NCBI RefSeq assembly: GCF_964204645.1
Contig: NC_134036.1
Coordinates: 3,582,001-3,646,000, forward strand
DNA from: Tubulanus polymorphus
Taxonomy: Eukaryota > Nemertea > Palaeonemertea > Tubulaniformes > Tubulanidae
DNA length: 64,000 nucleotides
Direction: 5' to 3'
Under the pieces are notes generated by a model. That model searched no databases. It was not told the DNA's origin and saw nothing but the letters and a program-made list of their open reading frames with translations. Within the stretch, counting starts at the first letter, position 1; every line of letters begins with the position of its first letter. A program made the translations under genes and the position numbers. Below are positions 1 through 64,000 of this stretch, in pieces.

Positions 1-85
1 AAACTATCCTGCGGCACGGTGATCAAAGTCGTCCACTTGAAATACGAGACCGACACGAAAAAAAGGAGAACACTTTCGGGGTTAG
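1..85 (+). CDS. 3' part of an internal exon of an unidentified gene
   Basis: Frame 1 is open from the window edge and reads KLSCGTVIKVVHLKYETD followed by a basic stretch. A good splice donor (G|GTACGT) follows base 85. Codons up to the donor look coding, with C or G common at the third position, and the sequence turns AT-rich directly after it. If the donor is not used, the frame stops at TAA 106-108. No following exon could be traced in the next 2.8 kb, so the product is unknown. A terminal exon is the alternative reading. Confidence 0.35.
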
Positions 86-108
86 GTACGTTTCTTAATA
101 CTTTCTAA

Positions 109-2900
109 GTAGATGGCTGTTACTTTAATGAACTGACTGTCTATAATGCCTCTCTCGTGAGCGCATAATGTATAGATACACATATACCTACACTTACTGC
201 CGGCGAATATACGGGGTCTAACTAGATTTATACGTATTCTAGCGCAGTAAACGTGTATTTATAAATCTTCTCGATGCCGATTAGAGAAAAGAGTTATTTC
301 TTCTATGCTTTTCTTAACACCAGTAAGCGGCTACAATCTAGATAGGCGAACACGTCATGTATATATACATTTATCTTAGTTCCTGCCTCGTTGATTAATG
401 ACTACTAATTAGCAATGGATTTAAAGGCCAGAGGCTAATGTAGTACATAGTACTAGCACAAGGGTGGATAGCTTTGGAGTGCTTTAAGGCCATGGGCCCG
501 CTTCCCTGGTCGACGCTTAAGTCCAAAACGGTCTATAATCCTAGGGAAGGGTTGGTTGCACATTCGTGACTTGAGTCCGAAAGTGGTCATAAAATCGTAA
601 GACGGGTCTTAAGTTGTTAGGTTGGCTACAGAACAAAGTTTGTCTAAGACTAGTCTTAAGTCTAAGCGTGACTATGCAACTGGCCCGTGAAGCTAGTCTT
701 GAGTTTTTGGAATGGCTATGCAACTACGAAGGTCTTAGACCGGTATTAAATCTTAGCTATGACCATAAAACCAGCCTCTGCAACCAGGTAAACACTTTTA
801 GAGCATGGCGGTCAGATTATATTCAAAATCTATATATATCATTATTTGCTCCTCTGGTTATGAGCTAAGGAAACTTTCTCCGCGAAGTCTTTTTCAATCA
901 TTAAGGACATCAGCGATCAGGACCGAGGAATTTATTCTTGAGAAAAATTCAAAATCAATCTACCTTTTTAATGAATGGGAAGCCGGTCATTCATGTAACG
1001 CACACAATGGATCCATAGTCCGTCGCAATGTCAACTTTCACACGATCAAACTACAGTTTTATTTCCACGCCGATTCAAAAGGCGAAAAGGCGGAGAGAAA
1101 CTTATACGCTTGTTTGGATTGAATAGCGAAAAACATTGATATCCGTGAATGTGACACTAAAAAAACCAACCAGTGTAAACACGATTATTACATTCGATGA
1201 ATACCCTGAAACGTCACAAAGACAACGTAAGATTTTATTACTGCACGCATATACAGATAGGTAGTAAAAAGATCAAGTGCCTTTTTAGGATATTCAAATT
1301 GGTCGTTGATCTAGATAGAGCGTCTACGTGCAGGCCTACATAGTAAAAAATGTTTTATTAAAAACAATTGCTCATCTATGAGAAGGTTCAGTAAGGACCC
1401 AGTTGCTAAGTTCTGAGTTAGATTTGAATACAAATAGTGAATCAGCCCCTTTGGAGCTGTGAGTGGAGCATCATCATCGTGGAACGAATCGTTACAGCCT
1501 ATACATAGTAGTTTTGGTCGTTAGGATGTCTTTACCTTGACAAAAGTGAAAAGTCCATGTGCTGGGGTTTGAATAAAGGTATCAAATGAAAGGAAAGAAA
1601 TTCCGGAGACTGTTAACAATAAACGTGGCTATAGTTCCAGGGCAGACCAGACATGTAGAGCCGAACCTGTCTATAATCAATGTACAATCAACCTTAAAAG
1701 AACTATTTGTCACACCAGCCCTTGTCACATAAAAGGGAAATATTTGCCAAGATATATTTTGGCCTCATTCATTCAAAAATATATCAGACGCCAGACTGTC
1801 ATATATAGATCACCAATTTTACTGCCACGATCTAGGGTCACATATTCATGTGTCGTATTCGTATCTAAACGACAACATGCTATTTTGCTGGAAAAATTGA
1901 TCCGTTATGGTATTATGCGAGTCGTATTGTAGCCTGGATATTAATGTGTACGTAAGCGCAGCATTAACATTGACTTCATTTCGTGTTACAGCGCAGCTTC
2001 TAGTATAGTTAAAGAGTGAATCTGGTGACAGTAGTGTGAATGCGGAGCGCTGATTATTCAGGTTATGGTATATTCGCGTTTTTATATGGGTTCTATACAT
2101 AGGCACATTCGTAAAAAGATGGCTGCTTCCTAACTACCGCATAATGACATCATCCGCCGACCGTCTGGTAGTGATTGGATCTTCCGGCTCTTCAGGTGAA
2201 AAATACGGCCTCGATAAGCATCCAATCACGAAGGCACGATCGGATGATTTCGTGCACATTAGCGGGCATCCATCTTTTATGGAAAAGTCTATTTCACTTG
2301 GTCTTAGAATTCGAGTACACCTAAATTGAAAATTTTGATTTTAATATCTCAAAAAAGGAAAAACGTTTCAATAACATGCTCTGACACTAAACATATTGAA
2401 TTTAATCTTTACATGAAATTGGAAATGTAAGTTTTTTTGAAATGTATATATATTTCAATATATGATATGTACCGGGGTATGTATGAACTGGAGCCCATAG
2501 GAGGACAGGAGGGAAGTTATTGATTCCTCCTGAACCTCGGGCTCGCGTTGCATAATGGCCATATCGCACGGCGGTCTCGAGGGTCCAGCTATAGGTTGGT
2601 GATCTGTTAAAGCTAACCCATCACTAACCGACATAAAGCGACAATTACAACTACATTGCCGCTACGGTAGCTATTCGACGGTAAACTAAAACATCTTTAA
2701 GTTGAGCAAATTACCGGCCAACTGTTTCTAGATAAATATAAATCTAACCGATGCATACATGCATATATCGCATACACAACTGATATACGGCATATCTTTA
2801 TATGATATAGCAGGAATAATACACGCAGAGACTCATCAGTATTCACTCTACAGCTGGGGACCGATTTATAGGCCATAACGAGAGTCTGCGCTGATGAGTG
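109..2900. other. Gene-poor stretch with decayed repeats
   Basis: No convincing exon was found here. It holds one copy and one fragment of the hairpin repeat family A (549-688 and about 705-790). It also holds an inverted repeat, GTGATTGGAT at 2171-2180 against ATCCAATCAC at 2220-2229, followed by a small hairpin (GCACGA/TCGTGC, 2234-2255). Open frames of 60-105 codons occur but have no splice context or recognisable motif. Confidence 0.6.
549..688. repeat. Hairpin MITE-like repeat, family A
   Basis: The left end reads GGTTGCACATTCGTGACTT and the right end is close to its reverse complement, ACTATGCAACTGGCCCG. Between them lie inverted copies of the family's AAGTGGTC and GTCTTAAG motifs. Related copies occur at 15113-15235, 16036-16154, 21935-22074, 35541-35686 and 37450-37529. 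No coding capacity; a non-autonomous element is the likely identity. Confidence 0.65.
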
Positions 2901-2935
2901 CGTAATTGAATGAAACCATTATTGAAATCGCCGCG

Positions 2936-4151
2936 ATGGAACACGAAAACAACACCGCTACTGCCGCCGGAGCCGCTGCAGCAGCGGCGGGAGATCATCA
3001 CGAGTCCCAATCGATCGAAATGAAAGAACTGAAACCGAAAAATAACACGACCAAGTCGCTCAACGGAACCGGCATGAATTTCATGTATATTTGCAAAAAC
3101 TTGGACGTCGACGATTATTACGCGCACGATAACTATCTGGAGTCGATCAAGAAGAAGCTGAACACGAGCGAATACGTAGAATCGATTCGTGTCTACGTCG
3201 AGGAGGTGCCGGCGATTTTCAGCGACGGCGGTTCGGCGGAAAGCTCCGGGCCGATGTGCTGCGCCGGTTTGGGTACCTTCTCGGCGTTCGTTCCGGCGCC
3301 CGAGTTGGAGAATGCGAAGGATAAGTTCTACCACGCGTTGGTCGTGGTGAAGGTCGCCGACGGCTCGTTCATAGCGTTCGACAAGGGAAATCATTTGTAC
3401 ATACACGTGGCGACGGAGGCGGAGAAATTATTGAAAAAATACGTCGGCGACAGAGCTGGACGTAAGTATGCCATGTTTAGTTATTCTGAATTTACCCCGG
3501 TATATGACATGTCGTTATTTCAGTATGGATAGGGACTTTGTATAGCTTTGCGAGCCAAGAATGCCAGCATTCAAAACGCGCCCACAACTGAATTGTCCCT
3601 TAGCAAGAAAAATCCCTTTTGGGCATAGTACCTAGTCAAAAGGTGATTCCGAGGACTTAGAACTTCTGTATTCCCTCTCTCTCTGCCCAGACGAACATGT
3701 AGGAAGTCTGTATCTTTGTCTGTTTTTGTCGTGTTTTGCGTCGATCGGGTCTTGGTTTCCAAGACTAATTACCCGTGGTAATGCCCACGATAGGACGATC
3801 TTTTAAGAGTTGCACACTGGAAGCAGTCAGCAAAAGTCGAACCCACTCGTCACTGGCAGCGACTGCGTGGAACACCTTCATATTAATGAATGATTCCTTA
3901 ATCTATTAACCGCATACGAAATCATAATCTCTGACTACAATACGTATCAATTCATATTTTCAGTCGAGGAAAACTGCGAGAACATCAATTTACTGCTATC
4001 GAAATCGACGAAACCCGAGACGACCCTGTACGACGTAGTGACGTGGATAGATTCGATGAAATGGGCGATCAAAGGCTACAGTTTGATACAGTCGAGTTGT
4101 CAGGAATTCGCACGAGAAATATTACTCGAATTCGCTACCGATATCGCTTAA
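2936..4151 (+). CDS. Two-exon gene, possible LRAT/NlpC-P60-like thiol-hydrolase fold
   Basis: Exons are 2936-3461 and 3964-4151, joined in phase 1 (GGAC|GTAAGT ... TTTCAG|TCGAG), giving 237 residues. ATG 2936 is chosen because the frame upstream has only a TTG. The N-terminus (about residues 1-45) is Ala-, Glu- and Asn-rich and looks disordered. The C-terminal half has FYHALVVV (His133) followed by a Gly-rich hairpin (ADGSFIAFDKGN), and near the end GYSLIQSSCQEFAREIL (Cys221). A His in a strand followed much later by Cys at a helix start, in a C-x-x-F-A context, is the order in permuted papain-like folds such as LRAT and PPPDE. That assignment is inference from motif order only; activity, substrate and location are unknown. 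No signal peptide or membrane segment. The gene ends at AATAAA 4789-4794. Confidence 0.8.
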
Positions 4152-4239
4152 ATATCTACAAATATATCGTAATCTCTTCGTTTCGTTAAATGCTAAACAT
4201 ACATTAATAACGCGCGTTAGTAACGTAAAAATATTCAGG

Positions 4240-4660
4240 AACTTGTAGCAGGATCCAAACCTGATGATACGCCATGACATGGATCTCTGCCCTATAGTGC
4301 GGACCCTTCCCTTCTGCGGTGATTTGAACCTGATCGCATCGCGAGACTCTGCCACGTTCCTCACTCGCAGGGATTTAAACCTGATGACATCGTAAGACTC
4401 TGCCATGTTCTTACCCCGCGGAGACTTGTTAACTTGATGGCATCGCGACACTTTGCTATGTTCTTCCCTCGCAGGGACCTAAACCTGATGGCATCGTAAG
4501 ACTCTCTGCCACGTTCATTTCCTCACTCGCCGAGATGTGTCGATTTCCTTTCACGCAGAGATTTTAAAAACCTGTTGTCACCCCAAGACCCAACCGCGTT
4601 CCTCCCTTGTTGAGACTCGAACTCGATGGCGTCGCGAGACAATGCCACGATACGAAACCC
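4240..4660 (+). repeat. Degenerate tandem repeat of about 52 bp in a 3' UTR
   Basis: Units share the core CCTGATGGCATCGCGAGAC followed by TCTGCCACGTTCCTCACTCG. Cores begin near 4330, 4381, 4434 and 4486, with weaker units near 4260, 4574 and 4622. The array lies between the stop codon (4149-4151) and the AATAAA signal of the preceding gene, so it should be transcribed. A lone related unit lies near 15060. Confidence 0.7.
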
Positions 4661-4788
4661 AACAAAGTGCCTATACGGATAACCAAAAGCAAATGTTGTT
4701 TAATTCTTGATAATGGACCTATCAATGATTTCAATGTAATTAATGTTCTTTTTATAATGTTAACGTTCTAATGTTTATCAGTATATAC

Positions 4789-4794
4789 AATAAA
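4789..4794 (+). terminator. Polyadenylation signal AATAAA of the two-exon gene
   Basis: AATAAA lies about 640 bases after the stop codon at 4149-4151, and no other good signal occurs in between. It sets the likely 3' end near 4815. Confidence 0.55.
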
Positions 4795-4815
4795 GTTACA
4801 TCAAAATCGTCATTC

Positions 4816-6449
4816 GAGGTTGGATTTCGGTAAAAGCATCGCAAATGGTCCCACGTCCTTCGACGACTGACAAGCACTCTATCTACACAACCATGCACAA
4901 GTGACAAGCACTGCAAAGTATTCTACAGCACGTAATCAGCTTATTGGAAAAAGCTTTTGCAATCTATATAATTCTAGTCGATATACTGCTGTATATAATA
5001 TAACAGAATGTATAATTCAATGGTACTTTTTAACGGTAATTACAATATGCTCCTCATTGTCACTGTGACGAACGCACGGTTTCTAACATAGTTACCTTTT
5101 CGTCATCGGTCTCCAAACCGGCCATTTTGAATTGTCTTTCAGCGCTTTAAACGATCCTTATTATCCTATTAGTTTTTTCGATGATTAACCATTTAATCCG
5201 GTCATACGAAGATCATCATTGTTTCCGAGAATAAAAGTACGGAAAAATCCATTCGAATTAGGAAATCTAGGTGGCTTAAATTTTCCATCAACGATGCCAG
5301 ACATTATCATGCATAGGTTCTAGAACGATACGGACAATCCACGAGTTCAGGAACCAGCACAACCTGTTGCAGCGACGGTTTTCAAAGAATCAGCACGATA
5401 TTAATCTTGTTTTCCAATAGGAAGGCCATAAAGAAAGTCGGGGCGTCTCGTTAGTAGCATTCGCTACATGCCTGTGGAAAGCATAAATCCATATATCGAC
5501 GGCGCCTCTTCGTTACTTAAACGGATCTTAACCGACATCGAAAAATATCTGGTTAATTTCTCTCTCCGTCTAGCGGTTGTCGTTCGCGTTTGTACCGACT
5601 TGACGAACTGGGTGTAGCGTTCTCGTCAGTCGCAGAGAGACACACCCTAACCTCACCTCACTCGACGTCGTACATAGATGTCGTCTATTAGTGTATTTAC
5701 AATTTGAATCGATACGAGGATTGGATGAAGTATTCTCTATCTGTCACAGTCAGGCATCACTTGAAATCTTTCTAATCAACTTAGCGAGTGTTGAATTACG
5801 CGATAATACATAAAAACTAACTAGAAAGTTTATTTACGTCGTCAACCGATGCCCCAATATTGATGACGGAGTGCACATCACGTCCACACGATATTCTAAT
5901 TCATTATCGAAAATTCATGAAAATTCATTAAGGAAAATATAAGGGTCTATAGAAAATCGTAACAAATTGGTCGTTAAGACAGAAGAATGGACCGAATTAT
6001 GACAGTATGAATAGGCCTACCTGCGCAAGAAGGCCAAAGACCGTGGATCCAGGGACTGACGTTGACAGGAGCGCAAAGAAATCATAAGGGCAAGTTACCC
6101 GCTGCATAGACAACGGTCTGGAAAATTTTCAAATTTCAGTACGTTTTTTCATCAATTTTTCGACACTCGAGGGACATTTAAGAAAATGATCTTGCGCTGC
6201 CTATTTAGTTGTGGGTGGAAAAAGTGCCCTGAAAAACATTGCCATTGTATTTTCAAAAGGACGCGAGAAAAAATTGCGACGGGAGCTCGGGCTTCGTGTG
6301 CTCCCGTCTGGATCCGACTCGGAAGGCCTTTATTTTGGCATCCTTGCTTGCCAGGGTTTGATTGCCACCCGCCGATGCCGACGCCAACACAAAACCCTGG
6401 CCGCAAACGCTGATATTATAATGATCTCCGTTTCAGCGTGAATACTTAC
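4816..6449. other. Mostly non-coding interval with a possible minus-strand first exon
   Basis: Apart from the possible exon at 5096-5125 I see no supported gene. The segment near 5560-5700 is CpG-richer than its surroundings and could be promoter DNA for the minus strand. Overlapping open frames at 6152-6441 on both strands have no splice context. Confidence 0.4.
5096..5125 (-). CDS. Possible first coding exon, unidentified gene
   Basis: On the minus strand an ATG in good context (CAAAATGG) opens MAGLETDDEK and runs straight into a donor-like AAAG|GTAACT, in phase 0. Ten clean codons ending at a splice site look like a first exon. No downstream exon was found to the left within the window, so the gene is not identified and the call may be chance. 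Confidence 0.25.
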
Positions 6450-6644
6450 ATGCCCTTTAAACTTGTTGTCAACTTTCGACTCGTATCGGGTCAACTGCTG
6501 TCGTACGGCTCCGTCGCAGATACCCGGGAATCGTGACGTCACGATGTTCAGATTCCGATGGTGGTGATTCAAATTAGTGTTCGAATTCCTGCCGCGATCG
6601 ATTTCGTTGTTGTTGCCGGCATTTCCATTGGGATCGGTCTTCAT
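6450..6644 (-). CDS. Possible first coding exon, unidentified gene
   Basis: A minus-strand ATG at 6644 opens a 65-codon frame that ends exactly at a consensus donor, GGGCAT|GTAAGT, in phase 0. The first half is Asn- and His-rich; the second half looks like a folded segment (RFPGICDGAVRQQLTRYESK). I do not recognise the protein. Continuing exons on the minus strand below 6449 could not be identified. It could share a gene with the small exon at 5096-5125 as an alternative first exon, but both start with ATG and nothing links them directly. Confidence 0.4.
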
Positions 6645-7640
6645 TTTCTATACTATTTCTAGTGAGAGGTTTTTGGTTCAAAGATTCTTTGCGATTCGCC
6701 TAATCTGATCCGCCTGGCGAGAACGATGGATTCGAATGAGAGGACGGAAATTAAGAATTCGAAGTCATTAACGACGCGCAACATTTAAACCTCGAAAAAA
6801 TTGATAATACGAAAAATCCCACGATAGAAAAAAAGGAAAGACGAATCCGAAAAGGTTTTCATCGAGCTTGTAGTTTATTTCAACATTTCTATTTTCGCTA
6901 CGTGGGGTTTTTACCGTATCATCGATTCAACACTGACGGAGTTTTTCATCAATATTAAACTACCAATATTTCGGGCCTATGTCTCCGCGACTGGTTCAAA
7001 GTTTATCTATTTTCAACATCACCGATGCCTACCATACAATCAGTAGGGTATTCTCACTACAAATTTTCTATGGCAACTTCGAATTGTGCTTGACAAGATT
7101 AATACACCGCGGTATAGCGACAAGGGTGGTATCGGGCCATACCCCCAACTTACCTCATTTGCAAAACACATGCATACATATCGAAATTTTGAAGACGCAA
7201 ATTCTTTGTACAAAATGCGATAATTACTGTTATATCTACATTATATTCAATATCTTTCCATTTTGTGGAAGCCGACCAACTGTAAGATTCTAGGCGACTT
7301 ATATAGGCCCGTGGGGCCGGGTGTCGAAATTCTCCCCATCAAAATAATTACAAATCAATATTGTAAAGACACATGTTCGAAAAGAATTTATCTATCTATC
7401 TATGATAATAATATGACAGGATAGGCACATTTTTATCATCAACCTTTGGCTGATCAATTCCCAACTGTAATGCAAGTGCATATTTATCTATGACGAATAA
7501 CCGACCGATCTACGTAGAATCAAATCAGAAATTACTCAGACAATATTCAATTCATTTCTTTTTTAAGAGCTGAATTATTGAGAAATAACCGTGAGTCATA
7601 TAACACACCGATGATGTACACAGCTATAATGAGTGTAAGG
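6645..7640. other. Non-coding interval
   Basis: AT-rich sequence with no supported exon. If the exon at 6450-6644 is real, its promoter would lie in the first part of this interval on the minus strand. Confidence 0.5.
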
Positions 7641-7790
7641 CGTACAGACTGAGAGCGAGCCAGACCGATATTCAACTCGCTCCGCGGCTCTTCTCTCGAA
7701 TCACAATCGCCATGGAAACGACGTATTTGGTCGGAAGAGAGATGTATTAGGAATTTTTCGTCGACGATATACTACACCACCGGTGAACGA
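7641..7790 (+). promoter_or_regulatory. Possible promoter with an RFX X-box-like site
   Basis: The segment is CpG-richer than its flanks and contains ATCGCCATGGAAAC at 7706-7719, which fits the RFX X-box consensus GTHNYYATRRNAAC at 13 of 14 positions. An ATG follows at 7790 and opens a 115-codon frame that starts MLCLCVMLSTSGHDTTM. X-boxes of this kind control ciliary genes in animals, but the downstream frame resembles no ciliary protein I know. Confidence 0.25.
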
Positions 7791-8137
7791 TGCTGTGTTT
7801 GTGCGTGATGCTCAGCACGTCGGGTCACGATACGACCATGACGAAACACGAAGGCAACTGGTTGTTTTTCCTCATTATTTTGATGCGGCGTATTAGAAAT
7901 CGAGTTTCAGGTCTGCATAATTCCCTTTCCCCTTTGAACGGAAGAAAAGGATGTCTCAAGATTTTGAAAATGGCGACAATGGCTCATAGAATTGAGTCGA
8001 AACGTCTAGAATATTTTCTAGTTTTTTTTCCACATTTTTATCGTGGTTTTTACTTTATTGATATCAGACAGTCATTTGTCTATGGAAACCAAACAAGGAT
8101 ATCTATACCGTGTAGACCTCTGACAATAGCTGTCTAG

Positions 8138-11100
8138 GATGTTAATTCTTTTGAATAGTGTTTAGTATCCACGTTTTTTTGTTGTTGATACGATCTTATC
8201 TGATGTATAGGTTTCTGTATAGAAATCGGTATCTACTAGCCTTTATTGCACAACACCAGCTGACTACCTTTTGTTACGGTATATCAAATCCCGATAAAGA
8301 AAAATTGAAATTAAATCGAGACTATAAATAATGGATGGAATCGGAAACGAATTACGTATTTTCCACGCAACAAACCGGTTTTAGAAATCGACCTTGAGAA
8401 TTAGGTGTGACTTGCAAATGGCGATGCCTTGGACCTCATCCTTAATCGGGAGATACACGCGTAAAGCGGATATGAATCTGTTGCCTAGAATCAGATATTC
8501 GCCATTTGAATCTAGACGATCGTTTTTTTGAAATTGCGCTCATAAAATGCTGATGTTTGTATCGTTCATTTTCAATTGAATATGTCTTAATTGATTCCCG
8601 TGACGCCCAGACGATCAAAAATTAAAAAGAATGTGTGGGCGGTGTGGCGATACATGTGGAAATTTTCTAAGATATTTGTAAGAATGATTTCTATTTACAA
8701 GTTTGTCCAACACATACCACATCGATAGAATCAAAAGCAGGCAACGAAATAACTAATGTGTTCTATACACCCGATAACCGTACTGATATGCGCTGATAAA
8801 AACAGTTAATTTGCATATTCATAACGATATATTTATCTTCAAATTATGAATAAAAAGAATCCGTCATAAAAATAAATGCACATCGTATTAAAAAAATAAT
8901 ATTCAGACACCGTACATATACAAAACAATGTTACTTGCGGGCGTTAATGACTTCGAATCCTAAATTCCCGATAAACATATTTAATTTCGCTGTTTTTATC
9001 CGCCGTTTCGAAGATGAATTTACGAGATAAATCCTCGTTACGCGTTTTCAATTTCCCCGATTTTAATGTTTCTGCACAATACGAAAAACTATAACTATAT
9101 TATATATGAAATAGAAAAGAGAATGCTGATGACTAACTACCGAGATTCTTCGCACGAGATATTTCAATATTCTAACACTTAGATTTCGAAGACAAATAAC
9201 GAACTTATGATGATAAACGTGATCATAAATCCCGATGAATTCAAACGCGTGGATAAACCCGGTGATCGAATATACCTAACTCTACACGGAGAAACGGAAG
9301 AATCTGTCGGTGTTTTACAGACACTCCTGTCAGTGTCTAGACGGTGTCGCGGTGGATGGCTCCGTAGCTGCAGTTCGTGTAAAAATCCCGGGACGTGATT
9401 CCGCCATACAGAGCGCTGTTGCGCAGCAGCGCAGTCTCGGAATCAGAATCCGAAGAGAATCAACGCGACAATCCAACAAAATCAGCCCCGATCGGTCGCT
9501 TGCCGGTTCGGGCTGCGTTTGAACGATTGTTTGAATGAACCGAAACCGAAATTTCCCAATTAGGTACCTGGGTACTTCGATTTTAACAACGAATCATGTA
9601 AATTCGACCGCAGATCACACCACTACTTCGAATCCCGATTTCAAAATCAAACTCCCTGTTTCGATACCGGCAGTTGTGGTGGGTTTGTAACGGACCCCGA
9701 ATCAGGCCGAATCAAACCAAATCTTCCAATCGAATAAATAACAGGGACAATCCCTATTTCAAGATTCAAGAAAATAAGACACAGTGAAATCTCTTGGATA
9801 AAACGATTTATCGCGTAACGAACTCGTGGAATTTCATCGCGGCATAATTTCGATGTAATTAACCCCGCTCGCCGTAATTAGAGTCGTGTCTGTCTATAAA
9901 AACTGATACCTCTCAATTAACTATATACTCATTACACCCGATGAAGCTACTATACGCTATAGTAGCCATGCGAGCTCGTCATATTTACTCTTGATAAAAT
10001 CAAGTCAACCTTTAATATTTGTCTTCGCGTTCAGCTATTCAATACCAGGTTAACTTATAATACGGCTCTGTCACCACTATCCCAAAATAAGACAATTTGA
10101 TTTATTTGACACTGGACACAACGAGCTATCGGTTAAAAACGAACAGATTTTCTGGTCTCCTGAAGTTCGTTGTAACGAGGTTTGAGAATGGATCCAGTCG
10201 GGAGCAAAGGGGGTTCCCTTCATATGAAGATGGCACTTTTTAGTCGTGGCGGTGCCCGAGGAGCGGAAAGCGCGTACAGAGGGGTCTGGGGTCCTCCCCG
10301 GAGAAAAGTTTGAAAATTAAGGAACATTTTTATTCAATTTTAGTTAAGTTCAAGACCACAGTACAGGGAATAAGAATGGATTTTCAAAGGGCACTTGGTC
10401 GGAAGAGGGGGTTCAATATTTGCGTATCAAGTAAACTATAATATAGATTGACTTACCCTTCGCCGATTAGTCGGCTCCGTGTTTCCCAAAGCCCTCAACC
10501 GGGACTGAATTAACGCCGACATCTCTTGGTTGTTCATGATTCTTCTATAAATCCGTCAACGAATCAATCAATCAATCAATCGGGTCATTCCTGCGAGTTT
10601 TCATTCCGATATCGGCCAACAAATTTGTACAGACAAATACCTGTGGCGCGCCGGCTTCAAATCCATTTCATATTCCACATTTTCAGTGCGTTATATGTAA
10701 AAATAGTGTATAATTTACAATTCTTGTTTTCATGTATCGCGCACTTCAAAAACTAGACTCGTATAACAGCTGCTAAAACACAAACATCACCCGGAAAATC
10801 TCAAAACACTTATTCCTATATCAGATACTCCGTTATATCGATAAGAATCTCTTTATTCCCCCTTTTGAAATATATAGTCGATACGTTTATTGAGCCCCAG
10901 CAGCCGAAGTCCGTCGATGCGCAATCGCTATATGTCCGATAGTGTTGTCGCGAGTTTCCTTAAATTGAATTAGAACATTGAATAACGTGGAAGATTATTT
11001 CGTTCATTCCGTTGATAGGCCAATACTGTTGAATATAGCGACACTCGAATGTGAAGAGGACACTCGTCTGAAGAATTCGAAGGTCATTCATTTCTCAGAA

Positions 11101-13500
11101 GAGATCGGGGCCAACGTGACATCTTTCCTTTATCGCGAACAACGACGAACTTTCGATCGATGATAGAAACATTTTATCAAGAATACACGAGCTCTTTAAG
11201 AAATTAGGCCTTTTCAATTTGACAGCGGGTAACAGGCTAAAGGCTACTCATTTCTGCTGAGCTCGATGGTTGACCCGCCTATTTACCCTACATTACTTAT
11301 TAGGCCTACAAAATCATGATCAAGCTAACAATAACAGACCCGGCAGCTATATAGATAAGAACTGATTATAAATTTCATTTCAGTTTACAAAATGACCCCC
11401 GGCCGATTAGGAGAAACAAGGTATCTTTTTTAGCTTATTGAAAAATACAATAAACATCTTAAAGCTAGTGATAGATGTTTACAGGCCTACTGTTTTGAGA
11501 ATAGTCCCATAGTCTCGACCTCCTCGCTCGATAAACATATTCCTACATATCCTGATGTCTAGATGGCATCCGAGCAATTCCCTTTATCTATATATATATA
11601 TATATATATAATGCAGATAGAATATCTCCAAGCTACAAAAAAGTGTCGTTTCATCCCTTGCGCAATCGCGCGCACTGACAATATAATAGGCCACGTAAAT
11701 TGTATAGCCACGATTTATACAAATACCTTAACACAATGTTCAGCGTAATCACGCAATAGTCGTTCGAATATATACCCGATTGATGTAAAAAAAAAACCGC
11801 GGTCTATATACTCTCAATGTCACGTCGTCATATATGTACATTCATAGTAATACAATCTCGCATATTGGTAACCGTATATACTTACTATATACATATACGC
11901 GTGTAACAGCTTTTGAACGTTGGGTTAAATGGATGAGAGCAGCTTGAACTGGTCTATATTATAGCTATTTATCGATAGGTTGTCCTTTAGCGCGCGCGGG
12001 ACCATTAACAACTAACTGCGCATCCGATTCCCCGATCAAATACGTACGATTCGATCCAATTGACGAATAGAACTGTCTCATGGGTCGGCGTGGATCAAAA
12101 GGCTGTAACATTAGTTTCTTCGACGCGTTAACAAGCCATTGTGCAAGTGTGGGTCAGTGAGCCTAACCCTATGCAGAAAATCCCCGACAATAATGACGAA
12201 AAAATTAAGTAAGAATAGATATAGGCCTAATTCCGGCGTAGCAAAGTCACTGGAACATTTTATAATGTTATCTAACGAATTGTCTTTGACGGAAATCTCG
12301 GGATGCGGGCCGAGTGGGTCTGCTCGCAACGCACCACCCCGTACGGGCCTCGTAGACAGAAAGATATTTTTTGCCTTGGAGAAAAGAAAGTGTGAATTAT
12401 GAAATTACCGATCAATTATCAGCCGGTACTCAAAGCAAGACCACAAGAGACCACCAATCAGAAATTAGGAAAACCACGGAAAACCAGATATAGAATACAA
12501 TGGAAATTATCAAAAAGGCTTAAAAAGTAATAATTGATGATAGCCTATTATCTAAAACACTGACACTAGGCCTAGAAACTGCCGGAATAAATTGCTATGT
12601 CGTAAAAAGCAAACGGGCAGTTTCTAATAATTGAGATTGTATACCCAGATGGATACTAATTACATTCAATTTACTTACTTGAATTGCTTCTCAGTTTTTC
12701 TTGGATTCTATTCGCATATTCATCCAGCAAATTGATTTTTATTGTGTTTTCCTGAGGCACTAGTCGCGTATTCAGCCAGCAAATTGATCTTTATCGCGCT
12801 GGATCGATTCGATTAGGGGTATCTAGTACTATTTTTCTTTGTTTTGTAGTTTATTCAACGGTTTTGTGTAGTTCATTACATAAAATTCGACATTTTCTTT
12901 GACTTTGTGTTTTTCTTTTAGATTTTGAATGATTTTATGTGTAAGGCGCCTTGCTTGCAATTTTCGGGGTTAGTTCGGATTTGAAGAAACAATTATATGG
13001 AGATGGAATATCCGCGCGAGGGTGGTTAAATAGTGTTAGCACTTGTAAAATGGCTAAAATTTCAGCGCCGCAACATCTAGAATTTGTTTCTTTTTTTTAT
13101 TATGTTGATAATTTTCGTTTTAAACGGCCCCGCGCGTTAGCGTCATTCGAGGCGCGCATTTTTGCTCCGCGGCCTTGAGACGTGCACAAATTGACTAAAT
13201 AAATATCTGAATTTTTTTCCGAAATAAAGTTTATTTCTTACAACTGAAAAACTAACTTAAATGATAAAAGAAAAATATGAAAGGAATATACAACAGATTA
13301 CGGAACGCGAGGAAAAAGAAGGAAAAAGTGGCAACTAAAACAAATTCAATTATATTTTATTTCAATTTTTTGTTAACAAAACAAAGAAAACTAAAAATTG
13401 ATAATAGTTACTTAATTGAAGTAGATTACGAGATCAAAAGTTATGAGAAATAAAGAATGGGGATTATCTGATAATTTAAGTGGCGACACCTATAAACACT
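8138..13500. other. Long AT-rich interval without a supported gene
   Basis: No exon could be supported. Contents seen: a short (AATC)n run near 10561-10581, a (TA)n run at about 11590-11610, one copy of a dispersed repeat (family H, about 11300-11425), and a partial direct duplication near 12718-12800 (CAGCAAATTGATTTTTAT and CAGCAAATTGATCTTTAT). Open frames at 9207-9398 and 12139-12402 have no splice or motif support. Confidence 0.55.
11300..11425 (+). repeat. Dispersed repeat, family H
   Basis: Contains ACAGACCCGGCAGCTATA, a degenerate middle, then GACCCCCGGCCGATTAGGAG and CAAGGTATC. A second plus-strand copy is at about 42188-42300, and a reverse-complement copy at about 36358-36455. Three copies of one order in two orientations mark it as interspersed. 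Confidence 0.6.
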
Positions 13501-13501
13501 C

Positions 13502-13511
13502 GTCACATGAC
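13502..13511. promoter_or_regulatory. M-box/CLEAR-like E-box upstream of ARL8
   Basis: GTCACATGAC lies 128 bases before the ARL8 ATG. It contains TCACATGA, the reverse complement of the MITF/TFE M-box TCATGTGA, and differs by one base from the lysosomal CLEAR palindrome GTCACGTGAC. An ETS-like CTTCCTG follows at about 13524. Since ARL8 is a lysosomal protein, MiT/TFE control is plausible but inferred. Confidence 0.4.
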
Positions 13512-13638
13512 ACATCATATTCACTTCCTGGTTCTTTTTCACTGACTAATTCACTTCAAGTCGTCATTAATTCGGGCCGATTTTAGCTTCGAATTTGGCC
13601 CTTAAATCGTCAACGGAAAACCAGGAGCCACCGCCAAG

Positions 13639-14196
13639 ATGATATCGTTCTTCCAACGAATCCTCGACTGGATCAAGAGCCTTTTCTGGAAAGAAGAGAT
13701 GGAACTGACGCTGGTCGGGCTGCAGTACTCCGGTAAGACCACCTTCGTCAACGTGATCGCGTCCGGTCAGTTCAGCGAGGACATGATACCGACCGTCGGC
13801 TTCAACATGCGCAAAATCATGAAGGGCAACGTGACGATCAAACTGTGGGACATCGGCGGCCAGCCGCGTTTCCGCAGCATGTGGGAGCGTTACTGTCGCG
13901 GCGTCAACGCGATCGTCTACATGGTCGACGCCGCCGACCACGACAAGATCGAGGCGTCGCGCAACGAGCTTCACAGTCTGCTCGACAAGCCGCAGCTGCA
14001 AGGCATTCCGATTCTCGTTCTCGGCAACAAGCGCGACCTGCCGAACGCGTTGGACGAGAAAGAGCTGATCGAACGCATGAACTTGTCGGCGATTCAAGAC
14101 CGCGAGATCTGTTGCTACTCGATCTCGTGCAAGGAGAAGGACAACATCGATATAACGCTACAATGGTTGATCCAGCACTCGAAATCCGGACGATGA
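13639..14196 (+). CDS. ARL8: ARL8 small GTPase (lysosome positioning)
   Basis: A single uninterrupted frame encodes 185 residues, one short of vertebrate ARL8A/B. The N-terminus ([20 protein letters not shown]) is the amphipathic helix that anchors ARL8 to lysosomal membranes, without the Gly2 myristoylation site of ARFs. GTP-binding motifs are present: GLQYSGKT (27-34), WDIGGQ and GNKRDL. The C-terminus [19 protein letters not shown] is a family signature. Known function: in its GTP form ARL8 recruits SKIP/kinesin-1 and HOPS to move and fuse lysosomes and synaptic-vesicle precursors. Codons are strongly biased to C/G, unlike the AT-rich flanks. The absence of introns stands out beside the heavily split neighbours and could mean an old retrocopy or lineage-specific intron loss. 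The start is fixed by the first in-frame ATG after GCCACCGCCAAG. Confidence 0.97.
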
Positions 14197-15112
14197 ACGC
14201 CGAGTTTAGAGCGCGAAATTATATTTACGAACGAATAGGCTGTCGAACGATTTGAGAAGAATGATTCGTTACTACGCGATTAAAAACTGAGTGATTTTAG
14301 TAAATTTGTTTCATATATTCCGTACGTATTTCTCTCTTTTTCTCTGTACATTCGACGAACGATCGAATTTCGAAACGCGCGAAAATACGTCGCTTTTTTT
14401 TTCAGCGTAAATATCGTTCGCGTTGAGAAATTTATCGCGAACGCGTTCCGGCGCGATTTTCTCTTTAGGCAGGTTTCGATTGCGACCGTATTCCGATTTG
14501 CGAATAGCTATTCCGGATTAAGAACTCTCTATCGGCCGCTTCTATCAGGTTTACGCAGATTACGCTTATCCGGAATAGGAAGAGCGTGTTCTGTTTGAAA
14601 GAAGATAATTCAGGAATCGGTAGAGACTAATGGAAACCCGCCTGAGACTTTCTAAAAGACGGTCGCTGAAAATCGTATTTTTCGTGGGAACTGTGAATGT
14701 CGAATTTCACGATAATCCAGATTAAGCGTCGATGATGATGATGATATCGACGATATATACTTTTTTACTCGCTTTGCCCGGCGTGCTTCGGTCATTACAC
14801 TTCAAGAACTTAAATACATGTAGTTATATTAGATAGATAGAACATTGACAACTTGTTCGAAGAACTATTAACGTTTAAGCTTGTGTGCGCGCGTGTGAAT
14901 TGCTTAAAATCGAAACCTCGAAAGATTATTTAAAGTAAGAAGATTAAGAAATGAGCGCGCGCGACCGACTCTAGTCAAAACTGGTTAAAAGCTTGCCCCT
15001 CATGTGAAAGCCTTGGTGGTTTATAACCATCGGATCTAAGTGTGTCTTCCTTCGCCTGGATTTGATGGCATCACAAGACTGTCAGTAGATGTATGAAACC
15101 TGCCATTCCCCA

Positions 15113-15235
15113 GGGCCCAGTAACACAGTCGTCACTTCAGTCGAAAAGTCGTCTTAGATATCAAGATTGGCTTTTTAGAACTAAGTTAGTATTAGACTCG
15201 TCTTAAATCTTAGCTATGACTGTGCAACTGGCCCC
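15113..15235. repeat. Hairpin MITE-like repeat, family A
   Basis: Begins GGGCCCAGTAACACAGTCGT and ends GACTGTGCAACTGGCCCC, near-reverse-complement ends with GTCTTA/TTAGAC motifs inside. A related truncated copy starts at 15534 with GGGCCAGTTGCATAGC and fades out near 15660. Confidence 0.65.
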
Positions 15236-16035
15236 TGGCCTAGTTGTGCCGGCTTCGATTTAAGATCAGTCTTTGGCTATTTAATTGGAATGGCCTTATT
15301 TCCATTTTATTTCTATAGCCAATCTAAGAACTCGAGATCAGTCTTAAGATTGGGCTTAAACACTACTTTTGGACGTGCAATCGGGCCCTGGAGCCATTTT
15401 CATATTTTGCTAGATTTGATTCAAGAGATTGGCTTTTTGAAAATAACTAGTTTAACTCTCAGATCAAATCCAACCCAGATCTCTAAGTCTATTTAACCGG
15501 GTCCCAGTTTCACAGCTGTGAGTCATGAGTCATGGGCCAGTTGCATAGCTGTAACTCAAGTCCACAAGTGGTCTTGGATCTTAAGACAAGTTTTAGGTTT
15601 TTTAGATTGGCTATGTAGAGCTGAGTTGGTCTTGGGCTGGGCTCTAAAGCCATTACTGCGGGATTTGTGTCGGGGTTTCATGTTGTGGCAAGGTCTCTCG
15701 AACGCTATCAGGTTCCTGTCTGTATTGAGGGAGTATGGATTGGTGCACCATCAGTACTGAACGGACATTAAAGACTTAAATGATAATAGTAATTATAATT
15801 AGTATTACAGTAAGATTGTATGTGGGTTTCTGTCGGGGCTCGTAAAAAAAATCGTTCCTCATAGTGAAATAATGACGACGGAAGCAATGATGACATGTAG
15901 TAATAATAGAGATTCTAAGTTCAAATATTTAAAGAGAATTAAAATATGTTTAAAATGCTATCGATAATGAAAAAAAAAGAATTGTCTCTTTCATTCGGGG
16001 CCAAATATGTCCGGTTCGAGAAATTCCAGGACCAA

Positions 16036-16154
16036 GGGCCGGTTCCATAGTCATTGCTTAGTCTTAAGACTATCTTAGTTCGATAGCCACTCTAATGAAT
16101 TTTAAGATCTATGACCACTTTTGGACATAAGTCTCGACTAATGGAACTGGTCCC
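16036..16154. repeat. Hairpin MITE-like repeat, family A
   Basis: Begins GGGCCGGTTCCATAGTCAT and ends GACTAATGGAACTGGTCCC. It abuts or overlaps the family C copy that starts at 16150, sharing the GGTCCCAG junction. Confidence 0.65.
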
Positions 16155-16288
16155 AGTTGCTCAAAATTTGTTAAAGAGTTAACAGGTGGACAAAATACAA
16201 CGGTTCTAGTGGTAAAAATATAGTACTTGTAGTAATATCAGTTGTCACTTTCAGTTAACTATATAACCAACTTTTGAGCAACTGGCCT
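16150..16288. repeat. Hairpin MITE-like repeat, family C
   Basis: Begins GTCCCAGTTGCTCAAAA and ends CAACTTTTGAGCAACTGGCC, complementary ends. Family C differs from A by the CTCAAAAnTTGGTTA end motif. Other copies: 21091-21213, 21805-21934, 30834-30960 and 31101-31229. Confidence 0.65.
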
Positions 16289-17690
16289 TTGTTGAAAAAC
16301 TGTCAAGTAGAAATCTTTTTCTACATTTCCAAGCATAGATGGAATTCAGATGATGGAAGATCAAACTGTCGGACGGAATAATCTGATCGGGATCGTGAGA
16401 TGAAGCAATCTGCATCACTCCGATATTGTATACATTGATCAAAGCTGCATAATGTTAGCTCGTCGCTCGACGACGAGTTCATGACAAGTTATTCAAGTAA
16501 TTTTTGAGTCGAAAATCTGAACTGAAAAATGCGGTAGCTGAAATTTTATTATCGGCACGCTTTCCAAAAAGTGGCGTTCTTTCACACTACGATAGTGAAT
16601 ATGAGAAAGGGTGCAGATTGATTCCGAGCTTTTTATTTAAGCGAATGTTGTGTCGATACTTGTTCGATTAGCTATAAGTGATTCTTATTCGTAATGTCTA
16701 TAACTTATATATATATATATATATAATGTGTATAATATTGTAATAATGATTGGCTCAGTGTGTGTGTTAGGAGTTGAATAATATTTAATTTGATGAAATA
16801 TATGTACGTATTTGTTCTTTATCACGGCCACTTCGAAAAATAGAAATACTTATTATAAAATCAAGTCTTTTTGTAATTCACTGTGGTCGGGGGATTTCTC
16901 TAACATGGTAAATTCTTTTGTCGATTTTTTAGTACTTTGGAAATCATCAGCTGAAAAATTAGTTTTTTTTTTTTTCACGAATCCAATGGGTGTCTGGACT
17001 GGAGGTATTTGCTGATGTAGAACCCAACAATGCCGGTTCCGAGCAGCAGTAGAACAGCCTTAGAAAGCAGGATTCGAACCCACGAACCCATTCGAGTGTT
17101 GAAATGCCGTAGTCATAGAAAATATCCGTGTTAATTGTTGTATTATGTGAGATTTGTCAAAGAAATTTGTAAAAGAAAAACAATCAGGAAATTCGATTTG
17201 TCAAAGCAGCCAATAGAATCATGAAGAAACAAAAATATAATCAACCAGCAGATAAATTATTTTTCAGCCCAATTTCACCGTTCAAACATGAAAGGTAAGA
17301 CTTTGTTTTTCAAACGGTAGTAGTTCCAATAAGCCTAAAAAAGAAGTTATGACGAAACTCCCCAAAACGACGAGTACACCGTCGGGATTTGATCAGCACT
17401 AGCAGAGAAAAAATAAGCTGAAATTCAATCGATATTTGTTTTGAAAGTCCAACGTAATTTCTAATTGGTTGTTTCTGTAGTGTAGTAGTAACCCTATTAC
17501 AATTCTTTGGAATAATCTAACTTCGCGCCTGTAGTAAAAGAACACCGTCCAGTCTACTTACTAATAGTAAGTGAACTTTCTTTGTTTTTGTAGCCTAAAA
17601 TCTTAATTGTAAACTGTCCTGAGATGTGGTGTTGTAGTGCAGTCTATAAATCAGTTTTACTATAATGATTATAAGTCTGAATGTCTCGAA

Positions 17691-17960
17691 TTTTGAATCG
17701 ATTGCGATTGGTTGAATCCGGCGATCTCGCTGAATAAAGTACTAATTGAATTGCATTGGCTTGGATCTATTCGATCAGTTGCAACATTGACTAATTGTGT
17801 AATTCGGCCGCTGATTGGCTGAATCGTCGCTTTTGTTACCGCGACGTTCAAAAGTACATTTAGTGTGAAAACAGTAGAAGATTTTCCGTCGATCAAACTC
17901 TAAAAACAGCTCCAAATATTCGTTCGAAGAGGCTCGGAACAGCGTGACTGTGAAGCGATA
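17691..17960 (+). promoter_or_regulatory. KIF23 promoter region with CCAAT boxes and a CHR-like site
   Basis: Three inverted CCAAT boxes (ATTGG) lie at 17707-17711, 17755-17759 and 17814-17818. A TTCAAA (reverse complement TTTGAA, the cell-cycle homology region) lies at 17847-17852, 33 bases after the last CCAAT and about 110 bases before the ATG. CCAAT boxes spaced about 30-35 bases from a CHR mark promoters of G2/M genes controlled by NF-Y and the MuvB complexes, which fits a cytokinesis kinesin. Motif-based inference only. Confidence 0.4.
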
Positions 17961-20900
17961 ATGAAGCCTCCTCAACAGTATGTAATGATAGACGCAGGAA
18001 TAGACTTGACATCTCTCAAAGAGAGATAAATTAAAAAGAATTTCCCGATGATGCTTAATTTATTTTTAGTTTAGAGGCCACAACAATTCAAATGTCAATA
18101 CTTAAACCTGAACTTGAAGTTTTAGATGTTTGGGTCCTCTCGGGTCTGTTTATGATTCCGAATTTTGTAGCTTCACTTATTTTATGCGGCATGCGTGGCT
18201 CTAGGCCTAAATGTTAGTAAAAATGTTTTTAAATACCAATCAAATCATGCTAATCAATTTAGTAATTTTGAGAATTCTTGGCAAAAATCTTCAACATGAT
18301 GAAGTTGGCCAGTAAGGTAGAAACAAGAAACTAGAAATCTTTCTTATCAATCGACTTGAGTTAAGCCTAACTGCGCCGGCCAAGTTGGCGTGTATGATTG
18401 GTGCAAGGAGTGTGTGTCAGTTGACACTATGTTTTGTACTGGAATGGATATATGGATTGGTCGATATGTTGTTCTGTTCCAGAATCGTTAACCGTTTTTG
18501 GGAAGAAAGACTTCCTTCCTATCTCTTCGGTTGGCGTACTTTCCTTGTTCTGTTGCAGCAAATTAAAACGAATTCTAATGGTTCGTTAGATAGTCATGAA
18601 AGAAATTTACGAAGATTGACAAGTCTAAAAAGACTGTGTAAACGTGTTTTAGGCCTACTGTGAAAACTGACATGTTGATGCTACGTAGGCAACCGATTTT
18701 TTAAATAGTTCAGACTTATTATGTAAATTTTGACCGTGCGGCTTCTTGACCTACACCCCCATGCCCCAATTATGCTCTATTTTATTTGCTTTCTATCGAC
18801 CACCAACTGATAGGCTAAGCCTTACTATAATAATAGGATCTGAAATGGGTCCCGAGAAAGGGTTCTTCAAATGAAAGAGGGCTTGGGCCAATTATTGAAT
18901 TTTGAATTATTATTATCGCAGGTTTTCTTCATGATCACTTCTCTCTTTCGTCTCTAGGCGTGGTAAAACACCGAGGAAAACTCCAAGTAGAAAACAAACA
19001 TTCAAAGAAACAGATCCCGTCGAGGTAAGTTCAGATATTGTTGTGTAAGCCTACCATAGAAATCTGTCCAACTTGAGAGTGATATTTGAGTTGGATCATA
19101 CGGTAGACTCCGCTCAAGTCTGATCTGTGAGAATTCAATGTCTCTGTCGATATTTACTCGATATATACAACTACGTCTTTATAGTACGAGAACACCGTTT
19201 ATTCTGCCTAATCCTGCCAACCCCGGTGAGTGTTGGAGCATGGAAAATATATAAAAGTTAATCTACCGTTTCAATGACTAAATCATATCTCCAACAGTCT
19301 CTCTAAAATTACTCTAAATGTTATTTTTTGTTGATAAAACGCATAAATTTTGGTCAATTTTAACCTTAAAAATTTGTAAACAAGAATGATATCTGCATTG
19401 GCACCAAGTTTAAGTTCGAATCCGTAATTTACACTCCCATCATGCACCATGAAAAGCCGCCATATTTGTTATGTTGCTTCACTTCAACTGTTTTTTGAGG
19501 CGACTAGTCAAAAGTTTTGAGCTACTACGATAGTCAAAAGCTACTTAGGATTACAAATGTATGCACAATCAATAGTTAACTTCCATCTAATTACAGAACA
19601 GTCAGTTTGAGGTAAATTTATGGTGTTTTAAGGGGTGAAATAGCTCAAAGCCTCGTCCCTCAAAATGAGGGACGAAAATTAACCTTATATGAGCACTTTC
19701 GCCCTAGACGTTGTTTCAGGAACAACGGCTAGGTACTAGACTAGATGTTACAGAGACTCCGCTCAAGTCAGATCTTTTGACCTGAGAGTGATATCTGAGT
19801 TTGATGGGACTGTAGACTCTGCTCTAAAGTCAGATATTTTTTGCACTTTTCAGAAAGTACTTGAATTGAAATACGATCTTGATAATTAGTTTCTATATTT
19901 TGCAGGTATATTGTCGGATCCGCCCGTTGGACAGTTCTTCCGTAGAGAAATGCGTCCGGCCGATCAACGCCACTACGTTGCAAATCTCACCACCAGAGGT
20001 CAGTACAGTCTCTTCGAAACACAGGCTCATGCGGGAAGTGGTTCTATTAATTACTTTCCAGTACGGACTTTCGTTCGTCATTGAGCTTATCCTAGCATAA
20101 CCAAGCTTTCGCCTATGCTATAGCAAGATTCAAAATCTACCTTTTACGTTTCTGTTTTTCTGGCCTTTTGTTGTCCTTCTGTTTGCGGCTGTCCATCTCA
20201 TGTCTACGCACCCCCAGATGATACGCTGTCTGTTCTGTCCAAGTCGTCAATGAACTGAAACTGAGTTTTTACCTTACCCCTGCAAACTTGCGTCACATCT
20301 CATAGCATGGCTTCTTTCTTTCTAATTTAGTCGTCGGTGGGCTTCAGGAATGGAAATCTCAAACAGGTAATTGTTGTTAGAATTCATAATTCATAAAATT
20401 GAATGAGCCCCTCGTGCAGTGTAGTCACTCAGGCGGCCACCCCTTATTGTTTTTTGCATCTACCCCTCTGAAAATCAGCCACCTCTTATAAAATATCAAT
20501 CTACTGCCTCTACTTGTGGTGGATGTCAATATTCAATCAATGCTGATATTGCCTGGAAATATATTGAGCTGTCTGAAAAAGAAGATTTCACCTAAATTAA
20601 GCTTAAATTTCCATTTTTTTGGGGGGGAATCGAAAGCCTAGTTGCTAGTTCAGCAGCCACGATTTCATACACTCCAGCATATGGAGAACACTTACCTAGT
20701 AGTAGTAGTTAAGGGTGTGTGTCATATTAATTCATGTGTTGTTTCAGGTGCAATACACGTTCAAACTATTGTTCGACGAAGACACATCTCAGAAAGCTGT
20801 ATTCGATCAGATCGCTTATCCGCTCGTATCGGACCTGTTGCACAATCGAAATGGTGAGAAATTCAGCAACAATCTGCCTTTACCATTAACCCTGCTTTAC

Positions 20901-23900
20901 TCAGTAACGGCATATTTGGGGGGGTAGATATTTCTGAGTTGACCAATCTTTCTTAGAGTAGTACTGTCTGTTAAGTCTAATTTGGGGTTCAGGACCCAGT
21001 TCAACAGTTGTGAGTTAGAGTTAAAATTAGTTCATTTTCAATGAGTTACCACGGGGTCAAATTTTAACTCAGAACTGTGGAACTGGACCCAGGTGCTCAA
21101 AAGTCCGTTGAAGATAACTGGCAGATAATGTCATAGTAACGGCGAACTTTTAATTGTGACTATGTCAACTATCCACTGGTTAACTCTACTCAACTTTTAA
21201 GCAACTGGTCCCAGGGATATCAGGGTATTTTGTCGGGGAATTGACTTTGTGGTGTCTATCTAGATGTTGTTCTTGCTGGTGAAGAGTAGCACGAAGAACC
21301 TCTTTAGAAGACACCGCCCTCACTAGGGGCATCATATATTTCAATTCAATCAGGGAATTTTAGACTCCTCCGATCTGTAAGAATCCCGCGAATTCGATCT
21401 AGATTTTTTGTACATATTCTTTCTGTCATTTCTTTAGGGTTGTTATTTGCGTACGGTATCACGTCGTCTGGTAAAACCCATACGATGACCGGCACGCCGC
21501 TTGAACAGGGAATACTGCCGCGTACGTTAGATGTGATATTCAACAGTATCGGCGACGTCCTCGCCAAGAAATACGTGAGTAATGAATTTATTCATCTTTA
21601 TAAATGAGCTTTGAACTCTCCTTTTTTTGACCCCAGGACCCAGTTCCACAGTTGAGAGTTTGAGTTAACTCTGAGTTAATACTAGTTCATTTTGAATGAG
21701 TTATCTCTGAGTTTAATCTTAACTCAGAACTGTGGAACTGGACCCAGAATCCTTGCTTTATGCTTCAAAAATGTGGATAAAGATTTCTACTACTGTCTTT
21801 CTAAGGCCAGTTGCTCAAAAATTGGTCGGTTAACTACGACAATTGAAATCACTACAAGAACCATATTGTTATCACTGGAACCATTGTATTTTGTCCAACT
21901 GTTAAGTGTTACAAATTTTGAGCAACTGTGTCCAGGGGTCAGTTGCATAGTCATGGCTTAGACTTAAGACCAGTCTAAGACCAAATTAGTTCTATGGTCA
22001 ATCTAATAACTTGAGACCAGTCTTAAGATTTAAGACCACTTTTGGACTTAAGTCATGACTGTGCAACTGGCCCCAGTTCCATAGTAATTCCTGTCAATTA
22101 CCGGTATGATGTCAGCTCGTTGGTTTTTCGGTTGAATTACAAGTATCATTTTTGTTGTTGCTTTCGTTTCGCAGGTTTTCAAACCGGACAAAATGAATTC
22201 GTTCGACATCCAAGCCGAAGCCGACGCGATGATCGAACGCCAGCGTAAAGACCTCATGCCGAAATTGATGACTCCGAAAACGCCGGGAGGAAACACGAGG
22301 TGATTGGGCTGGTTCGTGGGGTGTGGTCCCTACGACTCCTTGATTCCTTTTAAACAGAAAATGCATTTGAAGGGCTTTGAAACTCCTTTGATTTGAATGA
22401 AATACCTGAAACACCTTTAAGACTCCTTTAATTTTGAGAAAGTGGTGATTAGATACTTTAAAAGATATACATAGGCTACGCCTTAATCAGTAAAGTTGGA
22501 AGCAGGATCTTTTTTTTTTACCTTAATTAGACGGTAACCAAATTAGAAACCAAGTTTAGTGTGCCGAGGATAGAAATTTGCTTTTAAATCCACCAGATTA
22601 CCGGTTGAATGACTCAACGGTACCGATTTAGGAGTGTACAGTAATTGGGATATGAAAGTGATGATGCAGACACTTCCTCAAAATTTGAAACTCCTTATAT
22701 CCAGGGGAATTACTGACCTGTAGGGACCCTGTTGGTGCAGATTTGCTAATTTCTAAATGGGTTTTCAATATGTTTCTTTATTCGAACAGGGGTGATTTCC
22801 TGGACGGCGAGCGAGTTCGTGAGACGGCGTTCGTCGACGGTATCGATGAAGACAGCAGCTACGCGGTGTTTGTTTCCTACGTCGAGATTTACAACGACTA
22901 CGCGTTTGATTTATTAGAAGATTTGCCGTACGATCCGATCACCGGATACAAGTAAGTGCACAGCGATTTATTGGAAGATTTACTGTAGTTTGGTTTCATG
23001 CCAAAAATAGCCAAATTGATTCGTTTTAAGACGGATAATCTTGAGATGCTTCATTGTGAAAGTAGAGGGGCGGGTCTAGGACTGTTTTTGAAGGCAGGGG
23101 AGGCACAACTTGAAATCATGAGCATGGTCGCTGAAGATATGCGCCGTTAGAAGGAATTTGGAAAAAAGAAAATTGCTTCATCAGAAAATTAAGGACGGGT
23201 CTAGGTCTTTTCTAGGACAGGTGGTCAATCCTCTAGAAGGCAGAAGAAAGACGTGAAGAGTTTCCCAAAAGGGGATATGCTCTTGTTTAGTGGGAGAATT
23301 TTTCTGCAAGATACAAATGTTTTTTTTTTTAAATTTTGAAACTTTGATAATTGTCTTGTCATTCGAATAGAGCGCCGCAGTCGAGGAATCTGAGAGAAGA
23401 TCGCAGCGGAAACATGTTCGTGCACTGTTGTACGGAAGTGGAAGTTCGCAGTACGGAAGAGGCGTACGAGGTGTTGCTGAAAGGTCAGTTGAACTTCGCG
23501 ACAAGCTTTGGTAGCAATGCCGACAAAAACTCGGAAAAGTGCTTGATACACCCGGCTGGGTCCTTACAATTCCTTGAAAACTCCTGCTAGATTGAAGATG
23601 CTTTTAAAGGTGCTCAGAACTCCTGGAATTCGAGTTAAACACCTAAATCTCCATTGAAACTCCTTTATTTTGAGAAATAAGCTAAAGATATATTTGTAGT
23701 TGTACATTAGACTACGCCTAAAGCTGAACAGTTGGGACCTGGATTAGTCTTTTCCTAATCAGGCGGTTACCGAATTAGAAAACAAGATTACATAGTGTTA
23801 ATGATAAAAATTTGCTTACAAAACACCAAATTGACGTTTACCGAGACAAACAGTACTGATTTAGGAGGCGTCTAACGTAATTGGGATATGAAAGTGATGC

Positions 23901-26900
23901 AGACGCTTCCTCGAAATTTAAAATTTTGTTCTATAAAACTCCTTGACGTGTCCTTATATCTAGAGGAATGACTGATCTGTAGGACCCCACCCTGCTGTGG
24001 CTCGGCTGCATCGACATTCATTCTAACCGTTGTTGTGATTTCTCTTTCGAAGGTCAGAAGCGTCGTAAAGTAGCGCACACGGCGTTGAACGCCGAATCTA
24101 GTCGTTCGCACAGCGTTTTCAATATACGCATCGTACAAGCTCCGCTCGATCCGCTCGGTGAAGAAGTCTTACAGGTAAATACCACGCTGTTGTATTTTAT
24201 GCTCTTTTTAGGGGTTGGCTGGGGTTTATCATCTACAGAGCTGCCAGAACTGTTATTGATTTTCAGTATTTGTTACTATTCTATAACGAGAAATACTGTT
24301 TGATGCATACAAAAATATGAAAGATGTTACTCAGGGTCTTACTGTTGATTACTGATTAATTTGAACAGAAATATGAAAGATGTTACTGAGGGTTTTACTG
24401 TTGATTACTGATTAATTTGAACAGAAATATGTAAGATGTTACTGAGGGTCTTTCTGTTGATTACTGATTAATTTGAACAGAAATATGAAAGATGTTACTG
24501 AGGGTCTTACTGTTGATTACTGATTAATTTGAACATTTTCTTTCATCATATTTCATTGAAATGATTTCAACACCTGCACTTACCGGTATTTATATTTTGA
24601 TTTTTTTGTGTTGTAGGATAAAGATCGCGTGTACGTCAGTCAGTTGTCGCTGGTCGATCTGGCCGGCAGCGAGCGTAGCTCCCGAACGAAGAGCGCCGGC
24701 GACCGACTGAAAGAGGCCGGTAACATTAACAAGTCGTTGATGTCGCTGCGAACGTGCATCGAGATTCTACGCGAGAACCAAACGACCGGTTCGAACAAGG
24801 TATTGTCGATATTACACCCCTCGTTAATTGCTTTGTTTCGAGCAAAATGCTAGAAAATCCTTAAAACTCTTTCAATATTGAGAAAATTGTAATTTTTATA
24901 GTTGTACACTAAATAGAGTATACCGAAATAGATACAGTTAGGACCCAGTTTTGTCGCCTAATCAAATAGGCGGTTATTGAATTAGAAAACCGATTGAGGT
25001 GGTGTAAAGGATGAAAATTTAATTGAAAATCTCGGAATTAATGGTTTACTGAGGTAGATAGTACCGATTTAGGGACAGTTTACAGTAATTGGGATATAAT
25101 ATGAAAGTGATGCGTAAAAATAGATTTGAAAATTTCTCCTTTGAAACTCCTTGAAAAGTCATATCTGGGGTTGACTGATGTGTTGGGACTCTGGTCTTAT
25201 TCTGCAAAATGTTTGACGATCAGGAAAGTCTATTTGAACATCTGTTCGTTTACATTTAGGGGAGAGCATTTGTATAATACTTTATCGAGGGTCGGGATAT
25301 TTAAGATCGCTGATTCTTTAATAAACCAGAGAAGAAACGGCCCCCGCTGAGGATTGATATGTTATGATCTCATTGGGAAATTTCTTTTATGTCTCTACAA
25401 GGGAGGATGAATACAATGTTGTTGCGTGTTTATTTTCAGATGGTGCCGTACAGAGACAGCAAGATCACGCATTTGTTCAAGAACTATTTCGACGGCGAGG
25501 GTAAAGTACGAATGATCGTTTGCGTGAACCCGAAGGCCGACGAATTCGACGAAACTCTGGTGAGTGTTCGAAAAAGGATGAAATGATCGTTTCAGCGCTG
25601 ACTAGATATTAGCCCAAAGTGCTGGAGATGATATGAAAATTTTCAAACCCCTGTGCGCTGTATAACAGGCATACCGTGATAGTGCAGCTACACCGTGGTG
25701 CAGTGTATGATTAGTTATTGATATTTCACAATGTTCGATAGGTGCAGCCATCTTTCAATAAAGATATAAGCTAACTACGGTACCTGTTAATTACATCAAT
25801 ACACCGCGGTGCCGTGCACTAGCTAAGTCCATCACCGATTTATACACCGCACTGCAGTGTAGATGCACTGAAAAGGTTAAGGCATATTCTAGACCCGATG
25901 AATGTTTGACCTTTCACGTTGAATATGAAGATTCTGACATTCGACCTTGAAATTGACCTGTCTTTATTCCGCAGCACGTGATGCGTTTCGCCGAGATGAC
26001 GCAGGAGGTCCAGGTCGCTCGTCCGCAGAACGTACGCTTCGACATCGGACTGACGCCCGGTCGACGTCGCTTCAACGATGATTACAAAAACGCGGTGAAA
26101 CGCTGCGAGGACGAAGGAGGTAAATCAAGCGAGTGTTTACACACAGCAGGCTGATAGCTGCGGTATTTTTAATTCTTGCAGGGTCTCTACGACTCCTTGC
26201 AAAGTCCTAAACCTTAAAAGTTTTTTCACGGTCCTTGAAAAACCTTGAATTTTAGCGAAATGCCCGAAAATCCTTGAAATTTCCTTGAATTTTGAGAAAT
26301 TTGCGATTAGAGAATTTTAAGGTTTTAGGCCTAGTTATTATACGCACTGATTCCACCTAATTAAATGATTAACTAAGATAAACAGTACTGATTTAGGAGG
26401 AGACGACAGTTATTGGGATATGAAAGCGATGCAAACACTCCTCGAAATTTGAAATTTTAACCCTGAAAAGTCGTTGAATTCTGGAATGACTAATCTGTAC
26501 GACCCTGAGTTGGCTTTCGTCGAAGAATCATTTCTTTATGCCCATTGTATAACATTTATTTTCAGTTGATCCAGCCGTGGTACTCGCGCCGAGCAGGTTG
26601 TACGATATAGGACCGCCCTTCCCAATCCTCGAGGTAATAAATAAAACCTTCATCGAGTTGTCAATCGATTGAGGCCACTTCTTATTCTCGATATGAATTG
26701 CTATAGTTTCGATTTGTTTTCGTTTGTTCGTTCGCGCGTTTAGTTGTTCCACGCCGATGATACGATCACGTTGACTCATCTGATGCAGTATTTACACGTT
26801 CGCCAAATGAGACGACACGATCTGCTGACTGATTTCACGCATCGACGTAAGTTTTAACTATTGACCACATGATCATATATTAAACCTGCGCGACTGTTGA

Positions 26901-29900
26901 ACTGGAGCCAGAGTTGGATTAAACCCATACAAATATGGATCTGGATTCAGGGTTAAATTAAACCCGCACAACTGTGGAACTGGGTCTAGTTTCACAAAAC
27001 TCAAATGGTTGTTGTAATTGCTATTGGGTACTTCATGTTTCCAATGAGGCCAACAATTCGAACTTAACTGATTTAAGCTTGGACTTTTTCATGAAACCAG
27101 ATGCTGGGGCACAGTTAAAGTAATCCCACACAACTGTGCAACTTGGTACAGATTCAAATAAATCCCACCAAACTGTAGAGCTGGAGTCAAATTGAACTCA
27201 CATTTCTTTGGAACTGGAGTCAAATTGAAAACCTTTACAAAGTTCTGTGGATCTGGAGTCAAATTGAATACCATACAACTTTGGAACTGGGGTCGAATCG
27301 ACGACATTTACAACTGAAAACCGACGATCGCAGTTGAGTTGTAGTAACAGTATTTCTTCTTTATTCTGTTCAGAGGACACGCTGCGCACGTATCTAGTCG
27401 AAATGGAAAATGACAATCAACACCTGCGACAACGAGTCACCGAATTGGAGGCGTACCTCGGCACGCACAATTCGGAACGAGGCAAAATGGACAAACGCTT
27501 GCGCAACGTCGAAGAACAAAGTCGTAAACTGCAGACGAAGTGTCAGAATTACGAACTGGAAATTCAAGAGTTAAACAGACAGGTAAGCGCAAATCGAGTG
27601 ACAACTTTACCCTATAGATGGCGACCCTGAATGAAAGAAAGATTGTCCACTATTTCCAATAGATGGCCAAATCGTCAGCAACCTTCTCCATTGATATCTT
27701 TACCCTAGATGGCAACACCACGCTTCCCACTAGTTTATTGATACTTCCCTATAGTTGGCAGCACTGTGTTTATTGCTAGATTGTCAAAATTTTGCCATAT
27801 GGATTGCGACACATTGTCTACGTTAATGTACCGTTGTTTGTTGATTGTAGTTGGAAGAGCAGGGAATTCAGATAAAACGAGCGAACAGCGAGAAAAACCG
27901 CATCAAGAATGACTACGAGAACAAATTAGTTGCCAATAATAAACAATGGGAACAAAACCTGGTAAGAGTCAGGATGAGAAATGTCTTATAATTACAACGG
28001 TCTCAGGTGGAGTGCCAAACACATGAAACGTGGATGGTCAGTTTTTGAAAGTGTGCGGATAAAATGTCTAATATCTGGTGTTTGTAGTTCTATTTCTATT
28101 AGAAATATCTCAGGTGAAGCACTTAACACGTGTGAAGTGTGGACGATCAGTTTTTGAAAGCGCGCTGATAAAATGTCTGGTGTTTGTAGTTCATTTTCAA
28201 TTGAAAATGTCTCAGGTGAAGCACTTAACACATGTGAAGTGTGGACGATCAGTTTTTGAAAGCGCGCTGATAAAATGTCTAATGTCTGCTGTTTGTAGTT
28301 CATTTTCAATTGATAATGTCTCAGGTGAAACACTGAACACATTTGAAGTGTGGACGATCAGTTTTTGAAAGCGCGCTGATAAAATGTCTAATGTCTGCTG
28401 TTTGTAGTTCATTTTCAATTGATAATGTCTCAGGTGAAACACTGAACACATTTGAAGTGTGGACGATCAGTTTTTGAAAGCGCGCTGATAAAATGTCTAA
28501 TATCTGGTGTTTGTAGTTCATTTTCAATTTAAAATGTCTCAGGTGAAGCACTTAACACATGTGAAGTGTGGACGATCAGTTTTTGAAAGAGTGCTGATAA
28601 AATGTCTAATATCTGGTGTTTGTAGTTCATTTTCAATAACGTCTTAATAATTTTTTATAACGTTTTAAATTTTTCTGTAAATTGTAGGATGTAGAATTAC
28701 AAAGAATGGAAGAGGAATGTGGATCTCAGATCATGTCTCGTGAACACAAACTGCAATTATTGCGTAACGTACTTGATGTCGGCGCGGTCAGCAGCAGCAG
28801 CGCGACAACAACCCGCTCCGGGCTGATATCAGCGCCGCGGACTCCCCGCGTGCCTCCGCCGGTCGCTCCGAAACCGCACTACACCGGCGGCTCGCGCGGC
28901 GTGACGCCGGCGAAATCGGAGACCGACTTGACGCCGCGTAGTTCGCTGTATTCGCACGGTCGTTTCAGAACGGGCGCGGCGGCGGTGGCGCAGCAACGTA
29001 CGAATACGCCGTACGGCAGTAAACTACGCGCCAAATCTCCACCAGCCAGATCGGTAAGCTTAAAAACCCGAGATAAACATAGTCTTATCGCTTATCTGCT
29101 CTCTCATTCTCTCATGGATAAAATTCAATTGAACCAAATAGTTACAAATTCGTCGATGGAACCACTCCCTGATTTGGCCTTGTGGTTACCATGAATTTCT
29201 AAATACGATGTGTTGTAGGAAGTGCTTTTTATCTAAGGGTTTATTAGCAATAGCTAGCTTTTTGTGTGAGGGTCAGTGTCCTATGCGGCTTTAACTCAGA
29301 CATAAGGTTTAGTTGAGGCTTTCATCCCAGGGAATGCAAACACCTGATAAAGGCGTAATTCATTGGCCGAGACACAAGCTCCTGATTGAATGGGAGATTT
29401 CATTGTTTTCTATTGTATTAGTTCGATTGGTTTTTTCTTCAAATGAATTTTGAAATGTTTCAATGATCGTAAGATAAAAACCCACTATTTACAAATTAAA
29501 AGAAATCGAAAATTTATTAATAAAACAATCTAAAATATAAGAACCTGACGAGTGAACTGTTTCAATGATTGATATTGTATATTTCATGGTAATCTCAGAC
29601 GGCCGCAGCTGTACCGTCACACAATACACGACGCCATCGCAGATCGAGATCGACCGGTGATAATCTCTGGTTGGATCATCGACCTATGGGTACCGTCGAT
29701 ACAGGTATGTACATCCGAAATTGTGAAGCTGGATCGAAAATTTTCGCCTGGAATCCTCCTCTGGTGGTGATCTTCCCTGCAGGAATCGTCAATCCGATCA
29801 GGCAGGATCGTTATAACTCCTTCTAAACTCGTTCTAAACAGAAAATGCTTTTAAAGGTGCTCGAAACTTCTTGAATTTGCGCGAAATGCCCAAAACTCAT

Positions 29901-31312
29901 TTCCAATTTTGAGAAATAGGCAATTGAAAATGTGTGTAGTTCTACAGTAAAATAGGCGTAAATGGGTATAATCGGGACCAGGATTTCTCTTTTACCCAAT
30001 TAGGCGGTTACCGAAATATAAACTGAGTTTAGGTAGTGTATAGGATGAAAACTTTTCTTAAATCCGCTGAATTTATGGTTTACCGAGATGAACAGTACCG
30101 ATTTAGGAGTGGTCTACAATAATTGGGATACGAAAGTGATGCAGACATTTCATCAAAATTTGCTCCTTTAAAACTACTTGAAAATTCAATATAGCCAGGA
30201 ATGACTGATTGGTGGGGACACTGCGGGGAAGATAACCCAAATTAACGCCTCCTGTCTCGTTTCGCGTCTAGGAACGATTTTGAAGCCGAACATTCGCAAG
30301 AAGAAATCCGTGTCGAAACTCGAGATGAAAGACACGAAAACAGCGAACAAATATCTGTTGACGACGAATCGCATCGACTCGGAGGGCGAAGTCGAAACGC
30401 GCATGTATAAAGGCGACGTTCTGTCGACCGCGGGCGGCGGCGCCGCTGTCGTCTTCAACGACGTGGAAACCGTCAAATCGAAATCTCCCGGCGATAGGTA
30501 CGTAGAACACGGCGACGGCAGAATGCTCGCTTGCCAGAGTAGTTTTACTCCGCGAACTAATTTCGACTCTGGAAGTCAAACTTTATAAACTTTTTATTGG
30601 TAGGAAACGGCGTACGCCGGATTTGAGGCCCGAAGATTTCAGCGGTGAATGGACCGATACGGAGGACCGGTGTAACATCGCGATTGAGGGACACGGACTT
30701 AAAAAGTGAGTCAGTTTTAATCGATCAACAATGATTGCGATCATATATCGAAATTCGTCTCGGGTGAAGTTTGGAATGCATATGAAGTGTGGACAAGCAC
30801 TTATCGAAAACAAGCTGATAAAATAAATATCTGGGGCCAGTTGCTCAAAAGTTGGTTAAAGATAACCGGTCGTTAAATACCATAGTAACAATGAGATTTC
30901 AATTGTCACCATATCAACTATCCACTGGTTAACTCTAACCAACTTCTGAGCAACCGGCCCGTGGTGTTTGTAGTTCATTTTCAATTAAAAATGTCTCAGG
31001 TGAAGCACTGAACACAAACGAAGCTTGAACCATCAGTTTTTGAAAGTTGTCTGATAAGATTTCTAACGTTTGGTGTTTGTACTTCAAATGAGAAATGTCT
31101 GGGGTGAGTTGCTTAAAAGTTTGTTAGAGTTAACAAGTAGATAGTTGACGAAGTGGCGATTAAACTTTCATCGTAACTATGGTATTTATCCGCCGGTTAT
31201 CTTTAACTAACTGTTGAGCTACTGCAGCCTGTGGTGTTTTTGTTTGTGGTGCTAATAGATTTTTTGCCTCTTTTGCAGACGACCGAGATCCAGTCGCGAA
31301 TCGCGTGTATAG
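17961..31312 (+). CDS. KIF23: Kinesin-6 motor, KIF23/MKLP1 (centralspindlin), 22 coding exons
   Basis: Exons: 17961-17977, 18958-19024, 19906-19998, 20331-20366, 20748-20853, 21438-21574, 22175-22299, 22790-22951, 23371-23483, 24053-24174, 24617-24799, 25440-25559, 25975-26119, 26566-26633, 26744-26846, 27374-27582, 27851-27961, 28688-29053, 29599-29704, 30272-30497, 30604-30705, 31279-31312. All phases agree and give 916 residues. Motor domain about 28-440: P-loop GITSSGKT (113-120), switch I NAESSRSH (298-305), switch II DLAGSE (340-345), a long kinesin-6 insertion in exons 7-8, and MVPYRDSK opening exon 12. Coiled coil is about 510-650. The C-terminal signature [10 protein letters not shown] and the later [10 protein letters not shown] match the KIF23 tail (ARF6/14-3-3 region); the end [10 protein letters not shown] is basic. 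Known role: with RACGAP1/CYK-4 it bundles midzone microtubules and drives cytokinesis. Exon 18 encodes a Pro/Ser/Thr-rich linker. Confidence 0.95.
20991..21090. repeat. Hairpin MITE-like repeat, family B, in KIF23 intron 5
   Basis: Begins AGGACCCAGTTCAACAGTTG and ends CAGAACTGTGGAACTGGACCC, complementary ends around GAGTTA/TAACTC motifs. It is followed without a gap by a family C copy at 21091-21213. Other family B copies: 21637-21746, 38251-38359, 48801-48909 and 51070-51179. Confidence 0.7.
21091..21213. repeat. Hairpin MITE-like repeat, family C, in KIF23 intron 5
   Basis: Runs from AGGTGCTCAAAAGTCCGTTG to CAACTTTTAAGCAACTGGTCC, starting exactly where the family B copy ends. Confidence 0.65.
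21637..22074. repeat. Cluster of three hairpin repeats (B, C, A) in KIF23 intron 6
   Basis: Family B at 21637-21746, family C at 21805-21934 and family A at 21935-22074 sit in a row. C and A touch at AGCAACTGTGTCCAGGGGTC. Each has its own complementary ends. The whole cluster lies in one 600-bp intron between motor-domain exons. Confidence 0.7.
22326..22730 (+). repeat. Intronic repeat of about 400 bp, family E (copy 1, KIF23 intron 7)
   Basis: Starts GGTCCCTACGACTCCTTGA and ends CTGACCTGTAGGGACCC, so the tips GGTCCCTAC/GTAGGGACC are inverted. Internal landmarks shared by the copies: CTTTTAAA, TTTGAGAAA, GGCGGTTACC or a close variant, CAGTACCGATTTAGGAG and ATTGGGATATGAAAGTGATG. Other copies in the same gene: about 23558-23987, 24850-25195, 26181-26508 and 29802-30222. 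Confidence 0.75.
23558..23987 (+). repeat. Family E repeat, copy 2 (KIF23 intron 9)
   Basis: Starts GGGTCCTTACAATTCCTTG and ends CTGATCTGTAGGACCCC, in the same orientation and with the same internal landmarks as the copy at 22326. Confidence 0.75.
24239..24540 (+). repeat. Dispersed element expanded into a 4 x 56-bp tandem array (KIF23 intron 10)
   Basis: Units starting AAATATGAAAGATGTTACTG begin at 24313, 24369, 24425 and 24481, an exact 56-base period. The flank (AGAGCTGCCAGAACTG ... TTTTCAGTATTTGTTA) matches the compact element at 31823-31961, which has 9-bp inverted ends GCTGCCAAC/GTTGGCAGC. The array therefore looks like internal amplification of such an element. Confidence 0.75.
24850..25195 (+). 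repeat. Family E repeat, copy 3 (KIF23 intron 11)
   Basis: Left end eroded; recognisable from TCCTTAAAACTCTTTCAATA to GACTGATGTGTTGGGACTC, including TAGTACCGATTTAGGGA and ATTGGGATATAATATGAAAG. Same orientation as the gene and the other copies. Confidence 0.65.
26181..26508 (+). repeat. Family E repeat, copy 4 (KIF23 intron 13)
   Basis: Starts AGGGTCTCTACGACTCCTTG and ends GACTAATCTGTACGACCCT. It is shorter than the others, with an internal deletion in the middle third. Confidence 0.7.
26991..27104. repeat. Hairpin repeat, family D (KIF23 intron 15)
   Basis: Begins GTTTCACAAAACTCAAATGG and ends CTTTTTCATGAAACCAG. The copy at about 33239-33378 shares GCTATTGGTTACTTCA (GCTATTGGGTACTTCA here) and CAATTCAAACTTAACTGATT-type motifs. 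Complementary ends GGTTTCAT/ATGAAACC are partly decayed. Confidence 0.55.
27606..27835 (+). repeat. Degenerate tandem repeat of about 47 bp (KIF23 intron 16)
   Basis: The core ATAGATGGC recurs at 27613 and 27660, as CTAGATGGC at about 27705, ATAGTTGGC at about 27752 and ATGGATTGC at about 27799, a spacing of 45-47 bases. Units are strongly diverged. Confidence 0.55.
28010..28640 (+). repeat. Tandem repeat, 109-bp unit, about 6 copies (KIF23 intron 17)
   Basis: The core GTGGACGATCAGTTTTTGAA (first unit GTGGATGGTCAG) begins at 28030, 28139, 28241, 28350, 28459 and 28568. Spacing is 109 except one 102-base unit. Each unit also has TGATAAAATGTCTAAT and TTTGTAGTTCATTTTCAATT. Diverged copies of the same unit occur in intron 21 (30757-31100). 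Confidence 0.85.
29802..30222 (+). repeat. Family E repeat, copy 5 (KIF23 intron 19)
   Basis: Starts AGGATCGTTATAACTCCTTC and ends GACTGATTGGTGGGGAC; carries ACAGTACCGATTTAGGAGTG and ATTGGGATACGAAAGTGATG. Same orientation as the other four copies. Confidence 0.7.
30757..31229 (+). repeat. 109-bp-type units interrupted by two family C elements (KIF23 intron 21)
   Basis: Two to three diverged 109-bp units run from TCTCGGGTGAAG (30757). The first is split between AATATCTGG and GTGGTGTTTGTAGTTC by a family C hairpin at 30834-30960. A second family C element (31101-31229) sits at the end of the unit run. The arrangement shows that family C inserted after the 109-bp repeat existed. Confidence 0.7.
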
Positions 31313-32890
31313 ATGACCGGTCAATATTCAAGCAGCTTTCGACCTGCATTCAAGTGAATGGCGCTGAGAGTGACGCGCAGTTCATCAGAGAAATTGTGAA
31401 AATCGCTCGAGCAATCATCATACAAAAAAAATCAATCGCTCTAATTATATTTACAGTAGACTCCGCCTAACTCTGTGTGCGCTGGTGTCGTAAATCGCTG
31501 CCCTCAAGTCTGCGGTGAATTTTAGTCAAATCTACTTAGAAAAGCCTTCAGCAATTTCTTAACGCTCGCTGAAATATTTACAGTGCCACCAAACCGCTGA
31601 CCAATAAAGGCGCCCTTTAGTGTTATATGTAGTTTCTGAAATCTGTAATCAATCCACGCGGAATGTTGATATCACACCAGATGCTGCGACTATGATTAGC
31701 GAGTAGTGATTAGTGAGTAGTGATTAGTGAGTAGTTTCTACTGATTTTAAGAGTTCAGCTACTATCAAAAATACTCCTCAATCAGAATCGTTTCAGCTAG
31801 TTCATTTTCAATAAATACTAGAGCTGCCAACACTGCTTTCCTGATTTTCAGTATTTGTTGTCGATCCTATAACGACAATTACTGATTTAATTTGGTTTGA
31901 CGCGTACAGAAATATGAATGCTTTAATATGTTGCTGATGGCCCTTTTCAGAGGTTGGCAGCCCCCTGAAATACACAATCTTTAATGTCGAATTACTCTTT
32001 ATTTTCTGGCGAAAACAGCTACGATTATATAGATATCTGGTAGTCTGGTGTGATAAACAGTCAGTGGTGTGTTAATTCTGCCATTGCTTATACAGTACAA
32101 GCTGTTCCACGCTTAATTTAAAATCAAATTTTGTCCATTTACGCCGCAATTAAAATGCTTTCATGATGATATTGGGTGCATGGCGGCTGATTCGGGTCAT
32201 AGAAGGAAATTTTCTCTACCACTTAAGGCATGATAGAAACGAATTTTTACATTGGTCCTTCTTTGTTTCTTGAAACGTGAGAATTAAAAAAAAACTTTGG
32301 TTTTCTCGTGCGAAAAAAAAAAACAAACAAAATTTTTTCGAATTCTCAAGAACGATCAAAACAAAAAAAAATGTGCTGATGTAAAAAGATTCTATAATGC
32401 CTCTAGATGTTTAGTTTGGCCCGAATCAGGTACATGCGCACGTGTCTCTGAAGGGGTGGGTCCGGGGGAAAGTGCGAAGGGTACGCTCCCCCTTTCCCTA
32501 AAAAATGTCAAAAATATTGAAATCATAACTGTAAAGTTATCCATTTCCAAAAATGAGTTAATATTTTCCGATGAGCTTTCTTTTTCCGAGTGCCCTTGTA
32601 ATTATATGATATGATATACCGCTATTGTGGGGGTGCTCACCTCCCTGAATCAGACCCTAAATCCACTCCACCCTATCCCACCCGCTCTGTTTCGTAATTG
32701 TAAATAATGTACATGTATATATTTTGTATGTTTGTTCGATCTTGTCTCAGTGTAACTGCGCGTGTTACTACAGGTCTATCTGGTAGTCGCTGCCGCTTTG
32801 CTAGCATTTAATATTGTAATTATACTATATTTTCATCATATTTATAACTATTTTATTTACATTCGCGAATAAAGGCAAGAAATGCAAATT
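31313..32890 (+). other. Probable KIF23 3' UTR
   Basis: From the TAG stop at 31310-31312 the first convincing AATAAA is at 32868-32873, implying a 3' UTR of about 1.6 kb. It contains the 139-bp element at 31823-31961 and short tandem runs of GTAGTGATTAGTGA at about 31695-31736. An earlier, unrecognised polyadenylation site is possible. Confidence 0.45.
31823..31961. repeat. Compact 139-bp element with 9-bp inverted ends (KIF23 3' UTR)
   Basis: The ends GCTGCCAAC (31823-31831) and GTTGGCAGC (31953-31961) are perfect inverted repeats. The interior matches the flank of the 56-bp array in KIF23 intron 10 (TTTTCAGTATTTGTTG, TATAACGA, ACAGAAATATGAA). It has no coding capacity and fits a MITE. Confidence 0.65.
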
Positions 32891-33656
32891 CAAGTTTTAA
32901 AAAGGCGTCCGTTCGTCGGTACAGGTGTTTTTATAGTCGCAATTGGGATTTCGTTACTTTCGCTGAATAGGTTTTCGACTCTGTTGCACCCGTATTGGTG
33001 GTCACATGCACACAAGTGATCTCCATGGCAGACGGACCCTCTGAAGTCAATCCCTTACGTCTGGCTAGTCTTCAGCATAATTGGTTGACGTTGACGTCTC
33101 GTGCAGGATTTGGTTTCGTAGAAGAAAAACTTAAATGTATGACCTTTCGGGCAAACGAAATCTATCGCAATCCAATCCCCTGAAGGACATGACGTACCCG
33201 ACATTAGAACATGGATCTACTACCGTTTAGGAATCAATACACCCGGGTCAAGTTTTACGAAAAATCTAAACTCAAAATTTGGTGTCATCGCTTGCTATTG
33301 GTTACTTCACATTGTCAATGAAGACAACAATTCAAACTTAACTGATTTAAACTTTAAACTTGTTCATGAAACCGGACCTTGACATTCGATAATGGTACAT
33401 TTGAGACAACCGAGGAAATGGCTGCGGATTGATTCCTACGAATTTCTCGGCAGCCTTTCGATTCCCATCGATTCCATTTGCCAATATAGCGTCAAGAGGA
33501 ACGGTGTGAATGGAAAACTAACGACAACATTCAGGGTTCTAACGGATCAGGGGATCTCAGATATGTCGGGAATTTGAATTTTTGCTTTCTCGTTTTTGTT
33601 GGCGTCGAGCGGGACAAGAAACCTCTCGATAAGAAGCGGCCACTGAAAGGACATCT

Positions 33657-33662
33657 TATAAA
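33657..33662 (+). promoter_or_regulatory. TATA-like box before the SEA/Cys-module gene
   Basis: TATAAA in the context ATCTTATAAAGTAATTG lies 43 bases before the proposed start ATG 33700, the right distance for a TATA promoter with a very short 5' UTR. It supports, but does not prove, the first-exon call. Confidence 0.3.
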
Positions 33663-33699
33663 GTAATTGGGAGAATATTTGGTCAAAGCTCCGTGGAAA

Positions 33700-36600
33700 A
33701 TGGAAATTTTCGATTACCCTTATCAGCAGGACCCCCGAGTATTGAAGCAACAATGCGAGGGTGAGTTCTTTTGTATATTATGTTTTACTTAAGATCGTAT
33801 ATATACACCTATATGGTGCATTGATAAGAAAGTATATATAAGGGGTTAACTCCTTCCGTTTCAACGAGTGTTCGACAAGCATACGGTTAAGCTGTTCAGA
33901 TGCAGCAGGTCAAAATGACAGTTCAGTTGACCGGTGATAGCTCTTTTGTCGCCAACTGTAGATGCGCAACATCTGGGCCGCGTCAATCATTGAAATGAAG
34001 TCATTCGGTCGGACGTAATCTCGCGCGGGCCGGTTGTTGACAATCTACCCTTTACAAATAGCGCCATAAACGCTGTTAAGAGCGTATACGAAAGGATTCC
34101 TACCGAACACCCCGAACCATGAAAACGATAGCGAGGTAAGCGTTAGGCCATGAATTACTAAAAAGAATATATATAAGGATCGACGGTTAGAAAGAAGGGA
34201 GATAATACTGAATGACCGGTAGAGATTGATATCAATGTAAATTATTTCATCAGTCATAATGCCATCCTGTTTAACGCCAACATTTTTCAGGAAATAAGTT
34301 TGCCCATTCTAACTAAAATTCGATGAAAATACCATTCTTAATAACGTCATGTTATCCATTGGTCCGAGCAGCGGTATTATACAGACACAATAAGAAAGCT
34401 GTTCACATAAGATATTTATTTCTAAAAGTTCTGTGGTGATCAGTATTCCTTGAGTATACTTGAATATCAGGACCGAAACGTCACTCAATAATTCATCAAC
34501 TGCCACCTTCACTGTTCGTCTTTCCGGAATTCTTCTTACGCGTTCATCTTATACAGAAATTGTCTATCATCGCGGCCTAACACTAATATTAATTCATACT
34601 ATTGATAGTCATGTACGTAGCTTACAAAATACAGAACAACCAATTTAAGAATTAGACCACCTCCTTAGAATTAGACCACCTCCTTTTTGAATTGCACTGG
34701 CTACCTCTGTACACAAACGAGTGAGTTCAAGGCAGTTTTATTGGTTTTTAAAGCATTAAATGGTCTTTCCCCTCTGTGTATTAAAGAAATGCTGTCTCTT
34801 CATAGACCTAGTCGATGTCTTAGATCTACAAATCAAGTTATTCTGTCTCATGTACCTTTTAATACAATTTTTTACGGTGAAAGAGCTTTTGCTTGGGCTG
34901 CTACAATTTTATGGAAATATCTGCCCTCTTATTTGCGCAGTTGCACAGATATTGATGAATTTAAATCGGGTGTGAAAACCTACCTTTTTAAACAAAATTT
35001 ATTGAAATGTAATATGATTATGTGTATATCTTAAGTAAACCGCTCTAAGACGCAGTGGAGAGCGGTATAGAAATAAATGTTATTATTATTATTATTATTA
35101 GTCGGTAAAACATCTATTTTCGAGGAAAACCCTTCAAAGGACTTGCCGAAAACATGTATTCAAATTTCAGAAGGTTCTCTAAGTAATTTAAGTTGGGATT
35201 GGCATATACTAAAAGCGAAATAAGGTCAAATAAAAACGTTGAACTCACAATAGAAAATGAGAAGAAATTTACCGCAGTTCTGGTAATTTGGAAAATGTTT
35301 GAATAGCGAAGCGATTGTAAAAAAACCTCGACGATCGAATCCCATCCGTTTCCGAAGCTACACGCCAGTCTTTCGGTGCCATCGTTTTGCAGCTAGGCCT
35401 ACGACTTGTTTTCTAAAAGCCAGTTATGTTTTTGATAATTTGTGGTATAGGTTTATTATCGCTATGTTGGTGATCGAAGCCACGATCAGAAATCTGAAAA
35501 CATTCGCAGACATTAACGAAGGTGAGTCTTGTATACCTCAGGGGCCTGTTGCGCAGTCATGACATGAATCTAAGACCATTGTCTAAGACAAGCTTTATAG
35601 GTTTATAGCCAAACTGATAACTGAAGACCAGTTTTGAGATTTAAGATCACTTTTGGACTTAAGTCACGACTGCGCAATTGGGCCCAGGATAATGATAACG
35701 GTATATAAACTCCTCAAAATTTCATTTCGATCTCGGTATCAACCGAATGATTAAGTTAAAGGAAACATGATATATTCAAAAAAGTCCCCGATAATCTTTT
35801 GATGTTTGTTCGCCTCTGTTTTTGTGAATGTACAGAAGTACGAACGCAAGTGATGCACGTTAAACTTAGCCTCGACGAAGAGTTTGATCCCGATTTAAAA
35901 AACAGCGCATCGGTCGCGTACACGAATATGCAGAGAGAAATGGAATCGGCTGTAAGTGTTTCTCGACAACTCGTCAAAAATGCCTCTGTCAAGGGTATCT
36001 TTCCGGGGGCGGATCTAAGGGTTGCGCACCCCCACTAGTATTATGATTTGCCGTGATATGCAAATTAGATAAGCAAAGAACCGCGTGTAAAAATCCACAA
36101 AATTTGTTTATCCATTCATCAATTTATTCCTTCAATTTACTTCTCGCCAATTTACAATTATAGTTCGAAACACGATTTAGTAAAGAGTTCGCCCTGATCA
36201 GGAAAAAGAACTACTTGATTGCTCTTATTTCTAGCTCGACGAATTGATAGAAACGAAGAACTTTCAATGGTACATTGGAGTTAGAATCACAGGCTTTAGG
36301 TATTCGAATATCTAGATAGTTTTTATTTTACTAAACATTAGGCTAAAATGTAATGATTACTTTGTTTCTCCTAATCGGCCGGGTTGCCTTTTGTAAACTG
36401 CAATGACATTTGTAATCAGTTCATTTCTATATAACTGCCAGGTCTGTTATTGTTTGATTTTTAAATTAAGTAATGTACAAGGTAGATAGACGGCCGCCCT
36501 GGTTAACTTTTAAGCTCAGCTGAAATGAGAAACAAAGTATCAAGGTATTTTAGCCCTATTAGTTGCATTGATAATCGGCGTCGTTCCGTTTTTTTTTGTC

Positions 36601-39600
36601 AGTGAAGGCAGTACCATAGTCAATTTCGTAACGATCGTCAATTTAAGAATCTTGGAAAACAACCCGAACATGAACCCGGCTAGCGACTTTATTGACGACG
36701 TTATAAAGCCTGAATTCGGAGACGCGACGAAAAATATTGCAGGTCACGCCCTCAACGGGCAGTATAACGTACAGGAAAATACGTGTAAGTTCCACGGATA
36801 TCGGCCTTCGAAGAACAACTATAAGAGAGCATCGAGGTTTCTAATCGATGCTCGTGAAAATGGTTCGAAAGTTAAATGTTTTCTCCTTTTATCCCCTTTA
36901 CTTACTTATTTTACCCGCACGATATTTTCCAGTGGAGAAATTAGAGTTGAAGGACGAGAACGGTCTGTATAGAACGCAAGAAGAAGTTTGGCTCGAGAAT
37001 CCGGAAGAATTTCGAAAACACGAAGAAAGTATCTTAGGTAAAAATAAACGATAGAAAGAACTGACGTAATAAAAAGATTGTCACCATCGAACCAGGAAAG
37101 CTTTCACTCGCTATTCAAGCTTCGAATGATATTTGATGCTAATTTCTTCTCCCGTTTCAGAATCTCATAAATGCGATGTAAGTCTGAAGGCGATACAAAT
37201 TATTTTATCATTTCATTTTCGACCCCCAATTAACCTAATCATTTGCGGTACGTTATGTTACATTCTGATCATGCAGGAAGGGAATACCGAATGCGACGTC
37301 GAACCGAGGAGAAATTGGTGCATCGATTTAGCAGGAACGACGAGATGTGTTTACCCACCAGGTAGATATCCGAATATCTGAATATGCGATTTCATCCCAA
37401 ATTTCTGGTCCGTGTGCTCGTCTGCCCAGGAATAGTAAGGCTAGAAATTTCAGTTGCACAGTCACGACATAAAAATAAGTTTGGTCTTACTGGTCGTAAG
37501 TCTAAGCCATGACTATTCAACCGGCCCCTGATTCTAAGGATGACTAATCTTGCAAAATACATGCATCATTCATTTCCTATAAAGAAATTATGATTTTTCC
37601 AAGATGCACGCATATAATTTCCAATATCTACGTGTATATTTAAGTTAAGACTTCTGTTTTTCGTTCACACCCGACGATGATCTCTAGGGTGAGATCGAAA
37701 CGTCGTGTCTTATTTTTTGAATAAATAAATTCTCGATTTTAAAATTCTTTTAAATCGTGCACAGAGGTTTTTATCTTATTACCCGTTCTCCACGTTTGAG
37801 TGTGGTTATTTATTGTACTATTTTGTTTGTTTTTTTCAGGTGTAACTATCTGCAGCGTAAGTAAATTTGTTACGGTATGAATAGTGTTGAATGTCCGAGG
37901 GGGTGCAGGCTCCAGGCTGTAGCAGATTGATACCTGCAATTATAGCTGGGACCCTTTTCGATTTTCTCCGATACGAGGCCTATCACCGAACACGGAACAT
38001 TTTCCATATAACATCATAGTTACGATAAACTAACATTATTTAGTTAATCGTGTATTGCAACACACACGATCTGTCTTTATGCTTTTCAGTTCGATCCTTG
38101 TTTGCTCGATCGACACGACTGTAAAGTGCACGATCATGACAGATATAAAGCTCAATGCGTGGATAGTGGCAACAGTAAGAATATTGTTCAAAGTGGCCAA
38201 CGATTTCTTTCGAGAGTCTCTTTAAAAATCTACCCTTCCCGGAGAAACTTGGTCCAGTTCCGCAGTTCCGAGTTAAGATTTAACTCTGAGAGTTAACTCA
38301 TTGAAAATGAACTCTAACTTTAACTTTAACTCTAACTCAGAGCTGTGGAACTGGACCCAGAAACTGGCTTTTAGTTACAGTAACAGGGAAATCGAGTCGA
38401 AGTCGAGAACGACCTTCTGTCTAGAAATAAATGCAGCAATCAATCATTTAGAAAGATTTTAGAAAGGAATTTCGGTGGTCATTAATCTTGAAATGGGTTA
38501 CGAACATTTTGCTTTGTATATCAGACGTCCTGACATCCTCGAAATTGTCTGTTATTTTGAATTTTTACCGCAGAAGCCGAGATTATCACCATCGCATATC
38601 ATGGGATTCACGCTAGTAAAGGTAAAGCATATATACGTGGCTATAGTGTAAAGGATTCTTAAAATCGTTTCGACTGAAATTCGTGAAATCTAAAACGAAC
38701 GCAGCCAAATATTCATTAAATATCAATATATACGATCTAAGTTCTGTCCATCATTCTTCAGAAAATGGTAAATAATTGCAATCTATAATTTCTATTTCAG
38801 GGCAACCTTCATGCGACGTAAGTACATACCACGGTCGATCTGTTCGGTTTTGTCGAAACGAGTACAAACTGCGGAATACTTGAACTTTTGAATTATACGC
38901 GCATTTCAGGATGACCCGGATCCGTGTTTGGCCTTCGCGCCGCAAGTTTGCATCCCTACCGACGACGGTATCAAGTGTGGCTTCAGAGAAGGTGAGCGTG
39001 ATTATGCGTACACGAAATCGACTGAAAAAGGGTCTAGGATCATGAGCGCTGAAAGTGCATTTGGGGGTCCGCACATCAAATTGAAAATTTAATTCATGTT
39101 CCGTCTTTTACTTTGCAGGGGAAACGATCTGCGATGTAAGTTGCATGACGCGTGGAGTGATCATTCTGGACTCCATTCTATCAGAACATTCAATCTGCTT
39201 GTAGAATTCTACTAAAATTATCAAATTAAAAAGAAAATTCCTTATAGTCCTTATACTGCGTGTTGTCATGCACATCTCGATTTGCAGTAACTTTTGTAAA
39301 GGTTGTGTTTATCTTAATTTTCAATCTCATGATTTGCAAAGAATTTTTTCCATTTCTCCCATCTTCATCACAATTTTCATTCCATTTTATTATTTTTTTT
39401 CCGCACTCCTTCCAAGCCTTTGTGTAAAATACTCGCACAATAAAAAAAATTCTACAAACTTCTATTCTTATTTTTCCCTCGTCCATTTTGAAATACATAT
39501 TATAAGAAAAATTAGTTCTACTTTTCCCGTAACCCTCCAATTTTTTTCTTGAAAGAATCCGTGCTCCAAGTAATTAGAATAAAGGCCTTAGACAGAATAT

Positions 39601-42600
39601 CTGAAGCTATATTTTGTTTGCAGCACCATATTTGCGATGCAGGCCTCGAATGTAGACTAGTCAACGGTAGCACGAACCAAGCCCAGTGCTATGACGTAAA
39701 GCGTAAGTTGTCTTTATCACTTTGCTAAGTCGTTCCCGTATATGTTCATGCTTCATCAAATAGTTCAATTATACGAACGATTTTGTTTTTGTTTCGTTTA
39801 GATCCCAATGACACTCGCAATTTGCGACAGAATGGTAGGTACCGCGTACTAGAAAACAAATATTATTTGTCGTCTGAAGTTCGATGCAGGTCTTTCGTAA
39901 ACAATAAACCTCGACACACACTTTCATCGTCTGAAAATCCGATTCTTTTTCATTTTTCAGTTGGAGTCATTGACGTTGGTAAGCTCTACATTCCGTTGAA
40001 GTTAATGTACCGTTAAAATCGATGAGATACAAACGTTTTCAGGCCGCAACGAAATGAACATACATTCTAAAGATAGGCCTAAAGTTTATTTTACTTTTTC
40101 TATCATTTTCATATTTCATAATCGCTAACTTTGTTTTCAGTCGTGCCGTCCTGTAAGGTAAGACCAATTTAAAAAAGAAATCCCGTTGAGCAAATCGTTG
40201 TACATGTACATGTATACGATGCGTCACCATTTTCATTTGTAATCTTGTACAAAGCTTTGTGACTAGACCGATACACAAATACGCATGTTCGGCTAAGATT
40301 ATAGAGAATATTTAGGTCGAAAAATACTTAAAAAAGAGATGATTGGTGAACGCAAAATTCCATTCAGTGAATACGCATTTTGATAAAAATGTTCTTGAAA
40401 AAGAAGTCACAAATTTTAAGAATGTTCATAAGTAATGTGTCAAGATAGAGGCTTAGATCGGGCAGTTAGTCATCTAAAATGTAATGAAAAATAAAGGATT
40501 TATCGCGCGCTTCGTTATTTAGGACAAACCTGATCCATGCGAGAATGAAAAACCCCTTTCCTGTATACAAGAAATAGATGGCTACAGATGTGATTTTCTA
40601 GAAGGTGTGTTATTTCTTCCGCATCTCATCTACGTCGTTTCACCGGATTTTTTCTTCGTCTCTGCTCCGTTGGAAGTTTTCAAAAAAGTTTCAGTTCTCC
40701 TCTTCTTTGCGGCAGTCATGGATATCATTTTTCTATTCATCAACCGCATGTTCCCCCCAGTCCTCAAGTGTGGGTCGTGCGTTTTCTTCGTAATAATCTC
40801 ATTCGCCTAGAACACCTGTGGTAAATCAGACACTAAGGTTCTCGGCGAACAACCGAGAAGTCGAATATCCCAATGTTTGTTTAGGTGTCGGTGTTTTTTC
40901 CACTTCGTCATCATCATTTTGAGGCGTTCATTGCAGCCCTCATATAGCACTGGAGTTTTATGCTGCAATTCCATTTATTTCCACGAGTTTGTATAAAATA
41001 ACGCGATGATTACTAATAAACTATGTCCATAATATGAAGTGGCTCGGGTAAAATTGAAGGGAGGCAAATATAAAAAAAGAATTTCATACGTCCTATGATA
41101 TTGTTTTGGATTCAGTAGTCTACAAGTTGGCTGAAAAAAATTATTCGTGGAGTTTTGATGGTGGTTTTGATATAATTCTTTTTTTCTTCATTATGTATAG
41201 GAGAAAACATGTGTACTGTAAGTAGCCTCGTAAATTATGAAGATATTTTGTCTCGATTATTATCACGATTAACCTGCAATGAGAAAGAAATTAAAACATG
41301 TTGATAATTACAACAAATGATAATCTTGAGAGTTTAAGACCAAACTGATTATGGTTCCTGCCGAGTCTTCGAGGTTTAATGGGATTTGGGTAGTGTACCG
41401 AATAACGAGGCATGAGTTGGACGAAGAGTAGAAATAGTTAAATTCGTATGCTTATCATGTTTTCGAACCGCGTGAAACTAGCTTATCTGCCACTACCTTA
41501 CTTACCGCTGGAACTACCGATACATAAAACCTTGATCGAAGTTTTGCCTGTATGTCCAGATTAAGGGGAAAAAGTTTTTCTTAGTTTTTGAAATGCAACG
41601 AAGAGGCAGGAGAGGTGTGCCAACTGTTGAATGGAAATGCCCACGACGGTATGTGTGGACTACCGAGAGGTAAGTTGTTTGTAAGTTCCGAATGATCAAC
41701 AGTATTCAATTCAAACTGCATAGGCTTTCGAAATCTGGATCCATTTCCATCGATAAAATCAGCCGATATATTTCCTAAGAGTGTTATTTGACCGGTAACT
41801 ATGGAATTTGAGCCTTGCTTTATCCTACGAATTATTGGACATCTTTTTTTGTTTGTCGTCATCAAAATACCGTTTACAGAATTCTATTTTCTAATTCAAA
41901 TTGGAAACCGTTGATTGCTAAGTATATAAGAATCATAGCCACCCAGTGGCTTCTAGTATTCTCTGCAATTTGCACACGCTTCTTAATTGCCGAAATATTT
42001 CCAAACAAATTTTGCATATTGTAGATTCCGCCAACCTTACGTATATACTGAACGATTCTGATGAAAGTAAGTAAAATTGAACACGTTGTTCAGGCTAGAA
42101 AAATTGATACCTTGTTTCTCCTTCCTGCTGAGCTTTTAAAAAAGCTTTCAAGAGTCTATCTACCCTGTATATTACTATTTTATAACAAAATCAGGATCAT
42201 GCTAAGCACAACAGACCCGGGAGCTATAGAAATGAATTGATTACAAATTTTATTGCGATTTACTAGAATGACCCGGCCGATCAGGAGCAACAAGGTATCA
42301 TGTTTTAGTCTTATGTTTACATATTTCTTTTTTCCTTTTTTTCACATCTCTTTACGCCACTTCCTGTCTCGATTATCGTATTCTTAATTGCAGTTATGAC
42401 CTTGGAAATGGATCTCGAGAAAGAGGAAGAAGGTCAGTGCTAGCTCTGATTTGATTTTATTTCGATCCGAGGTTTGCCACCTGTATCTCAGTACACCATC
42501 GCTTATAATTCTTGTAGTCATTGTCTTCATTATTTTCATATTTTCAGTAAAGGATTGTAATGTGAGTATTGTAATGTGAGTATCCTCACCTTTGTACGGG

Positions 42601-45600
42601 GACGAACGCGAAAAAACCCATCGGAAACATCAAGCAGAAAAAGTTCCACGAAAAAGAAGTTATCCCAAAATAGGCTGTATGGAAAAATAATGGAAACTAA
42701 GGCAGCTTCGGTTTTATTCGCATTTATTCCGATTTTCTAGACCCCTTCGAATTCGTCTTCCTTTAAGCTTCGCTTCTTATGGAAAATTTAGAAGTACTTA
42801 TTTCTGTATGAGTTAATAGAGATTAAAGTACCGTTTCATTTTCTACTAGAAATTACTCTTCACAATACGCAAGAAATTGTATAGCTTTCTTTTTTAAACG
42901 ATTTTTGAGAAAATACATGATAAATTTGTTAGAAAATTTTATCAATTTGCAAAAAACCATTGATGACGTAAATAAACATGAATTAACCTTGCTATATCTG
43001 GACGTGCGGTCGAAGCGACAATTGATTTGAAGTGACGATTCTCGAATTTTACGATTGATTTCAGGATGATCCAACCATATGCAACACGCCTTTATCTTGT
43101 GTTCGGGTAAGGGGTAAATACACGTGCGGATTTAGACCAGGTAAATATAAGTATTTGTTTAGGCATAGGCAATAAATGTACATCGGCAGTGAATGCAGTT
43201 TCTAGCCTGACGTTACTTAAAAGTAAACAGCGCAGAATCAACTGCAATTCGATGTAAATATTCTTGCGAATATATCTGAAATTAGTTTTTCACATTTTCC
43301 TTTTTCAGGAGAGAATATTTGCAGCGTAGGTGAACACGGGGAAATTTCCTTCATCGCAAAACAAGAGAAAAAGAAATCTAAGTTCATTTAACTCATCACC
43401 GTTTGTCTCAGATTATTTATTGAATTTCATTTTTTTCCAGACACAATTTACTAACTGTAAACCCCCATCTATATGCGTGCTTATCAATCACGACCCGTAC
43501 AGAGCGTTGTGCCAGGCACCAGTAGGTAAGGTGGATTACGTTGCAGATCTCAATAATAGGATCTTAATTTTCTGTATATCGTTCATGGCATTTTTATATC
43601 TAATCTATAACCTGTAAAATGTGTCGTCACAAATCCCACGATAAGAATAGAACAGAATAGTCCAAAATGCATCGACGAGCTAGGCGTTCATTCAAAGTTA
43701 TCCTTCCCGAAGGATTACCTGGAAAAAGTCGAAATAAACCAGCAGCTCAAGGGCCAAACATTTTCGGACTCAAACTTTCCATAACATCCAATTTTCCGTC
43801 TATTCCTACTATTGCTACAACGCGGACATTGTTTCTTCAATGTTTAAAACCCCGTACCATTCGTATTTCAGTTGAAAAAGGCCCAGTGAGCATCATCATC
43901 GAAGATGGCGATGACGGTAAGTAGTTCCCTCGTGAAATCGAGTCACGTCACTAAGCGGTGCGTCTATGTTTGAGTTCAAAATTGTATACGTATTTCCAAT
44001 TCAATTAAGTCGCCATTTGGATACGTCGTCGACATAATGATTGTCACGAATACGCCGACTTAAGAAGCAAGTTTGACCGTAGCAAATGACAGTGACTGTT
44101 AGACACCTCCGTGTTGAGTCACTATATAGGGTCATCAATTATAGAACGTCAAATCAGCAAATTGTTATATATATATATATACATTGTGATTTACAGGTGA
44201 AATCATGCACTTCCAAATTCACTCGCCAAACGGTAAGCAGTAGATATTTTTCTAATGTAAAACGTGAATAGAAAATACTCAAATGTAAAAAAAAATAAAA
44301 TAACGTCTATACATTGTATCATCGTCAATTTCAGGAAGCGAAAGCTGTGAGGTAATGTATAGTGCAGATCACTTTTTAATTTGTGATGATATCCACGACG
44401 GTCGCATCTAGATAGACGAATCAAAATCTCGTCCTTTTTCAGAACAACGAAAGCATTTGTCCATCCCCGCTGTCCTGCGTACAAGACGTTAATGGGAACT
44501 ACAGTTGCGATCTGAAAGAAGGTAAGTTCCTGCCCTGGATGACTATGCCTTAAAGTATGAAACCGAGACATAGACTCATCCTCCCTCGCAGGATATACGT
44601 AGGCCTTTTAGCACCGTGAGATGAAACCTTAAGCTTGAATGCATGCTTTACTACGCTTGGCAGAATCATAATTCATGTTGATGACATACTTGTCATGTAG
44701 AACTCGATTCTCCACAGTCTATACCGCCATATGTTCCTCTACTTTTAGGTGAAGACATGTGCAAAGTACGTAGAAGGTCAGGGTGATACTGATCGACACA
44801 TGAGACTCGAGTTGGTTTTCGTAACATCTGTTCGATGGCCACGCGCCACATTCGGATTCTAATCCATCGCCTATCATTTCAGTTGGGGTACACCGAATGC
44901 GAGCCACCACACGTTTGTAAACTGATTGATGATGATCCACTGAAAGCGGTTTGTGAACCTGGCGACGTCGATCTAGGTAATGCTAAATTTGAAATATGAA
45001 CACATTACTGAGGTCCCCGCACAAGCTCATACCGAGTACAATCTGAATAAATATAATATTCCTGGATTATTGGAAAGTATATGTTCCTTACGGTTCGGGA
45101 ATACTAAATCGAATTGGGCATTGTGGATTTATTGAACGAAGAATTCAAGAGTCAGGTTCAAATTAATGGTAGCCCAACCTTTTACTCTGGTGCTGTGCAT
45201 ATTAATGATTCAACTACAATGCAGAACTTTGTTTTAATGGCCTCATACATTGCCTAAAACTTTACGAGCGCTACAAGTAAATTATGTATAAACATGTCTG
45301 AAATGTCTCTAATTCATCGTCATCGTTTGACAGATACGCAGAGTGATCTACCGACGAGTGACGACTACTGTAACGGAGTAAGTATAGGGTTAAAAGCCAG
45401 TCCACTCCTTACTTATGGCTCATGATGAGTCCAGAAGACAAAGATGAATCTAAAGATGAGTCTAAAGATGAATATGAAAGAAATCCCATAATAATACAGC
45501 CAAAGATGTTAACACTGGTGATGGCTATTATAGTTTATACCCGAAAGCCCCGAATATTGTATATACACTTTTACTCAAGACTACATCTTTGGCTGAATCA

Positions 45601-46066
45601 TCGTGGAATTTCTGTCGTATTATGGCACATATGCTAAGAGTCTACTGAGCGACTGATGAGCGAATATGAAATTTCGTAATTGTTTATTTTCAGAAAGACG
45701 TTTGTCCACCGCATTACCAATGCGAACCGGCCGATCCGTTCCATTCCAACTGTTCGATGACCTGGACGTGAGCAATAACGAACTAGCGCTTAACTCTCTA
45801 TCCATTTCTTTTTTTCTTAGTTTAGCTTTGGCTACGCTGTCACGATATCCTTTTTACATTTAAGGCCGACCGGGAAGACTCTGTTATTGGTGAGATGGAT
45901 GGAAGACGCGATACTGCAAAAGAAAATCGGCCGCGACGCGTTCGTAGCCGAAAGATTCGCCCAGCTTTTTGGTGATGACAACGCCGATTCGGATGACGTT
46001 CCCACGTCCACCAACGGGAACGATATTGCTAGCAAGTTGGAAAGCGAAGCAGTAAGGGACAAATAA
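33700..46066 (+). CDS. SEA-domain protein with eleven 4-cysteine modules encoded by 17-nt microexons
   Basis: Exons: 33700-33760, 35393-35521, 35836-35951, 36235-36299, 36603-36784, 36933-37037, 37161-37177, 37277-37361, 37840-37856, 38090-38174, 38574-38621, 38801-38817, 38910-38991, 39119-39135, 39624-39702, 39802-39834, 39961-39978, 40141-40157, 40523-40604, 41201-41217, 41585-41669, 42025-42066, 42394-42432, 42548-42561, 43065-43140, 43309-43325, 43441-43525, 43872-43916, 44197-44232, 44335-44351, 44443-44521, 44749-44765, 44883-44976, 45334-45377, 45694-45767, 45865-46066. Phases agree throughout: 745 residues. Residues 64-170 form a SEA domain with autoproteolysis-type site EG|STIV (126/127); residues 220-678 are five paired Cys modules plus one, with acidic linkers; the tail has no membrane segment. 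The first two exons are least certain: no signal peptide, only a short hydrophobic stretch (WYRFIIAMLVIEA). Extracellular location is inferred. AATAAA is at 46181. Confidence 0.8.
34685..35100 (+). mobile_element. 3' end of a non-LTR retrotransposon (LINE), in intron 1 of the SEA gene
   Basis: The translation carries the end of a LINE reverse-transcriptase ORF: LHWLPLYTNE, then after a frameshift LLVFKALNGLSPLCIKE, RPSRCLRSTNQ, GERAFAWAATILW and FKSGVKTYLF, then a stop at about 35032. The short 3' UTR ends GAGCGGTATAGAAATAAATG followed by (TTA)n at 35081-35100, the microsatellite tail typical of L2-like/CR1-clade LINEs. It is 5'-truncated and frameshifted, so inactive. Confidence 0.85.
35541..35686. 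repeat. Hairpin MITE-like repeat, family A (SEA-gene intron 2)
   Basis: Begins GGGGCCTGTTGCGCAGTCAT and ends CACGACTGCGCAATTGGGCCC. It contains CTAAGACCATTGTCTAAGAC and the ACTTTTGGACTTAAGTC motif shared with the copy at 21935. Confidence 0.7.
36358..36455 (-). repeat. Dispersed repeat, family H, reverse copy (SEA-gene intron 4)
   Basis: Reads CTCCTAATCGGCCGGG and later CCAGGTCTGTTATTG, the reverse complement of the copies at 11300 and 42188. Confidence 0.55.
38251..38359. repeat. Hairpin MITE-like repeat, family B (SEA-gene intron 10)
   Basis: Begins GGTCCAGTTCCGCAGTTCCG and ends CAGAGCTGTGGAACTGGACCC, with GAGTTAA/TTAACTC motifs facing each other across CATTGAAAATGAAC. Confidence 0.7.
42188..42300 (+). 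repeat. Dispersed repeat, family H (SEA-gene intron 22)
   Basis: ACAACAGACCCGGGAGCTAT ... GACCCGGCCGATCAGGAGCA and CAAGGTATC; matches the copy at 11300 in order and orientation. Confidence 0.6.
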
Positions 46067-46180
46067 ATTTGGCGTAACGTGATGACTACTGCTCTGTTGA
46101 CTACTATTATTCTTCATTGTATTAGAATATTCTATTTTTGCTTCTTAAGCCGAGTCATACATATTGTGATATGATGTAGA

Positions 46181-46186
46181 AATAAA
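46181..46186 (+). terminator. Polyadenylation signal of the SEA/Cys-module gene
   Basis: AATAAA lies 115 bases after the stop. Another AATAAA overlaps the stop codon itself (46062-46067) and is too close to be the likely site. Confidence 0.5.
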
Positions 46187-47382
46187 ATTACGTTCTAGTT
46201 TCATGGAAAAGTTTAAGCTTTAAATGGTTAGGTTGGAATTGTTTGCCTACAATTGGAAATGTGAAGCAACCAATTGTATTTATACCAAAGTTTGCGTGTA
46301 ACTTTTTCTCATCGAATATACATATATGCTATGTGCTGTATTCGTGCTTATAACTATAATGTTAAAATCCCACAATACAAAAGAGAGTGTTACTACGAGT
46401 CAAAGGTTTCTTTAATTAAGGTATGAATAATATTTGATTCGATGTTTCCACTCGATCAGTTATCGTTACACTCTTATAAATAACAGTGACCGGGGCGGTT
46501 TTATCAGAACCACGAAAGCAGCTCGGCTGTATTGCAAATCTGCCACCCTTCGTATCGACAGCTATTGTTCTTCATCGTTTTTCGGCTTTTTTCCATTGTA
46601 TTATCGCATGGACCCATTGTTTTAGCGCGGTTTGATCGTTGAAATTGTATACTCCTCATCGGGTTCGAAAAACGGCATATCGTATTAATGATTACCGATG
46701 ATATAACATTGGTATCGTCTTTTCTTGGGAACTTCTTTGTTTAAATCGAATATCCGCTTGATATTGGAAATTATATTTCAGAGTATTTTCTTCGACTTAA
46801 AAGTAGGATCCGCCCTTGAACGGATGCGGTAACACCCGACGTACGGGAAATCTAAACGTATTGTCTTGTGTACGATATAAGATCGAACCACATATTCTTT
46901 TCAATTATTCTTTACCAAATTCGTAAATTAGACACATTTGGATGAGTTAAACAGAAAAGATAAATCAAAACCAGACGCAAAGTTAGTGAATCGGCTTCAT
47001 AAACGAATGTCCAGGTTTTTTTTGAAGTTGGTAACTACTTTCCCAGTACTCTTATGCTATAACATAGATGCATCATTCTGCGCATGGATAGCGTGCATTT
47101 CTCACATATTGATTCGGATCTGGTTTACAGATATAAAGATATGAAATATTGTACGTTATGGAATATTGTAATGGTAGGGTAGATTTCGCTTCACCGAAAT
47201 TGCAGGATTGGAAACTATTCATCAACTCAGTCTTCAAGTTCTCGGCGTCAGTTTGACTCAGTAATGCAGTTGGCGTCTGATCAACCGCTATATAGTATCT
47301 TGAGGATTTATCAATACTTGGAACGCATGTTGCTTTAAGTTCTGCTGCGTTCCTCGACCAAGCAGTGGTGCAACCTGAATTG
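46187..47382. other. Intergenic DNA with the conserved upstream block of GPCR gene 1
   Basis: The first 700 bases hold nothing I can support. From about 46940 the sequence (AAACAGAAAAGATAAA, GAATCGGCTTCATAA, CCAGTACTCTTATG, GATTCGGATCTGGTTT, CACCGAAATTGCAGG) is homologous to blocks before GPCR genes 4, 5 and 6. It probably contains the shared promoter or 5' UTR. Confidence 0.5.
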
Positions 47383-48498
47383 ATGACTTCACTAAATGCG
47401 TCGGTCGGTACTGAAATACTTTACTCCAACCATTCGGGCATAGCAACCACCACTGAGAAGGCATGGTTTAAACCTCATTCGCGGTGTAAATACATCCATC
47501 ACGCCGATTACAATCCGTTTCACGTGAATCTGTATATACAGATCACTACTTACGTCGTTTTCAGCATCGCCATCTTCGGTTTGATGGCGAATTCATTGTC
47601 TTTTATCATCCTCAGTAAAGAACGTTCGAACAACACCAGTATATTCTATTTGAGATGTTTGGCTGTTGCGGACATGTTTATTTGTTTGTCTTATATTGTA
47701 TTTGACTTTCAGTATCGGCTCTACATGCACACGCTGTTACTGGACATGACTGCTGAAATAAACCACGCTATGAAGCGCATGTATTCATACACTCAAGACA
47801 TTCGATTTTTGTTTTCAAGTATCAGTGACCTGATAACATTGTTAATAGCAATAGACAGATATATCGTTGTTTGTTGGCCTCTGAAAGCTGTCAGAATTAT
47901 AACCATGAGAAAGAGTTGTATCTTGGTCACTTTTTGTGTGATAATTTCTGCCTGTAATCATTGTAAGAGTGTTTTCAAGTATTATAACTATCGTTCCCGT
48001 AATCCGTGCACTGGACACGAAAGATGGAATCAGAAATTCACTCCATTTGCTAAAAATATTTATTTGAAATACTACGACGTATTTGTCCGCGCTCCTATAT
48101 TTACTATAATCCCGACAGTGATAGTAGTTCTAATAACTATCCGATTGATTTTCACGTTGAGACGCGCAGGAGCAGCGAGAAAAACGATGTCTACAAATCA
48201 TCAAACTTCTAACAGCAGCAGCAGCAGCAGTGACCGTAGTTTAACTCTGACGTTAGTTCTCATCTCTAGTTTGTATTTATTGAAGAATGCATTGTCTGTC
48301 CGAGCCTCCATCGTCAACTTGATAAAAACTTTAGGTGGTTCACTCGGTAAAGGCATTTCTCACGTTTATATGAACCCAGTTGGGGCCATCGGAAGAATGA
48401 TTGTATCATCTTGTAATTTCGTCGTTTATTGCGCTTCGAGGCGTCGCTTTCGAAATCAACTGAAAGCGATGTTTTCGGTTAAGAAGTGTCAAATCTGA
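47383..48498 (+). CDS. Rhodopsin-class GPCR, tandem copy 1
   Basis: Single-exon frame of 371 residues from ATG 47383, which lies at the position aligned with the ATG of every paralog (upstream in-frame codons are GTG). Seven hydrophobic segments are visible. Class A marks: LAVAD in TM2, IDRY at the end of TM3 followed by VVCWPLKA, a basic third loop, and NFVVYCASRRRFRNQ in place of NPxxY. N-glycosylation sites NAS (5) and NHS (16). The N-terminal tail has one Cys in RCKYIHHAD (Cys35) and the second extracellular loop one in NPCTGHERW; TM3 has no Cys at its outer end, and TM6 has no CWxP. The TM4 region (RKSCILVTFCVIIS) resembles genes 4 and 5, while TM5-7 resemble genes 2 and 3. The tail NFxxY-type motif is common in FMRFamide/peptide receptor-like families, but the ligand is unknown. 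Confidence 0.9.
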   Translation: MTSLNASVGTEILYSNHSGIATTTEKAWFKPHSRCKYIHHADYNPFHVNLYIQITTYVVFSIAIFGLMANSLSFIILSKERSNNTSIFYLRCLAVADMFICLSYIVFDFQYRLYMHTLLLDMTAEINHAMKRMYSYTQDIRFLFSSISDLITLLIAIDRYIVVCWPLKAVRIITMRKSCILVTFCVIISACNHCKSVFKYYNYRSRNPCTGHERWNQKFTPFAKNIYLKYYDVFVRAPIFTIIPTVIVVLITIRLIFTLRRAGAARKTMSTNHQTSNSSSSSSDRSLTLTLVLISSLYLLKNALSVRASIVNLIKTLGGSLGKGISHVYMNPVGAIGRMIVSSCNFVVYCASRRRFRNQLKAMFSVKKCQI

Positions 48499-49622
48499 TA
48501 CATTCAATTCTTACAAGCTTTCGATATTTCTTATTTTCAATAATCACATTTCAATGGTTACTTCTATTCATGAACATTCGCCTCTTACAGTTCATTAGAT
48601 GTTTATCTTAAAGCGAAATAAGAAGAAAAGAACTGCTTATTTATTAATTACGATATTGAAATATCGAAACATAATCTACTGTCATAGATAAAATACTCGT
48701 TGCTTAATCCCTAAATATAGACAAAATGCCTAGTCCACATTTCATATGAGCCAGTTCCACAATCAACCGCAACCAACTACAGAAGACTAACTACAGATCT
48801 GGACCCAGTTCCACAGTTGTCAGTTAGAGTTAACTGTGAGTTAAAGTTAGTTCATTTTCAATGTTTTAACCCAGAGTCAAATCTTAACTCAGAACTGTGG
48901 ATTTGGACCCTGCTTTAAAACTACATTCGTAAACACTATACAACGTTTTTTTCATCAATTTCTATATAAACTCGAATCAAATTTCCGAGTCTTAAGAATT
49001 CCGAATAATGACTTCAGATTATGATTCAAACCTAACGATTTTATTCACTGACGTTGTGATCAACGCTGGCGCTATATGACGTCATATCGGTGGTTATTTT
49101 ATCGGTTCTTGAGACGTGACGTCCAAATACGCCGTATACCTATTATCACGTGACTACAGCCGGCACAAATACTACGAGACCAGTATATAATATGCATACT
49201 GTATCATTACACGCGTGTCTTCCTGGATTGTTCTAAATTTCACGTAATATAACATCATTTTCATTTTTCATTGATGCGATTAAAAAGCTATTACTTTTTA
49301 GGTGAAATGCGTATATTTTTGCTATTGGAATTTTGTCATCAATGCGACTAACTCCGTATAGTAAAAAACTCACCAACAAACATTGATTGATTTCGTTAAT
49401 GTATAAACATCTCCCTGAGGCATATTAGGTTTTGAAGGACTGCAATTCATAGATTTCTCATCTCTCAGACTCAGTGTTCATTTGACTCAGCAGTTTGGCT
49501 GTCTGGTGGGTCGTTCTATAGCGAGCAATATTCTTAATCGCTCATAACTAAAATGCGACTGTTTGCAATGTTTGGAAGTTTAAGTCCTCGATTTCAAAAA
49601 GAAGATTCTTCAAACTGAATTG
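48499..49622. other. Spacer between GPCR genes 1 and 2; first copy of a duplicated segment
   Basis: Nearly identical to 50769-51901 apart from small indels, so this is the 5' half of a tandem duplication unit of about 2.27 kb. It contains a family B hairpin (48801-48909), a GACGTCA-type CRE-like site near 49079-49086, and a TATA-like GTATATAATATGC at about 49183-49195, some 430 bases before ATG 49623. The latter two are candidate promoter elements for gene 2. Confidence 0.6.
48801..48909. repeat. Hairpin MITE-like repeat, family B
   Basis: Begins GGACCCAGTTCCACAGTTGT and ends CAGAACTGTGGATTTGGACC. The copy at 51070-51179 differs at very few positions because it was duplicated with the GPCR unit. 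Confidence 0.7.
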
Positions 49623-50768
49623 ATGGCCGCGCAAAATGTATCGGTTGGTGCAGGGAACTTTACCGCCAACACCACAGGAGTGACAACCACAACTGAGAAG
49701 GCATTGTTTAAACCTCATTCGCGGTGTAAATACATCCATCACGCCGATTATAAACCGTTTCACGTAAATCTGTTTCTGCAGATAACTACTTACGTCGTTT
49801 TCAGCATCGCCATCTTCGGTTTGATGGCGAATTCATTGTCTTTTATAATTCTCAGCAAAGAACGTTCGAACAACACTAGTATATTCTATTTGAGATGTTT
49901 GACCGTTGCGGACATGTTTATTTGTTTGTCTTGTGTCGTATTTGACTTCCAGTATGGGCTCTACAGTCACACGCTGTTACTGGACATGACTGCTGAAATA
50001 AACCACGTTATGAAGCGCATGCATATATATACTCAACACATTCGAAAAGTTTTTTCAAGTATCAGTGACCTGATAACATTGTTAATAGCAATAGACAGAT
50101 ATGTAGTTGTTTGTTGGCCTCTGAAAGCTATCAGAATCATAAGCATCAAGAAAAGCCATATCAACGTCACTATTGTTGTAATAATTTCTCTTTGCAACCA
50201 GTCTAGAGAATTTTTCTTGTACTATAACCATCGTTCCCGTAATCCGTGCACTGGACACGAAAGATGGAATCGGAAATTCACTCCATTTGCTAAAAACATT
50301 TATTTGAAATACTATGGCGTGTTTGTCCGGGCTCCTATATTTACTATAATCCCGACAGTGATAGTGGTTCTGATAACTATCCGATTGATTTTCACGTTGA
50401 GACGCGCAGGAGCAGCGAGAAAAACTATGTCTACAAATAATCAAACTTCTAACAGCAGCAGTAGTAGCAGCAGCGGCAGCAGCAGCAGCAGCAGCAGCAG
50501 TGACCGTAGTTTAACTCTGACGTTAATTCTCATTTCATGTTTCTATTTATTGAAGAATGCATTGTCTGTTCGAGCTTCCATCGTCAACTTGATACAAACT
50601 CTCGGCGGTTCACTCGGTAAAGGTATTTCTCATGTTTATATGAACCCAGTTGTGGACATCGTAAGAATGATTGTATCATCTTGTAATTTCGTCATTTATT
50701 GCGCTTCGAGGTGTCGCTTTCGAAATCAACTGAAAGCGATGTTTTCGATTAAGAAGTGTCAAATCTGA
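49623..50768 (+). CDS. Rhodopsin-class GPCR, tandem copy 2
   Basis: Single exon, 381 residues. N-glycosylation sites NVS (5), NFT (12) and NTT (15); Cys35 in RCKYIHHAD; TM1 about 52-76 with Asn70; TVADMF in TM2 (LAVAD in the others); IDRY 157-160; second-loop Cys209; TM5 about 236-257; TM6 about 298-312 without CWxP (CFYLL instead); NFVIYC in TM7. The third loop holds the longest Ser run of the cluster, broken once by Gly (residues 276-293, mostly AGC codons). Nearly identical to copy 3 in body and upstream DNA, so a recent duplicate. One replacement in the C-terminal tail, SRCRF for SRRRF, is private to this copy. All class A signalling marks are intact, so it is probably functional; ligand unknown. 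Confidence 0.9.
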   Translation: MAAQNVSVGAGNFTANTTGVTTTTEKALFKPHSRCKYIHHADYKPFHVNLFLQITTYVVFSIAIFGLMANSLSFIILSKERSNNTSIFYLRCLTVADMFICLSCVVFDFQYGLYSHTLLLDMTAEINHVMKRMHIYTQHIRKVFSSISDLITLLIAIDRYVVVCWPLKAIRIISIKKSHINVTIVVIISLCNQSREFFLYYNHRSRNPCTGHERWNRKFTPFAKNIYLKYYGVFVRAPIFTIIPTVIVVLITIRLIFTLRRAGAARKTMSTNNQTSNSSSSSSSGSSSSSSSSDRSLTLTLILISCFYLLKNALSVRASIVNLIQTLGGSLGKGISHVYMNPVVDIVRMIVSSCNFVIYCASRCRFRNQLKAMFSIKKCQI

Positions 50769-51901
50769 TACGTTCAGTTCTAACAAGCTTTCGATATTTC
50801 TTATCTTCAAGAATCACATTTCAATGGTTACTTCTATTCATGAACATTCGCCTCTTACAGTTCATTAGAGGTTTATCTTAAAGCGAAATAAGAAGAAAAG
50901 AACTGCTTATTTATTAATTACGATATTGAAATATCGAAACATAATCTACTGTCATAGATAAAATACTCGTTTTTAATCCCTAAATATAGACAAAATGCCT
51001 AGTCCACATTTCATATGAGCCAGTTCCACAATCAACCGCAACCAACTACAGAAGACTAACTACAGATCTGGACCCAGTTCCACAGTTGTCAGTTAGAGTT
51101 AACTGTGAGTTAAAGTTAGTTCATTTACAATATTTTAACCCAGAGTCAAATCTTAACTCAGAACTGTGGATTTGGACCCTGCTTTAAAACTACATTCGTA
51201 AACACTATACAACGTTTTTTTTCATCAATTTCTATATAAACTCGAATCAAATTTCCGAATCTTAAGAATTCCGAATAATGACTTCAGATTATGATTCAAA
51301 CCTAACGATTTTATTCACTGACGTTGTGATCAACGCTGGCACGATACGACGTCATATCGGTGGTTATTTTATCGGTTCTTGAGACGTTACGTCCAAATAC
51401 GCCGTATACCTATTATCACGTGACTACAGCCGGCACAAATACTACGAGACCAGTATATAATATGCATACTGTATCATTACACGCGTGTCTTCCTGGATCG
51501 TTCTAAATTTCACGTAATATAACATTATTTTCATTTTTCATTGATGCGATTAAAAAGTCTATTACTTTTTAGGTGAAATGCGTATATTTTTGCTATTGGA
51601 ATTTTGTCATCAATGCGACTAACTCCGTATAGTAAAAAACTCACCAACAAACATTGATTGATTTCGTTAATGTATAAACATCTCCCTGAGGCATATTAGG
51701 TTTTGAAGGACTGCAATTCATAGATTTCTCATCTCTCAGACTCAGTGTTCATTTGACTCAGCAATTTGGCTGTCTGGTGGGTCGTTCTATAGCGAGCAAT
51801 ATTCTTAATCGCTCATAACTAAAATGCGACTGTTTGCAATGTTTGAAAGTTTGGAAGTTTGAGTCCTCGATTTCAAAAAGTAGATTCTTCAAACTGAATT
51901 G
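50769..51901. other. Spacer between GPCR genes 2 and 3; second copy of the duplicated segment
   Basis: Matches 48499-49622 almost base for base, including the family B hairpin (51070-51179) and the TATA-like GTATATAATATGC near 51463. Differences are single bases and short indels. Confidence 0.6.
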
Positions 51902-53014
51902 ATGGCCGCGCAAAATGTATCGGTTGGTGCAGGGAACTTTACCGCCAACACCACAGGAGTGACAACCACAACTGAGAAGGCATTGTTTAAACCTCATTCG
52001 CGGTGTAAATACATCCATCACGCCGATTATAAACCGTTTCACGTAAATCTGTTTCTACAGATCACTACTTACGTCGTTTTCAGCATCGCCATCTTCGGTT
52101 TGATGGCGAATTCATTGTCTTTTATAATTCTCAGCAAAGAACGTTCGAACAACACTAGTATATTCTATTTGAGAGGTTTGGCCGTTGCGGACATGTTTAT
52201 TTGTTTGTCTTGTGTCGTATTTGACTTCCAGTATGGGCTCTACAGTCACACGCTGTTACTGGACATGACTGCTGAAATAAACCACGTTATGAAGCGCATG
52301 CATATATATACTCAACACATTCGAAAAGTTTTTTCAAGTATCAGTGACCTGATAACATTGTTAATAGCAATAGACAGATATGTAGTTGTTTGTTGGCCTC
52401 TGAAAGCTATCAGAATCATAAGCATCAAGAAAAGCCATATCAACGTCACTATTGTTGTAATAATTTCTCTTTGCAACCAGTCTAGAGAATTTTTCTTGTA
52501 CTATAACCATCGTTCCCGTAATCCGTGCACTGGACACGAAAGATGGAATCGGAAATTCACTCCATTTGCTAAAAACATTTATTTGAAATACTATGGCGTG
52601 TTTGTCCGCGCTCCTATATTTACTATAATCCCGACAGTGATAGTAGTTCTGATAACTATCCGATTGATTTTCACGTTGAGACGCGCAGGAGCAGCGAGAA
52701 AAACAATGTCTACAAATAATCAAACTTCTAACAGCAGCAGCAGCAGTGACCGTAGTTTAACTCTGACATTAATTCTAATTTCATGTTTCTATTTATTGAA
52801 GAATGCATTGTCTGTTCGAGCCTCCATCGTCAACTTGATAAAAACTCTCGGCGGTTCACTCGGTAAAGGCATTTCTCACGTTTATATGAACCCAGTTATG
52901 GACATCGTAAGAATGATTGTATCATCTTGTAATTTCGTCATTTATTGCGCTTCGAGGCGTCGCTTTCGAAATCAACTGAAAGCGATGTTTTCGATTAAGA
53001 AATACCAAATCTGA
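51902..53014 (+). CDS. Rhodopsin-class GPCR, tandem copy 3
   Basis: Single exon, 370 residues. Same plan as copy 2, from which it differs mainly by a short Ser run in the third loop (SNSSSSSDRS), YLRGLAVAD in TM2 (Gly where the other copies have Cys or, in copy 6, Tyr), MDIVRM in TM7 and an end of KKYQI. IDRY, NFVIYC, Cys35 and the second-loop Cys are kept. It shares its whole upstream region with copy 2; the downstream region diverges from those of copies 1 and 2 soon after the stop. Intact and probably functional; ligand unknown. Confidence 0.9.
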   Translation: MAAQNVSVGAGNFTANTTGVTTTTEKALFKPHSRCKYIHHADYKPFHVNLFLQITTYVVFSIAIFGLMANSLSFIILSKERSNNTSIFYLRGLAVADMFICLSCVVFDFQYGLYSHTLLLDMTAEINHVMKRMHIYTQHIRKVFSSISDLITLLIAIDRYVVVCWPLKAIRIISIKKSHINVTIVVIISLCNQSREFFLYYNHRSRNPCTGHERWNRKFTPFAKNIYLKYYGVFVRAPIFTIIPTVIVVLITIRLIFTLRRAGAARKTMSTNNQTSNSSSSSDRSLTLTLILISCFYLLKNALSVRASIVNLIKTLGGSLGKGISHVYMNPVMDIVRMIVSSCNFVIYCASRRRFRNQLKAMFSIKKYQI

Positions 53015-55016
53015 TACGTTCAATTCTCACAAGCTTTCGATATTTCTTATTTTCAAGAATCGAATTTCAGTGGTTTCTTTTATCCATGCACAATCGCCTC
53101 TTATAGTTCATACTTATACAATTACACTATAAACTAAAGCAATCGCTATTGAGATCGCGAGGCTTATCTGTAAGCGAAATAAAAAACAAAACAATTGCTT
53201 ATCCATAGATATAGACAGAAAGCATAGCCCACAGTTCATATGAGCCAGTTCCACAAAACCGTAATCAACCGTAATATCTAATACAGAACAGAAGACTTAC
53301 TGTAGATCTTCTTTTAAACTACAAAACTTATTTGTAAACACCACACACCGTGTTTTCAATAATTTCTATATAAACTGTCGAATCGAATTTCAGCATCTTA
53401 AGAATTCCGAATTTTGACTTGAAATTATGATTTAAACTTGATGATTTTGTTCACTGACGCTGCGATCAACGCCGACAATATTGCGTCATATATGTATACG
53501 ATCATTGTATAGGGTTCGAACTCACGAGACGTGACGTCAATACACGCCCTATACAAATGGACTCGTTATTATGTGACTAACAGCCACGGATACTACTAGA
53601 CGAGTATATACCGCTGGATTTAAGGGGAAACCCCATTAGGAACAAAATCCGAGGACAATATCGGATGTGATTGAACGCTATCGTCTCGGTTCGGAAATGT
53701 ACGATTTAGATTGAACTCATTCGTCAACGGTTCGGACGAAACGATGTGTATATATGACGGTCGAATTTTGAATTGGACTTGCTTCTCGACCCTAGGAAAC
53801 CCTTAACCTGACGCAAAGGTAAACTTCGATTATTCTATTCCGCTTGTCTTATGTGCATCTGATTTTCGTATTAGAAGGTCGATCGTCGCATTTGTTCAAG
53901 TGTTTCGGGGCTTCGCATTCAAGGCGAGTACAACCATAGACTGTAGAGGACTACTACCAGAAACCAGTAGTATATTCAGTAAATTATCTGAAGTAAAGCA
54001 TCTTCAAATTGGCAAAGTCAAAGTCAGTATTCCGCTTTAAATATAATTTGCAGACTCAAAATAGAAACAATAAAGAAGTTTCCAGTTTCTAGGCGCCATT
54101 TTGTCGCGGTCCCTCGAGGTCCCCATTGTTGCGATAATTTGCGCTCATTTTTGAAGCAGAAGTTTAGATTGAATATCATATAGTTCTGCAGTCCCTTGCT
54201 TGATTAACTTAATTAATACACCATTTCAAAGGAAATGAAATGCAGGAATTTGCCGGTGGTTATTGGATTTTTTAACGCAACAATTGAGAGCAGTGACGAT
54301 TAGATTAAATTGAATTTATCGTTCATCGATTGTAAACTAAAAAGTATAAAGTACCTTTTCTTTTGAAATTGCTATTCGCTGAAAGGCGATGTTATCGGCA
54401 TATGTAATTACGTGAATTTTCATGCTGTCCATTCCGTACATTTCCATATTTCGTGAATTCATCCTTTTTTTATGGCCTATGACATATTTTTCATATAGTA
54501 AATATATTTCTCCATTTAAACGTATTCAATTTCTCCTCAACCGAATTCGTAAACTAAACTGAACTTGAATTAGTTAAACCGAGGCGAAAACCAGATCATA
54601 AAGTTAGTAAATCGGCTTCATAATCGAATATAGCTTGTAAGTTGTTTAATAGATGGTTACTATTTTTCCAGTTCACTAACGCTATATATGATTCTGCACA
54701 CGAGAAGCCTACATTTTTCACTAATTGATTCGGATCTGATTTCCTAAAATCTCTCACGTTACAAAATAATGTATGTGATGGCATGGAAGAACATCGCTTC
54801 ACCGAAATCGCAAGATTGAAAACTAATCATTAGCAGTTCCTGTCGCCCAGCGTCAGTTTAACTCTGATGCAGTTGGTGACGTCTCAACCACAGTTTACAG
54901 TATGTTCAAAATTCGTTAGTAATTGAGACGCTTCTTGTTGTAGCGAGTTCGACTGCGTTGGGAGTTTAATTAAACTGATCGTTCCTCGATCTAGCAGTGG
55001 TGCACAAATTGAATTG
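53015..55016. other. Spacer between GPCR genes 3 and 4
   Basis: The first 600 bases are a diverged version of the spacer after genes 1 and 2. From about 53620 to 54540 the sequence is unique in the window and has no supported gene. From about 54540 the conserved upstream block of the gene 1/4/5/6 type begins (GTAAATCGGCTTCATAA, GATTCGGATCTGATTT, CACCGAAATCGCAAG). Confidence 0.5.
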
Positions 55017-56147
55017 ATGGCTTCTGAAAATGTATCGATTAGTGCTGGAATTCGTTACTCCAACCAGTCAGAAGTGACAACCGCCACTGAGAAGGCTGGG
55101 TTTAAACCTCATCCGCGGTGTAAATACATCCATCACGCGGATTACAAACCGTTTCACGTGAATCTATTTCTGCAGATCACGACTTATGATATATTCAGCT
55201 TTGCCATCTTCGGCTTCGGCGCAAATCTACTGTCTTTTATTATTCTCAGCAAAGAACGCTCAAACAACACCAGTATATTCTATTTGAGATGTTTGGCTGT
55301 TGCGGACATGTTTATTTGTTTGTCTTATATTGTATTCGCCTTTCAGTATCGACTCTACAGTCACACACTGTTACTGGACATGACTGCTGAAATAAACCAC
55401 GCTATGAAGCGCATGTATTCATACACTCAAAACATTCGCATTGTGTTTTCAGGTATCAGCGATCTGATAACATTGTTAATAGCTTTAGACAGATATATCG
55501 TGGTTTGTTGGCCTCTGAAAGCTGTAAGAATCAATAGCAGGAAGAAAAGTTATGTATTGGTCACTTTTTGTGTGATAATTTCCGTTTGCGATCAGACTAA
55601 GAATTTTTTCAAGTTTAAAGCTACTAATTATACCCGTAATCCGTGCACTGGTCACGAGAGGTGGACTCAGAAGTTGACTCCATTTGCTAAAAACATATAT
55701 TTGAAATACTACGGGGTTTTCGTCCGCGCTCCTTTATTTATCATAATCCCAACAGTGATAGTAATTCTGATAACTATCCGATTGATTTTCACGTTGAGAC
55801 GCGCAGGAGCAGCGAGAAAAACCATGTCTACAAATAATCAAACTTCTAACAGCAGCAGCAGCAGCAGTAGCAGTGACCGTAGTTTAACTCTGACGTTAGT
55901 TCTCATTTCGTGTTTCTATTTAGTGAAAAAATCATTTAATGCCCAAGCCTCTATCACGAACTTGATAGAAACTTTAAATGGTAAAATTGGTAAAGGTATT
56001 TCACACGTTTACTTAAACCCGGTTCAGGATATCATAAAGATGATTGTAGCGTCCAGCAATTTCGTCATTTATTGCGCTTCGAGGCGTCGCTTTAGGAATC
56101 AACTGAAAGCGATGTTTACGATTAAAAGATTCCACGTAAAACCATAG
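55017..56147 (+). CDS. Rhodopsin-class GPCR, tandem copy 4
   Basis: Single exon, 376 residues. Differs from copies 1-3 by TM1 FSFAIFGFGANLLSF, LDRY for IDRY at TM3, second loop FKATNYTRNPCTGHERW (extra N-glycosylation site NYT), and a distinct TM6-TM7: LVKKSFNAQASITNL, LNGKIGKG, NPVQDIIKM and NFVIYC, ending in RFHVKP. The third loop has a pure Ser run of 8 before DRS. No Cys at the start of TM3 and no CWxP, as in all copies. It forms a close pair with copy 5, including flanks. A 12-bp hairpin spans its stop codon. Probably functional; ligand unknown. Confidence 0.9.
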   Translation: MASENVSISAGIRYSNQSEVTTATEKAGFKPHPRCKYIHHADYKPFHVNLFLQITTYDIFSFAIFGFGANLLSFIILSKERSNNTSIFYLRCLAVADMFICLSYIVFAFQYRLYSHTLLLDMTAEINHAMKRMYSYTQNIRIVFSGISDLITLLIALDRYIVVCWPLKAVRINSRKKSYVLVTFCVIISVCDQTKNFFKFKATNYTRNPCTGHERWTQKLTPFAKNIYLKYYGVFVRAPLFIIIPTVIVILITIRLIFTLRRAGAARKTMSTNNQTSNSSSSSSSSDRSLTLTLVLISCFYLVKKSFNAQASITNLIETLNGKIGKGISHVYLNPVQDIIKMIVASSNFVIYCASRRRFRNQLKAMFTIKRFHVKP

Positions 56148-56172
56148 AAGTGTAAGCGAACACTTCTATGGT
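56141..56172 (+). other. Perfect hairpin across the stop codon of GPCR copy 4
   Basis: ACCATAGAAGTG (56141-56152), loop TAAGCGAA, then CACTTCTATGGT (56161-56172). The stem contains the TAG stop. The same structure is present at copy 5 (58333-58364) and absent from copies 1, 2, 3 and 6. Confidence 0.7.
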
Positions 56173-56629
56173 AAAACTCACTACAGCGGCACCCTGAGTT
56201 GTACAGCTGAAAGACCAATACACAAGACCTGAAAATCTGGCCCATGATGTCAGTCGCTTCGTTTGACTTCATTTGTATCTAAAATGACGATATTTGTTTA
56301 CATTGATTCCATGGCTTAACATTTACCAAAAAAAAAACAGCAAATATAAATCTCGCCAAGCCACGATCTTTTATTTTTTCATCCAGTAGAACCCAAACTG
56401 TAACAAAATCATAAACTATTCTTAAACTAATTTTCAAAACTGTTCATATTCTTCTAACTCCTGATGGCTGTGATCGACCGACCAGTATTCCGGTAAAAAC
56501 CGCGGCTTCGTCGTGTCGATAAAATGTTGCCTTTCGACCGCGTTCGAATCGTATCAAACCTTCGTTTCTGGCGACGAATTCCATGAAATCCCCGTTTGTC
56601 TCGTTCGACTCGAGCTTCAGGACTGCTTC

Positions 56630-56728
56630 GAGACAACCACCCGAGGCGGCAGGTTTAAAACCACGTTCGCGATGCAAATACACCAACCGCGCTGATTACA
56701 AATCATTCTAGGTATCTACTGATCACTT
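56630..56728 (+). pseudogene. Decayed GPCR relic 1
   Basis: The sequence aligns with the N-terminal coding part of the GPCR genes: GAGACAACCACCCGAGGC, GGCAGGTTTAAAACC, CGCGATGCAAATACA, CAACCGCGCTGATTACAAAT, then TCTACTGATCAC. These correspond to the codons for VTTTTEKAGFKP, RCKYIHHADYKP and the start of TM1. Frame breaks and loss of everything downstream show it is a remnant of another tandem copy. Confidence 0.65.
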
Positions 56729-57229
56729 GAATAAATTAAACAGAAAAGAATAAACCAGACAGAAAATTTGTTAATCGGTTTCATATAAGCAATGTTAGCA
56801 ATGTTGCAAGTTTTTGAAAGTTGGTTACTACTTTCCCAGTACTCTTTATGTTATAACATAGATATATTATTCTTCACACGAGAAGCGTACATTTTACATT
56901 TTTCACATATCGATTCGGATCTGGTTTCTAAAGTCTCTCTCTCACATTTAAAAGTAGTATAATGGCCGGGTAGAATATCGCTACACCGAAATTGCAGGTT
57001 CTCGAAATACTCGCCAACTCAAGAACTGCAATATACGGGTTCCTGTCGATCAGCGTCAGTTTGACTGTGGTGCTGTTGGTGACGTATCACTGGCTGGTTT
57101 ACTATAGTTACCGCTATAGTATGTTCACAATTCGTTAATATTTGAGACGTTTCTTGTTGTTGCAAGTTCTGCTTTGGAAGTTTAAGCTGATCGTTCCTTG
57201 TTCACGCTGTGGATGCATAAACCGAATTG

Positions 57230-58339
57230 ATGGAAAATGTAACGGTTGGTGCTGGATACTCCAACCAGTCGGGGGTGACAACCACCACTGAGAAGGCAGG
57301 GTTTAAACCTCATCCGCGGTGTAAATACATCCATCACGCCGATTACAAACCGTTTCACGTGAATCTGTTTCTGCAGATCACGCTTTATGATATATTCAGC
57401 TTTGCCATCTTCGGCTTCGGCGCAAATCTACTGTCTTTTATTATTCTCAGCAAAGAACGCTCAAACAACACCAGTATATTCTATTTGAGATGTTTGGCCG
57501 TTGCGGACATGTTTATTTGTTTGTCTTATGTCGTATTTGACTTTCAGTATCGACTCTACAGTCACACACTGTTACTAGACATGACTGCTGAAATAAACCA
57601 CGCTATGAAGCGCATGTATTCATACACTCAAGACATTCGCATTGTGTTTTCAGGTATCAGTGACCTGATAACATTGTTAATAGCTATAGACAGATATATC
57701 GTTGTTTGTTGGCCTCTGAAAGCTGTAAGAATCAATAGCAGGAAGAAAAGTTATGTGTTGGTCACTTTTTGTGTGATAATTTCCGTTTGCGATCAGACTA
57801 AGAATTTTTTCAAGTTTAAAGCTACTAATTATACCCGTAATCCGTGCACTGGACACGAGAGGTGGACTCGGAAGTTGACTCCATTTGCTAAAAACATCTA
57901 TTTGAGATACTACGAGGTTATTGTCCGCGCTCCTTTATTTATCATAATCCCAACAGTGATAGTAGTTCTGATAACTATCCGATTGATTTTCACGTTGAGA
58001 CGCGCAGGATCAGCGAGAAAAACCATGTCTACAAATAATCAAACTTCTAACAACAACAGCAGCAGTGACCGTAGTTTAACTCTGACGTTAGTTCTCATTT
58101 CGTGTTTCTATTTAGTGAAAAAATCATTTAATGCCCAAGCCTCTATCACGAACTTGATAGAAACTTTAAATGGTAAAATTGGTAAAGGTATTTCACACGT
58201 TTACTTAAACCCGGTTCAGGATATCATAAAGATGATTGTAGCGTCCAGCAATTTCGTCATTTATTGCGCTTCGAGGCGTCGCTTTAGGAATCAACTGAAA
58301 GCGATGTTTACGATTAAAAGATTCCACGTAAAACCATAG
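57230..58339 (+). CDS. Rhodopsin-class GPCR, tandem copy 5
   Basis: Single exon, 369 residues, nearly identical to copy 4. The N-terminus is shorter (MENVTVGAGYSNQSG), with sites NVT and NQS. TM1 FSFAIFGFGANLLSF, IDRY, second loop NYTRNPCTGHERWTRK, TM5 region YYEVIVRAPLFIIIP, third loop with the shortest Ser run (NNNSSSDRS), and a C-terminal half like copy 4, ending RFHVKP. The conserved Cys pair (N-terminal RCKY and NPCTG) is kept; no Cys at the top of TM3. The upstream block matches those of genes 1, 4 and 6. Probably functional; ligand unknown. Confidence 0.9.
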   Translation: MENVTVGAGYSNQSGVTTTTEKAGFKPHPRCKYIHHADYKPFHVNLFLQITLYDIFSFAIFGFGANLLSFIILSKERSNNTSIFYLRCLAVADMFICLSYVVFDFQYRLYSHTLLLDMTAEINHAMKRMYSYTQDIRIVFSGISDLITLLIAIDRYIVVCWPLKAVRINSRKKSYVLVTFCVIISVCDQTKNFFKFKATNYTRNPCTGHERWTRKLTPFAKNIYLRYYEVIVRAPLFIIIPTVIVVLITIRLIFTLRRAGSARKTMSTNNQTSNNNSSSDRSLTLTLVLISCFYLVKKSFNAQASITNLIETLNGKIGKGISHVYLNPVQDIIKMIVASSNFVIYCASRRRFRNQLKAMFTIKRFHVKP

Positions 58340-58364
58340 AAGTGTAAGCGAACACTTCTATGGT
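58333..58364 (+). other. Perfect hairpin across the stop codon of GPCR copy 5
   Basis: Same 12-bp stem and 8-base loop as at copy 4; the TAG stop (58337-58339) is in the left arm. Confidence 0.7.
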
Positions 58365-58824
58365 AAAACTCACTACAGCGGGACCCTGAGTTGTACAGCT
58401 GAAAGACCAATACACAAGACCTGAAAATCTGGCCCATGATTTCAGTCGCTTCGTTTGACTTCATTTGTATCTAAAATGACGATATTTGTTTACATTGATT
58501 CCATGGCTTAACATTTACCAAAAAAAAAAAACAGCAAATATAAATCTCGTCAAGCCACGATCTTTTATTTTTTCATCCAGTAGAACCCAAACTGTAACAA
58601 AATCATAAACTATTCTTAAACTAATTTTCAAAACTGTTCATATTCTTCTAGCTCCTGATGGCTGTGATCGACCGACCAGTATTCCGGTAAAAACCGCGGC
58701 TTCGTCGTGTCGATAAAATGTTGCCTTTCGACCGCGTTCGAATCGTATCAAACCTTCGTTCCTGGCGACGAATTCCATGAAATCCCCCGTTTGTCTCGTT
58801 CGACTCGAGCTTCAGGACTGCTTC

Positions 58825-58920
58825 GAGACAACCACCCGAGGCAGCAGGTTTAAAACCACGTTCGCGATGCAAATACACCAACCACGCTGATTACAAATCA
58901 TTCCAGGTACCTAATGATTA
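58825..58920 (+). pseudogene. Decayed GPCR relic 2
   Basis: Near-identical to relic 1 (GAGACAACCACCCGAGGCAG ... CGCGATGCAAATACACCAAC ... GCTGATTACAAATCATTCC) and at the same distance after its gene. It was therefore duplicated together with copy 4/5 and was already decayed before that event. Confidence 0.65.
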
Positions 58921-59417
58921 CTTAAATAAATTAAACAGAAAAAATAGAAGTAAAACCAGACAGAAAATTAGTAAATCGGTTTCATACAAGCAGTGTTAGC
59001 AATGTTGTAAGTTTTTTGGTAACTACTTTTTCCAGTACTCTTTATGTTATAACATAGATATATTATTCTTCACACGAGAAGCGTACATTTTACATTTTTC
59101 ACATATCGATTCGGATCTGGTTTCTAAAGTCTCTCACGTTAAAAAGTAGTATAATGGCCGGGTAGAATATCGCTTCACCGAAATTATAGGTTCTCGAAAT
59201 ATTCGCCAACTCAAGAACTGCAATATACGGGTTCCTGTCGATCAGCGTCAGTTTGACTGTGGTGCTGTTGGTGACGTATCACTGGCTGGTTTACTATAGT
59301 TACCGAGTATGTTCAGAATTCGTTAATATTTGAGACGTTTCTTGTTGTTGCAAGTTCTGCTTTGGAAGTTTAAACTGATCGTTCCTTGTTTAAGCTGTGG
59401 ATGCATAAACTGAATTG

Positions 59418-60239
59418 ATGGCTTCTGAAAATGTAACGGTTGGTGCTGGATACTCCAACCAGTCAGAAGTGACAACCAGCACTGAGAAGGCAGGGTTTAA
59501 ACCGCATTCGCGGTGTAAATACATCCATCACGCCGATTACAAACCGTTTCACGTGAATCTGTTTCTGCAGATCACGACTTATGTTATCTTCAGCTTTGCC
59601 ATCTTCGGCTTCGGAGCAAATCTACTGTCTTTTATAATTCTCAGCAAAGAACGTTCGAAAAACACCAGTATATTCTATTTGAGATATTTGGCCGTTGCGG
59701 ACATGTTTATTTGTTTGTGTTATATCGTATTTGACTTTCAGTACCGGCTCTACATGCACACACTGTTACTGGACATGACTGTTGAAATAAACCACGCTAT
59801 GAAGCGCATGTATTCGTACACCAAATACATGCGATCAATATCGTCTTCAATCAGTGATCTGATTACAGTGTTAATAGCTATAGACAGATATATCGCTGTT
59901 TGTTGGCCTTTGAAAGCTGTCAGAATTATAGGCATGAAAAAGAGTTATATCAACGTCACTATTGTCGTTATAATTAGTCTTTGCAACCAGTCTAGGAATT
60001 TTTTCAAGTATACTAACTATCGTTCCCGTAATCCGTGCACTGGACACGAGAGATGGAATCGGATATTTACTCCATTTGCTAAAAACATTTATTTGAAATA
60101 CTACGACGTATTTGTTCGCGCTCCTATATTCACTATAATCCCGACAGTGATAGTAGTTCTGATAACTATCCGATTGATTTTCACGTTGAGACGCGCAGGA
60201 GCAGCGAGAAAAACCATGTCTACAAATAATCAAACTTCT

Positions 60240-60275
<36 letters not shown>

Positions 60276-60551
60276 GACCGTAGTTTAACTTTGACGTTAA
60301 TTCTCATTTCATGTTTCTATTTATTGAAGAATGCATTGTCTGTTCGAGCCTCCATCGTAAATTTAATAAAAACTTTAGGCGGTACACTCGGTAAAGGTAA
60401 TGCACATGTTTACATGAACCCAGTTTTTGATACCTTAAGAATGATCGTAGCCTCTACTAATTTCGTCATCTATTGCGCTTCGAGGCGTCGCTTTCGAAAT
60501 CAACTGAAAGCGATGTTTTCGATTAAGAAATACCAAATTCAATTCAATTGA
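59418..60551 (+). CDS. Rhodopsin-class GPCR, tandem copy 6 (mosaic)
   Basis: Single exon, 377 residues. The first third (MASENVTVGAGYSNQSE, FSFAIFGFGANLLSF) and the upstream DNA match copies 4 and 5. The TM4 region (SYINVTIVVIISLCNQSR), TM6-TM7 (LLKNALSVRASIVNLI) and the downstream DNA match copies 1-3. It is thus a recombinant of the two types. Private changes: LRYLAVAD and LCYIVF in TM2, DMTVEINHAM, TKYMRSISSSISDLITVL in TM3, GTLGKGNAHVYMNP and FDTLRM before TM7, and a longer end QIQFN. The third-loop Ser run has about 11 residues. IDRY, NFVIYC, N-terminal Cys33 and the second-loop Cys are kept. Probably functional; ligand unknown. Confidence 0.9.
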
Positions 60552-62316
60552 ATTTCAATGATCAACTCTATTCCTGCACATTCGCCATTGTAAGGCCGAT
60601 TTCGAAGCGAAATTGAAAATAGGAGAATTGTTGATCGCAAAATCTACTCGATTTCTTTCAATATTACATGTACAACACTGTTTTTCTTCTATACAGTATC
60701 CGCAGTTATCTCTCCTAGCGATTGTGTGGAGGATTATGATCGTGACGTCATGGTCCTTGGTCGGCCAATATGTTCGAATGTTTACCGGTCACAATCGGGC
60801 GGACCGGATGGCTTAGTCGGTCGGCGACTAGCGTGTCACCGCTGTGGCCCAGGTTCGAGTCTCGGAGGAGGCGGGTCAGGATGTGGCAATTGATCTCCGG
60901 TAAGCGGGCGAGTCGAGAGTACTGTCCTCCCTGGAATGAGGTTGCTAATGCGTGAGTCCTACAGAATATCTGGCGTGGGGTAAATTATGTTTAATTCAGT
61001 CGTTTCTGGCTGAATTATTTATTTATCCCACAATGCCGGTCCAGGTTGCGGAGTAATTCCCCCAGGGACCTTCGACTTTTTTACAATATTAGTTTGTTAT
61101 TTCAAGTTTAGTGGTGAGGGTCTGAGAAATCTTTCTTTTATTCTTCGAAGAAATTGAAGAAAATCGCAACAGGAATTCCGCAGATCTTCCTGCTCATTTC
61201 TCAAGTGATGGAAAAACTTCAGTTTTTTTATTCTAAGCTTTGCCAGATTCCAGTCAGAGTAGATGTGCACGCGGCGATGTCTGGTGAACGTGTGTATAAA
61301 TTCAGCCTCAAAACGACTATCCAATAGAGAATGACTCACTGGAGACCTGCCATACGCTCTACTACACAATAGTGCCGCGTGACTGCACAAACCCTACAGC
61401 AAAATTCAAAATTCCTAAATCAACATTCTTAAATCGTAGGATTTAATTCGTATCATAATTCAGAAATTGACAAATCGACACTAAAGTTTGTTGGATAGTT
61501 TAGATATAATTTCAGTATGAAACTTTAAGCTAAAATCGTCGCATTCGATATTTTATCTTTTTCGATATGTATTTCTATGAATAGTCGGATTAAACTCGAC
61601 GACCTGTAATCTCCATAGAAAATGCGTGGCACGAATTGAATGGTTCTCGAGGATTAGCGTCACGGACTCGGGTCTGTCACAGGAATGCGCGGTCGAGCCT
61701 TCTGATTGATCCATTCCGGTCGCCTCGATGATGCACCGTCGCTGATTGGTCGACGTAGGTATTAGAAGCGCGGTTCGAGCCACCCGATGCCAGTCCGAGT
61801 ACTGCTATCCTGATGTGAAAGTCGAGCCATAAGAACTCTCCAACAAGGCGTGAAGAACATGTGGCTCCAAGCGAACAACTTTGCTGGTCCTGGTCCTGGT
61901 CCTGATGATAGCGGAGGAGTTCCGAGACACCTGACATAAACTGCTGATGCCTCTGCAGCTGGTACTGATGTAGTTCTCCAGACATGTATGAATTTGCTGA
62001 TGAGGATCAGTTATATCACAACGACACGCGTTTTGATCTGGTTTGTATTTTACTAGACTTTTTCAAAATTAAGCCTTGAACCAGTTTTAACCAACTTTGA
62101 CGTGACTTTGAAAAACTTATCCGAAATTCTACTGGAAATAGTACTAATTCTGATTTTATTGGAATCTTATTCTTCGTTTTGAATGTTCCAATTTGTCTGT
62201 TGCTTTATTCGGTTTGAAAATATCTCTACCTCGTCGGTCTTGATTGACATTCAGTTTATTCTAACTTCAGAGGCAGTTAGCGGATCAAACCAGAAGACTT
62301 GCAGCTTCGAAACACT
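60552..62316. other. Downstream flank of the GPCR cluster
   Basis: The first 100 bases resemble the 3' flank of GPCR gene 3. A tRNA-derived SINE-like unit lies at about 60795-61065. A minus-strand frame at 61677-61985 starts MSGELHQYQLQRHQQF and has three GGACCA-type repeats (DQDQDQ). It has no splice context or recognisable domain, so I do not call it a gene. Confidence 0.5.
60795..61065 (+). repeat. tRNA-derived SINE-like element
   Basis: A polymerase III A box (TGGCTTAGTCGG, 60809-60820) and B box (GGTTCGAGTCT, 60852-60862) stand at tRNA-like spacing. The acceptor stem does not close and the tail continues with non-tRNA sequence (GATCTCCGGTAAGCGGGCGA ... GGAATGAGGTTGC). This fits a SINE head and body rather than a tRNA gene. 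The 3' boundary is uncertain. Confidence 0.45.
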
Positions 62317-63252
62317 CGACTACCATCTTCAAACCTCGTGACCAGGCTCTACTCCGACTACCATCTTCAAACCTCGAGACGCAGACTCCATTTCGACTAC
62401 CATCTTCAAACCTCGAGACGTAGACTCTACTCCGACTACCATCTTCAAACCTCGAGACGCAGACTCTACTCCGACTACAGCGCCAAACCTCGAGACGCAG
62501 ACTCTACTCCGACTACCATCTTCCAAACCTCGAGACGCAGACTCTACTCCGACTACAGCGCCAAACCTCGAGACGCAGACTCTACTCCGACTACAGCGCC
62601 AAACCTCGAGACGCAGACTCTACTCCGACTACCATCTTCCAAACCTCGAGACGCAGACTCTACTCCGACTACAGCACCAAACCTCGAGACGCACACTCTA
62701 CTCTGACTACCTTCTTCAAACCTCGAGATTCTTCAAACCTCGAGACGCAGACTCTACTCCGACTACAGCGCCAAACCTCGAGACGCAGACTCTACTCCGA
62801 CTACCATCTTCCAAACCTCGAGACGCAGACTCTACTCCGACTACAGCACCAAACCTCGAGACGCACACTCTACTCTGACTACCTTCTTCAAACCTCGAGA
62901 TTCTTCAAACCTCGAGACGCAGACTCTACTCCGACTACAGCGCCAAACCTCGAGACGCAGACTCTACTCCGACTACCATCTTCCAAACCTCGAGACGCAG
63001 ACTCTACTCCGACTACAGCACCAAACCTCGAGACGCACACTCTACTCTGACTACCTTCTTCAAACCTCGAGATTCTTCAAACCTCGAGACGCAGACTCTA
63101 CTCCGACTACAGCGCCAAACCTCGAGACGCAGACTCTACTCCGACTACCATCTTCCAAACCTCGAGACGCAGACTCTACTCCGACTACAGCACCAAACCT
63201 CGAGACGCAGACTCTACTCTGACTACCTTCTTCAAACCTCGAGACGCAAACT
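62317..63252 (+). repeat. Satellite array, 38-40-bp monomers with a 172-bp higher-order period
   Basis: The monomer is AAACCTCGAGACGCAGACTC then TACTCCGACTAC plus either AGCGCC or CATCTTC(C). From 62563 the array is organised into higher-order units of 172 bases, each with five parts including a shortened monomer (AAACCTCGAGATTCTTC at 62718, 62890 and 63062). Every monomer carries a CTCGAG (XhoI) site, and the array ends near 63252. The open frame through its first part is only a consequence of the near-39-bp period. Confidence 0.9.
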
Positions 63253-64000
63253 TCAACTTCCTGTTCGTTTTGCCGCATGTTATAAAAGCAACGTAAATAA
63301 ATAAGCGTAAAATTAAATTGCTCGACTTTATTGAAATCATTTTGCCCGGAAAGGACTCTTCCGCTCACTCTCTTTTGTCTCGGGCCTTTTGCCCCGAAAA
63401 GGACTCTTCCGCTCTCAACTTCACACTCGTTCAAAGGAGAAAGGACAAAGTCAAAGGAAAGGGACAAACGCAAAGAAAATACAAATCAAGACTTTTATTG
63501 AGGAAGAAACATCCGAAATTCACAAATTCAATTAATGATTTGTTTCAGTTTGTTTGCAAAAGTTAAATTCAACATTTTATTGAATCGTCTAAAATTAATA
63601 AATAAAATTTTCGGGATTTGAACTACCAACCTTTCAGCTAGCAGCACAGCACCCTACCAACTACGCTATAGCGGCACACACCCAACCTGCAGGGGAACTC
63701 CTATTCATCCATTGCTTAAGCACATTTTGGTTAAAAAAAAATGGTGCCATCTACCGGGCGAGACAGGAACTAGTCCCATCTCAACCCGGTAGATGGCAGA
63801 ACTAAGAGAGGGGATTGGGGTTTTCGCCCAACATGGCGAACAGACGTTCCGTGCTTACTCATGCGTGACGACCAGCATCCTATCATATTTCTAGCATTCG
63901 CCGTGCCAACGCACCGTTCGTAGAAATTAACAGACACATTGATGCGTGGAAATTTACAGTCGTCGCATTCCGTCACATTGATGATAAACATCCTAAAAAT
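63253..64000. other. Right-hand flank
   Basis: Besides the tRNA-like segment there is a 13-bp inverted repeat, GCCATCTACCGGG (63746-63758) and CCCGGTAGATGGC (63785-63797), and a direct duplication of a GGACTCTTCCGCTC segment near 63352 and 63401. No gene is supported. Confidence 0.5.
63610..63676 (-). repeat. tRNA-derived, non-functional segment
   Basis: On the minus strand the sequence reads GTGCCGCTATAGCGTAGTTG ... AGTTCAAATCCCG, with a perfect A box (63657-63668) and B box (63614-63623). The anticodon stem and the 3' half of the acceptor stem do not pair, so it is a tRNA pseudogene or SINE head. Confidence 0.5.

Follow-up and report, generated by a model that had tools for sequence, protein, structure and literature searches.

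A tandem array of frame-breaking microexons in the four-cysteine modules of a SEA-domain gene

Microexon-array genes for secreted proteins have been described in flatworms and aphids, where they are regarded as lineage oddities. The micro-exon genes (MEGs) of schistosomes and other platyhelminths encode secreted products, with a signal peptide, in many tiny coding exons (PMC4350168), and the bicycle genes (and megacycle) of aphids encode secreted, Cys-containing proteins in many very small exons that follow a regular phase pattern (PMC9168663). In plants, small microexons (1–15 nt), whose sizes include non-multiples of three, code for portions of conserved motifs and frequently escape annotation (PMC8831610). 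Here we describe a gene, in a 64,000-nt stretch of spiralian genomic DNA (the window), that belongs to the same known kind as the flatworm and aphid genes and is a distinct variant in that its microexons are asymmetrical, break the frame and occupy one fixed position in tandem modules. With homologous microexons at the same place in ten repeated modules, it represents a third architecture, and in a literature search of partial coverage no spiralian array of this kind came up.

The gene resembles the MEGs in its putative signal peptide, its predicted secretion and its many tiny coding exons, and its seven linker exons (L1–L7) share the small size and symmetry of MEG exons (PMC4350168). In contrast to the MEGs, its microexons (M exons) are asymmetrical, entering in phase 1 and leaving in phase 0 with a length of 3n+2, its Cys-rich modules follow a SEA domain, and one gene was found rather than families. 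Assignment as a typical MEG, in which most of the coding sequence lies in very small symmetrical exons, was rejected: ten M exons are 3n+2, and 19 of the 36 exons are ≤51 nt, yet the bulk of the coding bases lies in larger exons. The likeness to the bicycle genes extends to a regular phase pattern, but nearly all bicycle exons share one phase, beginning at codon position 2, whereas the exons here alternate 1-0-1-0; moreover, the gene has a SEA domain and does not come from an insect. The plant microexons, to which those described here are similar in size, in motif coding and in the ease with which they would be overlooked, are scattered and typically number one or two per gene, whereas here a single animal gene holds ten homologous ones in tandem.

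The reading that we favor, with considerable confidence, is that this single 36-exon gene encodes a secreted 711-residue protein consisting of a SEA domain, five 8-Cys double domains and a final half-domain, that the split within each module was copied with the duplicated units, and that the microexons are constitutive.

Gene model and exon layout

We assembled the gene model by hand from the letters of the window and then verified it by script. The exon layout, reading frame, Cys distribution, SEA domain and A/B alternation of the modules are direct readings of the DNA. The model comprises 36 coding exons, all on the + strand (34119–46066), with AG/GT at every internal exon border (the first exon has a donor only), and its product of 711 residues is read in a single open frame from the ATG at 34119 through the stop codon, whose last base is 46066. 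In the list below, each module consists of a microexon (M) and the partner exon directly after it (P); the module exons come from the gene model and the exon ranking test described in the next section, and the linkers, E2, E6 and the last exon come from the gene model.

E1, 34119–34135 (17 nt), + strand: start codon and n-region of the signal peptide, GT donor; the in-frame join to E2 gives MKTIARFIIAMLVIEA
E2, 35451–35521, + strand: remainder of the signal peptide
E3, 35836–35951, E4, 36235–36299, and E5, 36603–36784, + strand: SEA domain (EGSTIV motif; PF01390)
E6, 36933–37037, + strand: no Cys, precedes the modules
Module 1, type A, + strand: M1 37161–37177 (17 nt), P1 37277–37361 (85 nt)
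Module 2, type B, + strand: M2 37840–37856 (17 nt), P2 38090–38174 (85 nt)
Linker L1, + strand: 38574–38621 (48 nt), phase 1-1
Module 3, type A, + strand: M3 38801–38817 (17 nt), P3 38910–38991 (82 nt)
Module 4, type B, + strand: M4 39119–39135 (17 nt), P4 39624–39702 (79 nt)
Linkers L2 and L3, + strand: 39802–39834 (33 nt) and 39961–39978 (18 nt), phase 1-1
Module 5, type A, + strand: M5 40141–40157 (17 nt), P5 40523–40604 (82 nt)
Module 6, type B, + strand: M6 41201–41217 (17 nt), P6 41585–41669 (85 nt)
Linkers L4 and L5, + strand: 42025–42066 (42 nt) and 42394–42432 (39 nt), phase 1-1
Module 7, type A, + strand: M7 42548–42561 (14 nt), P7 43065–43140 (76 nt)
Module 8, type B, + strand: M8 43309–43325 (17 nt), P8 43441–43525 (85 nt)
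Linkers L6 and L7, + strand: 43872–43916 (45 nt) and 44197–44232 (36 nt), phase 1-1
Module 9, type A, + strand: M9 44335–44351 (17 nt), P9 44443–44521 (79 nt)
Module 10, type B, + strand: M10 44749–44765 (17 nt), P10 44883–44976 (94 nt)
Module 11, B-like, + strand: M11 45334–45377 (44 nt), P11 45694–45767 (74 nt, leaves in phase 2)
Last coding exon, 45865–46066, + strand: carries the stop; tail without Cys

The protein is laid out as a signal peptide, a SEA domain and eleven 4-Cys modules. The signal peptide was judged by eye at the E1–E2 join and is putative, so the protein would be secreted, with disulfides presumably pairing within the modules. The SEA domain (Pfam PF01390, E = 4e-9, 37 bits against a cut-off of 26.4, residues 40–103) is the only domain recognized in the protein, and searches of PDB and NCBIfam gave no match above cut-off. 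Since the SEA domain is spread over E3, E4 and E5, it gives independent support to the upstream part of the gene model; E1 and the 5' end of the gene are the least secure part. A start codon at 33700, matching the 33.7-kb limit given in a first-pass annotation of this DNA, was rejected because its exon leaves in phase 1 and its in-frame join to E2 is impossible; as read from the sequence, it could reach E3 only with the signal peptide lost.

Evidence for the microexon array

The first-pass annotation had proposed nine 17-nt exons (starting at 37161, 37840, 38801, 39119, 40141, 41201, 43309, 44335 and 44749) and one of 14 nt (42548), and all ten are present at these coordinates with AG/GT borders. 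In the gene model, every one of them enters in phase 1, leaves in phase 0 and ends with the two codons Cys-x, and the partner exons directly after them (76–94 nt) restore phase 1, as had been claimed. The array within one gene is thus genuine, each microexon carrying the first Cys of a 4-Cys module. The count of ten microexons stands but does not exhaust the modules, since in an eleventh copy the first Cys is encoded by a 44-nt exon (45334–45377).

To rank the microexons, we used acceptor and donor matrices trained on non-microexons only and scored all candidate exons of 5–62 nt that were frame-compatible and open. Each of the ten ranked first among the 1–50 candidates in its own gap. In 200 dinucleotide shuffles per gap, an exon of the same length with an equal score arose no more than once, and in no case did it carry the Cys. 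When both strands of the window were scanned blind for strong exons of 11–23 nt with a length of 3n+2 and a Cys as the penultimate codon, exactly the ten microexons came back and nothing else; the same scan on both strands of ~92 kb of other loci in the same genome gave one match. On the strength of the gap ranking, shuffles and blind scan, chance AG..GT segments were rejected. Mean pairwise identity among the microexons is ~0.55 at codon position 1, ~0.51 at position 2 and ~0.28, equal to the intron background, at position 3.

The most telling single fact for the model is the distribution of Cys over the exons: the protein contains 44 Cys, one per M exon and three per P exon, with none in the other 14 exons. 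Were the microexons left out, each module would have an odd three Cys. The alternative in which the 17-nt stretches are no more than chance AG-GT segments, or form the ends of longer exons, and the protein is made from the partner exons alone is extremely improbable. Such a protein would need P-to-P joins, which are impossible in frame, and the first rank in 10 of 10 gaps, the blind scan that yields the ten alone, the one Cys in each microexon and the coding-type conservation by codon position all speak against it. What it has in its favor is that M7, M8 and M10 have alternative AGs upstream in open frame; longer exons extending upstream were rejected for the remaining 7 of 10, which have no alternative in-frame acceptor ahead of an upstream stop.

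Standard annotation is predicted to miss or misbuild this gene, because aligners tend to drop such small exons and each omission breaks the frame.

The repeat unit and its origin

The module organization differs from the earlier description, which took the M-P pair as the unit of duplication and the microexon as the first half of a module, as follows: First, modules 1–10 alternate strictly between type A (odd) and type B (even). Among all 126 five-and-five splits of these modules, the odd/even split is the best, with a within-minus-between similarity of 30.0 against 19.7 for the next, and the C3–C4 spacing is 8–9 in the A modules and 11 in the B modules. Second, C4 of A always lies 8 residues before C1 of B (5/5 units), whereas B is followed by the next module at a distance of 19 to 35 residues. 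Third, the seven linker exons (48, 33, 18, 42, 39, 45 and 36 nt), which a description of the array as pairs only had missed, are all 3n, phase 1-1 and Cys-free and are located only after B modules. At last, the microexon does hold the first Cys but is far from half a module, with only 5–6 of ~30–34 residues and one of four Cys.

The strict A/B alternation, the fixed A–B spacing and the variable gap after each B module indicate that the unit is an 8-Cys double domain. The natural repeat unit is thus ~65 residues with 8 Cys, encoded by four exons of ~17-82-17-85 nt, rather than the single pair. Module 11 is most similar to modules 8 and 10, both of type B, and nearly as similar to module 9. Duplication of single M-P pairs, with the A and B types diverging later at alternating positions, is very unlikely. 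A and B modules are split at the same site and share the four-Cys frame, and the first duplication must for that reason have involved one pair; after this step, however, the strict alternation over five units, the invariant A–B spacing and the linkers after B only fit duplication of A-B quartets.

The M-P pairs of modules 1–10 are 3n modules bounded by phase-1 introns, as in the class 1-1 modules shuffled among extracellular proteins according to Patthy's rule, and their P-to-M borders often fall at a Gly codon (PMC8001218); module 11 departs from this, leaving in phase 2. Unlike the known class 1-1 modules, every copy here is interrupted after the first Cys by a phase-0 intron, and the modules have no Pfam family match above cut-off. 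The best Pfam scores of the modules, EGF_3 (E = 0.12) and DUF7107 (E = 0.042), are both below cut-off, and EGF or follistatin-like (FOLN) identity was rejected on the lack of a match above cut-off and on the four Cys per module as compared with the six-Cys EGF pattern.

In the quartet-duplication scheme that we prefer, a phase-0 intron would have divided an ancestral class 1-1 extracellular module one codon past its first Cys, leaving a 17-nt (once 14-nt) exon ahead of a 76–94-nt exon. Whole M-P-M-P units, the split included, would then have been duplicated in tandem, and the linker exons, which show weak similarity by eye, were probably duplicated along with the quartet. The outcome would be five A+B double domains, mostly set apart by short Cys-free linkers, with a final half-domain after them. 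The array also offers a test of whether a module that is split close to its edge persists through repeated duplication.

In the same genome, exact matches to the B-type microexon pattern number four, all in this gene, and a search with the whole protein returned this gene and one weak SEA match (E = 2.08); stretches around some other SEA matches (contigs C8, C9 and C2) contained no such array. A SEA mucin-like gene on contig C9 (~2.504–2.507 Mb, minus strand) shares with the microexon gene a phase-2 intron just ahead of the SEA GS motif and has, downstream of its SEA domain, a C-x5-C-x5-C-x10-C stretch similar to the modules. It differs in having mucin-type repeats upstream, and its 4-Cys stretch lies together with the next EGF-like half in one unsplit exon, with no microexons. 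Pairwise BLASTP between the two genes gave no match and, because their sequence similarity is weak (E = 2.08), a relation by descent is tentative.

Frame rules and splicing signals

A 17-nt exon alone breaks the frame, as had been stated, and skipping any one microexon leads to a stop 1–61 codons on. Skipping a microexon together with its partner, proposed as the obligatory event, is indeed frame-compatible, since the M-P pairs of modules 1–10 are all removable in frame, but it is not the sole option that the frame allows: P(k) and M(k+1), with any linkers between them, can also be removed in frame, leaving a chimeric four-Cys module, and each linker can be removed singly as a 3n, 1-1 cassette. 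Module 11 is not a skippable cassette because its 44 and 74 nt do not sum to 3n and P11 leaves in phase 2. Judged by phase, the frame would thus permit whole modules or single linkers to be lost, or M(k) to be joined to P(k+1) as a chimera, and this permission is not evidence of use. Between M1 and P1, where the 99-nt intron has no in-frame stop, intron retention is possible.

The introns flanking the M exons are short, at 91–596 nt, and an independent splice model scores the microexon acceptors and donors as strong. GTRAGT donors follow 7 of 11 M, 3 of 11 P and 2 of 7 L exons, an M excess that is not significant by itself (p = 0.12), and the last exon base is G in 2 of 11 M, 8 of 11 P and 14 of 18 P and L exons (M against P and L, p = 0.003). 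The richness of M donors in GTRAGT despite few exon-final G agrees with compensation on the donor side.

Neural microexons that depend on the eMIC have upstream UGC motifs, a long AG-free zone and weak splice sites (PMC8797185), all of which are absent here: UGC (TGC) motifs are not enriched upstream of the microexons, and the AG-free zone ahead of them is no longer than that of the gene's other exons. Strong splice sites are, in the account cited in PMC8831610, the reported signature of constitutively spliced human brain microexons. Based on the strong splice sites and the lack of UGC enrichment, and because omitting one microexon would give a 3-Cys module and a frameshift, we infer that the microexons are included constitutively; their splice signals look constitutive.

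Regulated alternative splicing, by which module pairs, chimeric joins or linkers would be skipped by tissue to vary the secreted protein as in the schistosome micro-exon genes, appears unlikely. The M-P pairs of modules 1–10, the sets of P, any linker and M, and the linkers are all 3n and removable in frame, and the MEGs use small symmetrical exons in this way (PMC4350168); however, extracellular modules have class 1-1 symmetry by default, with no splicing function required to account for it (PMC8001218), and the strong microexon sites, with neither UGC enrichment nor long AG-free zones, argue against regulation. We also consider it unlikely that the array, with its alternating 1-0-1-0 phases, serves for combinatorial splicing, although any M exon can join any later P exon in frame since M ends in phase 0 after the Cys and P starts in phase 0. 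If it were one, a single gene would give many secreted proteins with a varied number and mix of A and B halves and with optional linkers, and transcripts with incomplete modules would be frame-shifted and sent to decay. The array is a natural experiment in ten replicates on how the spliceosome handles exons of 14–17 nt.

As for the source of the DNA, contig C6 of the same genome carries ten Hox-type homeobox genes in ~320 kb, with Lox2-, Lox4-, Lox5- and Post2-type genes assigned by eye, which puts the animal among the Spiralia, of mollusc or annelid type; a COX1 search returned no match. Schistosome Hox genes are dispersed. A single Hox cluster speaks against a flatworm, and a platyhelminth gene was rejected on the basis of this cluster with its Lox2, Lox4, Lox5 and Post2 types, which is not a flatworm arrangement. 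Gsx-type and Cdx-type homeobox genes are located on contig C5.

Splice sites at microexon M7 and around module 1

The end of the 14-nt microexon M7 (window 42548-42561) and its donor site lie in a perfect 14-bp tandem duplication, ATTGTAATGTGAGT (window 42554-42583), and the sequence therefore holds two identical donors 14 nt apart. Splicing at the second donor would break the frame. In the first module, the intron between the microexon M1 and its partner exon P1 (window 37178-37276) has a length of 99 nt, a multiple of three, and is in frame without a stop, so that if it were retained the protein would gain 33 residues and would not be cut short there. A possible extra exon of 42 nt and phase 1-1, VAQSRHKNKFGLTG, lies between P1 and the next microexon, M2 (window 37454-37495), and received a splice-model score of 13.8.

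Inverted copies of a dispersed element

Two introns of the gene carry a dispersed element of ~210 bp:
36343-36555, first copy, in the intron between the SEA-domain exons E4 and E5
about 42082-42300, second copy, in the intron between the linker exons L4 and L5

The copies are oppositely oriented on either side of exons E5 to L4, and these inverted arms could pair in the pre-mRNA, which could favor exon circles. A first look genome-wide gave 1676 candidates for this element.

Neighboring genes and a Hox-type cluster

Other features of the window are as follows:
13606-14196, Arf/Arl-family gene, a single open exon
47296-60551, + strand, tandem array of intronless rhodopsin/Srw-like GPCR genes, six long open frames
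62317-63252, minisatellite, units of about 78/172 bp, several frames open

The Arf/Arl-family gene appears Arl8-like when its sequence is judged by eye. The six GPCR frames are closely similar to one another, the array genes contain poly-Ser runs of varying length, and a Pfam search of the first gene returned a match. Elsewhere in the genome, ten Hox-type homeobox genes (loci L041-L049 and L052), all on the + strand, form one cluster on contig C6 at about 5.32-5.63 Mb.
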